Below, piece after piece: positions 1-64,000 of a DNA stretch of 64,000 nucleotides; position 1 is the stretch's first letter; each line of letters starts with the position of its first letter. Under the pieces are notes generated by a model, which had not been told where the DNA came from, did not search any database, and was given only the letters and a program-made list of their open reading frames with translations. Source of the DNA: Eutreptiella sp. 'Long Island Sound 2002' (Eukaryota; Euglenozoa; Euglenophyceae; Eutreptiales; Eutreptiaceae); assembly GCA_964036045.1 (NCBI GenBank), contig OZ038385.1:32082641-32146640 (forward strand), read 5' to 3'. Both the position numbers and the translations under genes were made by a program.

Positions 1-1469
1 CACCTTTCCGACTCAGGGGTTGGGGATCGCGTCCATATTGAACCCTTTGTGCCGTGGCGGGAGGATGAAGCAAGGACCAGTCTGCTGGTGCTTACCGGTC
101 GGTATTTAGAGGGGCTATGTCTGGACACAAAGCATCTCGATTGATGGTACATTCGGTCATCTTGTGCCCCCGATGGCTTGGAGGGTGGTGATCCTTCGCA
201 TGCAGCCAGTCCTGTGCCAGGCAGCCCAGTGCCTGCCCAGGTATGACGTTGAGTGAATGGGTCTGGATTCCACTCCATGTCACCAGAAGGGGCAGATGCA
301 GGGATGTGTTGGAATGCCTGACAACCATAAGAGCCCCCCCCCCCCCACTCCTCCCCCCTGACGCCCACCCCCTTCCCTCCTCCTTCCAGTGCGTGATCCA
401 GCCCAGAGATATTCAGTGCGATTTCCTGGCGTAAAGTGCTCTTCGGCCTTCGGTCGCAAGATTTCTTCGGCATATGTTAAGGACATTGTCCTCTGGCCCT
501 TAGGCCAGAGACCTTAGGGTTCTTCCTAGACCCCCCCCCCTTCCCCCACCAAAACCCCTCCCCTACCTACCTCCTCTCCTCTAATACGCTTTGAAACAAT
601 CAAAATTAGCCTTGCCACCCCCGAGCAGGTTCAAGTGCCGGGGGGGAGGGGCAGAGTTCCGTTGAACAACTGAGCAACACCAGGGGCATGTCCAACCTGT
701 ACCCCCCCCCCCCCCCCTCCTTTCAGCCACCAACCCCCTGATGAGTGATTGGGCGAAATGTTCGTTTGTTGCCTACGGCGCCAATTTTCAGTTGCGACTG
801 CTTGCTTTGTCCCCTGCATGAAAAGCGCGCTGCAATGTCCATAGCATTCCCTCTTCCAATGTGGCAGTGCATTGCAGCTGCATCCTCCATCTTTTGCAAG
901 GGGCGATCCCCCCAGAGCATGGCTCCATGGATGGATGTGTCTGGTTGCAGCTGAGTTCAGGAGGCTGTCACCTTCAGATGCCATTGCATGCAATGACCAA
1001 AGCAGCGGTCCTTTTGCCTTTACAGATTGTCGAAAAAGGCTTGAAGCCCCCATTTCTGCAATCGTGCATTGGTTGGTTGCCGGTGCCATGGATCTCCAGT
1101 CAGTATCTATCCTGAGGTTTTCTTGACCAGCAACAAGAGCCCTCAAAAACTCAGTATCCGCAGGGGCGGTGTTCCCCTGAACCCCAGCCCCTTGAACCTT
1201 GACCCCCCCCCCCCCACCCCTCTTAAAAGCAACTCTGGGGGTCCCCAACAAATGCTTTAAGGGCGAAATTAAATCTTAGGATTGAACAATTTTTTTTTGG
1301 GCCACTTTTGGTATACGAACCGTTGTGTCTCAGACCCCTGTGTCTGAGCGCGCCCGTTTTGAAGCAATTGCGAGAGCAGGGTGACCGAAGGGGGATCGCA
1401 CGGGCCCCTGCACCTTTGCAATGCATGCCTGCTAACTAGGCATTGCTACACGAGGTTTCTACCCCTCCT
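1..1469. other. Unassigned AT/GC-mixed sequence with C runs
   Basis: No gene could be supported here. The stretch holds repeated C runs (near 332, 531, 703 and 1202) and several short open frames on both strands, with no recognisable domain and no consistent frame. Confidence 0.5.
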
Positions 1470-1494
1470 CCAGGGGATGGGGCTAAATTTCCAT

Positions 1495-2474
1495 CCCAAC
1501 CCAAATCCAAGAGTCCAGGACAGCAGACAGCCCCTTTGGGTGATCATTTGGTGACAATACGGGTACTTGAGCGCCCATGGGGACCCACGTAGTGGCCACC
1601 GGGCCCATCTAGTCCGAGCCATGGGCCCCCGAAAAGCTTCAAAATTGCTGTTTGTAGGTGGTCCAATGGCATTTGGTGTGTGCACCAATTGCTTGAGCAG
1701 TTTTCCACCCTCTACAGCTCAAAAATGGAAAAATTTGCAATTTTTTTTTGATATTGTGACCACGTACAATGATGAAATATGCTATGTAAAGCATGTTTTA
1801 GACCCTCTTTGTGTGTTTTTCACCCTATTTGGGTGTTGGGGGGGGGTGGGGGGGGGGCTCCAGACAGCAACTCAAACAGACTCCATACGGGGGGCTCCCA
1901 AGGGGGCCGGGGCACAACCTGCTTGTGCAGTTTTCCAGCCTCGGCAGCTCAAAAATGGATATTTCCGAAACTGATTTTTGTGATACTTTGACAATCCAAA
2001 ATGATGAAATATCCTATCTAAAACATTTTTTAGCCCCTCTTTATGTGTTTTTCATCCTATTGTGGTGTTGGTGATGGGGGGGGGGGTTTGGCACAAGGCC
2101 TTGGTATCTAATTGGTGGTGGGGTGGGGTGGGTGGGGCACAACTTGCTGATGCAGTTTTCCAGCCTCGGCAGCTCAAAAATGAATGTTTCCGAAACTGAT
2201 TTTTTTGATACTCTGACAATCCAAAATGATGAAATATCCTATGGAAAGCATTTTTTAGCCCCTCTTTATGTGTTTTTCATCCTATTTGGGTGTTCGTGGG
2301 GGGGGGGGGGGGGGGGCTACCAAGGGGGCTGGGGCACAACCTGCTTGTGCAGTTTTCCAGCCTCGGCAGCTCAAAAATGGTCGTCCCTCTCCCCTCTTCG
2401 AGGTGTCTTGCCGAAGGCAATAGAATTTACATCCTAACCCAAATCCAAGAGTCCAGGGCAGCAGACAGCCCCTA
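1495..2474. repeat. Tandem ~230-bp repeat block with flanking duplicates
   Basis: About 3.3 diverged tandem units lie between roughly 1680 and 2385. Each contains GCAGTTTTCCA, then AGCTCAAAAATGG, then a stretch around AATGATGAAATAT, then CCCTCTTTATGTGTTTTTCA, and ends in a long G run. The block is bracketed by two direct copies of a ~40-bp sequence (1495-1535 and 2435-2474) that differ at few positions. The minus strand of those two flanks reads as the same short peptide motif (GCLL, one variable residue, WTLGFGLG), so the flanks may be a duplicated coding or repeat end. What the unit does is unknown. Confidence 0.75.
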
Positions 2475-2475
2475 A

Positions 2476-4753
2476 GGAGAACTACTGGGGCCGGTGGACA
2501 CGAAGCAATGGACAGCCAGAGCGACGAATCGACTTGATTCACAGGGAGCAGCGGGAGGCTCTGTACCGGGTCAGCAGGTTGTCCTTTTTCTTTCAAGTGA
2601 ACAACCTGTTTTGCGGCCCGAGCAGGTGCTTTCGGGCATCGCGGTGGAGGTTTGATGAGCCTATCGGTAGACTGGTGGTGGACACAGAAGGGGCTGGGGG
2701 CATGGCCAAGCTGCAGCACGTTGCGAGGCCAAGGCGCCCAGGTACAAGTGACAAGGGGCCCCCATCTTTCATGCCACGCAGCTTCTGATACGTGCGACAA
2801 AGGCCAACTGTTTGACGTGATGCAAATGGGGCGGTGCCTGCACAGGTCGCGCTCACACTTTCCCCATTTGGTCTTGTGGATTGCCCCCTGCCGAAAGATC
2901 GATCATCACTGCTCAGGCATCAGAGATCTCTGCCATGATGGCAGAAGAAGGCCCTCCCATGTCTGCATCCGTCCCTGCCGCAGCGGCCTCAGAGGTCCCG
3001 GCGACAGTTGACATCCCTGCCTTTGCACACATGGTCCTGCCCGAGGCATCCCCAGAAGTACCAGGGCCACCTTCTCCGCCACCGGTACCTCTGTACATGA
3101 GGCCGCTTGCGTTGTTTGGCACTCCAACTCCATCCAACAAACGGTCTTCAGACGGGCCCTCAGTGCAGGACAGCAGGTGTGTTTTGGTGTGTGTCATGTG
3201 CAGCACAGGAATGGCGGGGGGCGGGGAGCTATGGAGGACCCGTCAAACTGATGGTGGGCAAGAGTTTGAGGGCCGTTGTTGACGGTTGTTCAAGTGCTTG
3301 GTGGGCATTTTTTCTGGGTGTACGGCTGCAACGGACGCTATACAATGCATTGGTGGCATGAACTTTGCTTTGGCTTGGAACACTGCAAAGGGGCCAATGC
3401 TTGGGCCATCCAAATGAAGTCTGCCTCACATGTGCATGACTCTGACTGCGCCCTGGTGTATTATGGTCACCAGATCACTGGCATTGCATATGGAACAGTT
3501 GAATGATTTCAAGCGTCGGTTTCCACTATGTTTGAGGTTTGGTATTGGGCTTTTTTTGCATTGTATTGGGGGTTCATAAAAGGGGCGTTGATTCCTGTAA
3601 AACTGCCTCTAAAAGTAGTCATGACACAAACAAACCCCAAACAAAATGGTGATACACCCCGGAATCGTGTTCCAAGCATTTTCGGAAATGGCGAAAGTTT
3701 TTGGTGACCTGGGCCTATCTGATTGATAAACTAGAGGGTCTAGTGACATAGCACATGGATGTAAGTCCGTCTACCGAAGGGGCAACTCAGGGGGCAGCCT
3801 TCACAGGTGGTGCAGAGCCCTAAAATGAAATTACGAAGCTTGTCACACGGACACAAGGGGCAGGGGACGCAGTGAGGCAGCTGAAGGAGGTATGGCAAGC
3901 GCTGAGTTTATTGCGGCTGCCATGGCCGTCGTTTGACTTTATGCAAACGTGCGGAAAGGTGCGATTGGAGACAGTCTTTAATGCACTGGGGCATTGCAGG
4001 TACAAAACATTTTGCACAAGGTCGTCAAGATTCCAGACGTGGGAGCCCAGTCTCCAGACCTCATGAGCCATCACAATTGCATTTCTTGCTACACAACCTC
4101 TGTGGAATAGAATAGAAGGCATTGCCCAGCCGCCCAACCCCAGCCTCCTGAGGATGCAGTGCCCCCAGCCCCCACCCCCCCAAGGCTGCCATTTATTCTG
4201 GTTGCCTTAAAGAGGTTCTAGCCCCTTCCTATGGCCATGGTCCTGAACACCTGAAGACTGCGGGCCATCTCTTACAAAAAGCGGAAGAGATCTTCAGTGT
4301 TCTATCATGACCAAAGCAGTCCATACTGTTACTTCAAGGATGTGTTTTTTGCCGTCTTCTGTTTCGGACCCTCTCTCTCCAATTGAGGCTTTCGTGCCAG
4401 CGCAGAGTCCTTCATAGACAGCAACGTGCAACGAAAGACAACCCAACCAACACCAAATCCATTACTGCCTAAGAAGAAGTGCTAGCCCCACAAAGCGCCA
4501 TTTTGAGAGGCACTTGTGGCTGTTTCATGAAGTCCTCGGAGGAACAACAGCAGGACTGCTGGCGCCGCTGCATATGTTTCATGCCCGTTGAATCATCGGT
4601 CATAATGTATGCATTGCGTCAGGTGTCATGGCATGGATCCTTGTAGAGGCCCAGAAAAGCTAAGGAAATCCCGCAACACAGGTCGAAAGTTTCAAGTGCA
4701 ATGCTGGCACCTGCTGCTTTTCGAGATCCCTAACTGCGCGCACACACACACAT

Positions 4754-4755
<2 letters not shown>
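2476..4755. other. Unassigned region
   Basis: Only short, unrecognised open frames on both strands are present, including a proline/alanine-rich frame at 2881-3282 (+) without a known domain. I see no RNA gene or mobile element. Confidence 0.4.

Positions 4756-4756
<1 letters not shown>

Positions 4757-4806
<50 letters not shown>
4757..4806 (+). repeat. (CT)25 microsatellite
   Basis: An uninterrupted run of 25 CT dinucleotides, preceded by a short CA run at 4741-4752. Confidence 0.97.
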
Positions 4807-4811
<5 letters not shown>

Positions 4812-5245
4812 TTCTGTCCTTTTTTGTCTGCTTGGCCTTGGTCTCTAAGGTAGTGACCCAAGTCCTCTAGATCAGTGACATTCTCCATAGTCCACAGGTG
4901 GCTGCCTCCTGAGTTCAGGTACGCAGTCCCCCCACCCCCCAACCCTCTTTAGCCTTCGGCCATACTCGGTCGGCGAATGTCACTGGTGTGGGCGTGACAT
5001 GACCGTGGTGCAGAAGTCGCCCATGGGGCAGGGGTTATGTAGCGACATTGCTCCTCTCCGCTCTGGGGTACCCAATATGGCAGAGGTTGTGCAACCATTT
5101 CACTCCTTTTCATGGAAAGTGTTCCGGGCCAGCCAGGGTCTCTGATCCGTGCTTCAGTTCAGGAGGAAGGCGGGTCTGTCATGCTTAAGACATCCTCTTG
5201 GGAGTTGGCTACAATGTGCCACAATTGTGTTCCTTCGTACACTGG

Positions 5246-5853
5246 GAAGTTGTGCTGGGTGACATACACACCCCAAAAGCCCCCCCTCCCCCCTGCCCCA
5301 TTTTCTACCCCAAGACATGCGCCTCACAATGATGAGCATGCCATCAATGTTGGGACCCCCCTGGTCTGCTAACCCCCCTTTTCCACTTCTTGTTTGGAGG
5401 GGAGTCAACATCATAAACCGGGTAGGCAGCCCTCCCGCGCAAGCACTTACAGCCACAGCATGCCACGGCAAGCCATGGCTTGCCGCAGCACTAGATTTTC
5501 AGAAATGTAAATGTGGGGTTTGCAGCATGCCATAGCACGTTGTGGCGTGCCACAGCATGTCGTAGCGTGCTGCAGTGTCTTGGGATTTCTGAATGCTCCT
5601 TGTACAGCTCTACATGTCTACTCTTGTCCCACAGAAGGCATCCTTGTTGTTTGATGTCAACTCCTACCGCAACACCTGAAGGTGATATCTGCGGATTCTC
5701 TGTATTATCCTCCACTGCTGCCTGTTTTGTGCAGTGGGCCGCGCTCTACATGCCATGTCGAGAGGGCATCTAGTTGGATGGGATTCATTTTGACCCATGA
5801 TCATCTCAAGACAGGGAATGACTGTTTGCGCCATTTGGCAATCATGCATGTCA
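5246..5853 (+). repeat. Dispersed 0.6-kb repeat, copy 1
   Basis: The same ~605-bp sequence occurs in direct orientation at 18578-19181 with very few differences apart from C-run length. It starts GAAGTTGTGCTGGGTGACAT and ends CAATCATGCATGTCA in both copies. It contains a cluster of related words (GCATGCCACGGCAAGCCATGG, split over 5459-5480, and GCATGCCATAGCAC) with dyad symmetry. No terminal inverted repeats or target duplication are evident, so the mobilising mechanism is unknown. The near identity of two copies 13 kb apart implies recent duplication. Confidence 0.9.
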
Positions 5854-7690
5854 GCCGAAGAGACAGGAAGAAGAAAAAGAGTAAAAACATGGTGGGCCAC
5901 ACATTGTTTTCACTGTTCTGTGTGCTCTCAGAGTCGCAGGGAGGCATTTGGGAGGGTGTGGGTTCACACATAGTGCCTCTGCAGCTTTTGGAAGTGAGCC
6001 CCCCCCCCCCCCCCCACCTCATCTGCGGCTTGGAGCGTGCTGCAGCTGCTCAGGTTTTCTGGGGGGGGGCTGTAGGTGTTTACTCCCGTCTTGCAATGGC
6101 GGTCTTGGCCTCCAGCCGGGATCATCTTGACCTGTTCTGTGGGAAGATCTTCCCACGTAGCCTTGTTTCCTGCCTGACACCCCCCCCCCCCCTCCAGCTG
6201 GGCTCCGCAAAGTGAGGAGTTGGCAGGCAATCCTCGCATCTTGCAACAGTTTATGATGTTGGGAACAGGTGAGGGGAAAAGCCTGACCGCATGGAATGCA
6301 TGCGAAGATGCCCTGTGACATGCTGCGGTTGTCTGCGGTTGTCTCTTAGGCAAGGCCCGGCCTACAATGCGACTGATACACCCTCAATATGGCCCGACAT
6401 GGCGCTTGAGAAAACCCCAGCCATCGACCCCACGTATTTCAATGCAGACCCTCATGTGGAGCCATCGCTCCCCCCCGCAGCCCCCGGCGCCATGCACTCT
6501 GCACAGTACCATGCGTCTTCAGTGCAGGCTGATCAGCATGTTCCCACGCCCACTGCATTGTGTAGCACCGATATCAGTACCCCTCCCCGCCCCCACAAGA
6601 TGACCGAAGAACCAAGAGATTGCATGAGCTTTGGAGCCAGACCACCACCAAAAAGGTATTGGGGTGTTGCCCTCAGCGCCGTCCTTCCGGAAAGGGTGCT
6701 TTTCCTTGTTACTCTCACACAGAGCACAAGCCAAACAAGGGGCTGATTGACACCGCGCCGCTCTCATTGTTCGCATTTTAGCCACCCGGGTCGCTTCCAC
6801 AGCATGGGCCAAGAGGCCTGGGGGTGAGGCAGGCTCTGCAGGCACGGGGGGGCGGCCGGCCCCGGTCCTTGTATGTGACTCCCCCCAGCCCCCCCCCCCC
6901 CCGGGGTTTTGAAAGATAGTGGTGTCGGGGCCATGGCACCAACAGCGCTGAAGTTTTTTGGTGCATGCTTCCCTTTCTTTCATCAAACCATCCATGTTTT
7001 GAGCGCCACATTAGCAAGACGAGGTGCTAAACTAATGTTGCGAAGTGAAGGTCACCACAACCACTGTGGACACACCTGCCCATCTGCAGCCCTTGCTTCA
7101 CAACAGCCACCAGCAGCTTCCCCAAACCCGCCCCAGACACACATCCCCCCTGGAGGTATGCATGTGGTAGTAGTGGGTCGCGCGTAGGCCCCCCCACCTT
7201 GGGAACCCCCCCACACCCTCCAGCTGACCCCCCCCCCCCCCCAAGTTTTGACAGATAGCTGGGGGGGGGGTGTCGCCTCAGGACCGGTTGTAGTCGCCCC
7301 CCCCGTGTCTGCAGGCAAACGCGGTTGCACAGCCCAGTCTTGTGTTCCGGCAGCTACGCTAGGTCTGCATGCAGGTGTGACGGCTGGGAAGTGTGGCAAG
7401 GGATGGGTAAGTGGCATCAGAATGAGGGTGGTATGGATGTGAAAAGCAACCAAGGAAGAAGCCAGGAAAACAAGGAAGAGAAAGCACTGACAGCTTCCCC
7501 CACACAGGTGCATGAAAAATTTTTGATTTCTGGAGTCCCTCTAGATTGGGCTGGGAGGTTCCGAAAAAGCGGCTCAATAGACAGTGCCATTGATTGTTCG
7601 CTCTAAAATCCGGTGCTGTAGGCGCCTAATTTGTTTGGGATTCAAAACCGCCAGAGCGAAAGTGTTGGCACGTGGATTGTATTTTTGCCA
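5854..7690. other. Unassigned region with C/G runs
   Basis: Long C runs (around 6000, 6181, 6891, 7231) and G runs (6061, 7261) break this stretch. Open frames are short and unrecognised. Nothing else could be supported. Confidence 0.4.
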
Positions 7691-7699
7691 TGCTCAGGA

Positions 7700-8060
7700 G
7701 GCAGTGTTAATGTGCCTCAATCATCAGGTTGTAGAATCACGATATGGTTACTGCAGATTCTGTATGAAGTCACGATTAAATCATTACAGAAGCACGATGG
7801 AATCATCGCGATTTAACCTCGATATAATCAGAAAAGACCGTAGAATAGCAGTGGAACTACGAAGGAATCACGAAGAAATCACTACTGCGTCACTACTGCA
7901 TCACGAAAGAATCCCTGCAGAACCACTCCAGAATAATGAATACACTCCAATGAAACCCAACAGGACCACACGCTGCATTCACCGTAGAACCACCAGTGAA
8001 TCACCATTGAATCATTGTCGTATCATGAAGCAAGTCATGGAACCTCATGGAGAACTGCTC
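7700..8060 (+). repeat. Degenerate short tandem repeat (AATCAC-type)
   Basis: Short words such as GAATCAC, AATCAT and GAAATCACTAC recur every 12-20 bp, giving a weakly periodic AT-rich tract. A 175-codon frame runs through it (7584-8111, +), but its composition follows the repeat and no domain is visible, so I treat it as non-coding. Confidence 0.45.
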
Positions 8061-8111
8061 GGCGCTGTGAACCAAAAAACAGACATGGGAAGAGTGACAG
8101 GATCGGTGTGA

Positions 8112-10817
8112 GCCACTAACAGATGTAATGAGTGACTAGTTGAGGCCCTGTACATTTCACGAGCGGACGAAATCCTGTGAAGGGGGGCTGGAGGCACTGG
8201 CAGGGGGGCTGGCAGGGCGGGGAGGGGATACAGTCGCATGCGCGCAGGGCATAGAGAGAGCGACGTGTCCGTGCACTCAGGCAACAAGACAAGGCGCAGA
8301 CTCCACAAGGTTCTCGTCTCCCATTGCACACCATCAGCAAACCTCTTTTGGACGGTTCGCTGCTGGGCCCCAACGAACGCAAGGGTCATACCGAAGGTTT
8401 GTCATGTGCCTTCTGACGCCTGCTTTGCTGGTCGTGCTCCGTTCGTGTGGAGGACGCCAGCAGCTCCTTTTTTGTGCCACCTGAGACGTCACGGCCCAAT
8501 GCTGTTCACACGGGGCCGTGGGGTGTCGGGGTGGAAGTGGGGGATCCGTCGACCGCAGGCGGAGAGTGGCCGTGGCCTGCCATGCGCCCACCAGGCACCA
8601 GGTCACCCAAAGGGCGTGCTTGGCCCCCGTGTCCCACAGACCGCGTACATGCTGCATCACAAGAAATGCACAGACACGGAGTGCTCTGACCACTGCACTG
8701 AGACGTGTCCAGCCCATGCTTTTCCTTTGCTTGCCCCGGCAGAAGCCAGAACGAACGTGGGCCAGGTTGAGGTGGGCATCGGCTGCAGGGGGTGAAGCAG
8801 CGGCAGAATGGGGAAGTTCAGGAGTGGAGCAGGACCAAAGAAGTAAAAGCACAGCAGGTCCCAACAAAGAGGAGGAGGGGAGGCACTGGACGGCCGGTGA
8901 CGAGGTGAGTGTAAGGTGACGAGGTCAGAGTCAGCAGGCACAGCAGCAGCCCTAGACACCAGATCACAAAAACTGTCCTCGGCCCCTCCCCAACAGAAAC
9001 AGTGAATCGGCAATTAAGCAAACAGGACAATGACAAAGGCCTGCTGTCACGCAGATGCTGTCATGTCCAAGTGCGCATGTTTCCGATAACATCCCTGTGA
9101 CCAGCGATCCTGGTGACGGCGACTACAACAAATGCCAGCGCACTCGGACCTACTCAGGTACGATGGCGTGCTGCGCTGACATGTCATCTGCATTGCTCGA
9201 TTGCTTTTCTCTTCAGCGGCCCTCAGCCTAAACGTGAGCTTTGGTGATGCAGCCTTAAGCGGCACATGGCCAAGGCTGCCCAATTCGAAGGCACATCAAA
9301 GGTATGCAACATCTAATGATCGTGGATCAGTAGACAGAATGGAGCCGAATGGACTGCCACCTCTGCACCAGACCAAATTCAGACTCTTCGGGGAGGGTTC
9401 CCCAGATGCCTGCTTGAATCTTGGCACCCACGGTGCCTATGCATGATCTTAAAGGAGCGGCAGATCTTGACACTGTGGGTTTTGGGGCAATGGCTTTGTA
9501 CATCTGGCTACGCACTGAAGGTGGCTCACACCCTGGCACTCTCCTAGCCAGCAATCCTTTCGGCATTGGCATCAGGGCGCTTTTGAGTGGTTGCGATTTA
9601 CTTGGTTTGATTCCTATATTGAGTCTGTAGATTGATCCTCGACGTCGGTTGGCCTACCACTGCCGTCGACTTGCTCTTTTTTGCCGTCGATTGGCTTCAG
9701 TTGCCCCCTCCAAGCAGACTCATGTAAGAGATGCAGTGTGGCCTCTTGGAGCTGGTCCTTAGATCGCTGCATTGTTCTTCCTGCTCGGCATGCGTCATTT
9801 TAATCATTGGACGTTCAGTCATAGTGTTACAGCCGGTTTTGGGGGTTTGCCACTCTTTTGCTCCGTGTTTTGAAGCACTGTCCACCCTTATCTCGTTACA
9901 GCTCACGAGAAGATCCTTTCTGGACGGATGATGGGGGCCTCTCTGGGACCTGGTCTGGCATTAGAGGGAAACGTTATGGCACCCCACGTCCGGTCAAGCC
10001 GCCGAAGACCACCATCAAACGATCCTCATTGAGTCCTGCCGACACCATCAGTATGTTCATCTTTCACATCTCTATGTCAACAACGATCAGGCAATGGTTC
10101 GGGACGTTAGAAACATATGCGGACACGTGCAACAATTTGCGATGTTCATATTTTCTTTGCCGTGGTTTTCGTCTCTGGATGCAGGCCTATGCTCCGTGGC
10201 CCGTCTGGACTCCCAGCGCCTGCTGGCGTCCTGGAGTCGGCCGGCACCATTCCGTTTCATTTTCAGAGGTGGTGCCGGCCACACGGGGCATTGATCTCAT
10301 GAGATGCTTCTGAGTAGTAGCTGGATGGGTGCTGGCCAGCCCTTGTAGCATTGCGGGGGAGAAACACATTCAGCAAGGGAGTGGGCCACACCTCTAGTGA
10401 CATCAAAGCGGGCCGGATGCTCATGCCACGACTGCCCATGTGGCAGATGCATGCGAAGGGTCGATGAAAGCAAAGGGCATGTGTTGGAACCGCTCCCTGA
10501 TATTCTCTCTGCTGGTGGGGGCTGGGGCGCCTTGTTGAGACAGGGCCCCCAGGGGGCGGGTGGCAGCGCGGAAATAAGTTTCTGGGCGAAAATTATCAGC
10601 CCCTAACATTTTTTCAATGTTGAGAGACCCATTACCATTTTTAGCAGAGCTGACGTTGAATGCTGAGATCATTGTGGTCGTAAGCAATGAAAGGTTTTCG
10701 CAGCAGGGGGCAGTCAATATGTGGCCACGGGACGGGGCTGCCGCCCCTCCACGGCTGTGAGGCGCAGCAGATTCGTCAGCCACAGTGGTGACGGTCGTGG
10801 TGTTGCTAATTTTACTA
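8112..10817. other. Unassigned region
   Basis: Mixed sequence with overlapping short open frames on both strands, no recognised protein motif, RNA gene or repeat structure. Introns from an unrecognised gene cannot be excluded. Confidence 0.35.
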
Positions 10818-11185
10818 AAGGGGGGGGGATTTGGAACAGGCGAAATTTGGAACAGCAGTATTTGGCAGAACCAAAGTGTGCCAACTTATGCCATTGTATT
10901 TTAAGGTCGGTAGCCATTTTTTCAGGTGTCATTGTTGGCGCTCTTGGTATGCACATCCCCCCTGTGCCCACGCAGTTTGCTCTCCAGGGTTCCAGGAAAT
11001 GGCAGGAACCAACCAAAGGCCCATAGGAAATTAGCCACCACCATTCACAGTCTATGCTTGTTGTGCGACAATGTGGGAATTCTGTGCCAAAATTTTCAGC
11101 AGTATTAAGAGTAGGGGCCAAATTTTCTCTGCACCAAATTGCGGAATTCCAAATTTCGCACGTACCGAACCCCCCCCTCCCCTCT
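10818..11185. mobile_element. Inverted-repeat element (MITE-like)
   Basis: The left arm begins in a G run followed by ATTTGGAACAGGCGAAATTTGGAA near 10818-10870. The right arm, read on the other strand from 11185, begins in a G run followed by TTCGGTACGTGCGAAATTTGGAATT. The arms are imperfect and enclose about 200 bp without coding capacity. This layout is typical of a miniature inverted-repeat element or a fold-back sequence. I could not define a target duplication. Confidence 0.45.
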
Positions 11186-12379
11186 CCTGCAGTAGTGCAA
11201 CCCATGCTGACGATTTCATGGTCAGTAACTCTTGAGTGACATCTTGGAGTGACAGTGTGGAGTGACACTGTGGAATGACCACCGAGTGGTTCTATGACTC
11301 TGAAAAATGGTTGATGGCTTCGTAGGATTAGGATGTCCAGTATAGTATGTGTAGGAGGAGGACGACCCTAAGGGATATGTGATAGGAAGAGTGCCGCTTT
11401 TGCACCCCTCACCTTTGTGTGGCATGTCCTCGTGCCCCGCGGAGGACCATACCTGTGAGTTGGACGTGTCTGAGGACGGTACGGTGTGCCAATCCCAAGT
11501 TTTCGTGATTCTGAGGAGAATGTACACAAACTCTCCCGGAGGCGGGTGGGTGTTTCGGGTTTCGGTGGTGGATCCAGGGCCATGCGACAGCTCAAAAGCG
11601 TTTGTCTCATGAAGCTTTCTCTGTGTATACGGCAAGGATGGGTCTCCCATGGAGGGGTGGGGGATCCCCCAAGGCGTTGTCACACCCACCCATAACAGCC
11701 TCTACCCTCCGGGAGGAAGTGCAAGCTGATCACGAAGAGCGCGGGTTTTTGAGCTGTTGCTTGACCCTTGGCCCCTCTACAAGGCTCGGCAGTCGGCCAT
11801 CTACCCGTCCAAAAACGCCTGCCACAGTAGCAGCCTCAATCCCCTCCACCACACCCGACAGAAGACAGAGAGGGACAAAGACGCAGAGAGGACGAGGAAG
11901 ACATGGTGAGAAGCAGGAGAAATGGGGAATAGGGATGGAGAGAGAGATGACACAGACATGCAAGGCAGAATGGCCTTTTGCGAAGCAAAGGTTCTCGGTT
12001 CTTACCAATCAATGAGCCCATGCCCCCAAAATACCCGCTTTCTCATCACATGAAAAAGTGGAGACGATGTTTGTGGTGCTGGTGCACGGTCGTTTGTGAC
12101 CAGCTCCGTGGCAGAGCTTATACATGGTAGTCTGAGGACCGTCTCGGGAATTAGGCCGCAAAGGAGCGCAAACAGTAAGCCCGCAAAGGCCTTCCAAGAG
12201 ACGGTCTTGTATATCTTTGGCCCTTCGTGAGTGATAGGGAGCAGGTCCATTACGTGTTGCTTGGATGCCATGATGCCATGCATGGCGGGTTTTCTCTAAA
12301 GGACCCTTGCAGACATCTCCCTCCTCATTGATCAGAGGGAAGAGGTGCAAGTGAGACGGCTTTCCTCATTTTTGTGTTA
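11186..12379. other. Unassigned region with GTGGAGTGACA short repeats
   Basis: A 15-bp word related to GTGGAGTGACA is repeated about four times at 11220-11282. The remainder has only short, unrecognised frames. Confidence 0.35.
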
Positions 12380-13745
12380 GGCCTAAGTTGCTTACTTTTT
12401 TGGGCTTAAGTCGCATTTTTTTTTGGGCGGAAGTTGAGTGTGGAAAAAAAAAGTTGAAAATGTATGGCACGCGGCTTCCGTTTATTTTTGTGACGCAACT
12501 TTCGCCTGAAAAAAAATTTACGCGACTTCCACTTTTAAAAAAAAGTACCCGACTTGTTAATCAATCGGGCAACAATTATCCTTTTTTTTGTTGTGCGACC
12601 TACGCGCTTTTTGTTACGTGACCTACGCCCAAGAAACAAAGCGAATTGCGCCCCCCCCCCTTTTTTTTTTTTTTTTTTTGAAAAAAACGCGACTTACGCC
12701 AAAAAACGAAAAAACTCTCCCCCTTCTCCGAAGTGTTGGGAACCCCCAAACAGTAGGGTTTATGTAGCCAATCCGCCCACTTGTGGGCCACTGCTGATTT
12801 TGTCCCCCGCTCCGAAGCGTTGGGGACCCCCCAAACAGCAAGGTTTATGTAGCCAATCCGCCCACTTGTGGGCCACTACTGATTTTGTCCCCCGCTTTGA
12901 AGCGTTGGTGACCCCCCAGACGGTAGGGGTTGCGTAGCCAATTTGCCCACTTGTGGGCCATTGCTGATTTTGTCCCCCGCTCTGAAGCGTTGGGGGTGAT
13001 GCCCATCCATACGTTCTCACCCCGACGTGTACCCAAAGGGCGCAGAGGGTTGGTTGGTGAACGACCAACAGTACATTCAAAGTACATTCAAGAGCCGGGA
13101 AAATACCTTGTTAAGGATATCCTTGACGCTTGTGTGCGGGACAACAATCTGCGTGCAACGCCGAAGTCGCCAGACACGAAGTTTGATTTAATTTACAAGC
13201 GTGTGTCTGCTGACGCAATTATGGTTGCATGCAAAGAATGTAGTTGGCCGGAGGTGACCGAACTTAGGTGGTGTTGCTGGCTTGAGCTTCGCAGCCGGTG
13301 GCGCCGGCAGCAACACAGTCGTTTTGATACCGCTTGCCAAAGGCCGAAGGGCAAATTGCATTTTTCGTTTGGGATCATGATGAGCACCTCATATGGGTGT
13401 GCTCCACGTTATTTCTTTCTTTCCGCCATTTGCCGGCGATGAGTACAAAAACCACCCTTCACGCCACGGCTAGATTGCTTTACCCATGCTGGAGGTACCC
13501 AAAATGTTCGTGGGGGCTATATGCTTCACCTCCTCCGGTAGCAATGGCGGTTGTTGGGTGGTTCTTGTGTCCCCCCCCCCCCCTTTTTTCCCTGGAAAGA
13601 AGGTTTTTTTTCTCGCAACTTGCGCCAAAAAGCAAAGTTTACGCGACTTGCGCCTAACAAAAAAAGTTTTGGTTGAAAAAAAGACACGACTTGCGCCAAA
13701 AAAAAGTTACGTGACTTATGGAAAAAAAACGCGATTTATGCTTGT
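12380..13745. mobile_element. Repeat-family element rich in GCGACTTGCGCC words
   Basis: The left part (12380-12720) and right part (13600-13740) are filled with variants of CGACTTGCGCC followed by runs of A, in both orientations at the left edge. This resembles the subterminal repeats of a DNA transposon. Between them lie an 86-bp tandem array and about 360 bp of possible coding sequence (13080-13440, +). A related piece in the opposite orientation sits at 21660-21900, showing that the family is dispersed. I could not define clean ends or a target duplication, so the class is unknown. Confidence 0.5.
12721..12995 (+). repeat. 86-bp tandem repeat, 3+ copies
   Basis: Units share CCCACTTGTGGGCCACT, then GCTGATTTTGTCCCC, then GAAGCGTTGG. 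Copies start near 12721, 12804 and 12889, with a partial one from 12974. The core CCCACTTGTGGG is a perfect palindrome. A single diverged copy is present in reverse at 21665-21745. Confidence 0.85.
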
Positions 13746-14272
13746 TTCCGCAATTGAGCTACGTTTTCCTCATTCTTGAACAAGGCATCCTCCATGATGT
13801 ATTTCAAACTAATCAGCTCATTTGTGCGGACGTCCCAGACTGTCCCCCCAATGACCCCCCTCTGGCTCCCATTATTTTGTGCATCATGAGGAAGGCGGTA
13901 TTGTCCAGGGATCCCGTCTCGAAGGGCACATTGTTTCAGACCATTTGCTGTGGTCGCTTTCAAAGCGGTCAAATGGAAAGAAGTGACCATGTCTGCAGCA
14001 GAAGAGGCAGGGCAAGTATTTTCCTCAGGTGGTGGTGGGGGGTTGGGATGTTGTTCAAGCCTCTGTTTGAGTAGCAGGCATTCCTGCATGGCGATCAGGG
14101 GCTTCATTTTCCAGCCGCAAACATTTGCATTTTCTGTGACTTTTGCCATCACTCTGAGAACTTCATGGATGTGCGAAGAGCATTCAGTGAGAACCTCGTA
14201 AGAAGTGATCCACCAAGAGAGAGTATTTGGATCATCTTGATCCTGCTCAGGGCACTCCCAGGGTGCTGATCG
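13736..14272 (-). CDS. Unrecognised protein fragment
   Basis: An open minus-strand frame reads through about 178 codons, ending at a stop at 13736; its upstream limit is unclear. The composition is protein-like: charged and hydrophobic residues alternate, for example the motifs WWITSYEVLTEC, CGWKMKPLIAMQECLLLKQ and LFKNEENVAQLRKQA. A proline/glutamate linker lies in the middle. I do not recognise the family. It abuts the right end of the GCGACTTGCGCC repeat element, so it could be either a host exon or part of a mobile element. No initiator or splice site was fixed with confidence. Confidence 0.4.
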   Translation of the reverse strand, partial: RSAPWECPEQDQDDPNTLSWWITSYEVLTECSSHIHEVLRVMAKVTENANVCGWKMKPLIAMQECLLLKQRLEQHPNPPPPPEENTCPASSAADMVTSFHLTALKATTANGLKQCALRDGIPGQYRLPHDAQNNGSQRGVIGGTVWDVRTNELISLKYIMEDALFKNEENVAQLRKQA

Positions 14273-14465
14273 AGATGTTGTGTTTCCAATATGCCTGGGT
14301 TGATTTCATTGCTGCTGCAGTCAAGTCCACCTGAGTCTGCCTGGAACGAAATGATATGCAGTGATCCAGTGTATGGCGTACATTTTTTACAGGTTCGCGC
14401 AAACTGCAAACCCCGGCAGCAACGGGGTACCAAACCCCACTGGGAAGCAGGCATTCCCTGTGCAG

Positions 14466-14622
14466 TGCACAACCAAGTGATCCTGGCGATGCGCCTCGCA
14501 TACGTGAGGACGCTGAAGTGCACAAACTCAACCATGAACCCACCCACGGCCACGAGCATGGGCACAATCCTGAGCAAAGCCACACTCATGAGCATGGCCA
14601 CAGTCACGACCACGGCCCTGAG
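14466..14622 (+). CDS. Histidine-rich exon, probable metal-binding loop
   Basis: The open frame carries 12 histidines within about 35 residues, in the alternating pattern GHEHGH, SHTHEHGHSHDHG, ending in GPE directly before a GT (14623) that would serve as a splice donor. A plausible acceptor (CTGTGCAG) precedes 14466. Such loops bind zinc, nickel or cobalt and are known in CDF and ZIP transporters, CobW/ZNG1-type metallochaperones and UreE. No transporter or GTPase motif was found beside it, so the family is undetermined. The frame stops at 14632-14634 if not spliced, which supports the exon reading. Possible downstream acceptors occur near 14750 and 14773. Confidence 0.4.
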
Positions 14623-15058
14623 GTATTTGACTGATTTGCTGATGCTTGTGGGCCGTGCATTGCTGACTGGTCGTCCCTGCCGCAGCCCTGACCAACCCCT
14701 TGTCTGTCCGTGCGTCCCTCCATCTTTGCGGCCTGTCTTCTTGTCCGTAGGTGTGCCCTGCCTGTGTCCCCAGGTCCACTGCACCTGCCCGAATAGTAAT
14801 TTCCATGGGATGGGCACTCGCGTTGTGTGTCCTGGTGCTGGAGGCCCATTTCGGGCCATTTGACTTGGGGAAGGTGGTTGGGGGGTGGGGGTGTTCCTGT
14901 GAAGGGGCTCTGATCCCCTCCCCCTCCCCAGCAAAGTGCTGTTCAGATTCCATACTTGCTTTCAGCAGTTTTGCGCAAAACACAAATTCAAAGTAAAGGT
15001 CCAAAAAAAAAAATAAGGACTGTCAGACCAATGCGTTCTACAACAACTGCAACGTCCT

Positions 15059-15661
15059 ATGCTCCCAAAGCCACAGGTAAAACAGGGGAAATTGTCCAGA
15101 CTTAATGAACTGCTGTTAGCCCATGTGCCCGTCGTATGCACACAGCCCCATCTGTTTGTGTCCCAGGCCAATGAGTGCTTTTCCCCTATGTTCCCCTGCG
15201 AGTGCACCAACACCAACCCATTGTACCTGCCCCTCTGGCTTGACGAAGACCAGCCCCAGCCCCCGCAGCTGCCCCAGGCTTTGGATCCATTGTGGAGCCT
15301 GGAGCACCAGCGGGCGTCGCCCAACATGAGCTCCCCTCTCGCCCCTTTCATTGACCCCTATGAGCCCTCTTCCGGACCCATGAAGACCGTCCGGCCTCAG
15401 TCCTCCTCCGCCAACGGCCCAACCAATCCTGGGAAGCCCCGCCCCCGCCCTCTGCCAACTCTGAGCAGGGGCCTGCGGCCCGCGAAGAAGAAGCTGCCCA
15501 CGGCCACCGCCGGGAAGACTGCACGGCCTGAGCCTGACGAGCCCGCCCCATCCATCTCCGATCCCATTATGGCGCCTCCGACGTACCGGGATGCTACGGC
15601 TCATGCAGCCCACTGGCTGTCAGATTCTTTCAGCGATTCCGAAGAACCTACTGTCCAATAA
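15059..15661 (+). CDS. Proline-rich protein or last exon
   Basis: A 200-codon frame ends with a stop at 15659-15661. The N-terminal third is mixed (LSRLNELLLAHVPVV). The rest is rich in Pro, Ser and Ala with basic patches (RPAKKKLP) and an acidic serine tail (SDSFSDSEEP) that resembles casein-kinase-type sites. Low complexity of this kind suggests an intrinsically disordered region. It could be the final exon of a gene that includes the His-rich exon 0.4 kb upstream, but no continuous splice model was established. No enzyme motif is visible. Confidence 0.35.
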   Translation: MLPKPQVKQGKLSRLNELLLAHVPVVCTQPHLFVSQANECFSPMFPCECTNTNPLYLPLWLDEDQPQPPQLPQALDPLWSLEHQRASPNMSSPLAPFIDPYEPSSGPMKTVRPQSSSANGPTNPGKPRPRPLPTLSRGLRPAKKKLPTATAGKTARPEPDEPAPSISDPIMAPPTYRDATAHAAHWLSDSFSDSEEPTVQ

Positions 15662-18577
15662 CGAGGTGGTCTGATTATTTTGCATGCGTATTATATTGCA
15701 TGCGTAACAATCCCCCGCCCCTTGTTTGCTTGATTTTGCGCCGAGGGATTTGCATAACTGGGGGAACAACAGTGTGGGGAGAAGTAAAGTGCAGGATTGC
15801 CGGCATGCTTGACCGCCCAAAGTAGAGGCGCGGGGTGCGGGGGAGATGCATGGCCAATAAATTCGGGCGGATGCGTCCAGCTGGAGTGTATGCCGACAGC
15901 GGCTTCAAAATATACCCCAAGCCTAGATTTGTGTGCCCGGCGTGTGTTAATGCTTTTGTGACCGTGTCTCCAATGTCCATCACTGCAGTACCACCCAATA
16001 CAACCACCAACCTTCCGAACCAACTCTCAGCAAGCCACCACAATCCTCTGCAACGTTTGTGTATCCTGTGTGTATCCCGTCACCTGTGCATCCCACCAAA
16101 TTTTTGTGTGTCTTGATAGGCCCGATACACACCAACTGGATGTCTACTCAGGCAAGCAAGGGTGATCCCCCCCAATACAACACAATTGTCTGTGAGTACT
16201 GCCGTATCGGCTACACCAGGACGAGGTGTCGTGCGGGAAGTTGGTGTCATCAAGTCCTGGTCATCAAGTGTGTTTCCCCAGGGCATCAGCCATTTACCTT
16301 TCCACAAGCCCCATGCCCATGCCCACGCCATATCGATTATCGATTTGGGGGTGTTGTTCGCAATGATTGGGATTTGGGGAGCATGTGGTGGAGGTTTTGG
16401 GTGGGGGGATAGCTTTTTAGGGTGCCTGCTAGTGGTCATGGCATGAGGACCCCCCGCCTGAAAAAGTGAATTGGTGTTGGCCTCAGAACGTGCATGATTT
16501 CACCAGATACCGCTCTAAATACATCAAAACTGCCTTTGAAGATCCAGTTGCCGTGGGCTGACCCGATTTGTTGCCTTCTTGAGGTTGCAGTGCAGGTGCA
16601 GTGTCTTTCCCTGTGTTTGTTGAAGAAGGGGTGAGGTCTGAATCGAGCTGTGGATTCCTCACTTGCAGCGTCAAATGCAGCAGAGCAAGTTGTTGTGGAG
16701 TGTGCGCCCGTCTGGTTCGGTGCATCGGTGTCATGTGCCAGTGCAATCCAGGGCATTCCTGCAGAGGTCGCTGTTAGTGCTGATCTGCAGTGCAGGATTT
16801 TGTGTGTTTGAATTTTTGGGTGGTTCGTCATTTATCCATACCATTGGGCCACGGCATTGGGGCGAATGTGAGGCACAGGAAGGGCATTGGTGCAGGTGTC
16901 ACAATGGGACAACCACAGTGTAGGTCCTGGTACAAGATGAGTTGTGCAACGCTCTGATGTCCGTTTCTTTTGAAAGCGAATGCCAGTAACAAGAATGTAG
17001 CGCCTGCATGCCTGGCAAAGGTGCAGAAACCAGGTGAGTTTGCAAAAGCACCTCAAAGGATATGGTCCCTCACTGGGTCTATCTCGGTCGGCATTCAGTG
17101 AAGACGCATTCTGTGTGCCAGCCAGCAGCCGCTAATATGACAGCAACCCCTGCAACTATGGCAGTGCTAAACAGCATGAAAAAAAGTTTTGTTTTATTTG
17201 CATGGGTGCAATCTCCCAGAGTTAACCACATGTCGTGTACATACTTGACTGTGTCACTAATCGCGACGGTACACCACAACTCTATCACAAACCCGACCAC
17301 TGCTTGACCACGGCTGAGAAGGGAGCCTATCTGTTTTTGTACCCTCTGCCCCTTTCTCACTGTCCATTCAGGTGTTTACATACGCTAACTTGTGTGCGGC
17401 TGTAACCTTTCAGTTTCTGGAAATCTTGTTTTTGGTCTCATGGAATCGCCACAACAACATACTCCATCCACAAAAGGTGGCCCAGCAAGAGGAATTAATA
17501 AATAATTAAATCCAGACACCTCACCGGGGTTCGCACTGACCAGCTGGCATTGGGACTGGCCACTGGACCGCTTGATGTTGTAGTTGCATGCATGGTACCA
17601 GTGTGGGTAAGGCTTTGAGTGATCCTGCATTGTGCGTTTTCAGCTGATTTACAGAGTGACTCAATTCCTGCTTCTGTTCTGTTGTGAGACCATGTTTGTA
17701 ACCATTTATTGACCTGAAAATCCAGGCCACAGGCCACCGTTGACATGTGTTTGCACTAACTCCACTTGCATTCGGAGATTGGCAGTCATTCCATGTGGGT
17801 TCTCCACTGCATTCATGAATGGCAGCACATGACGCCTTAACTGTCATTGCCCATATGCCTTGCACGGCCATACAAAAATGCACTGTGGTACAAGTTTTGG
17901 AGAGCATGCGAAATCAAGAAGAAGCCTTCAACAGCTGTTTTCATCGGATGAAAAATTAGGGATGCAAGCTGTTATTGAATCTCGGGGATGGACCCTTCAA
18001 AGTTGTAACACCAAAGAGTATGGATGCTCAAGTTGGTCTCAGCATACGCGCTGCCCTGTATTTTTTTTTTTGATAACCTCGCATTTTGGTGGCATTGCAG
18101 GTGGGAGATGATATGTGTGTTAGGTTTTTCTGTCTACGTTCATATGTGCATATTGGCACACAACAGGTAAATTCATTGTATGGCAATGCGACTCACTTGG
18201 GCAATGTGCACCACATCTATTAGGAAATGTAAATTCCGTCATACCTGGTTGCTGGATTGTACATGGATGGCTTCTGTGTTGTTGGTCCTCATATTACACG
18301 TCCCTATGCCCAGGTTAGCTCAGCTTCATGGCAACCATTGGAATGGTTCTAGGAGTGTATTTGGTGCATTTTCGCTCTTCAAGATTCTGTTCCCCAGTTA
18401 CTGAAGACGTCTTGCCGCAACCAGCCCAGCCATGTCTTATTTGGCCGTTATTGATGCTGTCACTGTGATCGATTTGAGGATGTAGATGGAGTTGAGGAGG
18501 AATTTAGCAATAAGTATTGAACTCCCCCTCCAGGGTTCTGAAGGTAGGTGTTTCCATATGACAGAGTTGGTACGTGA
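15662..18577. other. Mostly unassigned; one membrane-type frame
   Basis: The only suggestive coding piece is a minus-strand frame at 17079-17360, noted separately. The rest contains short frames without recognisable motifs and no clear repeats. Confidence 0.35.
17079..17360 (-). CDS. Possible membrane-protein exon
   Basis: This 93-codon frame contains two hydrophobic segments of transmembrane length (around VVGFVIELWCTVAIS, and LFFMLFSTAIVAGVAVILAAAG) separated by a polar loop with cysteines. The frame is bounded by stops with no clear start, as expected for one exon of a membrane protein. I do not recognise a family, and the opposite strand is also open, so the call is weak. Confidence 0.25.
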   Translation of the reverse strand: MRKGQRVQKQIGSLLSRGQAVVGFVIELWCTVAISDTVKYVHDMWLTLGDCTHANKTKLFFMLFSTAIVAGVAVILAAAGWHTECVFTECRPR

Positions 18578-19181
18578 GAAGTTGTGCTGGGTGACATACA
18601 CCCCCCAAACCCCCCCCCCCCCCGCCCATTTTTCTACCCCAAGATATGCGCCTCACAATGATGAGCATGCCATCAATGTTGGGACCCCCCTGGTCTGCTA
18701 ACCCCCCTTTTCCACTTCTTGTTTGGAGGGGAGTCAACATCATAAACCGGGTAGGCAGCCCTCCCGCGCAAGCACTTACAGCCACAGCATGCCACGGCAA
18801 GCCATGGCTTGCCGCAGCACTAGATTTTCAGAAATGTAAATGTGGGGTTTGCAGCATGCCATAGCACGTTGTGGCATGCCACAGCATGTCGTAGCGTGCT
18901 GCAGTGTCTTGGGATTTCTGAATGCTCCTTGTACAGCTCTACATGTCTACTCTTGTCCCACAGAAGGCATCCTTGTTGTTTGATGTCAACTCCTACCGCA
19001 ACACCTGAAGGTGATATCTGCGGATTCTCTGTATTATCCTCCATTGCTGCCTGTTTTGTGCAGTGGGCCGCGCTCTACATGCCATGTCGAGAGGGCATCT
19101 AGTTGGATGGGATTCATTTGACCCATGATCATCTCAAGACAGGGAATGACTGTTTGCGCCATTTGGCAATCATGCATGTCA
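18578..19181 (+). repeat. Dispersed 0.6-kb repeat, copy 2
   Basis: A direct copy of 5246-5853. The sequences before 18578 and after 19181 are unrelated to those around copy 1, so the boundaries are sharp. No gene lies inside. Confidence 0.9.
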
Positions 19182-19934
19182 ACGGATTATTGCCGTGTGG
19201 ATCCGTAATGTATTGGTGCCAAGACCCCTGACTATGGAGAAACAGAAACAGTGGGCCAACACAGCGGCTTGGTGGATCTTCGTGAATGGTGAGAAGTCGA
19301 TTGACACTGCCTACTGCCAGGAGAGCAGCTGCATCTGAGGGCTTTGTCCCAACCCCCCCGCCCCCCCATGTCCTCACTGACTGTATATCTTTGACTAGTT
19401 ATTTTCTGTACATGCAACAACTTGCCTTGTGCCACCACATTTGCACATCAGGTTTGCTTGTTCTGCCATTCTGGCTTAGCCCACCACCCGTTTTTGCCTC
19501 ATTTTTTGGGTCATCGTGGATGCCCAATGTACATTGAGAGATGCACACCAGCACTATGTTTTTGCACAAATTTCATCCAAAAAAGTATTGTTTCCCCATA
19601 GCGCACAATCTAGCATGGTGCCGAATGTGATTGTAGAATCATGCATTTGGACTGATGCAACAATGTTTTGCTCAACGTAACCTCACACAGGCAGCAATCA
19701 AGGGGTTTGAATTTCAATTTGCTTGTATTTGCCAATTAACGCAGTCGATGGGCGATGAATTTCTGTTGCCAATGGGTTCATTGTGGTAATGCCTGCAGAG
19801 CACAGCAACAAGATTTGCACTGCCATTTACACTGTCTGCTGTTGAGATATTTGCAAAAGATCCGGAAAATTCCAGCAATGCCTGCTGGGTCCCAAGACCT
19901 CTGGCAGGGAAGGTCAGAGAGGTATGTGGTCGTT
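19182..19934. other. Unassigned region
   Basis: Nothing beyond short frames was recognised. Confidence 0.35.
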
Positions 19935-20346
19935 GTACCCCGCCCCCCCCCTTGGATAAGCTACGCCAAAGTCCCAAATTAATACGGTCCCTACGCCTAC
20001 TGTAGCTTGGACACGGGTGTAGCTTGTGCGCGACACATACAACTACCAACGTCGGGCACCCACGTTCAAAAAGAGAGGATTGCATGGTGAGCTGGTGCAA
20101 GAAAGGGGCATATAATGCACAAACATCCCCAAAATCAGAGCTATCTGGGTCAAGTGGGCAAACACTCACAACAAATGTGTCCATGACTCTATGTGACTCG
20201 CAAATCCGTCACCAAACCCATGTCTTATGTGGCTGCACTACGTTTGGTACCGAATTAAAATTAGGTCCCAAATTAATACGGTCCCTACACCTACTGTAGC
20301 TTGGACAAGGGCGTAGCTTATACAAGGCGGGGGGGGGGGGAGGGTA
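19935..20346. mobile_element. MITE-like element with paired inverted and direct repeats
   Basis: The left end reads TACCCCG, a C run, then CTTGGATAAGCTACGCC. The right end, on the other strand, reads TACCCTC, a C run, then CTTGTATAAGCTACGCC, so the ends form inverted repeats of about 35 bp. Just inside, a ~57-bp sequence containing CCCAAATTAATACGGTCCCT is repeated directly at 19971-20030 and 20265-20324. The interior lacks coding capacity. The size and ends fit a non-autonomous DNA transposon. The repeated TA at both edges could be a target duplication but is too short to prove. Confidence 0.55.
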
Positions 20347-21659
20347 GTAAAACCAGCCACAGTGGGGTGATAAAACAATCCCCCTTGCCTTGTGTCATCT
20401 GCTGCAGTAAACTCTACATTGATATCGATACATGCAAACGGATGGCGGCATTGATGGGGGTGTGCAGCACTGATTGCCAGATGCACCACAGAAGGCATGC
20501 AAATGACCATTGCCGGCGGTTGCGGTGGATGAGCAGCCAGCGAGACACACCTTGCTCTCTTCAAGCAAACTGAACACGCCTGTCCAACCCAGGGACACCA
20601 AACCTCTGAGTTGCATGTTGACAGCTGAGGCCACAGGGTCCGTGAGCAGTCTGTTGAAAGGACTGCTTTTTTGACGGCGGCCGATGGAGATGGAGATATG
20701 GCTGGCCGACGTATGCCACTGCTTTTGGAGACCAACTGCAGACGGGACGATTGCTGTATGATGTCTCAAATCGCCAACCAGCCCGGCTCAGGCAGGTGGG
20801 AGCGGGTAGGGGGCAAAAGATGAGCTGACTGAAGTGGAAAACTGCGAGCAGAGCAACTCTGAGGTCCTGCTAATCCGTCCATTTCTTTTATTACTGGTGC
20901 GTGTTCACCCCTAGGGTTGGTATGGGAGGGGGCAGTGCTGCAACTTTTTTTTTGGTGTTTTTCGGGAATTCACCACCTATCATGGACCTGAGCTCACTAG
21001 TGCATTCTTCACTGCTGTGTGCCCCGGTTTAGGGATACATGCTGCCTTTTGTGCCAAGCCGGTAGGCACCAAGGCAATTGGCAAGGCCTAGAATGCTGGG
21101 AAACAACTCCGGTGAGTTGTGGCCAAGAGTGTTTCCGTGGCCCCTGAAAACAAAGAGCACCCCAAGAAGGGTCAGAAGTGGTATGACCATTTGCCCAGTG
21201 TGCTGGGCCAATGGCACAATACATCAATCTCCTCCAAGCTTCTTTGATGGGCAGCCAACTCGTCACAAAGATGCAACGATTCATAGCCACATGAGCAACC
21301 ATCTTTTGGAAAAACCAAAGCCCATGCATGTGTAGAAACACTGTTTTGTTGGAGGCGTTGCAACATTGGCCCGACCAAGGAAGCGCCACAAAGTGGTTGT
21401 CAAATGTGGAATCTAACGGCCCATACTGGCACTGCAATCAATGGCATCAACAAACCAATGGAGCCCTTTGCCATCGTCACTACCAATAATAGATATGTGG
21501 CGGCGCGTCCAAGACAAACCAACAATTGTATGACTGATCCCCTGACTGTTTTCGTACTTTTTCATCATGTTCAAGTGGGACACAATGTATGTTAGCGCCG
21601 TAGTCTATGCCTGTGGCTCACCAATCTCATTGTGGTACATTTTGTAGTTAATCCGGGCA
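20347..21659. other. Unassigned region
   Basis: Several mid-length frames occur on the minus strand (20238-20769, 21009-21437), but none has a recognisable domain and neighbouring frames are equally open. I see no RNA gene. Confidence 0.35.
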
Positions 21660-21900
21660 ATAATATCTGTCGCAGCCGCGGACAAAATCAGCAGTGGATA
21701 TGCGTAGACTGGCTACATCATCCCTGCGGTTTAGGGAGTCTCTGGCGCTTCAGAGCGCGGAAAAGTTTTTTGACTTTTTGGCGCAAGCCGCGTACTTTTT
21801 TTTTTTGTAACAAAAGAAACAAGCCGAATTTTTTTTGTTTTTTTCTCAAAAACGCAACTTCTTTTTTTTTTATTTTGCTGTAGGTCGCGTAGACAAATCG
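21660..21900 (-). repeat. Reverse copy of the 12.4-13.7 kb repeat family
   Basis: Read on the minus strand, this piece has the same order as 12600-12800: T/A runs with CGGCTTGCGCC-type words, then one diverged 86-bp unit containing GCTGATTTTGTCC. It lies immediately downstream of the minus-strand coding fragment at 22016-22576. Confidence 0.7.
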
Positions 21901-22015
21901 TTGAGATTGAAGAAAAAATAGATACCCAGAAAGTGATTTTGCGGCCGATTGTTTGGCTTGTTGGTGAAGTTCCCAATTGTGAACCAAAGTGCTCCCATAG
22001 TTGTGCAGCCATCCC

Positions 22016-22576
22016 TCAAGGGAACTCAAAGTTAGATGCACCAAGTTGATTTTTTTTGCGATTCCTGCTTGAAAGCAATCCCGGTGTACACTTTGAGAAG
22101 TCCGTAAGAGCACACCTTGATGCGCCTACATTCTCCGGTAAGAGATTTGTGGCATAGCCATCAAGGACATTGGACTCGGAAACATTTTTGAAACATTCCA
22201 CCACTTTTTTGAACATGTTTGTATGCAAAGCCATGCATTTGGCCAACTGTAAGTTGTATTGATCCCACGTGGATTGGATACGTAAGCGCAACTCTTCATC
22301 TCCAAGAGGTCGTTTGAAATTATCATGAATGACTTTGTGTTCTTGGTTGCCGAATGCATCATGGAAGACCTTAGACACGGGCGCAAACCAATTGTGCCTT
22401 TTCCATTCCAAGTTTTTGACAGCCACCTTCTTGTCTTCAAAGCGGAGCCTGGCGAGAACCAACGGTTCTACAAAAGTCAGAAGTGGATGTGGAATAGTTC
22501 CGGGTTTTTTGAAGAAGTCTGTAGAGATCAGCAGCTTGGTAGATGAGTTCAATGCCTGCGGTTTGGTTGCCATCAT
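22016..22576 (-). CDS. Unrecognised protein, 186 codons, possibly transposon-derived
   Basis: This minus-strand frame has a protein-like composition, with charged amphipathic segments such as LRLRIQSTWDQYNLQLAKCM and FKKVVECFKNV and a Met-Met start. A PAxx-type or zinc motif is not seen. It is immediately followed by the repeat family at 21660-21900, so it may be a fragment of the protein encoded by that element. No family could be assigned. The downstream end runs into a T-rich tract, and the stop may reflect decay. Confidence 0.4.
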   Translation of the reverse strand: MMATKPQALNSSTKLLISTDFFKKPGTIPHPLLTFVEPLVLARLRFEDKKVAVKNLEWKRHNWFAPVSKVFHDAFGNQEHKVIHDNFKRPLGDEELRLRIQSTWDQYNLQLAKCMALHTNMFKKVVECFKNVSESNVLDGYATNLLPENVGASRCALTDFSKCTPGLLSSRNRKKNQLGASNFEFP

Positions 22577-23356
22577 TGCAAATGATCAATTATTTTTTTT
22601 GCTGGGTGGATGCACGATCAACCTCATAATTATCAATCTGTTTTTCTTGAAAAAACGCAAGGAGCAAATGCGGTACGCAAGTTGCATTCCAAAACTTTTA
22701 AAACCACAGTGTGTGTCCAAAAGTTTTTGCAAAACTTTGAGCAAAGTCACCGTCACCCAAAGTCTCGATATAGTCTCCAGCGTGGGATCAAACAATCGAG
22801 CAACACAAAAAAACGGCTAAAACGCCTTTCGGTGAATTGTACCCTCATCGGTTCCCTAAAGCGAGGTGATACGGCGTCCGAGTATGAAACATCCATTCAC
22901 AAACATGGACAAATTCTCCAATGTATCATGGAAAAGCCTCCTCGACGGGCTTCACGGCGGCAATCACTTTCAATCTATTCTACAAAGTAGAGCAACACTG
23001 AGCTGAAATATGAACACCACCACGAAGCACATTGAACAACCATGTCCGCAATAGCAAAGGCGGCGCCAAACTGCCTTAGTGCTTTTTCACCATCACGGGA
23101 TCAATGCGCTAAGTGCTAGCATACTTATATCTCAATGCGTACACACACTCACCAATTCTTGCTCACTGTAATTGCATTGAAAGATCTGTTGCTACATAAA
23201 TGGCATACTATGGTCAATGGAAATGAGCCAGCTACATATACTATTGCCGATAATGGGTTTTCCTGATCAATTGGGAAAACCCTTCAAATTGCAAGTTCTC
23301 GAGAACGTTGGTTTTCTTTGTGGGAGTGCCCATTGACAAAGGCTCCTGACATTCTA
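22577..23356. other. Unassigned AT-richer region
   Basis: Short T and A runs and short frames only. No supported gene. Confidence 0.35.
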
Positions 23357-23778
23357 GGTTTTTCTAGGACAGGCCCAGATTACGATTTTTTTTGTTACGA
23401 TTTTACGGCATTTTTTTTTAGGATTTTACGGCGTTTTTTTACGATTTCGTTACGATGCTTCGGGAGCATTCACTACCCTACCTTCCCATGTTTTCACTTA
23501 TTTTCAAGCCTAAAAATTGGCAATAGGGGCAAGGGACGTGCATATCTCAATGATTGTTGTGTATGTAGGGACGCGGTGGCTTAGAGAAGTGAGCATGTGG
23601 ACCAAAAAAAAGGAGACCCTCCACTCCTGGTCCGCGGCATCGAAAACCGGCCGCCCACGGCCGCTTCCTCCCCCTACGCATGGTTTGGATCCAAGAACAC
23701 GATCCAGGGAAGAGGATGTTTGCATGTAGGGGAGGCCTTGTAGAAGAAGAAGAGGGACCCCGGCACTCAAGGGTTTGG

Positions 23779-23854
23779 GAAGACGAGGGAAGAGGTGGAA
23801 GACGAGGGAAGAGGTGGAAGACGAGGGAAGAGGTGGAGGACGAGGGAAGAGGTG
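23779..23854 (+). repeat. 19-bp minisatellite, 4 copies
   Basis: Four tandem copies of GAAGACGAGGGAAGAGGTG, the last with one change. It lies within the deleted hAT element, just beyond the 3' end of its transposase remnant. Confidence 0.95.
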
Positions 23855-23866
23855 GAAGTCGAGCCA

Positions 23867-24279
23867 CTAGAAACGTCCTTCAACGTCACCGTTCACGAAG
23901 AGTGCCACGGCACAGCGACACAAATCAGGGCGCGTGTTGCCCCGATTCGGGTCATCCAGCAAACTAGCAAGGCTGAATGAGCGCTCCACATCCGCGCTGG
24001 TCACTGGCATCCCAAGCAGTGCCACCAACAGTTCCGACAGTGGACCTGACACGGCTGACAAAACTGCATTGCATCTTCAACTTGCTTGGCCTTCTGGCTG
24101 TCCATGTTGACATAGAGGTCCCAATCAGCCCGCATTGTGTCGGAGAAACCAAAGATCTCCTTATTTTTCTCCCACGTTGTATCGCGGAGTGGCAATTGCT
24201 TGGGATCAAATACTTGCAAAGTTGGGGCACAAACAGGGGGGTCCACATGGCAAAAATCAGCAACATGGGGGGGGACCAA
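23867..24279 (-). pseudogene. hAT transposase C-terminal remnant
   Basis: Two minus-strand frames, joined by at least one frameshift near 24020-24060, cover the last ~130 residues. The 3' part (23867-24061) holds the diagnostic hAT dimerisation motif PVTSADVERSFSL, preceded by LLVALLGM. The 5' part (24001-24279) reads FDPKQLPLRDTTW and LYVNMDSQKAKQVEDAMQF. The catalytic DDE region is missing. The protein would bind transposon ends and dimerise, but this copy cannot be active. It is the main evidence that the surrounding inverted-repeat element belongs to the hAT superfamily. Confidence 0.8.
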
Positions 24280-24656
24280 AGGCTAGAAGTCAGGGGGGTC
24301 CAGAGGCCAGTGTCCTTTTTTTTTTGGCACAGGATAGTGTTCCCTTCTTTTTGCCCATGGAGACAAAGAGCGAAAAGGAAAAAAAATTGTCTGCCACATA
24401 AACATCACAGCCACGCATGCACACGCAACAAAGGAGTTGTGGGCAGGGAAGGCAATGGGGAAGGGGCAAAGGGGATAGGGAAGGGGAAAGGGGGAGGGGG
24501 CACAGTGACAGTGAGGTGGAGAGGAGAGATGTACCGTACAACACAGCGCCAAAAGCGATAAAAAAATCGCCGAAAATTACGCAAATTACGAAAATTACAA
24601 AATTACGAAAATTACGAAAAATTACGATCGTAATCTGGGCCTGTCCTAGGTTTTTA

Positions 24657-25257
24657 CAAACCGTATGACCATCCTGCGTGACGCTTAGCGTTTGACATCA
24701 CCACATGTCGCGACTCTACATTGTTTTACGTGAGTCATAGGCAACAAACATTTATACTCCTTTTAATGGTCCCCATGTCACTATCCTATTGTTGCGGAGA
24801 CCACTTTGTGACACTCGAGTAAAGGGATACATGGTTGAAGTCTAATGTTGCACAGGACCATGATGTTGTGTAGAGCCTCTGGGCATCACTGTGTGACATG
24901 ACCATCATGGATGGTGTTGAAACATAATACCCGACCTACGTGTGTCGTATGTACGAGATCCAAAGTTCCTCGGCAGATTATCTCATCGAAATTGGGATGA
25001 TCAAAGATGTTTCCAAAGCTGTGGATTTTTGAAATGAAAATATTTTGCCCTCCAAAGAAAGACCAACAAGAAGGTCATCTTGCCCTTAAACCACCGTAGG
25101 AACAACACTGTTTCGAAAACAAGAAAGTTTGAAAACTCCAATGTGCAATACAAATACAGGTGCTGTGGAATGCAAAATGCTTCTCTTTTTACCATAATGG
25201 GGCAGGACTTTTAGAGAAACAATAACTAACCTCCACACAATAGTTCTTTGTGCCACA
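24657..25257. other. Unassigned region leading into satellite
   Basis: No gene seen. From about 25010 onward the sequence shows faint similarity to the satellite that follows. Confidence 0.4.
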
Positions 25258-26755
25258 AACAAGAAGCTAAAAAGCGGTCATTTTGCCGTTAAGACACAAA
25301 TGAAATTAATTGAAAAACAGCATTTTGGACGCAAAAAAGCTTCAAATTGCAAATGCAAAATTACACAATGCTAATTGGCTGTGTTTTGGCTACCATTACA
25401 GAAGACCCTTTGCGAAGAAACTGCTATATTCTGTTCGATAACACTTTTTGGTGAGCTTGCCCTCAACAAAAACACCAAAAAACGACCGATAAGCGGTGTG
25501 TTGAAAGCAACAAAGACATGGCACACCCAAATTACCCAATGCCAATTGCTTGTCTTTTGGCCAAACTTGCGCGGGACCCTTTCGGAATGGATAATTGGGG
25601 TATGTGCAAGCATCCTTTTTGTTCCTAAAGAAACGCGCAAAAAAAAACCGGTCATTTTACCCTAAAAAAAATACCGAGATAGATCGAAAAGCGGATGCAA
25701 CTAAATTTTATATAGCAAATGCAAAACTACACAATGCAAACTTGTTGTCTGTTGGACACACTCGCGGGGGACCTTTTGCGAATTAACAACTGAAGTCTTT
25801 GTGATTACCCCTTTTGTTCGAAAAAAGGCCGAAAATGGTCAGTTCATCGTAAAAAAAGTCAATTGTAACTGAAAAATTGGCGGTTTGACAAAAATTGGGA
25901 ATTGAAACAAAAATATGAACCAGAAATTCAAAATTACACAATGCAAATTGCTTGTCTTTTGCCCAGTATTGCAGGGAACCCCTCGGGAGCTGACAGCTGG
26001 GGTCTGTGCAAAAGCCCTTTTAGCTCCATAACCAGGACAAAAAGGGGGGCATGTTGCGCTAGAAATGCGGAAACGATCAAGAAGGCGTGTGGAACGCAAA
26101 AAAGTTTGAAATCGCAAATGTAAAATTACCCAATTGGCATTGTCTTTTGGCCAGATTTGGGGAGGTCCCTTTGGGAATTAACAACTGAGGTCTGTGCAAT
26201 CACCCTTTTTATTCCAAAAGAAAGGCAAAAAAACCAAACGCTTTGCCCTAAAAACACGGGAACCGATTGAAAAACAGCATTCTGGATGCAAAGAAAATGG
26301 AAATCATAAACATGAAATTAAACAATGCAAATGCTTGTCTTTTACCCGGAACTGTGCAGGACCCCATGGGAAGTAACAACTGGGGTCTGTGCAAGAACCC
26401 TTTTTGCTCCAAAAAAAAAGACAAAAAATGGTGCCTTTTGCCCTGGAAACATAGACAATGACCAAAAAATGGCGTTTTGAAAGCAAGAAACATTGAAATC
26501 GCAAAAGTAAAATCACACAATGCAAATTGCTTGTATTTTGGCCAGAAGTGTGGAGGACCCTTTCGGAAATAACAACTGAGATCCGTGCAATAAGTTTTTT
26601 GTTCGAAAAAAAAGCCCCCCAAATGGTCATTTTGCCCTGAAAACACTGAAAACGAGTGAAAAATGTGTTTTGAACGCAACAAAATCTGAAATCGCAAATG
26701 TAAGATTACACAATGCAAATTGCTTGTCTTTTGGCCAGAATTGTGTGGGACTGAC
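25258..26755. repeat. ~195-bp satellite, about 8 diverged copies
   Basis: The landmark ACACAATGCAAATTGCTTG, or a close variant, recurs near 25360, 25530, 25727, 25933, 26123, 26318, 26513 and 26705, giving a mostly 190-206 bp period. Each unit also contains TCTTTTGGCCAGA, GGACCC(T/C)TT, CTGTGCAA, a run of A and GGTCATTTTGCCCT. Copies are diverged, so the array is old. The period is near nucleosome length. Confidence 0.85.
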
Positions 26756-26759
26756 TCCT

Positions 26760-27080
26760 GGAGGATACCAAAACCTCCCCCAAAATGAACTACAACACCG
26801 GACGAAATAAACTGAAAAATCCCCCAGATGGGGACATAACAAACCCCTGAAGTGTCCCATAAAATCCCCCTAGTTGTAGGGTTGTACCGAAACCCCTCCG
26901 AAATGTACAACCCCCCCCCGAAATGTAGTAAGAAAAAACCACAAGGAAAACCCCCTGAAATGTATCAAACAACCCCCAGATGGGGGCTTGACACGTTTTG
27001 GGGGCTTTTCTGGTACCTTTTATGCCGGGGGGAGGTTTTGGTACATTTTGTGACTTTTCGGGAAGGAGTTGTTATTCACC
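26760..27080. repeat. C-rich degenerate repeats with fold-back potential
   Basis: Words such as CCCCCGAAATGTA and CCAAAACC recur several times. Near the right end the complementary forms appear (GGTTTTGGTACATTTTG), so the tract can fold back. No coding sequence. Confidence 0.5.
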
Positions 27081-28416
27081 ATCCCTGAGTGTGCTTAGGA
27101 ATAGAGAACCCCATCCCTGCAACCAAAAGAAACTCCGTCCCTGAGTGCCTGCAGGTAGAATGGTTCAAACAAACAATGCGCATTGGAGATGGGAATTTCT
27201 TGGACACTGGGGGCCTGCTGGTGTTGACAAAGACAAATGCAACACATAGAACATGGTGTAAATTACAACGGACACTTACCGGAAGGTGCATTTGAGAAGC
27301 AGAGCAATGCGCAACATATGGGGCCTAAAAACGCAATTGAACTCAGTCCCTGTGGTCCAACAGTGGTCTCCAGAGGTCTTTGACGAGGATTGGTGTGTCA
27401 AAAGAAGTTGGTGGTGGTTAAAGAGCTGTTTCTGCGGGGAACACCGGTGAGAAGCAAAGTGAGCACAGTGGGCTGGATAGCTGGATAGTTGGATAGCTGG
27501 GAGCCACAGTGCCAAAATCTGAAGGCCCCGGCGAGGTTGCATTTGAATTTGAATTTCAGCCATTTCCATGGGCTTTCGGTTATTCCTTGCTGTTTGGAGG
27601 TGTGGGTCACTGTCATGATCTGGTCAGTTTATCCTTCGGTTTCAGATGGGAAAAACCCCCATCCCAGTGGTAGTATGCAAATACGTAATCCCAATGATGA
27701 GTGTTCAAGTTACAAAAATCACCAACGGGCCTTATTTATGGCAATGAGCCTGATTTATGGCAGAAAGTGGGTGTCTTTGTGCCGGTGCTTTACGCTGAGA
27801 ACCACTCACCTGGAAAAGAACGTCTCCGTCCAAAATTGGGCTCAAAATTCAAACTCAAATATGTGGGACGTCATGGAACTCCTGCCCACCCCTATACCTC
27901 TCCTATACAAACCATGTCTCGGATGTGGGGACGCCCTGTACGCAGCACAACATCATCTGTTGAGGTGCCCCAGGCAAGCCTTTTGTGTTTGTATGATGTC
28001 CCCGCTTTGCCTCAGTGGCTGCAAGATATGCAGTCCGCGCAGTACAATGGCGGCGGGGGGGAGGGGGGGCTTGGTGTTAGGGGCATAGACTTGCACATTG
28101 AAACCTTTTTTTTTTTTAAAAAGAAGATGAGTTGTCGATTCGGCAGCGATTTCACAAATGAATCGAAATTTCTACAATGCTTCCTTGCTGTAACTTCTGT
28201 CTGTGCCAGTGCGAGAATCTAAGATGGCAAATCACCAGTCGCAAGCACAGCGGTGTTTGGTGATCAGCCCTTACTTAAAAGATGCGTGGTCAGGATGGCT
28301 TGCATATTGCATAGCGATTTCAATGGTATGTTTGGTTTAGTGCGGTTTGCAGAACGCATGTATTATGCACAGTTGTTTGCAGAGTGTGCATGCTGTGCAT
28401 GATTTGCGTGATTCAC
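27081..28416. other. Unassigned region
   Basis: A plus-strand frame at 27701-28222 has a mixed composition but no recognisable motif and ends in a T/A run. No gene call is supported. Confidence 0.35.
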
Positions 28417-28457
28417 GTGGTGGTGGTGGTGGTGGGGGGGGGGGGGGGTGGAGGTGG

Positions 28458-28488
<31 letters not shown>

Positions 28489-28520
28489 GGTGTGCGTGCG
28501 TGTGTGTGTGTGTGTGTGTG
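28417..28520 (+). repeat. GGT / poly-G / GT microsatellite
   Basis: A GGT run is followed by a G run of about 15, a second (GGT)n stretch, and a (GT)n stretch ending at 28520. Confidence 0.95.
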
Positions 28521-31329
28521 CACGCGATTTGTATGTACAAATGCAACACACCCTGATGCACACACCCTCAGCTACTACCACGCGCGCACAAATCCGCACC
28601 CAAGGGCACTTTGACACCGCTGACGTGCACCAATTCTTGACTCACTCATCAACCCTCATATCCCTGCTTCATTTCTGTCTCTGATTCCTCTAAACAAAAG
28701 TCTGAGCACATTCTCAGTATGCCTCCCCCCCCTTACTTCATCTCTATTGTATGACACACCTCTCAACAAACAATGTACACCTGAACTAAATTCCACTTCA
28801 ACTTTTCTGCTGTTTGTCTTTGAGTATCCATGGGCAACGGGGCCCAGCGGTCGCTGTTGCCGGTCGCAAGGCGTCGGAGCTACATGATGATCCCTGACGG
28901 CCAAGTGAACACTGCCCAGCTGTTGGGGAACGTACAGCCACGATCGGCCATTCAGTAGTTGCCATCGAACAGCCACTATAAATGAGCATCAACTTGGCAT
29001 AGCCAGGCTGCCAAGCGTCACGAGTTTCCCATACACTGCTGCCGTCGGCTAGGCGCCAAAGCCGCGAGGGATGACGCCCAGCAACAGCGGTCCTCAAGAG
29101 CTGGCTCTACTGCCCGTCCCCCAAGCCGCCCGGGGGGGGGGGGGGTGATAACCCGTGTATTCAAAACGCTCCAATGCACTGTCAGCGGCTGGAAATCGCT
29201 TATCAAATGAAGCGAATAATGGCGGAAAGGCTCGGGCTAAAGCGAATCGATACCCGAGGACGTGAAAGCGCACACTAATTGAAACGGGGTTAGAATTAAG
29301 GTGATTGGCTTTAAGCTGCCGATTCGTGATGTAACAGACTTTGAAGAAGCGACTGGTTCTCACTCATGATGAGCTCCAATCCACTGGTCATCTGCTCCAC
29401 GATCAAGTCTACCTCATCGGGCGCCTATTGACAGGATGTAATGAGATTAGGGGCAAAGAAAAGCAGTTGTACATTGAAAGACGCTTAGGTCGCCCAAGTT
29501 TAGAGATTTCGTTTGCTTCAGCTTCTGCAGGAGTTGACGGTGACAATTCTTGTTTCAAACGCCTTCAAGGAGGTTGGCCATGTTGCAGGAGCTAAGCCCG
29601 GTTCTATCCTGGTTTGAATCCCCAAAGGCCTGTGAAGCTCTTTGTAGAAATAGCTGGTTCGGACAGACTTTCCAGTGAGCGCAAGATAGACCCATCTGAA
29701 CAGTGCATAATACCCCCATTGGAACGTCGCTCCGCAAGCACCTTCTATTGGGAGCTCACTGAAGCCTGGATGGCCTGTCTTAAGGGGTGTTCTTGAATAG
29801 AATCCCCTGGTCAAAACGATGTGCAACAGCACAAACAAAACACAAACACAAACAACGCGGAACTGATAAAGTTGTTTCATCGACGAACCTTTTTGGCAAA
29901 GCACCAACTTTGGACGGTGCTTCCAACGCTGTGCATCTGGGGGGGCGTCTTTCAATGCGTGGGACAGCCCTGCCCTTAATTGCAAAGTGGCGCTGAAACA
30001 CTCTTCAAGAATACACCCTTCACATGGCAACCCTCTGTAAAAAGAAAGGATCCGTTCCCCCTTTAAGACAGCACAGTGCAAACTCTCGCCCCGCAAATGC
30101 AACGGTGATGCCTCAGACGACCTGACAAGAACTCCGGTGCCACACCTGCAGTGAATACAAAGAGCTGTCATTTGCCCCTGAGATGCGTCTGGTTGCATAA
30201 TTGATGCGATTTTCTACATTGTCTGAGACACAACAGATGTAGCCAGACTAGCAATGAGGGCAAACACAGCTGCAACTTCAATGACTATGCCACAGACGTA
30301 CCAACCGATTGACTGTGGACACCCTGTGTTAGATCGCAGTCTGTTGTGTGGCGGCGGAAAAGCTGGAAAGTGCCTTCGAGGGCTGGGCCATCAAAATGGT
30401 CATTGGAACATGGCACTGAAAGTGCCACAGGGTTTGTGCAGAGTCAGAAAGGGGAAGAGTTGCAGCATGTTTTTTCATGCCACAACATACGTCATAAAAA
30501 GATAAGGGTCTCCAGATCATGTGCAGGCATGTATCTCGGATCCTGCCTACCTCCAGGCATGGGGATGGGAATGGGCATCAGTTGGACCCTTGTGCACGAC
30601 CTCAGGTCATTTGGAGGATCGGGGTTGCCCCTTCGGGTCTGCGATCCGCATGCGATCCAGAGGGGTTCCCTGGAGTACGTATTCAGGGACCGGTGGTATT
30701 AATGCTTGGCCCACACAGTGATGACTGGTTCTCCTTTGAGTTGAACTGATTTCTCTTGAACACCCGCCGATCTGACAGAGTGAGACCGATGGCCACGTTA
30801 TCCTCTGCCGAGCATCCCTGGGCACCAAGCCACCAGGGGGCTGCAGAGGATTACCCAACGGGTCTCGAGGCGTGCTCGTGACGGTAGAAACTGGAGACCA
30901 TGGCAGTGGCCAGTTCCTCACATGCACAGTTCCCATTTGGGCGGCGCGCTGCCGCGAGATATGTTTTGGAGCGCGGGGGCAGAAGGGCTCTGCGACCCCC
31001 TGGTTTATGCAACAAAAACAGCCCAAAAACTTCTGGTGAGGAAAAAACTATCTTTCTCATCAGCTGGGTCATCAGCACACAGTTATGAATTTCATCATTC
31101 CTTCATGCTTGTCATTGCTGCAGGCTGCCGCACAGGTCCACACAGGGATGTAAACAGAGGCAGCAGAACGTGCCACTGCCGCTGGCTGGATAGTGACCTA
31201 GAGTGGCCTAAGTACGTACCTATTTCTTGATTGAGAGCTGCAAATGACAAACCAAAATGTTGCAGTTGATGACTCATCGAATGCACCTATGCAAAGCACA
31301 AACCGAATTGTACTGTCAGTAAATCTTAT
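28521..31329. other. Unassigned region
   Basis: Contains a G run at 29131-29146 and a 226-codon minus-strand frame (29518-30198) with no recognisable domain. A short rRNA-like word near 29650 was examined and not accepted. No feature is supported. Confidence 0.3.
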
Positions 31330-31665
31330 GCATGTGCGTTGTACATGGGGGTGATCAGATAGAGCATGTTGCAGGGGGGGTGCATAGTGCGTGTTGTCCA
31401 GGGGGGGCATCATATAAAGTGTGATGATGCACAGCGGGAAGTCGTTCAGCGGATTTGTACAGGAGGACATCACATACAGTGTGCTGTGCAATGAGGCAAT
31501 GTTACAGAGTGTGTTGTACAGGCGGACATCGTATAGAATGCGCTCCACAGCCGGGCGTCATATGGAGTGTGTTGCACAGGCAGACATCATATACATGTTG
31601 CGTTTTACACGCGGGCATCGGACAGTGTGTTGCACATGGGCACATCATGTAGCATGTGCTGTACT
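31330..31665 (+). repeat. ~30-bp minisatellite family, array 1
   Basis: Diverged units of the type AGTGTGTTGTACAGG, then GGGCATCATATA. The same family forms arrays at 57450-57780 and 58022-58435, so it is dispersed. Confidence 0.7.
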
Positions 31666-33320
31666 TCGGCGGCTGAAAGTGGTACCTGACTGAAAAATTC
31701 CTCGAGTGGGGTCCACACAATTCCCTCAAAGGATGTGGCTCCAAAAGTGCTGAAAATGAAGGTGTGTATGCACCCACAAAAAGAAAAAAAGAAACCATAC
31801 CCTTGTAAAGATAAAAAAAGGCACTCAGCGAACCAGCTATTCAGGATATTGCTCATCAGATACCCCGATTTCTACACCTGTATCAAACCAAAAGGCAGGC
31901 TGCATGGCCCAAAACCAACGATGTACCGACAGGTGTGCAAAAATTGTACTCAGAAAAGACTGTTCCAACGCTAACTGTGTTATACATTGAATGCATGCTG
32001 TTACAAAGCCAACCATCACCTTACCCTGAATTCCTCCGGCTAGGCGAAAATTAGACTAAAATCTTGACAGAAACCACAATTTCCAAAATAAATGGAAAAG
32101 CGTGTGTCTGAAAAAAGAATCCACCTAATGTGAGGCGGAGGTGCCATATGATCCACTACATTTGTGGTACGCATGTAGTGGAACTGTAGGCAAAAAAATT
32201 GCCAAACAGAGAAAATGAATGAGAATTAGATATATACTGTACAGCCATCTTTGCAATAGAGTTGTCGGTCTAGGCCTCAACCAATATGTACATATATAGC
32301 AAAAACACGGGTGGGGCAAAAGAATGCATACAGTTGCATGCTCATAACCCAAATGCCCCAAAAATGGTCTGCAGCCACACAGGCATGGCGGCCTGAAAAG
32401 GAAGATCCAAATCTGTAAACTAGTAGGTGATGGTGCATTGTGACGAATGCACAGGTTGGCAACTCGTGTGTATACAATGTGCAAAAAACCGCACAAATGT
32501 CAAACACAATGGAACCACAAAGGTGCACAAATGGTGCAACACCACAACATACGAATGGATACTACCCATTAAACGAAAGTTGCTGAACGCCGTCGGAATG
32601 AAGACCATCGGAGGCCCAAGGATACCACATTCCAATCTCGCTCATAACATCTTCCACATGTTCCTGCTTCTCACATACCACGGTACTTCACCCACTGCGA
32701 TGCGGACACGTGGGGCCTCCCGTATGAAATTGCCGGTTTTTTGTTGGAGTCCACCAAGCCCCAATTTCAGGGAAAAGATGTCTCGGTTCTTGTGTGTAGT
32801 TCCCTTACACGAGCCCTAGACCATCTGTTCTCCTCTCAACAGACCCGGATGGCCTTCCATACTTCCCTCGCAATGGTACGAGCGATAGGGTGTTCCCCAA
32901 TTTGTTTGATAGTCGATTTTTGCCCGTGCATGAGTGATGGACCACGAAACACAAGTCGGTTTAATTTTTGCCCATCAAGTTAGTCTCAATTTCCCCAAAT
33001 AGGTGGCACGCCAGTTGCCTGCATGGTTCTCAAATCTCCGTGGCCGCAGCCGGTACCGCGCAGGCTTTGCATACAACATCGCTAGGTGATGAGACACTAT
33101 CCCAACAAGCCACCTCGGTGTTGATCCATAGCATCGACAGGTCTCAAGAATGCAGGGTACCGACAACAATTGCCGTAGACACATGAATATGCTACGTGTC
33201 GTCAAGGTACATGAAGGCTTTGTCCCTGAAGCCATTTCCGGAGAGGGTGTGCTTCTTGCTTTATTCACCCTACCCCTAACCATTGTACTTCTTTGATACT
33301 AATCCTACAAACGCCGGATG
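31666..33320. other. Unassigned region
   Basis: No conserved motif, RNA gene or repeat recognised. Short frames on both strands only. Confidence 0.35.
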
Positions 33321-33321
33321 G

Positions 33322-33749
33322 CTAATGGAGGCGGAATAGAACAAAACACGGCCTGCAACAGTAGTGCACACTTTTTTTTAGATGCCTCTCGAAGTGCCCG
33401 AAAGCGCGCTTCTGGGCTGCACTCAACTCTACTTGATGTGCCTCTCGTTCACATTTCTTCTTCTCCTTGTGGGCCTTCACTTCCTCCGCCTTTTGTGGTG
33501 CCTCAGCCTTTTTCTCTGATGCATGCATTAAAGACATTAAGAGCCAAACATCAAGAACCTCACGGTACAAATGCCCGAAGAAACAAATATACCTCCTTCG
33601 CTTTCTTCGCCTTCTTCGCCTTCTCCTTGCACTTTTGCTCTGCCCCCCCCCTTTTTTTTGCTCGGCATCTTTCTCGAGCTTTTGAGCAACCACCACTGCT
33701 ACCGCCGCCTTTTGGTCCGCCTTTGCCTTCGCCTCCCACCTATTTGTGC
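33322..33749 (-). CDS. Lys/Ala/Glu-rich host gene fragment, broken by retroelement
   Basis: The minus strand encodes highly charged, probably helical sequence. From the top edge it reads WEAKAKADQKAAVAVVVAQK and LEKDAEQKK, then, across a homopolymer tract at 33643-33659, CKEKAKKAKKAKE. A GT at 33592 and an AG at 33514 would remove a 79-bp intron and continue with KKAEAPQKAEEVKAHKEKKK. Without the indel and intron the frame instead gives an Arg-rich stretch, so the model is uncertain. The 5' end stops exactly where the retroelement repeat begins (33750), which suggests that the gene was cut by the insertion. Similar Lys/Ala/Glu-rich segments occur in nuclear and coiled-coil proteins. Function is unknown. 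Confidence 0.4.
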
Positions 33750-33828
33750 TTTAGCACAAACGAAAGCACACAAGCATGGACACCACAGCAGGCCAAACAA
33801 ACTCGACAGTGTGCCGCCCCCCATGGGT
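33750..33828 (-). repeat. Split direct repeat B2
   Basis: 79 bp starting TTTAGCACAAACGAAAGCAC, repeated at 33958-34036 with about six differences. It marks the 3' end of the retroelement. Confidence 0.9.
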
Positions 33829-33840
33829 GGGACGGGTGGG

Positions 33841-33956
33841 CTGCAGGCTCAAATGCAAAAATTGCACTACAATAAAAACACACACATGCATACCACACAC
33901 ACGCACACACGCACACCACAAACAGAGCTAAACCATAGATCGGAACGTGACCTAAG
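33841..33956 (-). repeat. Split direct repeat A2
   Basis: 116 bp, matching A1 at 53919-54034 almost perfectly, including CACACACATGCATACC and the end GGAACGTGAyCTAAG. Confidence 0.93.
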
Positions 33957-33957
33957 A

Positions 33958-34036
33958 TTTAGCACAAACGAAAGCACACAAGCATGGACACCAAAACAGG
34001 CCAAACAAGCTCGACAATGTGCCGCCCCCCACGGGT
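33958..34036 (-). repeat. Split direct repeat B1
   Basis: 79-bp partner of B2, located just inside A2. Confidence 0.9.
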
Positions 34037-34085
34037 CTGGGTCATGCCAAAAGCTGCAGCGAGACATACCCACACAGCTTGTCCC

Positions 34086-34657
34086 TTACGGATCAAACAG
34101 GTGGGCCACGCCCACCACCGGCCGCAGGGAGCCTTGCACGAATACATAAGGCAGGTGTCTGCCTTCATGCAGGCAATGCCTGCGCAACGTCAAGTAGACG
34201 GTACCCAGCGGGTACACCACTCGCCACTTGTGCAGGCACAAGTGGTGCTGGCCGGGTGGCTTGACGTTGGGGGTGCCCTCGGGGCGGAACGACTTGGTAG
34301 GCGCCCCGTGCAGGCGCCGCGCAATGTCCAGCGCGGCGTCCCGCAGCACCGTCGGCGCGAGGGCCTCCGGGACGTCGACTCTAAAAAAAAAATCTTCGCA
34401 GCCGTGCCTAGCACCACCCGGCGCACCGGCCGGCGGGCCAGCAGCCCGCGGAGGGCCCTACGCAGGCGCTTCCCGCCCTGCAGCCGCCTCCGGGCGGTCG
34501 CCTCCTGGGATGCTTGTGCCGGCGTCGCCCACGGTTGCGCTTTTTGCCCTTTTTTGTGTCATAACGCACACAAAGAAACACTGGGACGTAGCAAATGCAA
34601 AAGCAACACACACCACTCCCAGGGCTGGCTCAAGCGCACAGGAACTCGCACGCTACA
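34086..34657 (-). pseudogene. Retroelement C-terminal region, unknown domain
   Basis: Downstream of RNase H the minus strand keeps coding character for about 190 codons, through basic sequence (RRVVLGTAAKIFF) and a clear frame break at the A run 34383-34391. It continues with VLRDAALDIARRLHGAPTKS, LCLHKWRVVYPLGTVYLTLR and VQGSLRPVVGVAHLFDP before a stop at 34086. Related elements can carry a methyltransferase or hydrolase domain at this position. I see no motif of either, so the function is open. Confidence 0.5.
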
Positions 34658-34957
34658 TCAGCGCCCCCACTGACTCCTCCAGCCTATACTGCAGGAAGAC
34701 CCCTCATACGACTGGATTCCAGATCGCCATGCCTGCGGAAGCACAAAAGATCCCATGGGGACGCCCAGAGTCCACAGAAAAACCGTTTTGCGGTCCGGAA
34801 AAGCCCACATATCGCCTACTCTACGCGTTGCAGCCTCGCGTGCCAGACCCAGATCCCCTGCAAACTGGCCATGCGGCTTGCTGATGGGGTCCGCCGGATT
34901 CGCTGCACCACGCACCCAGTGAAAGTAAACCGTAAAACCCGGGCAGGACGCCCACAA
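34658..34957 (-). pseudogene. RNase H, 3' part (separated by hAT insertion)
   Basis: This segment begins inside the 8-bp target duplication. It carries the C-terminal RNase H signature HWVRGAANPADPISK, with the last catalytic aspartate in NPADP, followed by about 70 residues of unassigned sequence. The 5' part of the same domain lies 14.7 kb away at 49665-50018. Removing the hAT element and one target copy joins LW to AS-CPGF in the same frame. RNase H removes the RNA strand during reverse transcription. In this copy the gene is interrupted and non-functional. Confidence 0.85.
34950..34957. repeat. 8-bp target-site duplication, left
   Basis: GCCCACAA, matching GCCCACAG at 49665-49672 with one difference, directly abutting the hAT terminal repeats. 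Confidence 0.88.
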
Positions 34958-35325
34958 CAGCTATGTGTATAAGGTCTGATGTCTGATGTCTGATAAGGGA
35001 TGTTGTGTGTGCGGTCTGTCCACGAAGATGTCTGATATTCTTATGTACTGGAGGTGGGTCTAGGGGTCCAATGCCCCCCCCCCCCCGCCATTGTCCACAC
35101 CAAATTCTTCACAGGAAAACCCCCCCCCCACCCATCCCCCCCCCACTATCGGGTGCTTTCCAGCCTCCCTCCCCCCCCCCCCCCCCCAAGGAGAAAAGGC
35201 GCCACAGAAAACACAGGCCCCCCTGTTTGGAAAGCAATTGCACACCTGTTGTTGACAGTAGTGTATGTGACAACTTCAATTTGATTCTGATTTTGGTTGT
35301 TTGAGCAGACAATTTGTTTGTGTAC
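34958..35325 (+). repeat. Left terminal and subterminal inverted repeat of hAT element
   Basis: The outermost 14 bp form the terminal repeat. Next come three GTCTGAT words, C runs, a 28-bp block (35091-35118) and a 101-bp block (35225-35325). These last two reappear inverted at the right end. The GTCTGAT words occur at both ends but in the same orientation. Confidence 0.88.
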
Positions 35326-35328
35326 TTT

Positions 35329-35390
35329 GGGAAAGGGGAAAGGGGAAAGGGGAAAGAGGAAAGGGGAAAGGGGAAAGGGGAAAATGTGGG
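35329..35390 (+). repeat. GGGGAAA short tandem repeat
   Basis: About eight copies of GGGGAAA, one with a change (GAGGAAA), just inside the left subterminal block. Confidence 0.9.
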
Positions 35391-35627
35391 ACCAGGAAAA
35401 GTGGGAAAATTGAACAACCACCACACAAAAAAGCCAAATGGGAAACATCTCAAGGGATTGCATCATGACCATTGCAATCAGCATCAGTTAAATTCAGATC
35501 CACAAATAAAATGGTCGTGGTAATGCCACAGAACATCAAATCAAATGTGCAAACACGGAAAATGGGAAAAATCTTCGAAGACAGCACACAACAACAAAAG
35601 GGCACATGCAAATACGTGGGCATCCTC

Positions 35628-38600
35628 TCATTCATCGATGAGTCCATCCATGTCATCCACTGGCTGCGAGCAACTGGGCTGGGAGCTGCTTGGTGGTGCC
35701 GCAGAACGGGTGACACGGTCCGTGTCCGGCACAAAGGCATCCCATTCTTCCAATAATGGCAACGCATGCTGCGTAGCAAGGTCCCGCAGTTCCCGCCGAT
35801 CACTGTTACGTGCCACCTTCACACCAAGCACATCCAGACAGTTCAACAGCGCCCCCTTTGACCAATCACGCAGCCTGCCATTTTGCGTGGCCATCACCAA
35901 TTTCGCCTGCATCCTGGCCACACCACGCCTCTTATTTGGCTTCCGTGGTGTGGCCAATTCGTCTGCACTATTGTTCTCCCCCTCATCACAGACATCATCT
36001 ACAACATTCACCACCACGTTCCCACAAGGACGTGGACTTGCGCAAAAGCATGCATGGCACACCAGACATGTATTGCACCAGATGCGAACCTCCTTCTTGC
36101 ATGTGGCACACTCCATACCTCTGCGAAAAGTGATGAAGTCATGGTTGCCAGCATGCGAGTCAGGGGTCCCATCAGGTGCAACAATGCTGACCACATCTGC
36201 CTGGTGCCGTTCTGTACCCTTTCCCGAGGGTGCCGTTGAGCTCAGTGGTGTACCCGGCCCTCCAAAGAAGGGCAGGCTGTCACCATCATCAGCCACTGCT
36301 TCATTACCTTGCAGACATTGAAGCATTGCAGCCTCCACAGATTTTCTGTCCCCTACCTTCTTTGAAACCCTCTGTCTTGGGCGCAGATCGAAGCGTGCAT
36401 GGGCAGCCAGGTGGCGTGCCACTGCAACGCCTTGTCCCTTTGCCCATTGCTGTAAAGGGGGCAAGTAGGAATGCAATGCCATGCACATGCTCAGGACATG
36501 TGTCTCCACAGTGTCATGCATACTGCTGCAGAACCTCCCACGCAAAGAGATGGCATGCTCTACTGCAGCTTCAGCGGGGCAATATGTTCGCAATAATGCG
36601 AGAACGCGCCACACATTCCCCCACTGTGCATGTGCCCTTTCAGGTGCCAGTGCCTCCCACATCTTGGACATTTGCACAGTTGCAAAGTGCTGCACCATGT
36701 GCTCCTTAAGGCCTTCCCACTCTACCAAGGCACGGTCACAGTTCACATTGGCTGCACCCAACTCTTCTTGGTGTGAAGTCATGAACTGACGCAACTGCTC
36801 CACCCCATATGCAGCACGCTCATTGACCGGGAGGGCAACGAAACGGCCATGGTCCAACAATACTGCGCACTCCAACACCCCCCTGGGGTCAATGGTTGCC
36901 TGCCCCTCCTTGATGCCTGCAAGCAACACATCGGTCACTGCACGCGCCTGAACGCCTGGAAAAGGAGGGGTTGCTGCACACTTCTGCCCACCTGAATCAA
37001 ACTGGACCAACTGCACACCACGCCACGCACCAGTTACAGTCTGCTCCTTGAATTGCAACCACCCTGGACCCTCCTCGCAAGCCACCCTCTGCAACCGGGC
37101 TTCTAGCATACCTGTTGCAGTGGCTAAGTGTGCACCAGTGGGCGCACGTAGTTGTGCCACACTGTTAAAACACCGCATGCCATGCAGGATGTCCCCGTAG
37201 ACCACCCCCCATGCAAGCAAACTGGCATCATGGCAGTCCTCCCACACATCCTCCTCCTTGGTAGAATGCTGCACCTTGCAATCCAAGTGTCGTGCCACCC
37301 AAGGGACATTGGCCACAAAAGCAGCGTTGCGCCGTGCATGCGCCTGTGACCACCTGATGCGATGACTTGTGGGGATGAGCTGCAAGCCACTACGTTTATC
37401 CTGCACATGCCTTTGCACACACTTTTGCAACTCCTTCCACTGCCGTGCCCCATTGTACAAGCCTCGTTGCCGATTGACGGCCGCCAAGTAATCAACATGG
37501 GTTGGGCCAGCAGCCTGCAATGCAAGACCCAACTTGCGCTGCAACACATGGCACGGCTCACCCAAGGGTGTCATCAACACTAACCACTTCCCAATCAAGG
37601 CGAACACATTGCTCTCAATGTGTGATACATCAACAACCTGCCGCGCACTGGCACCCCGCACACCAAGGTTAGAAGCCCCGTCCACTGCAAAGGTCACTAC
37701 CCTCTTTGCCCACCAATCACGGTCAGGAATCCAGGACATCAGGACGCATTCTAGCTGCGTTGCAACCTCATGCGCATCACCACAGCCCACATCCACCACA
37801 CCAAGGAACACCTCACACATGCCCCTAGGGCTAGTCCCCGGGAAAATAAGTAGAATGGCGTACTCATTGATGCGATGCCTCTGCCTATCCGAGCCGTCAA
37901 GCAACACTGCAATGAACGTTGCCAGGAATAGGGCGTGCGTTACCTCATCCTGCATGGCATCATGCATTGCGGCAATAGCCTTCTCAACTATCCACCGCCG
38001 TGATGCATGGTGCCCAGGGGCGGATGTCAGAGAACAGTGCAGAAGGATGCGCTCACTTATAGCACGGATGGAAGTGCACATGCGTAACCCTATATACACC
38101 TCAACCAACCGTGACAGAATGGCTGCCTCAGCATCCGACACTGCCACACCAATGTCCATGGCTTCCCCCCTGACGAACACAACGTTCCCTCCCACCACGT
38201 CAGCTGTGGCACCAGCAGTGGGGCACAATGCGCGATACCGCTCTGCACAATGCAGCTTGAAACTGTCCTCAGCCAATCGGTGGTGGTGCCCTGGCCTATG
38301 TAGATTCTTTCGTTTTGATGTTGTGCCACGTGATAACCCCAAGTGGCTTTCCAACACCTCCTTCCGCCACGTTTTTGGGCCGGAGGTCTTCATGCGCATC
38401 CCTACAGCATATGTTCCCAATACCAGGGCTTCACTTTTCTTAGGGGGACGTGCCACCCCAGGAATGCCACACACGTTTGCCCACGCACAACACACACACT
38501 CAACACCCCCACTTGTCGTGAACTGATACTGCCAATGAGCGGCTACAAACATTTGTAGTGTCTTTGGACCACTGTCCAGTTGCATGGGAGTGGCCTGCAT

Positions 38601-39209
38601 CAACACGCACAATGCGTCCTTCCCCGATGCGGCCAATGCAACAGACCTCAACCTGTCTTGCTCGACTGATTGTGCTACTGAGGATTGTGACATGCCATGC
38701 TCTGCATGCCGCGCATCCCACTCTTTTGCATGCCGTGCTCTCAGTTGCATCTGGTGTGCTTCAACACGCACTCTCAGATGCCTTGCCACTCGCACCTTGC
38801 GCTTCTGCAGCAACTGTGCCACTGCCTCAACAAATTCTGAGGACGTCTGTAGCGGCGCCGAGGCAGCCACACACATCTCATTAGGCATGCTCTGGGCATG
38901 CGTACTCATGTCCCCTACCCTTGAAGCACTCTGTGTTGCAGTTGGGGAAGGGGGGGGTGCGCCTTGTGCCAGCGCCATGGCTGGCACAGAGGCGTCCATA
39001 GGCACGCTCTGGGCATGCATAGGCCTGTTCCTGATGTACCCAACCCTTGATGCACCCTGTGTTGAAGGAGGGGTGGGGGGGGGACGCACCTGGTGCCAGC
39101 GCCATGGCTGGCACCGAGGTGTCAGTAGGTACGCTCCGGGCATCCCGTGTCTGACCAGGGGCCGGCGGTCCTGTCCGTTGGGAGGCACGCTGCGACATGT
39201 CTGGTACAA
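35628..39209 (-). CDS. hAT-type transposase with BED-like finger, Cys cluster and SAP-like tail
   Basis: The 1193-codon frame has a Pro-rich N-terminal tail with two repeats of a PAMALA motif, then a BED-like zinc finger (about 215-290, with CVCC and a later His). The catalytic core has LLDGSD (Asp438) and FAVDGASN (Asp510), followed by CHVLQRK (553) and RIRWSQ (about 617). The hAT dimerisation segment is at about 862-916 (CPAEAAVEHAISL). A cysteine cluster follows (C1034, C1037, C1045, C1048, C1051, C1054, C1056), then a SAP-like helix-turn-helix (about 1110-1146). The first methionine may not be the true start: the upstream USP frame overlaps and encodes the same repeat, so a fusion is likely. 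It would cut and join transposon ends in the nucleus. Assignment rests on motif order, not on a search. Confidence 0.8.
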   Translation of the reverse strand: MYQTCRSVPPNGQDRRPLVRHGMPGAYLLTPRCQPWRWHQVRPPPTPPSTQGASRVGYIRNRPMHAQSVPMDASVPAMALAQGAPPPSPTATQSASRVGDMSTHAQSMPNEMCVAASAPLQTSSEFVEAVAQLLQKRKVRVARHLRVRVEAHQMQLRARHAKEWDARHAEHGMSQSSVAQSVEQDRLRSVALAASGKDALCVLMQATPMQLDSGPKTLQMFVAAHWQYQFTTSGGVECVCCAWANVCGIPGVARPPKKSEALVLGTYAVGMRMKTSGPKTWRKEVLESHLGLSRGTTSKRKNLHRPGHHHRLAEDSFKLHCAERYRALCPTAGATADVVGGNVVFVRGEAMDIGVAVSDAEAAILSRLVEVYIGLRMCTSIRAISERILLHCSLTSAPGHHASRRWIVEKAIAAMHDAMQDEVTHALFLATFIAVLLDGSDRQRHRINEYAILLIFPGTSPRGMCEVFLGVVDVGCGDAHEVATQLECVLMSWIPDRDWWAKRVVTFAVDGASNLGVRGASARQVVDVSHIESNVFALIGKWLVLMTPLGEPCHVLQRKLGLALQAAGPTHVDYLAAVNRQRGLYNGARQWKELQKCVQRHVQDKRSGLQLIPTSHRIRWSQAHARRNAAFVANVPWVARHLDCKVQHSTKEEDVWEDCHDASLLAWGVVYGDILHGMRCFNSVAQLRAPTGAHLATATGMLEARLQRVACEEGPGWLQFKEQTVTGAWRGVQLVQFDSGGQKCAATPPFPGVQARAVTDVLLAGIKEGQATIDPRGVLECAVLLDHGRFVALPVNERAAYGVEQLRQFMTSHQEELGAANVNCDRALVEWEGLKEHMVQHFATVQMSKMWEALAPERAHAQWGNVWRVLALLRTYCPAEAAVEHAISLRGRFCSSMHDTVETHVLSMCMALHSYLPPLQQWAKGQGVAVARHLAAHARFDLRPRQRVSKKVGDRKSVEAAMLQCLQGNEAVADDGDSLPFFGGPGTPLSSTAPSGKGTERHQADVVSIVAPDGTPDSHAGNHDFITFRRGMECATCKKEVRIWCNTCLVCHACFCASPRPCGNVVVNVVDDVCDEGENNSADELATPRKPNKRRGVARMQAKLVMATQNGRLRDWSKGALLNCLDVLGVKVARNSDRRELRDLATQHALPLLEEWDAFVPDTDRVTRSAAPPSSSQPSCSQPVDDMDGLIDE

Positions 39210-40326
39210 CCAAATCTGTCGGTTTCCGCTTGTATAGCAGAAACGTCGCCTTTCGCGGGTCGGGGGGGGGGGGGTTCATGGCCTTCACCGTGGTGTCGTT
39301 ACACAACCACCACCTGTCGTTGAAAACGACATGCACCACAAAGTGACCCTCCTCCCTGGTCGCTCCAATGTGCAACACCATGGCATGCAAGGACCATTGC
39401 CACCCCAGGCAATCGAGAAACTCATGGTCCACAACCAACTTGTACTCCTGCTGGTTGTGGACATGTAACCCCACGACCTCGTTGTACACCACCGATGTAT
39501 ACATTGGTGCCTCCCTCAGGTCACCCCCACACGGACACGGGGGGGGGGGGTTGTCAGGTAACCCAACCGGTCTCCCCTTCATTCCCTCCTTCACACGCTG
39601 TCGCACACTCTGCCCCTGGTTCGTCACATGCAATATCTGCGCTGGCATGGCCGTCTCCCCCCCCTCCCGCAGAACCTTCACCCCACAGGCACCACAGTAT
39701 TGCCAGAACTGCTCGTACGACAAACAACATGACAGAGCAACCACCCCAGCGGCCGTGAGCTTGGGCACCATGTACTTCCAACACTCGGGCATCTCCGCCT
39801 GCCGCATCCATTGGAATTTTGGTGCAGGGGCTTTGCACTTGCATCGCCCGCTGCATCGGCACACCGTCTCACGCATGGCATCCTCCATTGCCAGCCTCTC
39901 AGCAATGTCCTGTGGATTGTATGCACCACCTCCTCCATGTGCCACAACACCCTGCCACAATGGTCCCCAGACACCCTCCTCGTCCAGGCATCCTGCGTGC
40001 TGTCCTTCATGTCCACCCGACGCCACCAACAGACACTGCAGCGTGGTACCCAACCAACACCAGTTGTACCCACGTGGATTCTCCATTCCCCATGGTCGCC
40101 GTGGTGCTCCACCAAGTGGCCCACTATGCACCTGCATGTAAGCGGAAAGCGGTCTCATCGAGGAATGCATGGTCCCGCGGCGGGAGTGTCCACCAGTCAC
40201 CACGGGAGTACAACACCACCAACCTCCTCTCCCCGTGCCAAGAACAAGTGCCATGCCATGCACCCGTACGTACGAGAACCGGTTGCTGGCATACATCGTA
40301 CGTGGCGCCAACCCGTGTAACACCAT
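38881..40326 (-). CDS. USP-type (C19) deubiquitinase-like protein
   Basis: The frame (481 codons) contains a recognisable USP fold signature: a Cys box GYNWCWLGTTLQCLL (Cys90), zinc-ligand pairs YCGAC (211/214) and PCPCGG (264/266), and a His box WSLHAMVLHIGA...EGHFVVHVVF (His328). WWLCND (Asp344) and ATFLLYKRK complete it, in the canonical order and about 280 residues long. All three catalytic residues are present. USPs remove ubiquitin from substrates. The last ~110 codons overlap the transposase frame out of phase. A C tract at 39074-39082 marks the change, and losing one base there would make a USP-transposase fusion. The N-terminal ~70 codons of this frame look like noise; another frame (40378-40124) is the better upstream continuation. 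Confidence 0.78.
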   Translation of the reverse strand: MVLHGLAPRTMYASNRFSYVRVHGMALVLGTGRGGWWCCTPVVTGGHSRRGTMHSSMRPLSAYMQVHSGPLGGAPRRPWGMENPRGYNWCWLGTTLQCLLVASGGHEGQHAGCLDEEGVWGPLWQGVVAHGGGGAYNPQDIAERLAMEDAMRETVCRCSGRCKCKAPAPKFQWMRQAEMPECWKYMVPKLTAAGVVALSCCLSYEQFWQYCGACGVKVLREGGETAMPAQILHVTNQGQSVRQRVKEGMKGRPVGLPDNPPPPCPCGGDLREAPMYTSVVYNEVVGLHVHNQQEYKLVVDHEFLDCLGWQWSLHAMVLHIGATREEGHFVVHVVFNDRWWLCNDTTVKAMNPPPPDPRKATFLLYKRKPTDLVVPDMSQRASQRTGPPAPGQTRDARSVPTDTSVPAMALAPGASPPHPSFNTGCIKGWVHQEQAYACPERAYGRLCASHGAGTRRTPPFPNCNTECFKGRGHEYACPEHA

Positions 40327-40724
40327 CCAAGCTTTCCATACTAAAATCTCCGTCCACCCCGACCATTACATACACCACCTACCTCCACCCATATGTGTCC
40401 CCGTGTGTGCTGGCCGGTGGAAAACACTGCCGACCAAGGGGACGCGTCATGCACATACTGATGCGGTTTTGTGAGCACATTGCAAGACAATTGCATGGTG
40501 GTCCATGTGAACCAATCAGGCAACATCTGCCTTGCCATCTTGTTCACCAGGGTCACCAGTGGCTTGTAGTTGCGTGTCCGTTGCACTAGACGAGTGCGGC
40601 GGCAGTCTGTTGCATTGGTGTGGCCCTTCATACCACCAACCCCTAGTTGCAAATGCCACGCTCTAACCCCCCCAACCGGCCCACGCTTGTATGCCAAGAT
40701 GCCCTCATCCCGTGCAACGTGCAA
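40124..40724 (-). CDS. Linker between OTU and USP domains, frame-broken
   Basis: Two minus-strand frames bridge the OTU and USP frames. The first (40724-40341) begins in a G tract near 40664 and reads LAYKRGPVGGVRAWHLQLG and later LVTLVNKMARQMLPDWFTW. The second (40378-40124) reads VGVDGDFSMESLDGVTRVGA and LYSRGDWWTLPPRDHAFLDE. Both have protein-like composition and run continuously into the neighbouring domains, so the coding sequence probably spans OTU, linker and USP with accumulated frameshifts or short introns. The linker matches no family I know. Confidence 0.5.
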
Positions 40725-41761
40725 AAGGGGGCTACCTGCAGCGAATGGTCAAAGACTGCACCCCGGAAATGACCACCTCCTTTGACACCATCTCGTTCCG
40801 CCTCGGCAATAACCACCACCGTCGCCCGGTGGCACTGCTCCTCCATATCCCCACAGTCACGGTAGTGCAGCGGATGCTCCCGTCCAGGCACCCAAACAGT
40901 AGCGGATGTCAACGCGCTGTCGATCCCAAAACCTGACGTCACAATGCTGTACCTGTCTGATCGCAGCAACACCACACTACCGTCCACATGCTTCGCCAAG
41001 GCAGCAAAGTGGTCAGGCATTCCCCCTTGGGGCCGGCCACGCCATGTGTCCTTCTCAAGATCCCGGTTCACAGATAGTGTAGACTCTTGAATTGAAAGCC
41101 CACACATGTCGCGAAACACGGTGATGGCCCTTGCCCGCAGCGATGCGCCGTCCAACGGGGTGTTGCTGGTGATAGCATGCAGGCTTTGGGCCACGGCATA
41201 GTAGAAACATGCCCCGGCAACGTATTGGTCGGGAAGAATGCGAAGCTTCAAGGACCTTGCCGTTGGTAGGACTCTGCCAACCTCGGCCTTGCTGGGCTTT
41301 CTGTCCACGTCGTCCAATGCCATAGCATCTGGATCTATCGGCGCTGTCTTTGTGCCTTGCTCTTTCTTGCCAAGTTTCACGGCAGCCCCATTACTTGGTG
41401 GGGGAACCCCTGGGCGCTTCTTGCTCCGTGGGCTCTGTCCCACAGAACTGGGGTGTGCAACCGGGGTGGTCGCTGACTCTGCACTGGACTGACTGCAAGC
41501 CCTCACTGTCGCCAATGAACTAGGGTGTTCAACCGGGGTGTACCCTGAATCCGCACTAGACTGACTGCAGGCCTTGACTGTCGCCACAGTGCCTGTGCTA
41601 GAAGGACTGCAGTCCACAGCAGCTGGCTCCTTGGGTTTCTGTGCAAGTGGTACAGGAGACTCCTCCAAAGAACTCGCCACCCCTCCATCACTAGCCGCCG
41701 GTGTCAGACATACAGGGTGGGGGGCCGGGGAGTGTGGCGTGAGTAGCCCTGCAGGATCCAT
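40643..41761 (-). CDS. OTU-like cysteine protease domain protein
   Basis: The N-terminal ~165 residues are Ser/Pro-rich with two repeats of CSQSSA-type sequence and a basic patch (RSKKRP). The C-terminal half has OTU features in order: AGACFYYAVAQSL (Cys185), SLRARAITVFRDM, a WRG...GGMPDHFAALAKHV block and VVLLRSD, then GGHFRGAVF (His331). OTU proteins hydrolyse ubiquitin linkages. The Asp usually found in the D-G-x-C box is replaced by Ala here, so activity is uncertain. The frame starts after a poly-C tract (41863-41874). One base change there makes it continuous with the 519-codon frame upstream, through GGANDSAACVGRGT. OTU domains have been reported in some mobile elements. Confidence 0.72.
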   Translation of the reverse strand: MDPAGLLTPHSPAPHPVCLTPAASDGGVASSLEESPVPLAQKPKEPAAVDCSPSSTGTVATVKACSQSSADSGYTPVEHPSSLATVRACSQSSAESATTPVAHPSSVGQSPRSKKRPGVPPPSNGAAVKLGKKEQGTKTAPIDPDAMALDDVDRKPSKAEVGRVLPTARSLKLRILPDQYVAGACFYYAVAQSLHAITSNTPLDGASLRARAITVFRDMCGLSIQESTLSVNRDLEKDTWRGRPQGGMPDHFAALAKHVDGSVVLLRSDRYSIVTSGFGIDSALTSATVWVPGREHPLHYRDCGDMEEQCHRATVVVIAEAERDGVKGGGHFRGAVFDHSLQVAPFCTLHGMRASWHTSVGRLGGLERGICN

Positions 41762-41783
41762 TACGGATGCAATGGAAGGTGAC

Positions 41784-43343
41784 TCATCGGCGGGGCAGAC
41801 CTGGGACCTTGGGTCCGGTGTTCCACGTCCAACACATGCCGCAGAGTCGTTCGCACCACCTGGGGGGGGGGGGAGGTGGACTTAACACCTCACCAGGGCT
41901 ATCCACCCTACGTGCACCTGCCGGGGGACCACGCCCTTGTGCCAGGGAGGACGAAGTGGGAGTCGCAGACTCATCGCCTGAGGGGTCTCTTGCCATGAGC
42001 ACCGCCGCTCCACCCTCTTGCGCTACAGCAGAGGACGTGGAGTCACTTGGGTCAACTCGGGGGTGCCCTTCTGGACTTAATCGTTGGGTGTATGGTCGCT
42101 GTACACCGGCCGCCTCCATCTCCTCCATGAGCACCGCCGCTCCAACCTCCTGCGCTACGGCAGAGGACGTGGAGTCACTTGGGTCACCTCGGGGGTGCCC
42201 TTCTTGACTTAAAGGTTGGGTGTATGGTCGCTGTACACCGGCCGCCTCCATCTCCTCCATGCGCACCGCCGCTCCAACCCCCTGCGCTACGGCAGAGGAC
42301 GTGGAGTCACTTGGGTCACCTCGGGGGTGCCCTCCTGGACTTAATCGTTGGGTGTATGCTGGCTGTACACCGGCCGCCTCCATCTCCTCCACTAGTACCT
42401 GCAGCATCTCAAGACCTCCATCATCCCTCCATGCGTTGTCCATAACCCGTACGGCCGCATGCAGACGACCGGGATGACTGTCTGGCACCTGTGGGCTAAA
42501 GGGGCTGCAACGCAGCAAGAGCTCGTTGCAGTCCTGCATAGACACCCGCATGCTGTTCGCGAAGTGGCGGCCCAGCGTGTATGCTGCCACCAGGCTGTCC
42601 TCAGTCAATGGTTCTCGGCGCTGCTCTTGCAGCCCTTGGCATGCAATCGTGAGGCAGCGGGCTGCCCCATGGGCGGCTTGCAGCAACGCTTGGTCAAAGC
42701 GCTCTTGCCGTGTCTGGGTGACAGTGACACACGCACGTGGGACCGCAGCCTCAGGCAGCAACGAGTTGCGCCGACCGCTAGCGCGCGCCTTGGGGCTTGG
42801 CAACAGGTCGCTCACCAGTGGTTTGGGCCCACTTGTCGCTTGGGGCCACAGATATGGGCCAGGTGTCACATGGCGAATAGCCTTGTCATAGAAGTAACCC
42901 ATGGTAGGGGTGGGATATGCCACGTCCCCAGTCCAGAACGGCCACTCTTCGACCAGAGGTAGGGCACGCACCAGTTCACACCAAACGTCCCTTTGCTCTG
43001 CTGTCTTGACACTTGACGGCCACCCGGCAATAGCACCGGCCTTACGACTGCCTGGCCGGCCACTGTTCCGTTTTGCAAGTCGTTCCCACAGGTCTGTGGC
43101 AACATCCCGGTAGTGCACGAGGCTCCCCCCATCATGCATGGTGGGCTTGGCAAACCCATGCTCGGTGTACATGAACCGGCACAATGCCCTGCAACTATGC
43201 AGATTCACCACGTCAAGGTCACACGAGGCCATGCGGTCCCTCAACCGTCGCCATAGGCGCCCGGCCACCTCCGGTGTGGCCTCCCACCCCAATTGTGCTG
43301 TGGCCAGCATTAGGCCATACTTCATTCTTGCTGGCTCCAGCAA
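41784..43343 (-). CDS. Unrecognised transposon protein with 40-residue repeats
   Basis: The first ~320 residues are globular-looking (WRRLRDRMASCDLDVVNLHS, CRALCRFMYTEHGF, MGYFYDKAIRHV) but match no family I know. The C-terminal part has three tandem repeats of about 40 residues (EEMEAAGVQRPYTQRLSPEG, then HPRGDPSDSTSSAVAQ), visible at DNA level as ~120-bp repeats at 42010-42390. The frame ends in poly-Pro encoded by a C tract, and the adjoining frame continues into the OTU protein. It is therefore likely the N-terminal part of a long OTU-containing protein. The start at 43343 is the first Met after a stop. Confidence 0.6.
   Translation of the reverse strand: MLEPARMKYGLMLATAQLGWEATPEVAGRLWRRLRDRMASCDLDVVNLHSCRALCRFMYTEHGFAKPTMHDGGSLVHYRDVATDLWERLAKRNSGRPGSRKAGAIAGWPSSVKTAEQRDVWCELVRALPLVEEWPFWTGDVAYPTPTMGYFYDKAIRHVTPGPYLWPQATSGPKPLVSDLLPSPKARASGRRNSLLPEAAVPRACVTVTQTRQERFDQALLQAAHGAARCLTIACQGLQEQRREPLTEDSLVAAYTLGRHFANSMRVSMQDCNELLLRCSPFSPQVPDSHPGRLHAAVRVMDNAWRDDGGLEMLQVLVEEMEAAGVQPAYTQRLSPGGHPRGDPSDSTSSAVAQGVGAAVRMEEMEAAGVQRPYTQPLSQEGHPRGDPSDSTSSAVAQEVGAAVLMEEMEAAGVQRPYTQRLSPEGHPRVDPSDSTSSAVAQEGGAAVLMARDPSGDESATPTSSSLAQGRGPPAGARRVDSPGEVLSPPPPPPRWCERLCGMCWTWNTGPKVPGLPRR
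42010..42390 (-). repeat. ~120-bp coding tandem repeat, 3 copies
   Basis: Three copies share CTCCATCTCCTCCA, then GCACCGCCGCTCCA and GAGGACGTGGAGTCACTTGG (plus strand). The unit is a multiple of three and keeps the protein frame. Confidence 0.9.
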
Positions 43344-43639
43344 GTGCTCCGGTGGCCATTCAGCAGGCTAGTCCATTGCTTGGCTCGTGCACCACGACTG
43401 TTAGTGGTTTGGGTGACCTTCGAGGCTTGCAGGGTCCACAACCGTGACCACTATGGGGCTCCCACAACTCGGGGGGGCAATCAAGGGCAGGTCCTTGGTA
43501 CTCAAAGTGCCAGCCGGGCTGGTCCTCAGGCTCACCGGCTGGTCCAGGAGACGCCGTTGCTGGTGGGTTTGTTGTCGAGAGCGCTAGGGCTATGACAACA
43601 AACGACGTGCTGCTGCTCAGAGGCACGCAGTGGCTACGT

Positions 43640-43862
43640 CAAGGCTTAGTCGCGAAGCGCAATGGCTTGGACTGTAACCGATAGCTGAGGCTCAAAGGCG
43701 CACAATAGACAACCAGAGTTCAGTCGCGGAGCGCAGCGGCTCAGACTGAAACCGAAAGCTGTGGCTCAAAGGCGCACAGTAGGCGATCACGGTTCAATCG
43801 CGAAGCGCAATGGCTCGGACCGAGCCAGGTAGCTGTGGCTCAAAGGCGCACAGTAGGCGAAT
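43640..43862. repeat. 74-bp tandem repeat, 3 copies
   Basis: GGCTCAAAGGCGCACA recurs at 43689, 43763 and 43837, with matching sequence between (CGCGAAGCGCAATGGCT). It lies directly upstream of the 519-codon gene, where a promoter would be expected. Confidence 0.9.
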
Positions 43863-43969
43863 TGGCAGAACGCGAACTCGCACAGGGAAAGGTGTAATGA
43901 GGCAAAAACAAACTACAAGGAGAAAAAGTACAAATGAGACCACAGAACCTGGACGCGGCATACCCCCGA

Positions 43970-44610
43970 AATGTTTTGGGGGTGAGATATTGGGGGGTAT
44001 TTGACGGAACCCCTTCCGTCAAATATTTGGGGGCCGTAGACCCCCCAAATATTTCACGGAAGGGGTTCCGTCAAATATTTGGGGGTGTACAGCCCCCAAA
44101 TATTTGACGGAACCCCATCCGTCAAATAGTTGGGGGGTCTACACCCCCAAAATATTTGACGGAAGGGGTTCCGTCAAATATTTGGGGGGTCTACAGCCCC
44201 AAAATATTTCACGGATGGGGTTCCGTCAAATATTTGGGGGCTGTACACCCCCAAAATATTTGACGGAAGGGGTTCCGTCAAATATTTGAGGGGTCTACAC
44301 CCCCAAAATATTTCACGGAAGGGGTTCCGTCAAATATTTGGGGGGTGTACAGCCCCCAAATATTTGACGGAAGGGGTTCCGTCAAATATTTGGGGGGTCT
44401 ACACCCCCAAAATATTTGACGGAAGGGGTTCCGTCAAATATTTGGGGGGTCTACAGCCCCAAAATATTTCACGGATGGGGTTCCGTCAAATATTTGGGGG
44501 CTCTACGGCCCCCAAATATTTGACAGAAGGGGTTCCGTCAAATATTTGGGGGGTCTACACCCCCAAAATATTTGACGGAAGGGGTTCCGTCAAATTTTGG
44601 GGGGCCAGGT
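43970..44610. repeat. 52-bp array made of two alternating palindromes
   Basis: About 12 units, each containing arms TTTGACGGAA / TTCCGTCAAA around a GGGG or CCCC centre, then arms ATATTTTGGGGG / CCCCCAAAATAT around a TCTACA-type centre. Every unit can form two hairpins. The array overlaps the C-terminal codons of the upstream Pro-rich gene and fills the gap before the 74-bp repeats. Whether it ends transcription, forms cruciforms, or is simply an expanded satellite cannot be told. Confidence 0.92.
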
Positions 44611-45802
44611 TCCGCTTGGTGCCGTTCTTGTCTGCCCACACCTCAGCGGCCGCCATCTCGTGGACGGTGTACACCTCTGATGCTTTGGTCACAAATTTGT
44701 CGCGGTCAAGCCACCGTTGCGTAAGCCCTTCGACAAGGTTGTCATCGGGCCTGTAGTCCATGTTGTTCAACGTGGCCGTAGTGGGCAACAGTGTTGGCTG
44801 CTGTGGCTGAGCAGCACATGGTGGTTGTGAAGAGGGTTGAGCTCCTTGTGGCGCACCCGAGTCGACCGGCGCCATGGCCGGGACAGGGGCGGATTGCTGC
44901 GGCTCTTGGGCACGCATTTGCGGGGCAGAGGGTTGGGTACCGTGTGGCGCGCCCGAGTCAGCCGGCGCCATGGCCGGGACAGGGGCGGATTGCTGCGGCT
45001 CTTGGGCACGCATTTGAGGGGCAGAGGGTTGGGTACCCTGTGGCGCGCCCGAGTCCACCGGCGCCATGGCCGGGACAGGGGCGGATTGCTGCGGCTCGGG
45101 GGCACGCATTGCTGGTGCAGAGGGTTGGGCACCCTGTGGCGCGCCCGAGTCCACCGGCGCCATGGCCGGGACAGGGGCGGATTGCTGCGGCTTTGGGGCG
45201 CGCAATGATGGTGGTTGTGCCGAGGGTTGCGGTGGGATCATGACGAAGTCCACACTCCCGGGTGGTGGCTGGGGCGGTGCCTGTGGGGGGGCAGAGGGTC
45301 GCGTGCCCCTGTCAGCCGGCGCCAGGGCCGGGACAGGGGCGGAGTGCAGCGCCTCTGGGGCGCGCGGTTGAGGTGCCATTGCCTTTGGGGGGGCAGAGTG
45401 CGGCACGCCCTTGTCAGCCGGCGCCAGGGCCGGGAGAGGGGCGGACTGCGGCGCCATTGGGGCGCGCGGTTCAGTTGCCGGTGCCTTTTTGCAGGCAGAG
45501 TGCGGTGCGCCCCTGTCAGCCGGCGCCAGGGCCGGGACAGGGGCAGACTGTGGCGCCTCTGGGGCGCCCGGTTGAGTTGCCGGTGCCTTTTCGGGGGCAT
45601 AGTGCGGCGCGCCCCTGTCAGCCGGCGCCAGGGCCGGGACAGGGGCGGAGCCGCGCGCCTCTGGGGCGTGCGATGGTGATGGTGATGGTGATGGTGGTGG
45701 TGCCGTTGCCTTCGGCTTCGGCTTTGCACCATACTTGGTCTTGGCGAGCCATTTTGGAGCCATTTGGAAGAGTGCCCTACGAGTGAGAGACGCTCGGCGC
45801 AC
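44555..45802 (-). CDS. Pro/Ala-rich repeat protein of the hAT element
   Basis: A 415-codon frame starts with a basic segment (MAPKWLAKTKYGAKPKPK at the second Met). It then has about four repeats of ~34 residues (APADRGAPHSAP, APQSAPVPALAP) followed by four repeats of ~32 residues (PQQSAPVPAMAPVDSGAPQG). It ends with a short non-repetitive region (DNLVEGLTQRWLDRDKFVTK) that may be globular. The last ~18 codons are formed by the palindromic array. The protein is predicted to be disordered. A degraded duplicate of its start lies at 47730-47880. The function is unknown. Confidence 0.55.
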   Translation of the reverse strand: MRRASLTRRALFQMAPKWLAKTKYGAKPKPKATAPPPSPSPSPSHAPEARGSAPVPALAPADRGAPHYAPEKAPATQPGAPEAPQSAPVPALAPADRGAPHSACKKAPATEPRAPMAPQSAPLPALAPADKGVPHSAPPKAMAPQPRAPEALHSAPVPALAPADRGTRPSAPPQAPPQPPPGSVDFVMIPPQPSAQPPSLRAPKPQQSAPVPAMAPVDSGAPQGAQPSAPAMRAPEPQQSAPVPAMAPVDSGAPQGTQPSAPQMRAQEPQQSAPVPAMAPADSGAPHGTQPSAPQMRAQEPQQSAPVPAMAPVDSGAPQGAQPSSQPPCAAQPQQPTLLPTTATLNNMDYRPDDNLVEGLTQRWLDRDKFVTKASEVYTVHEMAAAEVWADKNGTKRNLAPQNLTEPLPSNILGV

Positions 45803-46772
45803 ACTGCCCGAAGAGCTGGAAATTCGAACGTCTCGCCGAAGTCAGGGGTCGCTGCAGGGGGGCTTGCGCAGGGAGCAATGACCCAAATTGCGGGGGGGCG
45901 GACTGAGACGCACGCCGCTGGAGCAATGAACCAAACTGCGGGGTGGGGCATGGCCGCTTTGGGGCGGGAGCCAGTGGGAGGAGTGAGGTATGGCGGTGCC
46001 TGCTATACTGGGTCAGCGTCACCTGATCACTTGGTGGAGGGGGCAGCGGCCGACGCGGCACAGGTGGCGGGGCTGGCTTGGGGATACGGGGGGGTTTAGG
46101 GGTGGCACACAGGATTTCAAGTACCACTGCTGCATGCTCCTCGTCCCTGCTGAGGAAATGCGAACGACTAATTCGCATGCCCTCCTGCCACACCCGCAGG
46201 GGGTTTTTCTTGGGCTGCTGCACAGCAAACCGGTACATCGCTCGGCGGTTGAGCACCCCGTCTACGAAGTACTGGACCCCACCCCCGTGATTCTCCCGGA
46301 TGAGCTGCAGTGTTTTGGCAATGTAGGGCCCGTGTACAGTGGGCTTTGGGGGGGTGGGCGGGTCCTTGGATACGTACTTGGGGGGTTGCGGGGGGGATGG
46401 CGGTGGCACGGCAGTGCACATCAGGGCCTCCTCCACGGCTTCCAGGGCTACCAGGTATGGGGTTGGGTTAATGTGCGGTCTGCGTGGAGGACTTACGGGC
46501 GTTGGAGAGGTTGTTGGTGCACAGCGGGGTGAAGGGGGAGAGGGAGGCGGTGTTGGCAATAGAGGCTGGGGGGAGGCCAGTTCGCTGAGACACTTCTCAG
46601 CATCAGAGTCCCACGGTGGCGATGGGGGTTGGTCTCCAAACCGCAAGAGCTCCGGCAGATCCCCCCAACCGCATTCCGGGAACGAAGGGCTGGAGGGGGC
46701 GGAAGAGGCCACGCTAAGGGGGCTAGACGACAGGTCAAATTGCAGCCCGCAGTGGGTGGGGGATGAACGCAT
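45777..46772 (-). CDS. Pro-rich protein of the hAT element
   Basis: This 331-codon frame is the most 5' coding sequence of the element. It is Ser/Pro-rich at both ends, with a central ~85-residue region of globular character (GPYIAKTLQLIRENHGGGVQ, YRFAVQQPKKNPLRVWQEGM, HFLSRDEEHAAVVLEIL). It ends overlapping the start of the next frame by 26 bp. Two tandem FGSLL repeats lie near the C-terminus. I do not recognise it. Its place next to the right terminus suggests a structural or regulatory partner of the transposase, which is inference. Confidence 0.55.
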   Translation of the reverse strand: MRSSPTHCGLQFDLSSSPLSVASSAPSSPSFPECGWGDLPELLRFGDQPPSPPWDSDAEKCLSELASPQPLLPTPPPSPPSPRCAPTTSPTPVSPPRRPHINPTPYLVALEAVEEALMCTAVPPPSPPQPPKYVSKDPPTPPKPTVHGPYIAKTLQLIRENHGGGVQYFVDGVLNRRAMYRFAVQQPKKNPLRVWQEGMRISRSHFLSRDEEHAAVVLEILCATPKPPRIPKPAPPPVPRRPLPPPPSDQVTLTQYSRHRHTSLLPLAPAPKRPCPTPQFGSLLQRRASQSAPPQFGSLLPAQAPLQRPLTSARRSNFQLFGQCAPSVSHS

Positions 46773-46989
46773 GGGTGCTAGGGCAGGCCCAACTCAAATG
46801 TCTGGGTCAGAGACGCAACGGTCTAGACCCTAGACGCGCTCCCTCGCCTCAAGGGTCAAGGGTCGATAACAAAAGAGTGCCCTATGTGTAGAAGAGGCTC
46901 AGCGCACACTTGTCTCCTAGGCAATACACGCATTTCCCTTTGTGTCGAGAGAGACATGCACAACAAGGAACAAATAAGCGTTGAAGGGA

Positions 46990-49200
46990 CATAGGTACCA
47001 GGAGAATGTGACACGGGACCCCTTCTCAGTAGTGTGCAGCATGTTCATCATTGAAGGGGTCTATGGTCATAGGCGCCATGGCCTAGACCACGGACGTACT
47101 AAACACCTCAAGGGTGTTGTGCATGATCCGCCAAATAAAATAAAATCAAGTGCGATAAAACCGAAACGTAGCAGAGCCCCTTCTCAGTTTTTTTTTTGGC
47201 TGACGGTGGGAATTCTGCATCACCCAACTCAAATGCAGTCCGCCACATTGGACAGTACTGCGCCCGGCAGGGCAGAATGAAAAAGAAACCTTGGGGCCGG
47301 AATTTGCGCAATGACCCAGACAAGCTGTCAAGGTAGGGGCTGGCATATGTTGTGCAGCACAAGGGTGCAGTAGGGCTGATTGCAGTGGTCTTTGGCAAGT
47401 TTGGCAAACATGCAGATCCGTTAGAGTATGGGGAGATGCCTAGCTCCATCCAACAAAATAGGGCCTAAAACAGCAGGCCTTGGACAGATTGTTCCCACAT
47501 GGCTGACACATCATCGAAGGGGATGCATACGTACATGGCACAATGCATGCTCCATCTAATAAAATAAAATCCATCAAATCCATCAAATCAAACAGAGCCA
47601 AGACACAAAAGTATTAGCAACGCACACCTCTGAGAATGGTAACCAAAACAGCCAAAGCAGAGCCCCTTCTCATGACATTGTTTTCGGTGGAAGCGTCAGC
47701 CTCCGGGCGCCATACGACTATGGGGATGTTTGAAATATGTCTTGGGGCACGCAGTTGCAGGGCAGAGGGTTGGGCGCCGTGTCGCGCGCATGGTGGTGAT
47801 GGTGGTGGTGCCATTGCCTTTGGCTTTGGCTTTGCACCATACTTGGCCGGGACAGGGGCTGCGCCTCGAGGGCTCTTTAGGGATGCTGCTGGTGCGAAGC
47901 CGGATCCCTTCCCCCCCGGATGTGGAGTTGGATGGTACTGATTTTCCCATGCTTAGGCAAATGCTGTTTCATGCCCCACTTTCTCAACAGCTCTGCCGAC
48001 CCAAACAGGGCCTATGAAAAAAGGTCCCTGCTGGGGTCTGTGCCTCTGCTGTGGGGGAAGCACAGACCCGATGTCGGCAAAGCATCCCCCTGCGTTTGCG
48101 CCCTTAGAAACAAAAAATCATCGAAGGGGATGCGTAACCTCGTTTGTCAAATAGCAAACATGGAAGCAAATACCAGGAAATCAGAACCCCTTCTCAGTTG
48201 TCGTCAGCACATTCCTCATCGAAGGGGTCTGTGGTCGTAGGCGCCAGGGCCTAAACCATGGACATACCAAACACCTCGATGGGTGTTTTTCAGGAACAAA
48301 CAGCACACTTTCAAATACACCTTCAAAAGAAATGCAATGCGACACGTGGCACCAAAGTTGCAAATGTTCACGACTTACACCATAACACACCTCTGAGAAT
48401 TGTAGTCTGTGGGTAATCTGTAGTCTGTGATTTTTTCCATGTTTTTCCACTACACACAGAACCAACAGAACATCGAACTTCACAGACACACACCATGTGA
48501 TGCTGACACTGAAAGAGGCAAGGCAGGCTTTTCCACACCATTGCGCATGGGGTTGCGTGGGGGGTGTTTTCCCTACACTATGGATTTCTCTGCATGGTTT
48601 TCCAAACTTCCTCAAGAAACACCACGGCAAGACGGAGGACGACAAGACAGAGCACAGGGGTTTTAATGGTCGTCACCAGATCCTGCAATGAACGAAAAAG
48701 CGTGAGCGGGGCAAAGTGCAGCACATTGCAATGAGCCTTCGGGGCTGGGACAGAGGGGCGGTTTAAAACAAGGAAGTCAAATTCGAAATCACTGCAAAGC
48801 CCCTTCTCAGATGTACGTTGCTTGGCTTTCAAAATGGTTGCTGGCCATTGGAGGACATGGTGCACATTCTGTTGGACATGGTACACTGACTGCTGGGGGC
48901 AGTCCCATTCCTCGGCCGCAAATCCGCAAAGCTCCGTCCGCACAAAACAGGTCCTAAGAAACAGGTCCCTGCGGGGGTCGACACTGAAGACCCACGCGTG
49001 ACAGAGCAGCACATGTAAATTGTCATGCATCGTCATTGAAGGGGCTCACAGTCAGCAAATTGTAATTGGTTGCAGGAGCAAACATGCCAGAACCCCTTCT
49101 CAGTTGTGATCAACGCGTTCATCATTGAAGGGGTCTCTGGTCTAAGGCGCAAAGGGGTAGACCACAAACGATCAAAAACACCTCAAGGGTGTTGTACACA
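46990..49200. repeat. Subterminal repeats of hAT element (CCCCTTCTCAG type)
   Basis: CCCCTTCTCA(G/T) occurs near 47020, 47178, 47660, 48187, 48804 and 49092. Three copies (47015-47125, 48187-48290, 49092-49200) extend to ~105 bp, including TTCATCATTGAAGGGGTCT, GGCGCCATGGCCTAGACCA and AACACCTCAAGGGTGTTGT. CCCCTTC and GAAGGGG face each other, so each copy holds an imperfect dyad. Repeated subterminal motifs are usual transposase-binding sites in hAT elements. Otherwise this 2.4-kb stretch has no supported gene. Confidence 0.75.
47730..47880 (-). pseudogene. Relic of the Pro/Ala-rich gene start
   Basis: The plus strand here matches pieces of 44900-44940 and 45660-45745 (GGGCAGAGGGTTGGG, GGTGATGGTGGTGGTGCC, TTTGCACCATACTTGG) but lacks the intervening repeats, so it is a partial internal duplicate. 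Confidence 0.7.
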
Positions 49201-49664
49201 AACAAATTGTCTGCTCAAACAACCAAAATCAGAATCAAATTGAAGTTGTCACATACATTGTCAACAACAGGTGTGCAATTGGTTTCCAAACGGGGGGGTT
49301 TGTTTTTTCCGTGGCACCTTTTTTTCCTTGGCCATGAAGCAACGGATACTTGGCTACCGAACGCCCCCGTGTCACAAGCGACCGGTCATTGCCACGCAAA
49401 GTTCAATCAGTTCCTCGTATTGTGCATTTTTTTCCTTGGGGGGGGGGTTGAAAGCACCGGACAGTGAGGGGGGGGGGTGGGGGGGTCATGGGGGGGGGTT
49501 TCTTGTGAAGAATTTGGTGTGGACAAGGGCGGGGGGGGGGGGGGGGTTGATGTAGTGCATAATCAAGGGGTTGGGGGAGGGGGGTTCATGGTCTGGTAAT
49601 GATGGTCCATAAAAGTCTGACGTCTGATGTCTGATAGCCGACTAGGTCGCTATACACATAGCTG
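49194..49664 (-). repeat. Right terminal and subterminal inverted repeat of hAT element
   Basis: Complement of the left zone: a 98-bp block (49194-49291), a short GAAAGCACCGG block (49450-49460), a 28-bp block (49499-49526) and the final 14-bp terminal repeat, with G runs in place of the left-end C runs. Confidence 0.88.
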
Positions 49665-49672
49665 GCCCACAG
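49665..49672. repeat. 8-bp target-site duplication, right
   Basis: GCCCACAG, partner of GCCCACAA at 34950-34957. Confidence 0.88.
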
Positions 49673-50018
49673 GTACCCGAAACACTTAAGCAGGCACTGC
49701 TGGTACACACGCCCCACACTTGCTTTGCAACCGCAAAAAGTGCAACAGTGCCACCGCATTGTCACCAAAAAGATATGCCTCGCGGATGCCTACGTTAAGA
49801 ATAAATTTCAAACCCCACAGGACCGCAAGCGCCTCCGCGCACTGTTGGTTCGGCGGTTGCTCATGGGGCACCGCGGACCGCGAACCAAGCTCCATCGAAA
49901 AAAACTCCCAACGTGCACACACCCCCGTCGAACATACACAAACGCCGGCTTTCTCCGTACCTCTCTCGGCAGGGGGATCACTGACCAACCCGGCAAAGCC
50001 AACACACACACCGCGCAC
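49665..50018 (-). pseudogene. RNase H, 5' part
   Basis: The minus frame reads QCAEALAVLWGLKFI (catalytic Glu) and YLFGDNAVALLHFL (catalytic Asp), the order of a type-I RNase H following a reverse transcriptase. A single-base frameshift near 49725 moves coding into the frame VYQQCLLKCFGYLW. That frame then hits the hAT insertion at 49664 and resumes at 34949. The first Asp box is not clear. The gene is interrupted and frameshifted. Confidence 0.82.
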
Positions 50019-51113
50019 ATAGAGCGCAACAACTTGACCGAGGTGAACTGCAGACGGGGGGGGGGGGGCGGGGGCAACACATGGGCCCAGACCCCCGATA
50101 AGTGAGGACTACGCCCAAATGGAGGTCTACAGATCCACTGCGCGCGCCCTAGAAATTGCTGCAGGCGCCGCACACTACAGACACCGACAAACAATCTCAA
50201 CCAGTGGGCCAGCAGGGCTTCCCACGCATTCCCCGCCGTCTGCAGGCTGCCCCCACCCATATCCACGTCCTTTCCCAACCACACCAGGCGCGTAACCGGC
50301 TCCAAGGTGCTCTTTGGGCTTATAACTCCACCCACCGCACGCAACGCCTGCACCGCGCGCATAGCCTGCCCACGCACGTGCCCTTTACCCCGTCCCACAA
50401 TGAGCACATTGTCGATGTAAATCAAAACCAACACTCCCACCAGGCCAATCTCCTCCACAAGACGTTCCAAAACCTTCTGGCATAGAATGAGGCTATACTT
50501 CCAACCAAAAGGCAGGCACCTGAACGACAAAACTCCCCCCTCACCATCCGAGATACGGAAAGCCCCCCAGAAGGCTTCCGGGAGGCGCAGCGACCAAAAA
50601 CAATGATTGAGGTCAATATGGCACATACACAATCCCTCATCCCCCCCCCCTCCCCGGGAGCCCCAGCACCTCCCAAACTGGCCGGAGACATCGGGCCCTA
50701 CTATATAAAGGTGGGAGGAAAAAGGAAGACCCGTGCTGTGCCACCTGCGCCAAAAGGGCAAGGACCTCTACTGACGGTAGCGAAAATTTCTCAGGCTTCT
50801 CAGGCATCTCTCTATTCACTGGCACCAAATTCACAATCAGGCTGCACTTATCAAGCGTTTTTGGGATAGCAAAAACTCCCCCGCTCGGACCTGGTGACCC
50901 CGGCGGTAGGGGGAACAATAGGTGTTAGCTACGCAAAGCATGCAATATGACTGCCTCGTCCGACGGGGGCCCAACTCCTGAGAAGTGGCGGTTGGCAACC
51001 GATGCAAAGGATTCCGGCACATAACGCTCCCAAATATCAGCTGGGATAGGGATATGCCCAACCACCCCGAGACCCCTACTCAACACTTCGTCCCTTATGC
51101 GCTGCATCAGCAA
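49808..51113 (-). pseudogene. Reverse transcriptase, frameshifted
   Basis: The fingers region lies in 50918-50637 (GGVFAIPKTLDKCSLIVNLV). The palm lies in 50761-49808: CMCHIDLNHCFWSLRLPEAF (catalytic Asp50), SFRCLPFGWKYS, IYIDNVLIV (115-118) and VWLGKDV. Order and spacing match DIRS-type reverse transcriptases. The invariant second Asp of the YxDD box is Asn, and a frameshift at the C/G tract near 50644 separates fingers from palm, so this copy should be inactive. A short frame at 51113-50925 (IPADIWERYVPESFASVANR) precedes the fingers. It copies the element RNA into DNA. Confidence 0.88.
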
Positions 51114-51146
51114 CTTCGGCGACGTAGAATCGTGTAGCAGTGACTC

Positions 51147-52839
51147 CTAGACCCCTGAATCCAGGGAGGACAGTGCTGTTGCAATCAAGGGCAAGAAATC
51201 CGGCTGCCGCAGGTCCCTAGCCGCCTCCACCCCCCAATCCACAAATTGGCTCAAGCGCCGCTCCAACAAGCACGGCGGGGCCCTAGGTAAGCATGCACGC
51301 AGGTCACGCAGCCACGCATCCCACTCACCGCATTGCAGGCGCTCCGGAGCCCACCGATCCACTGCTGACTCGGCGGGAAACTGCCGATCGGGCAGCCGCA
51401 CCCACAAGCCTGGCCGGCCCCGCTGCTTTCCTCTTTCCCAAGACCGACGCAACTCCGCCCGTCCGGTGTGCCGCGATCCGGAGCCGACGGATAAAGGAGG
51501 TGCCTGCCGATGGGGGGGGGGGGGGCTTAGCATCGACGTCGATGACGTCCTCTCTCTCCCGACGTCCGCCAACCCGCTCGGACCCCGGTCGCCCTTGCAC
51601 GGCCGCGAAGGCCAGAGGGACATCCAAGACCCTCGCGTCCCCGCTTCTGTCACACTCTCTCCACTTCTCTCAGTGCCACACCCCCCGGCAGGCTGGCTGT
51701 CTCCTTGCCCCCCCCCGTCATCCCGTCGGCTGCGGCATGCATGTGACTCGGCGGTGGCCTCCGCATCCCTCCACCTGCCGAGGACTTCTTCTGGACCCAC
51801 ATCCTTTTCCCGCACACAGAGGGCTAGAACTTCCCCCGGGAACATGTCTTTGAGGGATACAACGCTCCACTCCAACTCCGTGCCCCCTCGCGCACTGGGC
51901 CACGGCAACTCCACGTCGTCGGCCACGACAAAATCGTCTGGGGCGTCACCATAGTGGGCCGCCACTGACTCTGACATCCAACGTCCCCACCGGGCGAGCC
52001 ATCTGACCGGCAAACCCAACCAGCGCAAGGCCGCTGACCCACCCCTCCTCCACGCATGCCACCGCGCGTGGGCGATATCACATCCGCTGAGGGCGGTCGC
52101 CATGACCATTTGGAGGTAGGCTGCCCCTTGTGAGCAGAAGTGTGCCAGCGGGACCGCTGATGTGGATCCCTCTCGGTCCAACCATCGCAGCCATGCCCTG
52201 CCGTAGCTCCCCAGCTTCCTTCGGACGAAGTGTGGGACCCGCCACGCCTGATGGGGGCTGCCTCGCCCACCCGCAGCAGGCAGGTGAATGATAGGACCGC
52301 CATCCCATATGCCGTCCACTGTGCCCTGCTATCACATGCTCTCGCGAAACTCCCGAGCTCCTCCAAACCTGCATAGGGGCGTGCCACCGCCTGAGATGTG
52401 GCCCACTTTGCGCACCTCCATACCCTGCCGGTAACAAATTCCGGTAGCCATCCCATTTCTTCCAATGTGCGCATTGCGGATACCGCCCCCCTGAGGAAGC
52501 TCCTGGAATACCCCAAGCCCCAGAGCTGGAACAGGTACCTGCATGCTTCTCTCTCCAAGCCATCGATCGGCGTGTATCTGACCCATAGGGCCAATTTCCT
52601 GTAGTGGGTACAGTACGTACCCATGGTGCTCTTTGCCCAGAAGGACACCTGCAGGGCATCCACAGAGGTGATCTCATCCTCCTTCCACAGCCGTCTCCAC
52701 GCTGCCCATACCAGACGCCAGACCATGTCGTCCCCATCCCGGAAGTCGGTCGGCTGCAAGACCACCACATCTTGTTGGGACTCGACTGCCTGGCGCCCAA
52801 GCGGGCAGCGCCCCCATCAGTGAAACCCCGGGCATTCAT
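51147..52839 (-). pseudogene. Tyrosine recombinase of the retroelement, frameshifted
   Basis: The N-terminal half is in the frame 52768 to about 52265: a SAM-like core-binding domain (KSTMGTYCTHYRKLALWVRY), then LSFTCLLRVGEAAPI with the first catalytic Arg. After a frameshift near 52265 the frame 52319-51147 carries ARWHAWRRGGSAAL (His88/Arg91) and GRWMSESVAAHY (Trp114 and nucleophile Tyr123). This R...HxxR...Y set defines DIRS-family recombinases, which insert circular cDNA. A further ~260 residues follow, with low complexity, then a region ending in LLERRLSQFVDWGVEAA. Unusually the gene lies upstream of the reverse transcriptase. Confidence 0.87.
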
Positions 52840-53275
52840 GAAACCAGTGGTGTTTCACGCCTCTTCCCGCATTCTTGCAAGCCCGGCACGCCGTCACTGG
52901 CACGCACGTCACATCCATTGGCTCCGCCCCAGGCTTTGTCGTGTACAGCCTGCGGTCTCCCTCGACCTTGAACTTCGTCTTCATGGCCGCCGGCCTTCGC
53001 GCCACCACCTCTTCCTCCGCTGCTCCTGTACAACCTTGCGATCTCGCCGGCAGACTGGGCTCGTCGTCTTCCGTCTCTCGCCGGTCAACCGCCCCTTTGG
53101 GGTCAAGACCCCGTTTACCTCTATACGCGGACAGGGACATTACCGTAAACGTCCACACCGCCAGGACGAAGGCTTTCAGCCAGTCGATCTCGTCGTCATC
53201 CATGGACTCCAGACACCAGACCTCGGTGTCAGCGGCATCACAATCCATCGCTAGGGCCAAATCATCCAAAGTCAC
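52817..53275 (-). CDS. Gag-like zinc-knuckle protein of the retroelement
   Basis: 152 codons. An acidic N-terminus (DCDAADTEVWCLESMDDDEI) leads to one hydrophobic segment (AFVLAVWTFTVM) and a basic middle. The C-terminus has TACRACKNAGRGVKHHWFHE followed by CPGF, a C-x2-C-H-C zinc knuckle typical of nucleocapsid proteins that bind element RNA. It lies 15 bp after the first gag frame and may originally have been one protein with it. The stop at 52817 overlaps the start of the recombinase frames. Confidence 0.65.
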   Translation of the reverse strand: MTLDDLALAMDCDAADTEVWCLESMDDDEIDWLKAFVLAVWTFTVMSLSAYRGKRGLDPKGAVDRRETEDDEPSLPARSQGCTGAAEEEVVARRPAAMKTKFKVEGDRRLYTTKPGAEPMDVTCVPVTACRACKNAGRGVKHHWFHECPGFH

Positions 53276-53290
53276 ATCTATGAATTTTCC

Positions 53291-53854
53291 TTATCCCGGA
53301 AGCGCGACACGTACTCGTGGGCCGGCACCTCTCTGCGCCACAACAAAGTGGACAAAGCCAGCAGGCTTGCATATACCCGTTGGGGCTTGGCGTCCAGCTC
53401 CCGGACTTTCAGCAGCTGTGCCTTGCTCAAATGGGGTTTCTGCCATCTTCCTCTTCGCCGCGGCCTGGGATTTCGCGCTGACCTCCGCCAACTCTTTTCT
53501 CAGCCCCTCCATGGCCATACGCTGTTCTTCCACCAGCTTCTTCAACTCCCGCAGCTCAGGCGCTGGGGCCGGGGGTGGTGCCGTCTTCACGAAACCCACC
53601 CCTTCCACATCAAGGCTGCACTGCGCCATCATGCAGAAAGCTCCTGTCATTTTTAGCAGCCCAACCTCTCCATCCACCGGCACCCCAAACTTCTTGGCAA
53701 ATGTGTCCTCCCACTCCTTTCTCCTGTCCATCAACACCGACAGTGCCATTTCAACTGTTGACGTGGCCCTCGCAATTTCGATGAGGGGCAGCGAATCGAT
53801 AAAAGTGGAGCAAATACTGCCCCTGGCAAATGTTGCGGAATCCGACATCGACAT
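53291..53854 (-). CDS. Gag-like coiled-coil protein of the retroelement
   Basis: 187 codons, the first gene after repeat A1 (65 bp upstream). An N-terminal helical region (IDSLPLIEIARATSTVEMAL) is followed by a Pro-rich hinge and a coiled coil (ELRELKKLVEEQRMAMEGLR, continuing KELAEVSAKS), features common in capsid-type proteins of retroelements. Assignment as gag rests on position, coiled coil and the zinc-knuckle frame that follows. No capsid homology could be seen directly. Confidence 0.55.
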   Translation of the reverse strand: MSMSDSATFARGSICSTFIDSLPLIEIARATSTVEMALSVLMDRRKEWEDTFAKKFGVPVDGEVGLLKMTGAFCMMAQCSLDVEGVGFVKTAPPPAPAPELRELKKLVEEQRMAMEGLRKELAEVSAKSQAAAKRKMAETPFEQGTAAESPGAGRQAPTGICKPAGFVHFVVAQRGAGPRVRVALPG

Positions 53855-53918
53855 TACTGCTGGCCGGGTCTATACCAATGATCACGGAGTTTGACGCTAC
53901 GTGTGACCCTCGTCTGGC

Positions 53919-54034
53919 CTGCAGGCTCAAATGCAAAAATTGCACTACAATAAAAACACACACATGCATACCGCACACACGCACACATGCACACCACAAA
54001 CAGAGCTAAACCATAGATCGGAACGTGATCTAAG
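53919..54034 (-). repeat. Split direct repeat A1
   Basis: 116-bp partner of A2 (33841-33956). It forms the 5' terminus of the retroelement and probably contains its promoter. Confidence 0.93.
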
Positions 54035-54250
54035 AACCGCCTCCGTATCCAATTACAAGAAGCAAGTCTTCGACAACGTGCATCCACACGATGCGGGCAT
54101 TTGGAAAATTAGGGGGGAAATCGCGTAATCATCAAATTTTAGTGAAATGAGGCCACCCGGAAAATTCAGCGAAATTTATACTAACCGAAGGGCTAGGCAA
54201 AACTTAGACAAATAATAAAACAGTAATACACGGTGACACAATTGGGAAGG
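54035..54250. other. Flank of retroelement, possible intron or exon edge
   Basis: The minus strand is open next to the insertion (IVWMHVVEDLLLVIGYGGG). If the retroelement is removed, this frame continues directly into the Lys/Ala-rich frame ending at 33749. Confidence 0.35.
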
Positions 54251-54726
54251 CGGACCCTCGTCGTCCGCTTCTTCCTCCTCGTTGCTGTCCGATACACCAT
54301 CCCACAAACATCCATACAACATCCGAGCACCCATCATGAAGAATCAAGCTTTGCGCCCAAACATTTTCCGAGACTGCTTCAATGGATATACCAAGAATTG
54401 CCATCACATGTGATTAAGACCTCCCTCAGCCGAAGCACTCCATCAGCGCACCAAAGTGCCGTTGTTTGAAAGGTAGTCCATGGCGGCTTGAGGGGTTCCT
54501 CTATTCCCTCCAAAGGACCCTTTGAGAACTTCAACCAATAGTGCAGACCTTTGTCTGTTTGCTTCACGGCACCGACAATACGAGTCCAAACGGCAATATT
54601 CTCCCCAAGACGCGAAAAAAACCCATGGATAGAGCTTAGGCACACCCTTTGGCAATAAGCACAACACAAACTTCTGCTTTGGTGCACGAGGTTGTGGTGC
54701 GGATGAAGCAAACGCCACTCCATCAT
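54250..54726 (-). CDS. Host gene remnant, unrecognised
   Basis: Coding character is clear but frames change. One frame reads KQKFVLCLLPKGVPKLYPW; after a T run near 54620 another reads ENIAVWTRIVGAVKQTDKGL and continues HYWLKFSKGPLEGIEEPLKP. Nearer the retroelement a third gives an acidic stretch, SDSNEEEEADDEGPPSQ (about 54250-54300). This could be exons or a decayed gene. It lies upstream, on the same strand, of the sequence interrupted by the retroelement. No family was recognised. Confidence 0.4.
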
Positions 54727-55333
54727 ACTTTGAGCTTGTTGCTAAGGCGCTTTAACTTAACAATGCTCAGCAAACAATCCTGCGGTGGTAAAACAAGTCT
54801 CTAGACCTCTATTTTGTACAAACACTCACAACATTTGAAGCTGCCAACCGTACAATTCTTTGTAAATCACTTCACAGCTCCCTCGCACACTGGTCATCCT
54901 TTGTTCTTCACCACTTGAGCCACAGGGTCCATCCTTTGACTACTGTCTTCTGTAGAACGGGTGAAAAGGTGTTAGCCCACCGTGCCCGTGGCGGATTTTT
55001 CCACCTCAGCTGTGGTTGAAGACTCAACCTCTTGCTGATGTCGTTGGTTGCATGATAAGAAAAGGCGGCCGGCCATATTGCAATTATGGGCACAATGGTG
55101 TGCATTCGTATGACCCGAGGTATCCCACGGGTACCGCTATCCATTCCTCATGCTTCCTAGCGAACTTTGTAGCGAACTGGTTCAGCCATGCTAGCCATGT
55201 TGATTAGGCTGAACAAGATCCTCCAAATTTTGTTCATGGCGGCTTTTGCCACATCATTGCTCTCCATTTTGGACCCCTACAATAACTCTGACCCTAGCCT
55301 AGGGCCACAACTAGGTTTGGGCTAGGGCTAGGG
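54727..55333. other. Unassigned region
   Basis: No gene, RNA or strong repeat seen. It ends in a short GGGCTAGGGTTAGGGTTGGGG stretch (55319-55345, split) that is too short to call telomeric. Confidence 0.35.
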
Positions 55334-55882
55334 TTAGGGTTGGGGTCGCCGAGCTGGTGGAACCAGTCTTGGTTTTATAATCCTCTTTAGTGTCTAGGAT
55401 GGACCTAACAGGTTTGGTAAGCAGTAAGCGGCAAGCAGCAAGCAGCAAGCAAGCAAGCAAGCAACAAGCACACGCGAAATGGGAAAAAATCACATCTCCA
55501 TGGTGGTGCTTCGGATTCGGCCAAAATTTTGATGGATGCCACCTATGGGTGTGAGGACAACCACACAAAGTATGAGCCAAAAACTCAACGGTGGCGGCCG
55601 GGAACGGGCGTCACAAGTGTTGTACCTCCATTTCAAAATCTGCAATGTAGGACAAAAATCAGCCTTTTTTTTTTTGCCTAAAACCGCCCTAGAAGCTACT
55701 AAAAACGGTCAAATGAAGAGGAACAGTGGCCACTCTACACATGCAGCTAGACTTCCCCGTGCCGAAGGGCCCTCTAGGGCCCTCTAGCTCCACAATATGT
55801 CCGCGAACCGCCCCCAAAAGGCACCCCAAATCCCCATAATTTGTGCACATTGGCCACCGACAGCCCCAAACCAAAACCAGAC
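55334..55882 (+). repeat. ~540-bp direct repeat, copy 1
   Basis: Matches 56872-57391: CGAGCTGGTGGAACCAGTCT, CTTTAGTGTCTAGG, a GCAAGCAAGC tract, GGCCAAAATTTTGATGGATG, AACTCAACGGTGGCGGCCGG and GAAGGGCCCTCTAGGG, in the same order with small indels. Confidence 0.9.
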
Positions 55883-56094
55883 CATATCCTGGGCTACGTT
55901 GCTCAAAACACAATTTCGCGGGCACCTAGTCCACCCGCAACCACCCACTTTTGGTGGTTTCCACGCCTCAAAATTGCCCTAAAGGACACCTAGACCCCCG
56001 TACCTAGGCCCAGTGGGCTGCGGCAAGCTGCAAGTGGTAGCCCAAAGAGGTGGGTGCCAAAATGGGTCAACAAGGTCCACCGGGTGCAAAAAAA

Positions 56095-56790
56095 AGACCT
56101 TTTTCAAAAATGATCCTGGACTACATGGAATGCCAAAACAAATGTTTTTGGCACATTTTGAGCCCGTGGTGGCCCGTTTTGGCCCTCCGAAAATCCCAAA
56201 ATGCCTTGAAAATGGGCAGTTTTGGGACCAAAAATGGGACCAAAATGTATTTTTCCAAAAATGATCCCTGACCATTTGGGGTGCCTAAACAAGTGAAATG
56301 AGCCCATGTTGAGCCCATTGCAAGCCATTTTGGCCCCTCCAAAGTCACAAAATGCCCTGAAAGTAGGTTGTTTTGGAACCAAAAATAGGTCAAAAATGGG
56401 CCAAAAATGTGTTTTTCCAAAAATGATCCTTGACCATTTGGGTTGCACAAACAAGTGGAATGAGCCCATTGCAAGCCATTTTGGCCCCTCCAAAGTCACA
56501 AAATGTCTTGAAAATGGGTTGTTTTGGGATCGGTCAAAAATGGATCAAAAATGTGTTTTTCCAAAGATAATTTTGGACTATTTGGGGTGCACAGACAAGT
56601 GGAATGAGCCCATTGTGAGCCCATGTTGAGCAATTTTGGCCGCTCTCAAGGCCGAAAGGGCCTTGAAAATGGGCCCACAAATTGCTCAAAAACGGGTCAA
56701 AACCATCATATTCCAAAAATGAGCCTAGTCCAGTTGTGGTGCCCAAACGGATGAATACCACTCATTTTGAGCCCCTTTTGAGCCGCACTC
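56095..56790 (+). repeat. ~150-bp tandem array, about 5 copies
   Basis: Units contain TTTTTCCAAAAATGATCC, then AAGTGGAATGAGCCCAT, GCCATTTTGGCCCCTC and AATGCCTTGAAAATGGG. Copies begin near 56100, 56252, 56412, 56555 and 56707. Confidence 0.85.
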
Positions 56791-56871
56791 ATTCTAGTGC
56801 GTACCTCATTTGTCGTTGAAGTAGACCATGATCCTTCCCCCACCACCTAAGTCCCAATAATCAATCCTGGT

Positions 56872-57391
56872 TAGGGTTACCGAGCTGGTGGAACCAGTCT
56901 TGGTTTCATAACCCTCTTTAGTGTCTAGGGTGGACCTAACAGGTTTGGCAAGCAAGCAAGCAAGCAAGCTAGCAAGTAGCCTACGCTCGAAATGGGAAAA
57001 AATCACAGCTCCGTCGTGGTGCTTGGGATTCGGCCAAAATTTTGATGGATGCCACCTATGGGTGTGAGGACAACCACACAAAGAATGAGCCCAAAACTCA
57101 ACGGTGGCGGCCGGGAACGGGCGTCGCAAGTGCCGTACCTCCATTTCAAAATCTGCAATGTAGGACAAAAATCAGCCTTTTTATGCCTAAAACCGCCCTA
57201 GAACCTGCTGAAAACAGCCAAATGAAGAGAAATAGTGGCCACTCTACACATGGCGCCTAGACTTCCCCGTGCCGAAGGGCCCTCTAGGGCCCTCTAGCCC
57301 CACAATATGTCCACCAACTGTGCCTAAAGCGGCCCCCAAAAGCCCCATAACTTGTGCACCTTGGCCGGCGATAGCCACAAACCAAAACCAG
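56872..57391 (+). repeat. ~540-bp direct repeat, copy 2
   Basis: Direct copy of 55334-55882, placed just after the ~150-bp array, so the array is bracketed. Confidence 0.9.
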
Positions 57392-57449
57392 GATTGAATA
57401 CCCGGACCCAGCTGGTGGGGGAAGGAACATCGTCTAGGAGACTTCAACG

Positions 57450-57780
57450 ACAAGTGTGTTCTATAGGCGGGCATCATGTAGAGTGTGTTGTATAGGGGTG
57501 CATTGCATAGAGTGTGTTGTACACAGTGTGTTGTACGGGGGGGGCGGGTCATACAGAGTGTGTTGTACATGGGGGCGTCATATACAGTGTGTCGCACTGG
57601 GGAAACCAGCCTGCACAGTGTGCTGTACAGGGGCAAATCATCAAGAGTGTGTTGTAGTTGTACCGGGGCACATCAGACAGAGTGTGCCGTTCTGGAGGGG
57701 GTCATATAGATTGCATTGTGTGGGGGGACATCAGAGTGTGTCGCAAAGAAGAAATGAATAACAGTGTGGGGCACAGGGGG
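57450..57780 (+). repeat. ~30-bp minisatellite family, array 2
   Basis: Units such as AGAGTGTGTTGTACA followed by GGGGGCGTCATA. Same family as 31330-31665. Confidence 0.8.
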
Positions 57781-57782
57781 TC

Positions 57783-58021
57783 ATCTTTTTGAGACTGGGG
57801 CCCGGCTGGAACCCACACCACTGTCAACCTGGGTGGTGAGTAGGTCGGGTTTCCTTATCAAGGAGATGAAGAGGAGGGCCTCTGCCACGATGCCGAGTCG
57901 GTTCAGGCCCCGGGGGTCACCCGACGACCGCGTCCCTAGCCGGCGAGGACCGCCGGGCACCATGGAGCTGGCGTGCAGGGGCGCCCCAACAGGGGACCCC
58001 ATCTCCTCCCCCTCCTCCATC
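57783..58021. other. GC-rich insert splitting the minisatellite
   Basis: A 240-bp GC-rich segment, different in composition from both sides, with a minus-strand frame (VPGGPRRLGTRSSGDPRG, LLFISLIRKPDLLTTQV). It interrupts the array between two units, as an insertion would. I cannot assign it. Confidence 0.45.
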
Positions 58022-58435
58022 CAGGGTGTGTTGTACAGAAGGACATCATAGATGTTGTGTTGTATGGGGGGCATCCTTCAGAGTGTGGTATGTGATGGTA
58101 TGCTGTACATGGGGACATCATACATGTTGCGTTGTATGGGGGGACATCCTTTTGACTATGTTGTAGGGGGGGGGGGGGGCGTCATAGAGAGTGTGTTGTG
58201 CAAGGGCACATCAGAAAGAGCGTGTTGTACATAGTATGTTGTACACGGGGGCGTCATTCGAGTGTATTGTATAGGGGAACATCATTTTGACTGCATTGCA
58301 CAGGGGGGCGTCATACAGAGTGTGTTGTGCAGGACAAGTGGAATAAAATGCAGTGCATAGGGGGATAGCATATACTGTGTCGGTTGTACAGCCGTACATC
58401 ATATAGAGTGTGTTGTACGGGGAAACATCAAACCT
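58022..58435 (+). repeat. ~30-bp minisatellite family, array 3
   Basis: Continuation of array 2 after the GC-rich insert, including a G run near 58167. Confidence 0.8.
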
Positions 58436-58976
58436 CAACCAGAAAATTGGAGGCCTGGCACACGATGTCAACACCTGCCTTGGACCTCTGCCGGCAGCAA
58501 CCTATCAACTCTGTTTTTAAGCCACAGCATGAACTTCTGTGCTCTTCTTCTTATGTTTTGGGAGTACAAAATTGAACAGCCAGCGGAGCGGATGCCCCTC
58601 AACAGTCCACTTCCTCCGTCCCCATTGCGGACACGGCACAGCAACCGCACGCAGCAAAGCACCCCGTTCAGGTGAGGCAGGCCAACAATACATCTGAAAA
58701 TGGGCATACTTGAGTAGGGCCAGCTGCACCAGACAGTACTTGCTTCCTGAGAGCAAAGGGGTACACTGCACGGAAGGGACCAGGCATCCTTGTAAGGACG
58801 GATTGACAGTGTACCACAGCTTTGCATTACACATTGCAGATCAAGAGGCCTAGCATCTAGTGCTTGTGTTGGAGGGCTCTTGGCGCCCCACTTTTGCTGC
58901 TGATCCGTTCACTGGTCGCGAGAGGAGACTGTGTCCACACCCGTAGCATAGATCTAATACAAAGTAATGCAGCAGA
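58436..58976. other. Unassigned spacer
   Basis: No supported gene; short minus-strand frames at 58468-58834 lack known motifs. Confidence 0.35.
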
Positions 58977-59508
58977 TGATGGTTGTGCTGTGCTGTGCTA
59001 TGCTGTGCTGTGCTGTGATGTGCTGTATTGTGCTGTGTTGTGCTGTACTATGTTGTGATGTGCTGTGCTGTGCTGTGCTGTGCTGTGCTGTGCTGTGATG
59101 TGTTGTGTTGTGTTGTGTTGTGCTGTGTTGTGTTGTGTTGTGTTGTGATGCGTTGTGTTGTGTTGTGCTGTGCTGTGCTGTGTTGTGTTGTGTTGTGTTG
59201 TGTTGTGTTGTGTTGTGTTGTGTTGTGTTGTGTTGTGTTGTGTTGTGTTGTGATGTGTTGTGATGTGTTGTGTTGTGTTGTGATGTGTTGTGTTGTGTTG
59301 TGCTGTGCTGTGCTGTGTTGTGTTGTGTTGTGTTGTGTTGTGTTGTGTTGTGTCGTGCTGTGCTGTGTTGTGTTGTGTTGTGTTGTGTTGTGTTGTGTTG
59401 TGTTGTGTTGTGTTGTGTTGTGTTGCGTTGTGTTGTGTTGTGTTGTGTTGTGTTGTGCTGTGCTGTGCTGTGCTGTGCTGTGCTGTGTTGTGTTATGTTG
59501 TGTTGTGC
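58977..59508 (+). repeat. TGYTG pentanucleotide tract
   Basis: About 105 tandem 5-bp units, nearly all TGTTG or TGCTG, with rare TGATG, TATTG and similar variants. TGCTG units cluster in short runs. No stop codon arises on most frames, which creates long spurious frames on both strands. Confidence 0.96.
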
Positions 59509-59809
59509 CGAAGGCGCTGTTACCAAAAGGCAAAGGCCGGGATGTCTACCCACGGGTACAGGTAAACGGGCTGGGCTGTGTGTGTTGTGTGCGCGCTGTG
59601 TGTAAGTGTGTTGTGGCATAGCCGGACCAGTGCACTCTCGCACTTGGCCGACCCTGCCTTGCCGACGCCTGCGCGCAGTCACACAGGGTCTTTTTTGCCC
59701 ACTGCACCCTGCGTGCCGCGCTGCACCACCAGTGCCTTCTGTGTGGTGCCGCACTGCTTGGTGCTCTGCACCACACTGCACTGTGTGTGCCCTGCTGCAC
59801 TGTTGTTGT
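59509..59809. other. Spacer between the TGYTG tract and the 47-bp satellite
   Basis: TG-rich sequence grading into CACTGC-rich sequence; no supported gene. Confidence 0.5.
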
Positions 59810-62800
59810 GGGCAGGGGGCAGTGGGCAGTGTAACGCACTGCCAGGCAGCCTGGGGGCTGTGGGCAATGGAAATCGTGCTTCGCACTGCCGCATTGCCTG
59901 AGGGCACTGGGGAGTGGTTCTCCCGCCGCTCACTGCCTCCCTCCCTTGGGGCAGTGGGCCGGGCATCTCCTGCAATACACTGCCGCCCTGCCTGGGGCAG
60001 TGGGCAGTGGTACTCCTGCGACACACTGCGCCACGGCCTGGGGGCAGTGGGCAGTGGACCTCCTGCAACGCACTGCCTCACTGCCTGGGGGCAGTGGGCA
60101 GTGGGACTTTTGCAATGCGCTGCTCCACTGCCTGGGGGCAGGGGGCAGTGGATCTCCTGCAATGCACTGCCTCACTGCCTGGGGGCAGTGGGCAGATGAA
60201 CTCCTGCAATAGACTGCCCCACTGCCTGGGGGCAGTGCGCAGTGGGCCTTCCGCAATGCACTGCCCCACTGCCTGGGTGCAGTGGGCAGTGCAAGTTCTG
60301 CAATGCACTGCCTCACTGCCTGGGGGCAGTGGGCAGTGGAACTCCTGCTATACACTGCCTCACTGCCTGGGGGCAGTGGGCAGTGCAACTCCTGCAATGC
60401 ACTACCTCACTGCCCGGGGGCAACGGGCAGCGGACCTCCTGCAATACACTGCCCCACTGCCCTGGGGGCAGTGGGCAGTGGACCTCCTGCAATGCACTGC
60501 CTCACTGCCCTGGGGGCAGTGGGCAGTGGACCTCCTGCAATGCACTGCCTCACTGCCCTGGGGGCAGTGGGCAGTGGAACTCCTGCAATCCACTGCCTCA
60601 CTGCCTGGGGGCAGTGGGCAGTGCAACTCCTGCAATACACTGCCTCACGCAGTGGGCAGTGGAACTCCCGCAATACATTGCCTCATTGCTTGGGGGCAGC
60701 GGGTAGTGCACATCCCCCAATGCACTGCCCCCATGCCTGGGGGCAGGGGGCAGTGGACCTCCTGCAATACACTGCCTCACTGCCTGGGGGCAGTGGGCAG
60801 TGGACCTCGTGCAATACACCGCCTCACTGCCTGGCGGAAGCAGGCAGTGCAACTCCTGCAATGCACTGCCTCACTGCCTGGGGGCAGTGGGCAGTGGAAC
60901 CGCTGCAATGCAATGCCCCACTGCCTGGGGGCAGTGGGCAGTGGACCTCCTGCAATACACTGCCTCACTGCCTGGGGGCAGTGGGCAGTGGACCTCGTGC
61001 AATACACCGCCTCACTGCCTGGCGGAAGCAGGCAGTGCAACTCCTGCAATGCACTGCCTCACTGCCTGGGGGCAGTGGGCAGTGGAACCGCTGCAATGCA
61101 ATGCCCCACTGCCTGGGGGCAGGGGGCAGTGGACCTCCTGCAATACACTGCCTCACTGCCTGGGGGCAGTGGGCAGTGGAACCGCTGCAATGCACTGCCC
61201 CACTGCCTGGGGGCAGTGGGCAGTGCAACTCCGGCAACGCACTGCCTCACTGCCTGGGGGCACGGGACAGTGCAAATTCTGCAATGCACTGCCTCACTGC
61301 CCTGGGGCAGTGGGCAGTGCAACTGCTGCAATGCACTGCCTCACTGCCCTGGGGGCAGTGGACGGCGCAACTCCTGCAACGCACTGCCTCACTGCCTGGG
61401 GGCAGTGGACAGTGGAACTCCTGCAATGCACTGCCTCACTGCCTGGGGGCAGTGGGGAGTGGAACTCCTGCAATGCACTGCCTCACTGTCTGGGGGCAGT
61501 GGGCAGCGCAACTCCTGCAATGCACTGCCTCACTGCCCTGGGGCAGTGGGCAGTGGAACTCCTTCAATGCACTGCCTCACTGCCTGGGGGCAGTCGGCAG
61601 CGCAACTCCTGCAATGCACTGCCTCACTGCCCTGGGGCAGTGGGCAGTGCAACTCCTGCAATGCACTGCCTCACTGCCCTGGGGCAGTGGGCAGTGCAGC
61701 TTCTGCAATGCACTGCCTCACTGCCCTGGGGTAGTGGGCAGTGGAACTCTTGCAATGCACTACCCCACTGCCTGGGGGCAGTGGGCAGTGCAACTTCTGC
61801 AATGCACTGCCTCACTGTCCTGGGGCAGTTGGCAGTGCAACCCCTGCAATGCACTGCCTCACTGCCTGGGGGCAGTGGACAGTGCAGCTTCTGCAATGCA
61901 CTGCCTCACTACCCTGGGGCAGTGGGCAGTGGAACTCCTGCAATGCACTGCCTCACTGCCTGGGGGCGGTGGGCAGTGCAACTCCTGCAATCCACTGCAT
62001 CACTGCCCGGGGGCAGTGGGCAGTGCAACTCCTGCAATGCACTGCCTCACTGCCCTGGGGCAGTGGGCAGTGCAACTCCTGCAATGCAACGCCTCACTGC
62101 CTGGGGGCAGTGGACGGCGCAACTCCCGCAATGCACTGCCGCACTGCCTGGGGGCAGTGGGCAGTGCAACTCCTGCAATGCACTGCCTCACTGCCCTGGG
62201 GCAGTGGGCAGTGGAACTCCTGCAATGCACTGCCTCACTGCCTGGGGGCAGTGGACAGTGTAATTCCTGCAATGCACTGTCTCACTGCCCTGGGGCAGTG
62301 GGCAGTGGAACTTCTGCAATGCACTGCCTCACTGCCTGGGGGCAGTCGGCAGTGCAACTCCTGCAATGCACTGTCTCACTGCCCCGGGGCAGTGGGCAGT
62401 GCAACTCCTGCAATGCACGACCTCACTGTCCTGGTGCAGTTGGCAGTGCAACCCCTGCAATGCACTGCCTCACTGCCTGGGGGCAGTGGACAGTGCAGCT
62501 TCTGCAATGCACTGCCTCACTACCCTGGGGCAGTGGGCAGTGGAACTCCTGCAATGCACTGCCTCACTGCCTGGGGGCGGTGGGCAGTGCAACTCCTGCA
62601 ATCCACTGCATCACTGCCCGGGGGCAGTGGGCAGTGCAACTCCTGCAATGCACTGCCTCACTGCCCTGGGGCAGTGGGCAGTGCAACTCCTGCAATGCAA
62701 CGCCTCACTGCCTGGGGGCAGTGGACGGCGCAACTCCCGCAATGCACTGCCGCACTGCCTGGGGGCAGTGGGCAGTGCAACTCCTGCAATGCACTGCCTC

Positions 62801-64000
62801 ACTGCCCTGGGGCAGTGGGCAGTGGAACTCCTGCAATGCACTGCCTCACTGCCTGGGGGCAGTGGACAGTGTAACTCCTGCAATGCACTGTCTCACTGCC
62901 CTGGGGCAGTGGGCAGTGGAACTTCTGCAATGCACTGCCTCACTGCCTGGGGGCAGTGGGCAGTGCAACTCCTGCAATGCACTGTCTCACTGCCCCGGGG
63001 CAGTGGGCAGTGCAACTCCTGCAATGCACGACCTCACTGCCTGGGCGCAGTGGGCAGTGGAACTCCTGCAATAGACTGCCCGACTGCCTGGGGGCAGTGG
63101 GCAGTGGAACCCCCGCAATGCACTGCCTCACTGCCTGGGGGCAGTGGGCAGTGCAACTCCTGCAATGCACTGCCTCACTGCCTGGGGGCAGCGGGCAGTG
63201 CAACTTCTGCAATGCACTGCCTCACTGCCCCGGGGCAGTTGGCAGTGCAACTCCTGCAATGAACTGCCTCACTGCCTGGGGGCAGTGGACAGTGCAACTT
63301 CGGCAATGCACTGCCTCACTGCCCTGGGGCAGTGGGCAGTGGAACTCCTGCAATGCACTGCCCAACTGCCTGGAGGCAGTGGGCAGTGCAACTCCTGCAA
63401 TGCACTGCCTCACTGCCTGGGGGCAGTGGGCAGTGCAGCTTCTGCAATGCACTGCCTCACTGCCCTGGGGCAGTGGGCAGTGGACCTCCTGCAATGCACT
63501 GCCTTACTGCCTGGGGGCAGCGGGCAGTGCAACTCCTGCAATACACGGCCGCATTGCCTGGGGGCAGTGGGAAGTGCAACTCCTGCAATGCATTGCCTCA
63601 CTGCCCTCGGGCAGTAGGCAGTGGAACTCCTGCAATGCACTGCCTCACTGCCCGGGGGCAGTGGGTAGTGCAACTCCTGCAATGCACTACCTCACTGCCT
63701 GGGGACAGTGGGCAGTGGACCTCCTGCAACGCACTGCCGCACCGCCTGGGGGCGGTGGGCAGTGGAACTCCTGCAATGCACTGCCTCACTGCCTGGGGGC
63801 AGTGGGCAGTGGAACTCCTGCAATGCACTGCCTCACTGCCTGGGGGCAGTGGGCAGTGCAACTCCTGCAATGCACTGCCTCACTGTCTGGGGCAGTGGGC
63901 AGTGGAACTCCTGCAATGCACTGCCTCACTGCCTGGGGGCAGTAGGCAGTGGAACTCCTGCAATGCACTGCCTCACTGCCCGGGGGCAGTGGGTAGTGCA
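59810..64000 (+). repeat. 47-bp hairpin satellite, about 90 copies, open at right edge
   Basis: The consensus unit is CTGCAATGCACTGCCTCACT, GCCTGGGGGCAGTGGGCAGT, GGAACTC. Arms CACTGCCTCACTGCC and GGCAGTGGGCAGTG pair with one mismatch and a short TGG loop, so every unit can fold. The first units (59810-59990) are degenerate and later ones homogeneous. Higher-order repetition is visible: a 4-unit block repeats with a 188-bp shift (60803 and 60991), and a ~10-unit block repeats with a ~610-bp shift (61829 and 62438). The array continues past 64000. Confidence 0.97.

Follow-up and report, generated by a model that had tools for sequence, protein, structure and literature searches.

In the 64,000-nt window, the whole stretch of DNA analysed here, a transposon-like element extends from 34958 to 49664 and is bounded by 14-bp terminal inverted repeats, exactly as the initial annotation had described: CAGCTATGTGTATA on the forward strand (34958 to 34971), followed by TCTGATG-type heptamers, and its complement on the reverse strand (49651 to 49664). 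The 8-bp target-site duplication that had also been reported is present but imperfect, with the unstranded flanks GCCCACAA (34950 to 34957) and GCCCACAG (49665 to 49672) identical at 7/8 positions. Inside the ends lie a left (35185 to 35325, forward) and a right (49194 to 49331, reverse) subterminal inverted repeat, comprising a 64-nt inverted match of 100% identity (35262-35325 against 49194-49257) and a 73-nt inverted match of 85% identity (35185-35257 against 49259-49331); short terminal inverted repeats beginning with CAG, together with subterminal repeats, are the arrangement expected of hAT ends. The 2.28-Gb source genome contains 371 forward and 347 reverse occurrences of the end 14-mer, against 0 of a reversed control pattern. 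Over 21 end pairs (18 fetched non-randomly from the first 100 listed places, which cover contig C1 and reach the beginning of C2, plus the window and elements A and B), the two flanks agreed at 8/8 positions in 14, 7/8 in 5, 6/8 in 1, and 3/8 in 1, so that the 8-bp duplication typical of hAT elements was found with at least 7/8 identity in 19/21. A copy from a sister subfamily carries a similar end, as read by eye. The window element is itself inserted inside a retroelement: a reverse transcriptase adjoins it (RVT_1, E 7e-8), and its flanks, once joined, are spanned by a 138-aa ORF.

The transposase ORF (35628 to 39275, reverse strand) continues the upstream protease gene in intact copies and lies in another frame in the window copy. 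Read by eye, it displays the motif order D...D...RW...ER (D codons at 37898 and 37682, W at 37352, E at 36560), with spacings of 72 (D-D), 110 (D-W), and 374 (D-E) residues that we take to be close to those of Hermes. The hAT core motifs claimed by the initial annotation are therefore visible, but profile support did not follow: Pfam gave no match in the window transposase, neither Dimer_Tnp_hAT (PF05699) nor any Pfam transposase or integrase family matched in 13 relatives (0/13 each), and the window was not among the best 150 of 1757 candidate places in a PF05699 search of the genome. The KDZ, P, and Merlin superfamilies also generate 8-bp duplications, and a transposase from one of these would account for the missing hAT profile match and for the uninformative profile comparison with one hAT; this we consider distinctly unlikely in view of the motif order and spacing, the ends starting with CAG, and a C-terminal PAxxAxVERxxS-like motif shared, by eye, with one compared hAT ORF. 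We continue to describe the transposase as hAT-like.

Upstream of the transposase, an ORF on the reverse strand (38881 to 40365) carries a predicted ubiquitin-specific protease (USP, peptidase C19) domain, which matches Pfam UCH at 32.1 bits (curated cut-off 23.9; E 1.1e-7). Within the 254-position profile this match is confined to positions 197-254, where the His and Asp lie; the Cys box falls outside it and was assigned by motif reading. The catalytic triad proposed earlier as Cys90/His328/Asp344 becomes Cys103/His341/Asp357 when numbered along the 494-aa stop-to-stop ORF (codons 40059, 39345, and 39297). Motif reading shows the expected succession of Cys box, His box, and Asp/Asn, together with zinc Cys pairs (codons 39696/39687 and 39537/39531). 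UCH exceeded the cut-off in 7/10 relatives scanned, and the His was conserved in 18/18 relatives with a matching context pattern (hand count). Against PDB sequences, the UCH profile (A4) returned none at E 0.01, and the matches of a further profile (A3), to USP12 and USP5, reached no better than E 0.39-1.8. Homology to UCH identifies the predicted domain as a USP.

The neighbouring reverse-strand region comprises an N-terminal part (41784 to 43367), an OTU-like domain (40697 to 41299), and, downstream of it, a middle domain (40341 to 40748). The OTU pair previously numbered Cys185/His331 corresponds to Cys225/His371 of a 412-aa ORF (codons 41209 and 40771); the residues are in place and the fold search weakly favours OTU, but the Pfam OTU profile matched neither the window nor any of 28 relatives (0/28). 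More broadly, searches of the OTU, middle, and transposase parts against Pfam and PDB profiles gave no match apart from stray single-member matches above E 0.03 and the UCH part. A structural search by Foldseek with a modest AlphaFold model of the domain placed OTU proteases at all of ranks 1-26, with weak scores (best E 3.8e-3, probability 0.82). The region could instead encode a papain-like cysteine protease of another kind, or be a degenerate fold that lacks deubiquitinase activity; in either case the element would have a single deubiquitinase. The missing Pfam and PDB sequence matches, the weak structural scores, and a second structural aligner that scored unrelated chains above OTU are compatible with such an identity, which we nevertheless judge unlikely: the first 26 Foldseek ranks are OTU proteases throughout, though of few kinds (nairovirus, Wolbachia), the Cys and His sit within the conserved boxes GACF[FY] and GGH[FY], and the codon pattern is that of purifying selection. 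Among 54 relatives scanned, the catalytic Cys was retained in 37/38 and the His in 33/37 of those matching the context pattern (hand count). The model and the conserved boxes together make an OTU-like second deubiquitinase-type domain, of a different fold, probable.

Several candidate readings of this region were discarded. A first AlphaFold model (512 aa, P0062) had a mean pLDDT of 37 and yielded a meaningless Foldseek list (OTUD5 at rank 4, E 2.8); a candidate likeness of the middle domain to 2OG-Fe(II)/TET-JBP dioxygenases found no support in Pfam or PDB profile searches; and an apparent profile link between the OTU and USP alignments proved an artefact, because one member of alignment A1, P0018, contains a piece of the USP.

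Further upstream on the reverse strand, the window copy retains a proline-rich 5' part of a helicase gene (44603 to 45841) and, from the same gene region, a second proline-rich stretch lying still further 5' (45777 to 46793). The helicase part itself is missing, and at its site stands an unstranded 52-bp palindromic satellite array of 11.7 units (43998 to 44604). The window copy is hence a deletion derivative that lost its helicase at the array, and the 14.7-kb element originally taken as a whole is incomplete, the fullest copy found measuring 21.8 kb and including a superfamily 1 (SF1) helicase. The window genes are spread over several frames, with the frame changes near G runs of 9-13, so assembly errors are possible. 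The window yielded no Rfam match.

The analysis was extended to other copies in the source genome. The 21.8-kb copy (element A, target duplication 8/8) contains the OTU, USP, and transposase domains together with the SF1 helicase gene; it was chosen after the transposase had already been placed in it, and therefore not blind, and the predicted helicase and proteases were found there. In another copy, e17, the helicase matched AAA_11 (E 2e-11) and AAA_12 (E 6e-9), which are presumably UPF1-like. The recurrence of both protease domains between the ends, proposed earlier as a check, was observed in other copies and in a sister subfamily that has both, and the wider claim of a hAT-like transposon with two deubiquitinase-type domains of unrelated fold is supported. 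Two copies, e12 and e17, keep the transposase and helicase and lack both proteases; they literally fall under the refuting condition set by the initial annotation, but the junction they carry is consistent with internal deletion. A 174-bp segment (38872 to 39045, reverse strand) marks the point at which e12 transposase homology ends, and it recurs in element A where satellite and helicase meet. Satellite arrays were present in 16/18 fetched end pairs, in most of them in place of genes. In element B (21.7 kb, the first fetched), satellite takes up 13.2 kb and no element protein was detectable, which contradicts an end spacing of 21-30 kb as a general mark of full-length elements, and e5 probably consists of two unrelated ends, because it has no duplication and only small transposase and USP matches at its left edge. 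A scan of viral contigs revealed no relative.

Co-occurrence was examined through genome protein searches in which only the best candidates were scored (42 of 1911 for the transposase, 82 of 36670, and 44 of 1945 for the sister subfamily), so that the counts are lower bounds. The OTU lies upstream of the transposase on the same strand in at least 22/42 listed places, with a gap of 1452-1490 nt in 21; the 20 places without an OTU match include the window and element A, both of which do have the domain. Open frames of at least 1,550 aa, with room for USP and transposase, were found at 9/42 listed places (5/9 without an internal stop), and at 27/44 best-scored places of the sister subfamily. Nearly all listed sister-subfamily places show one TGA, which would be the normal stop, since P0084 reads past it. 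In copy C17 both the OTU ORF (1073 aa) and the USP-transposase ORF (1578 aa) are free of stops, and in the copies read (P0008, P0016, P0086, P0089, and C17) the USP and transposase share one ORF, which overturns the initial description of the deubiquitinases as cargo.

The deubiquitinase region could still be regarded as captured host gene pieces with no role in the life of the element, given that e12 and e17 dispense with it and that satellite replaces genes in most fetched end pairs. This passive reading is largely refuted and in our judgement very improbable, in that the single USP-transposase ORF occurs in both subfamilies, the OTU spacing is near-constant, the context-matched USP His and OTU Cys are kept almost without exception, and third positions diverge in excess between the subfamilies for USP and OTU alike. 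Codon-position identities between the subfamilies (positions 1/2/3) were 0.70/0.73/0.42 for the USP, 0.78/0.80/0.51 for the transposase, and 0.63/0.71/0.38 for the OTU; these were used because dS is large (saturated), with NG86 dN/dS values of 0.35/2.66 (USP), 0.23/1.41 (transposase), and 2.03 for dS against 0.37 for dN in the middle domain. The OTU dS was not computable, and between subfamilies the alignment of the N-terminal part and linker is poor. Such patterns of purifying selection suggest that the protease-transposase set was kept in two branches of the family. A nested composite, formed when an element bearing the deubiquitinases entered a helicase-carrying hAT, would explain why satellite arrays and the 174-bp duplicate mark internal junctions; it is the most improbable of these alternatives, since one sister-subfamily copy, with the OTU ORF upstream of the transposase, has the same order of helicase 5' part, OTU ORF, and USP-transposase.

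What was directly observed comprises the ends and flanking duplications, the order and recurrence of the genes, the homology of the USP, and conservation in two subfamilies. Beyond this, we consider it likely that the element in the window derives by internal deletion from a large DNA transposon present in many copies, most probably a hAT moving by cut-and-paste, whose deubiquitinases act at the transposition complex. In the fullest copies found, a proline-rich SF1 helicase gene shares its strand with an ORF of ~1,070 aa (N-terminal, OTU-like, and middle parts) and with a USP-hAT-like transposase ORF of ~1,580 aa. The transposase would bind the ends and subterminal repeats and move the element, while the fused USP and neighbouring OTU may remove ubiquitin at the complex; the most likely substrate is the transposase, which would thereby be stabilised, and the alternative is chromatin or repair proteins at the break. 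Having lost its helicase, and with its genes distributed over several frames, the window copy probably depends entirely on proteins from intact copies to move; the copies in which a 52-bp satellite array fills the space between the ends would probably be non-autonomous passengers. With somewhat less assurance, we favour a giant (~22 kb) hAT-like lineage that encodes a USP within its transposase, an adjacent OTU, and an SF1 helicase, and that spreads satellite through deletion derivatives filled with expanding 52-bp palindromic arrays. Satellite-filled derivatives of this kind would give a transposon a concrete way of seeding satellite DNA across a genome.

Ubiquitin and SUMO proteases recur in unrelated DNA transposons, and this element is a good place to ask why: its stop-free copies have one protease built covalently into the transposase and, adjacent to it, a probable second of different fold, so single-Cys mutants could separate roles in transposase stability, target chromatin, and repair. 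No hAT with this USP, OTU, and helicase set appeared among the papers listed in our literature searches. In MULEs the Ulp1 protease has the C48 fold, and MULEs make 9-bp duplications. They differ from our element in their Mutator transposase and resemble it as DNA transposons with a ubiquitin-like-protein protease (PMC2836005). OTU, Ulp1, and C19 proteases are indeed already known in other transposons: Ginger1 transposase proteins carry an OTU or Ulp1 domain, for which a ubiquitin role in transposition or repair was proposed, but, in the parts of that report consulted, they have a Gypsy-integrase-like transposase, a C-terminal protease of one type per element (Table 1), and a length of 2.6-7.1 kb (PMC2836005). 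The same source names Trichomonas XP_001314237.1, in which a USP-type protease (peptidase C19) is likewise joined to a transposase, there transposase_11 (pfam01609), and its consulted parts mention no OTU or helicase with it (PMC2836005). Helitrons insert by a rolling circle without target-site duplication, whereas our element has inverted ends and 8-bp duplications, and Helentrons encode a PIF1-type helicase with Rep, with no hAT-like transposase or USP in the portions of the account consulted (PMC4067079). Tetris, a foldback element of Drosophila virilis for which the literature listing mentions no protease genes, is similarly a DNA transposon that supplies satellite building blocks (PMC4079207).

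The transposable element that the initial annotation placed at 34958..49664 is real, being bounded by 14-bp inverted ends and a duplicated target and carrying subterminal inverted repeats 64 and 73 nt long. Its reported 8-bp target duplication is present, although only 7/8 bases match; duplications matching at 7/8 bases or more were found in 19 of the 21 end pairs examined, and across the 2.28-Gb source genome there are 718 matches (371+347) to the 14-base end and 0 to the reversed control pattern. The host site is a decayed minus-strand retroelement (49811-52816) with long upstream ORFs lacking a Pfam match and a reverse transcriptase (RVT_1, E 7e-8), the transposon adjoining its RNase H part. 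The reverse transcriptase flank also holds an RNase H-like stretch (RVT_3 match below cut-off), the opposite flank shows a tail (HWVRGAANPADP) that by eye reads as RNase H, with no Pfam match, and joining the flanks gives a continuous 138-aa ORF. Since the RVT_3 frame stops at 49689, the retroelement was either shifted before insertion or decayed afterwards.

The deubiquitinases had been regarded as cargo, a view not borne out by relatives, in which USP and transposase share a single ORF and OTU recurs upstream. This fusion is seen in four protein relatives on other contigs (P0008, P0016, P0086, P0089), and in C17, a further genomic copy, a stop-free OTU ORF (1073 aa) and a stop-free USP-transposase ORF (1578 aa) overlap at their ends, the Met immediately ahead of USP sitting 31 nt upstream of the OTU ORF end. 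Among the best 42 of 1911 candidate transposase places, nine have frames open for at least 1,550 aa (five without internal stop) and at least 22 have OTU upstream on the same strand, a lower bound given that the remaining 20 include the window copy and element A, both OTU-bearing; the OTU-transposase gap is 1452-1490 nt in 21 of these 22 and 2097 nt in one. Between OTU and USP lies a conserved middle domain (40341-40748, minus strand) with PHQH..D, WH and W.G.RR.VVLY-type motifs, which may resemble 2OG-Fe(II) dioxygenases, with no profile support for that assignment.

A sister subfamily, whose transposase is 68% identical to that of the window family and whose end (read in copy L048) is similar, likewise has an OTU ORF upstream (one copy read) and frames at least 1,550 aa long at 27 of the best 44 of 1945 candidate places. 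Identities between subfamilies at codon positions 1/2/3 are 0.70/0.73/0.42 for USP, 0.78/0.80/0.51 for transposase and 0.63/0.71/0.38 for OTU, and the lowest value at third positions in each indicates that these proteins are maintained by selection. Within the family, transposase dN/dS is milder (about 0.4-0.5), as decay of many copies would predict.

The window copy is incomplete, and the element is larger than previously described. In two other end pairs, e12 and e17, the gene region matching 44603-46793 runs on into an SF1 helicase (e17, AAA_11 E 2e-11 and AAA_12 E 6e-9; e12, AAA_12 E 1e-6), while in the window this homology gives way at 44603 to the start of a 52-bp satellite array. A longer copy was expected to carry both helicase and deubiquitinases; the first one fetched, element B, does not and is mostly satellite. 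Element A (21,770 bp, target duplication 8/8), chosen after transposase had been located in it rather than blindly, contains transposase, USP, middle domain, OTU, part of the N-terminal region, helicase and proline-rich parts in several frames, with 5.8 kb of satellite; C17, over the part read, has helicase sequence further up from OTU, USP and transposase. The deubiquitinases recur in A, C17 and relatives but not in e12 and e17, whose lack of them is probably a loss because the sister subfamily has them. A transposase segment is present a second time beside the helicase (174 bp in A, a 165-bp match in C17), and e12 transposase homology stops exactly at that point, so recombination between the segment copies would explain this loss. 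In the sister-subfamily copy L050 (2-679; C12:56311800-56315500), the helicase gene by eye stops soon past its 5' part, with an OTU ORF directly after, and going by this copy helicase loss may be recurrent.

The 52-bp palindromic satellite (TATTTGACGGAAGGGGTTCCGTCAAATATTTGGGGGG..., 43998-44604) forms arrays of up to 13 kb inside same-ended elements (L009-L039). Such arrays occupy 0.3 to 10 kb in 16 of 18 fetched end pairs, 14 of the 18 have no detectable element protein, and in e27 some of each gene end survives, with 5.6 kb of satellite in between; ends plus satellite is the commonest form in this non-random sample. Elsewhere in the window lie tandem arrays of 85-bp (12718-12994) and 195-bp units (25930-26741), and a GTTGT array (58982-59507) ahead of about 88 units of a 47-bp repeat (59849-64000) reaching the window end.

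The anatomy, judged from sequence, speaks for a hAT-type transposase that works by cut-and-paste: the element has CAG ends and duplications of 8 bp, and the transposase by eye has D-D-W-E motifs (spacings of 72, 110 and 374 residues for D-D, D-W and D-E); we term it hAT-like because profile searches and profile comparison for hAT transposase gave no confirmation. Scoring of hAT dimerisation places in the source genome covered the best 150 of 1757 candidates. Also in that genome, the transposase ORF of an ordinary hAT (L051, C1:7162700-7165150) has, by eye, a chromodomain-like N-terminus. The fused USP would by construction place deubiquitination at the transposition complex, its likeliest substrate being the transposase, followed by chromatin or repair factors.

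The element is real, recurrent and under selection. Among the matches listed for hAT elements combined with deubiquitinase, USP/OTU or C19 domains, with a helicase or with satellite DNA, from mostly open literature without Repbase, no hAT had this set. OTU or Ulp1 domains are present on Ginger1 transposases and a C19 domain on a Trichomonas transposase_11 protein, and those authors had already suggested a role for ubiquitin in transposition (PMC2836005). Helentrons have both an SF1 helicase and an OTU-like protease (PMC4067079), and Tetris is a DNA transposon tied to satellite DNA (PMC4079207). The element varies a known theme rather than being a system of a new kind.
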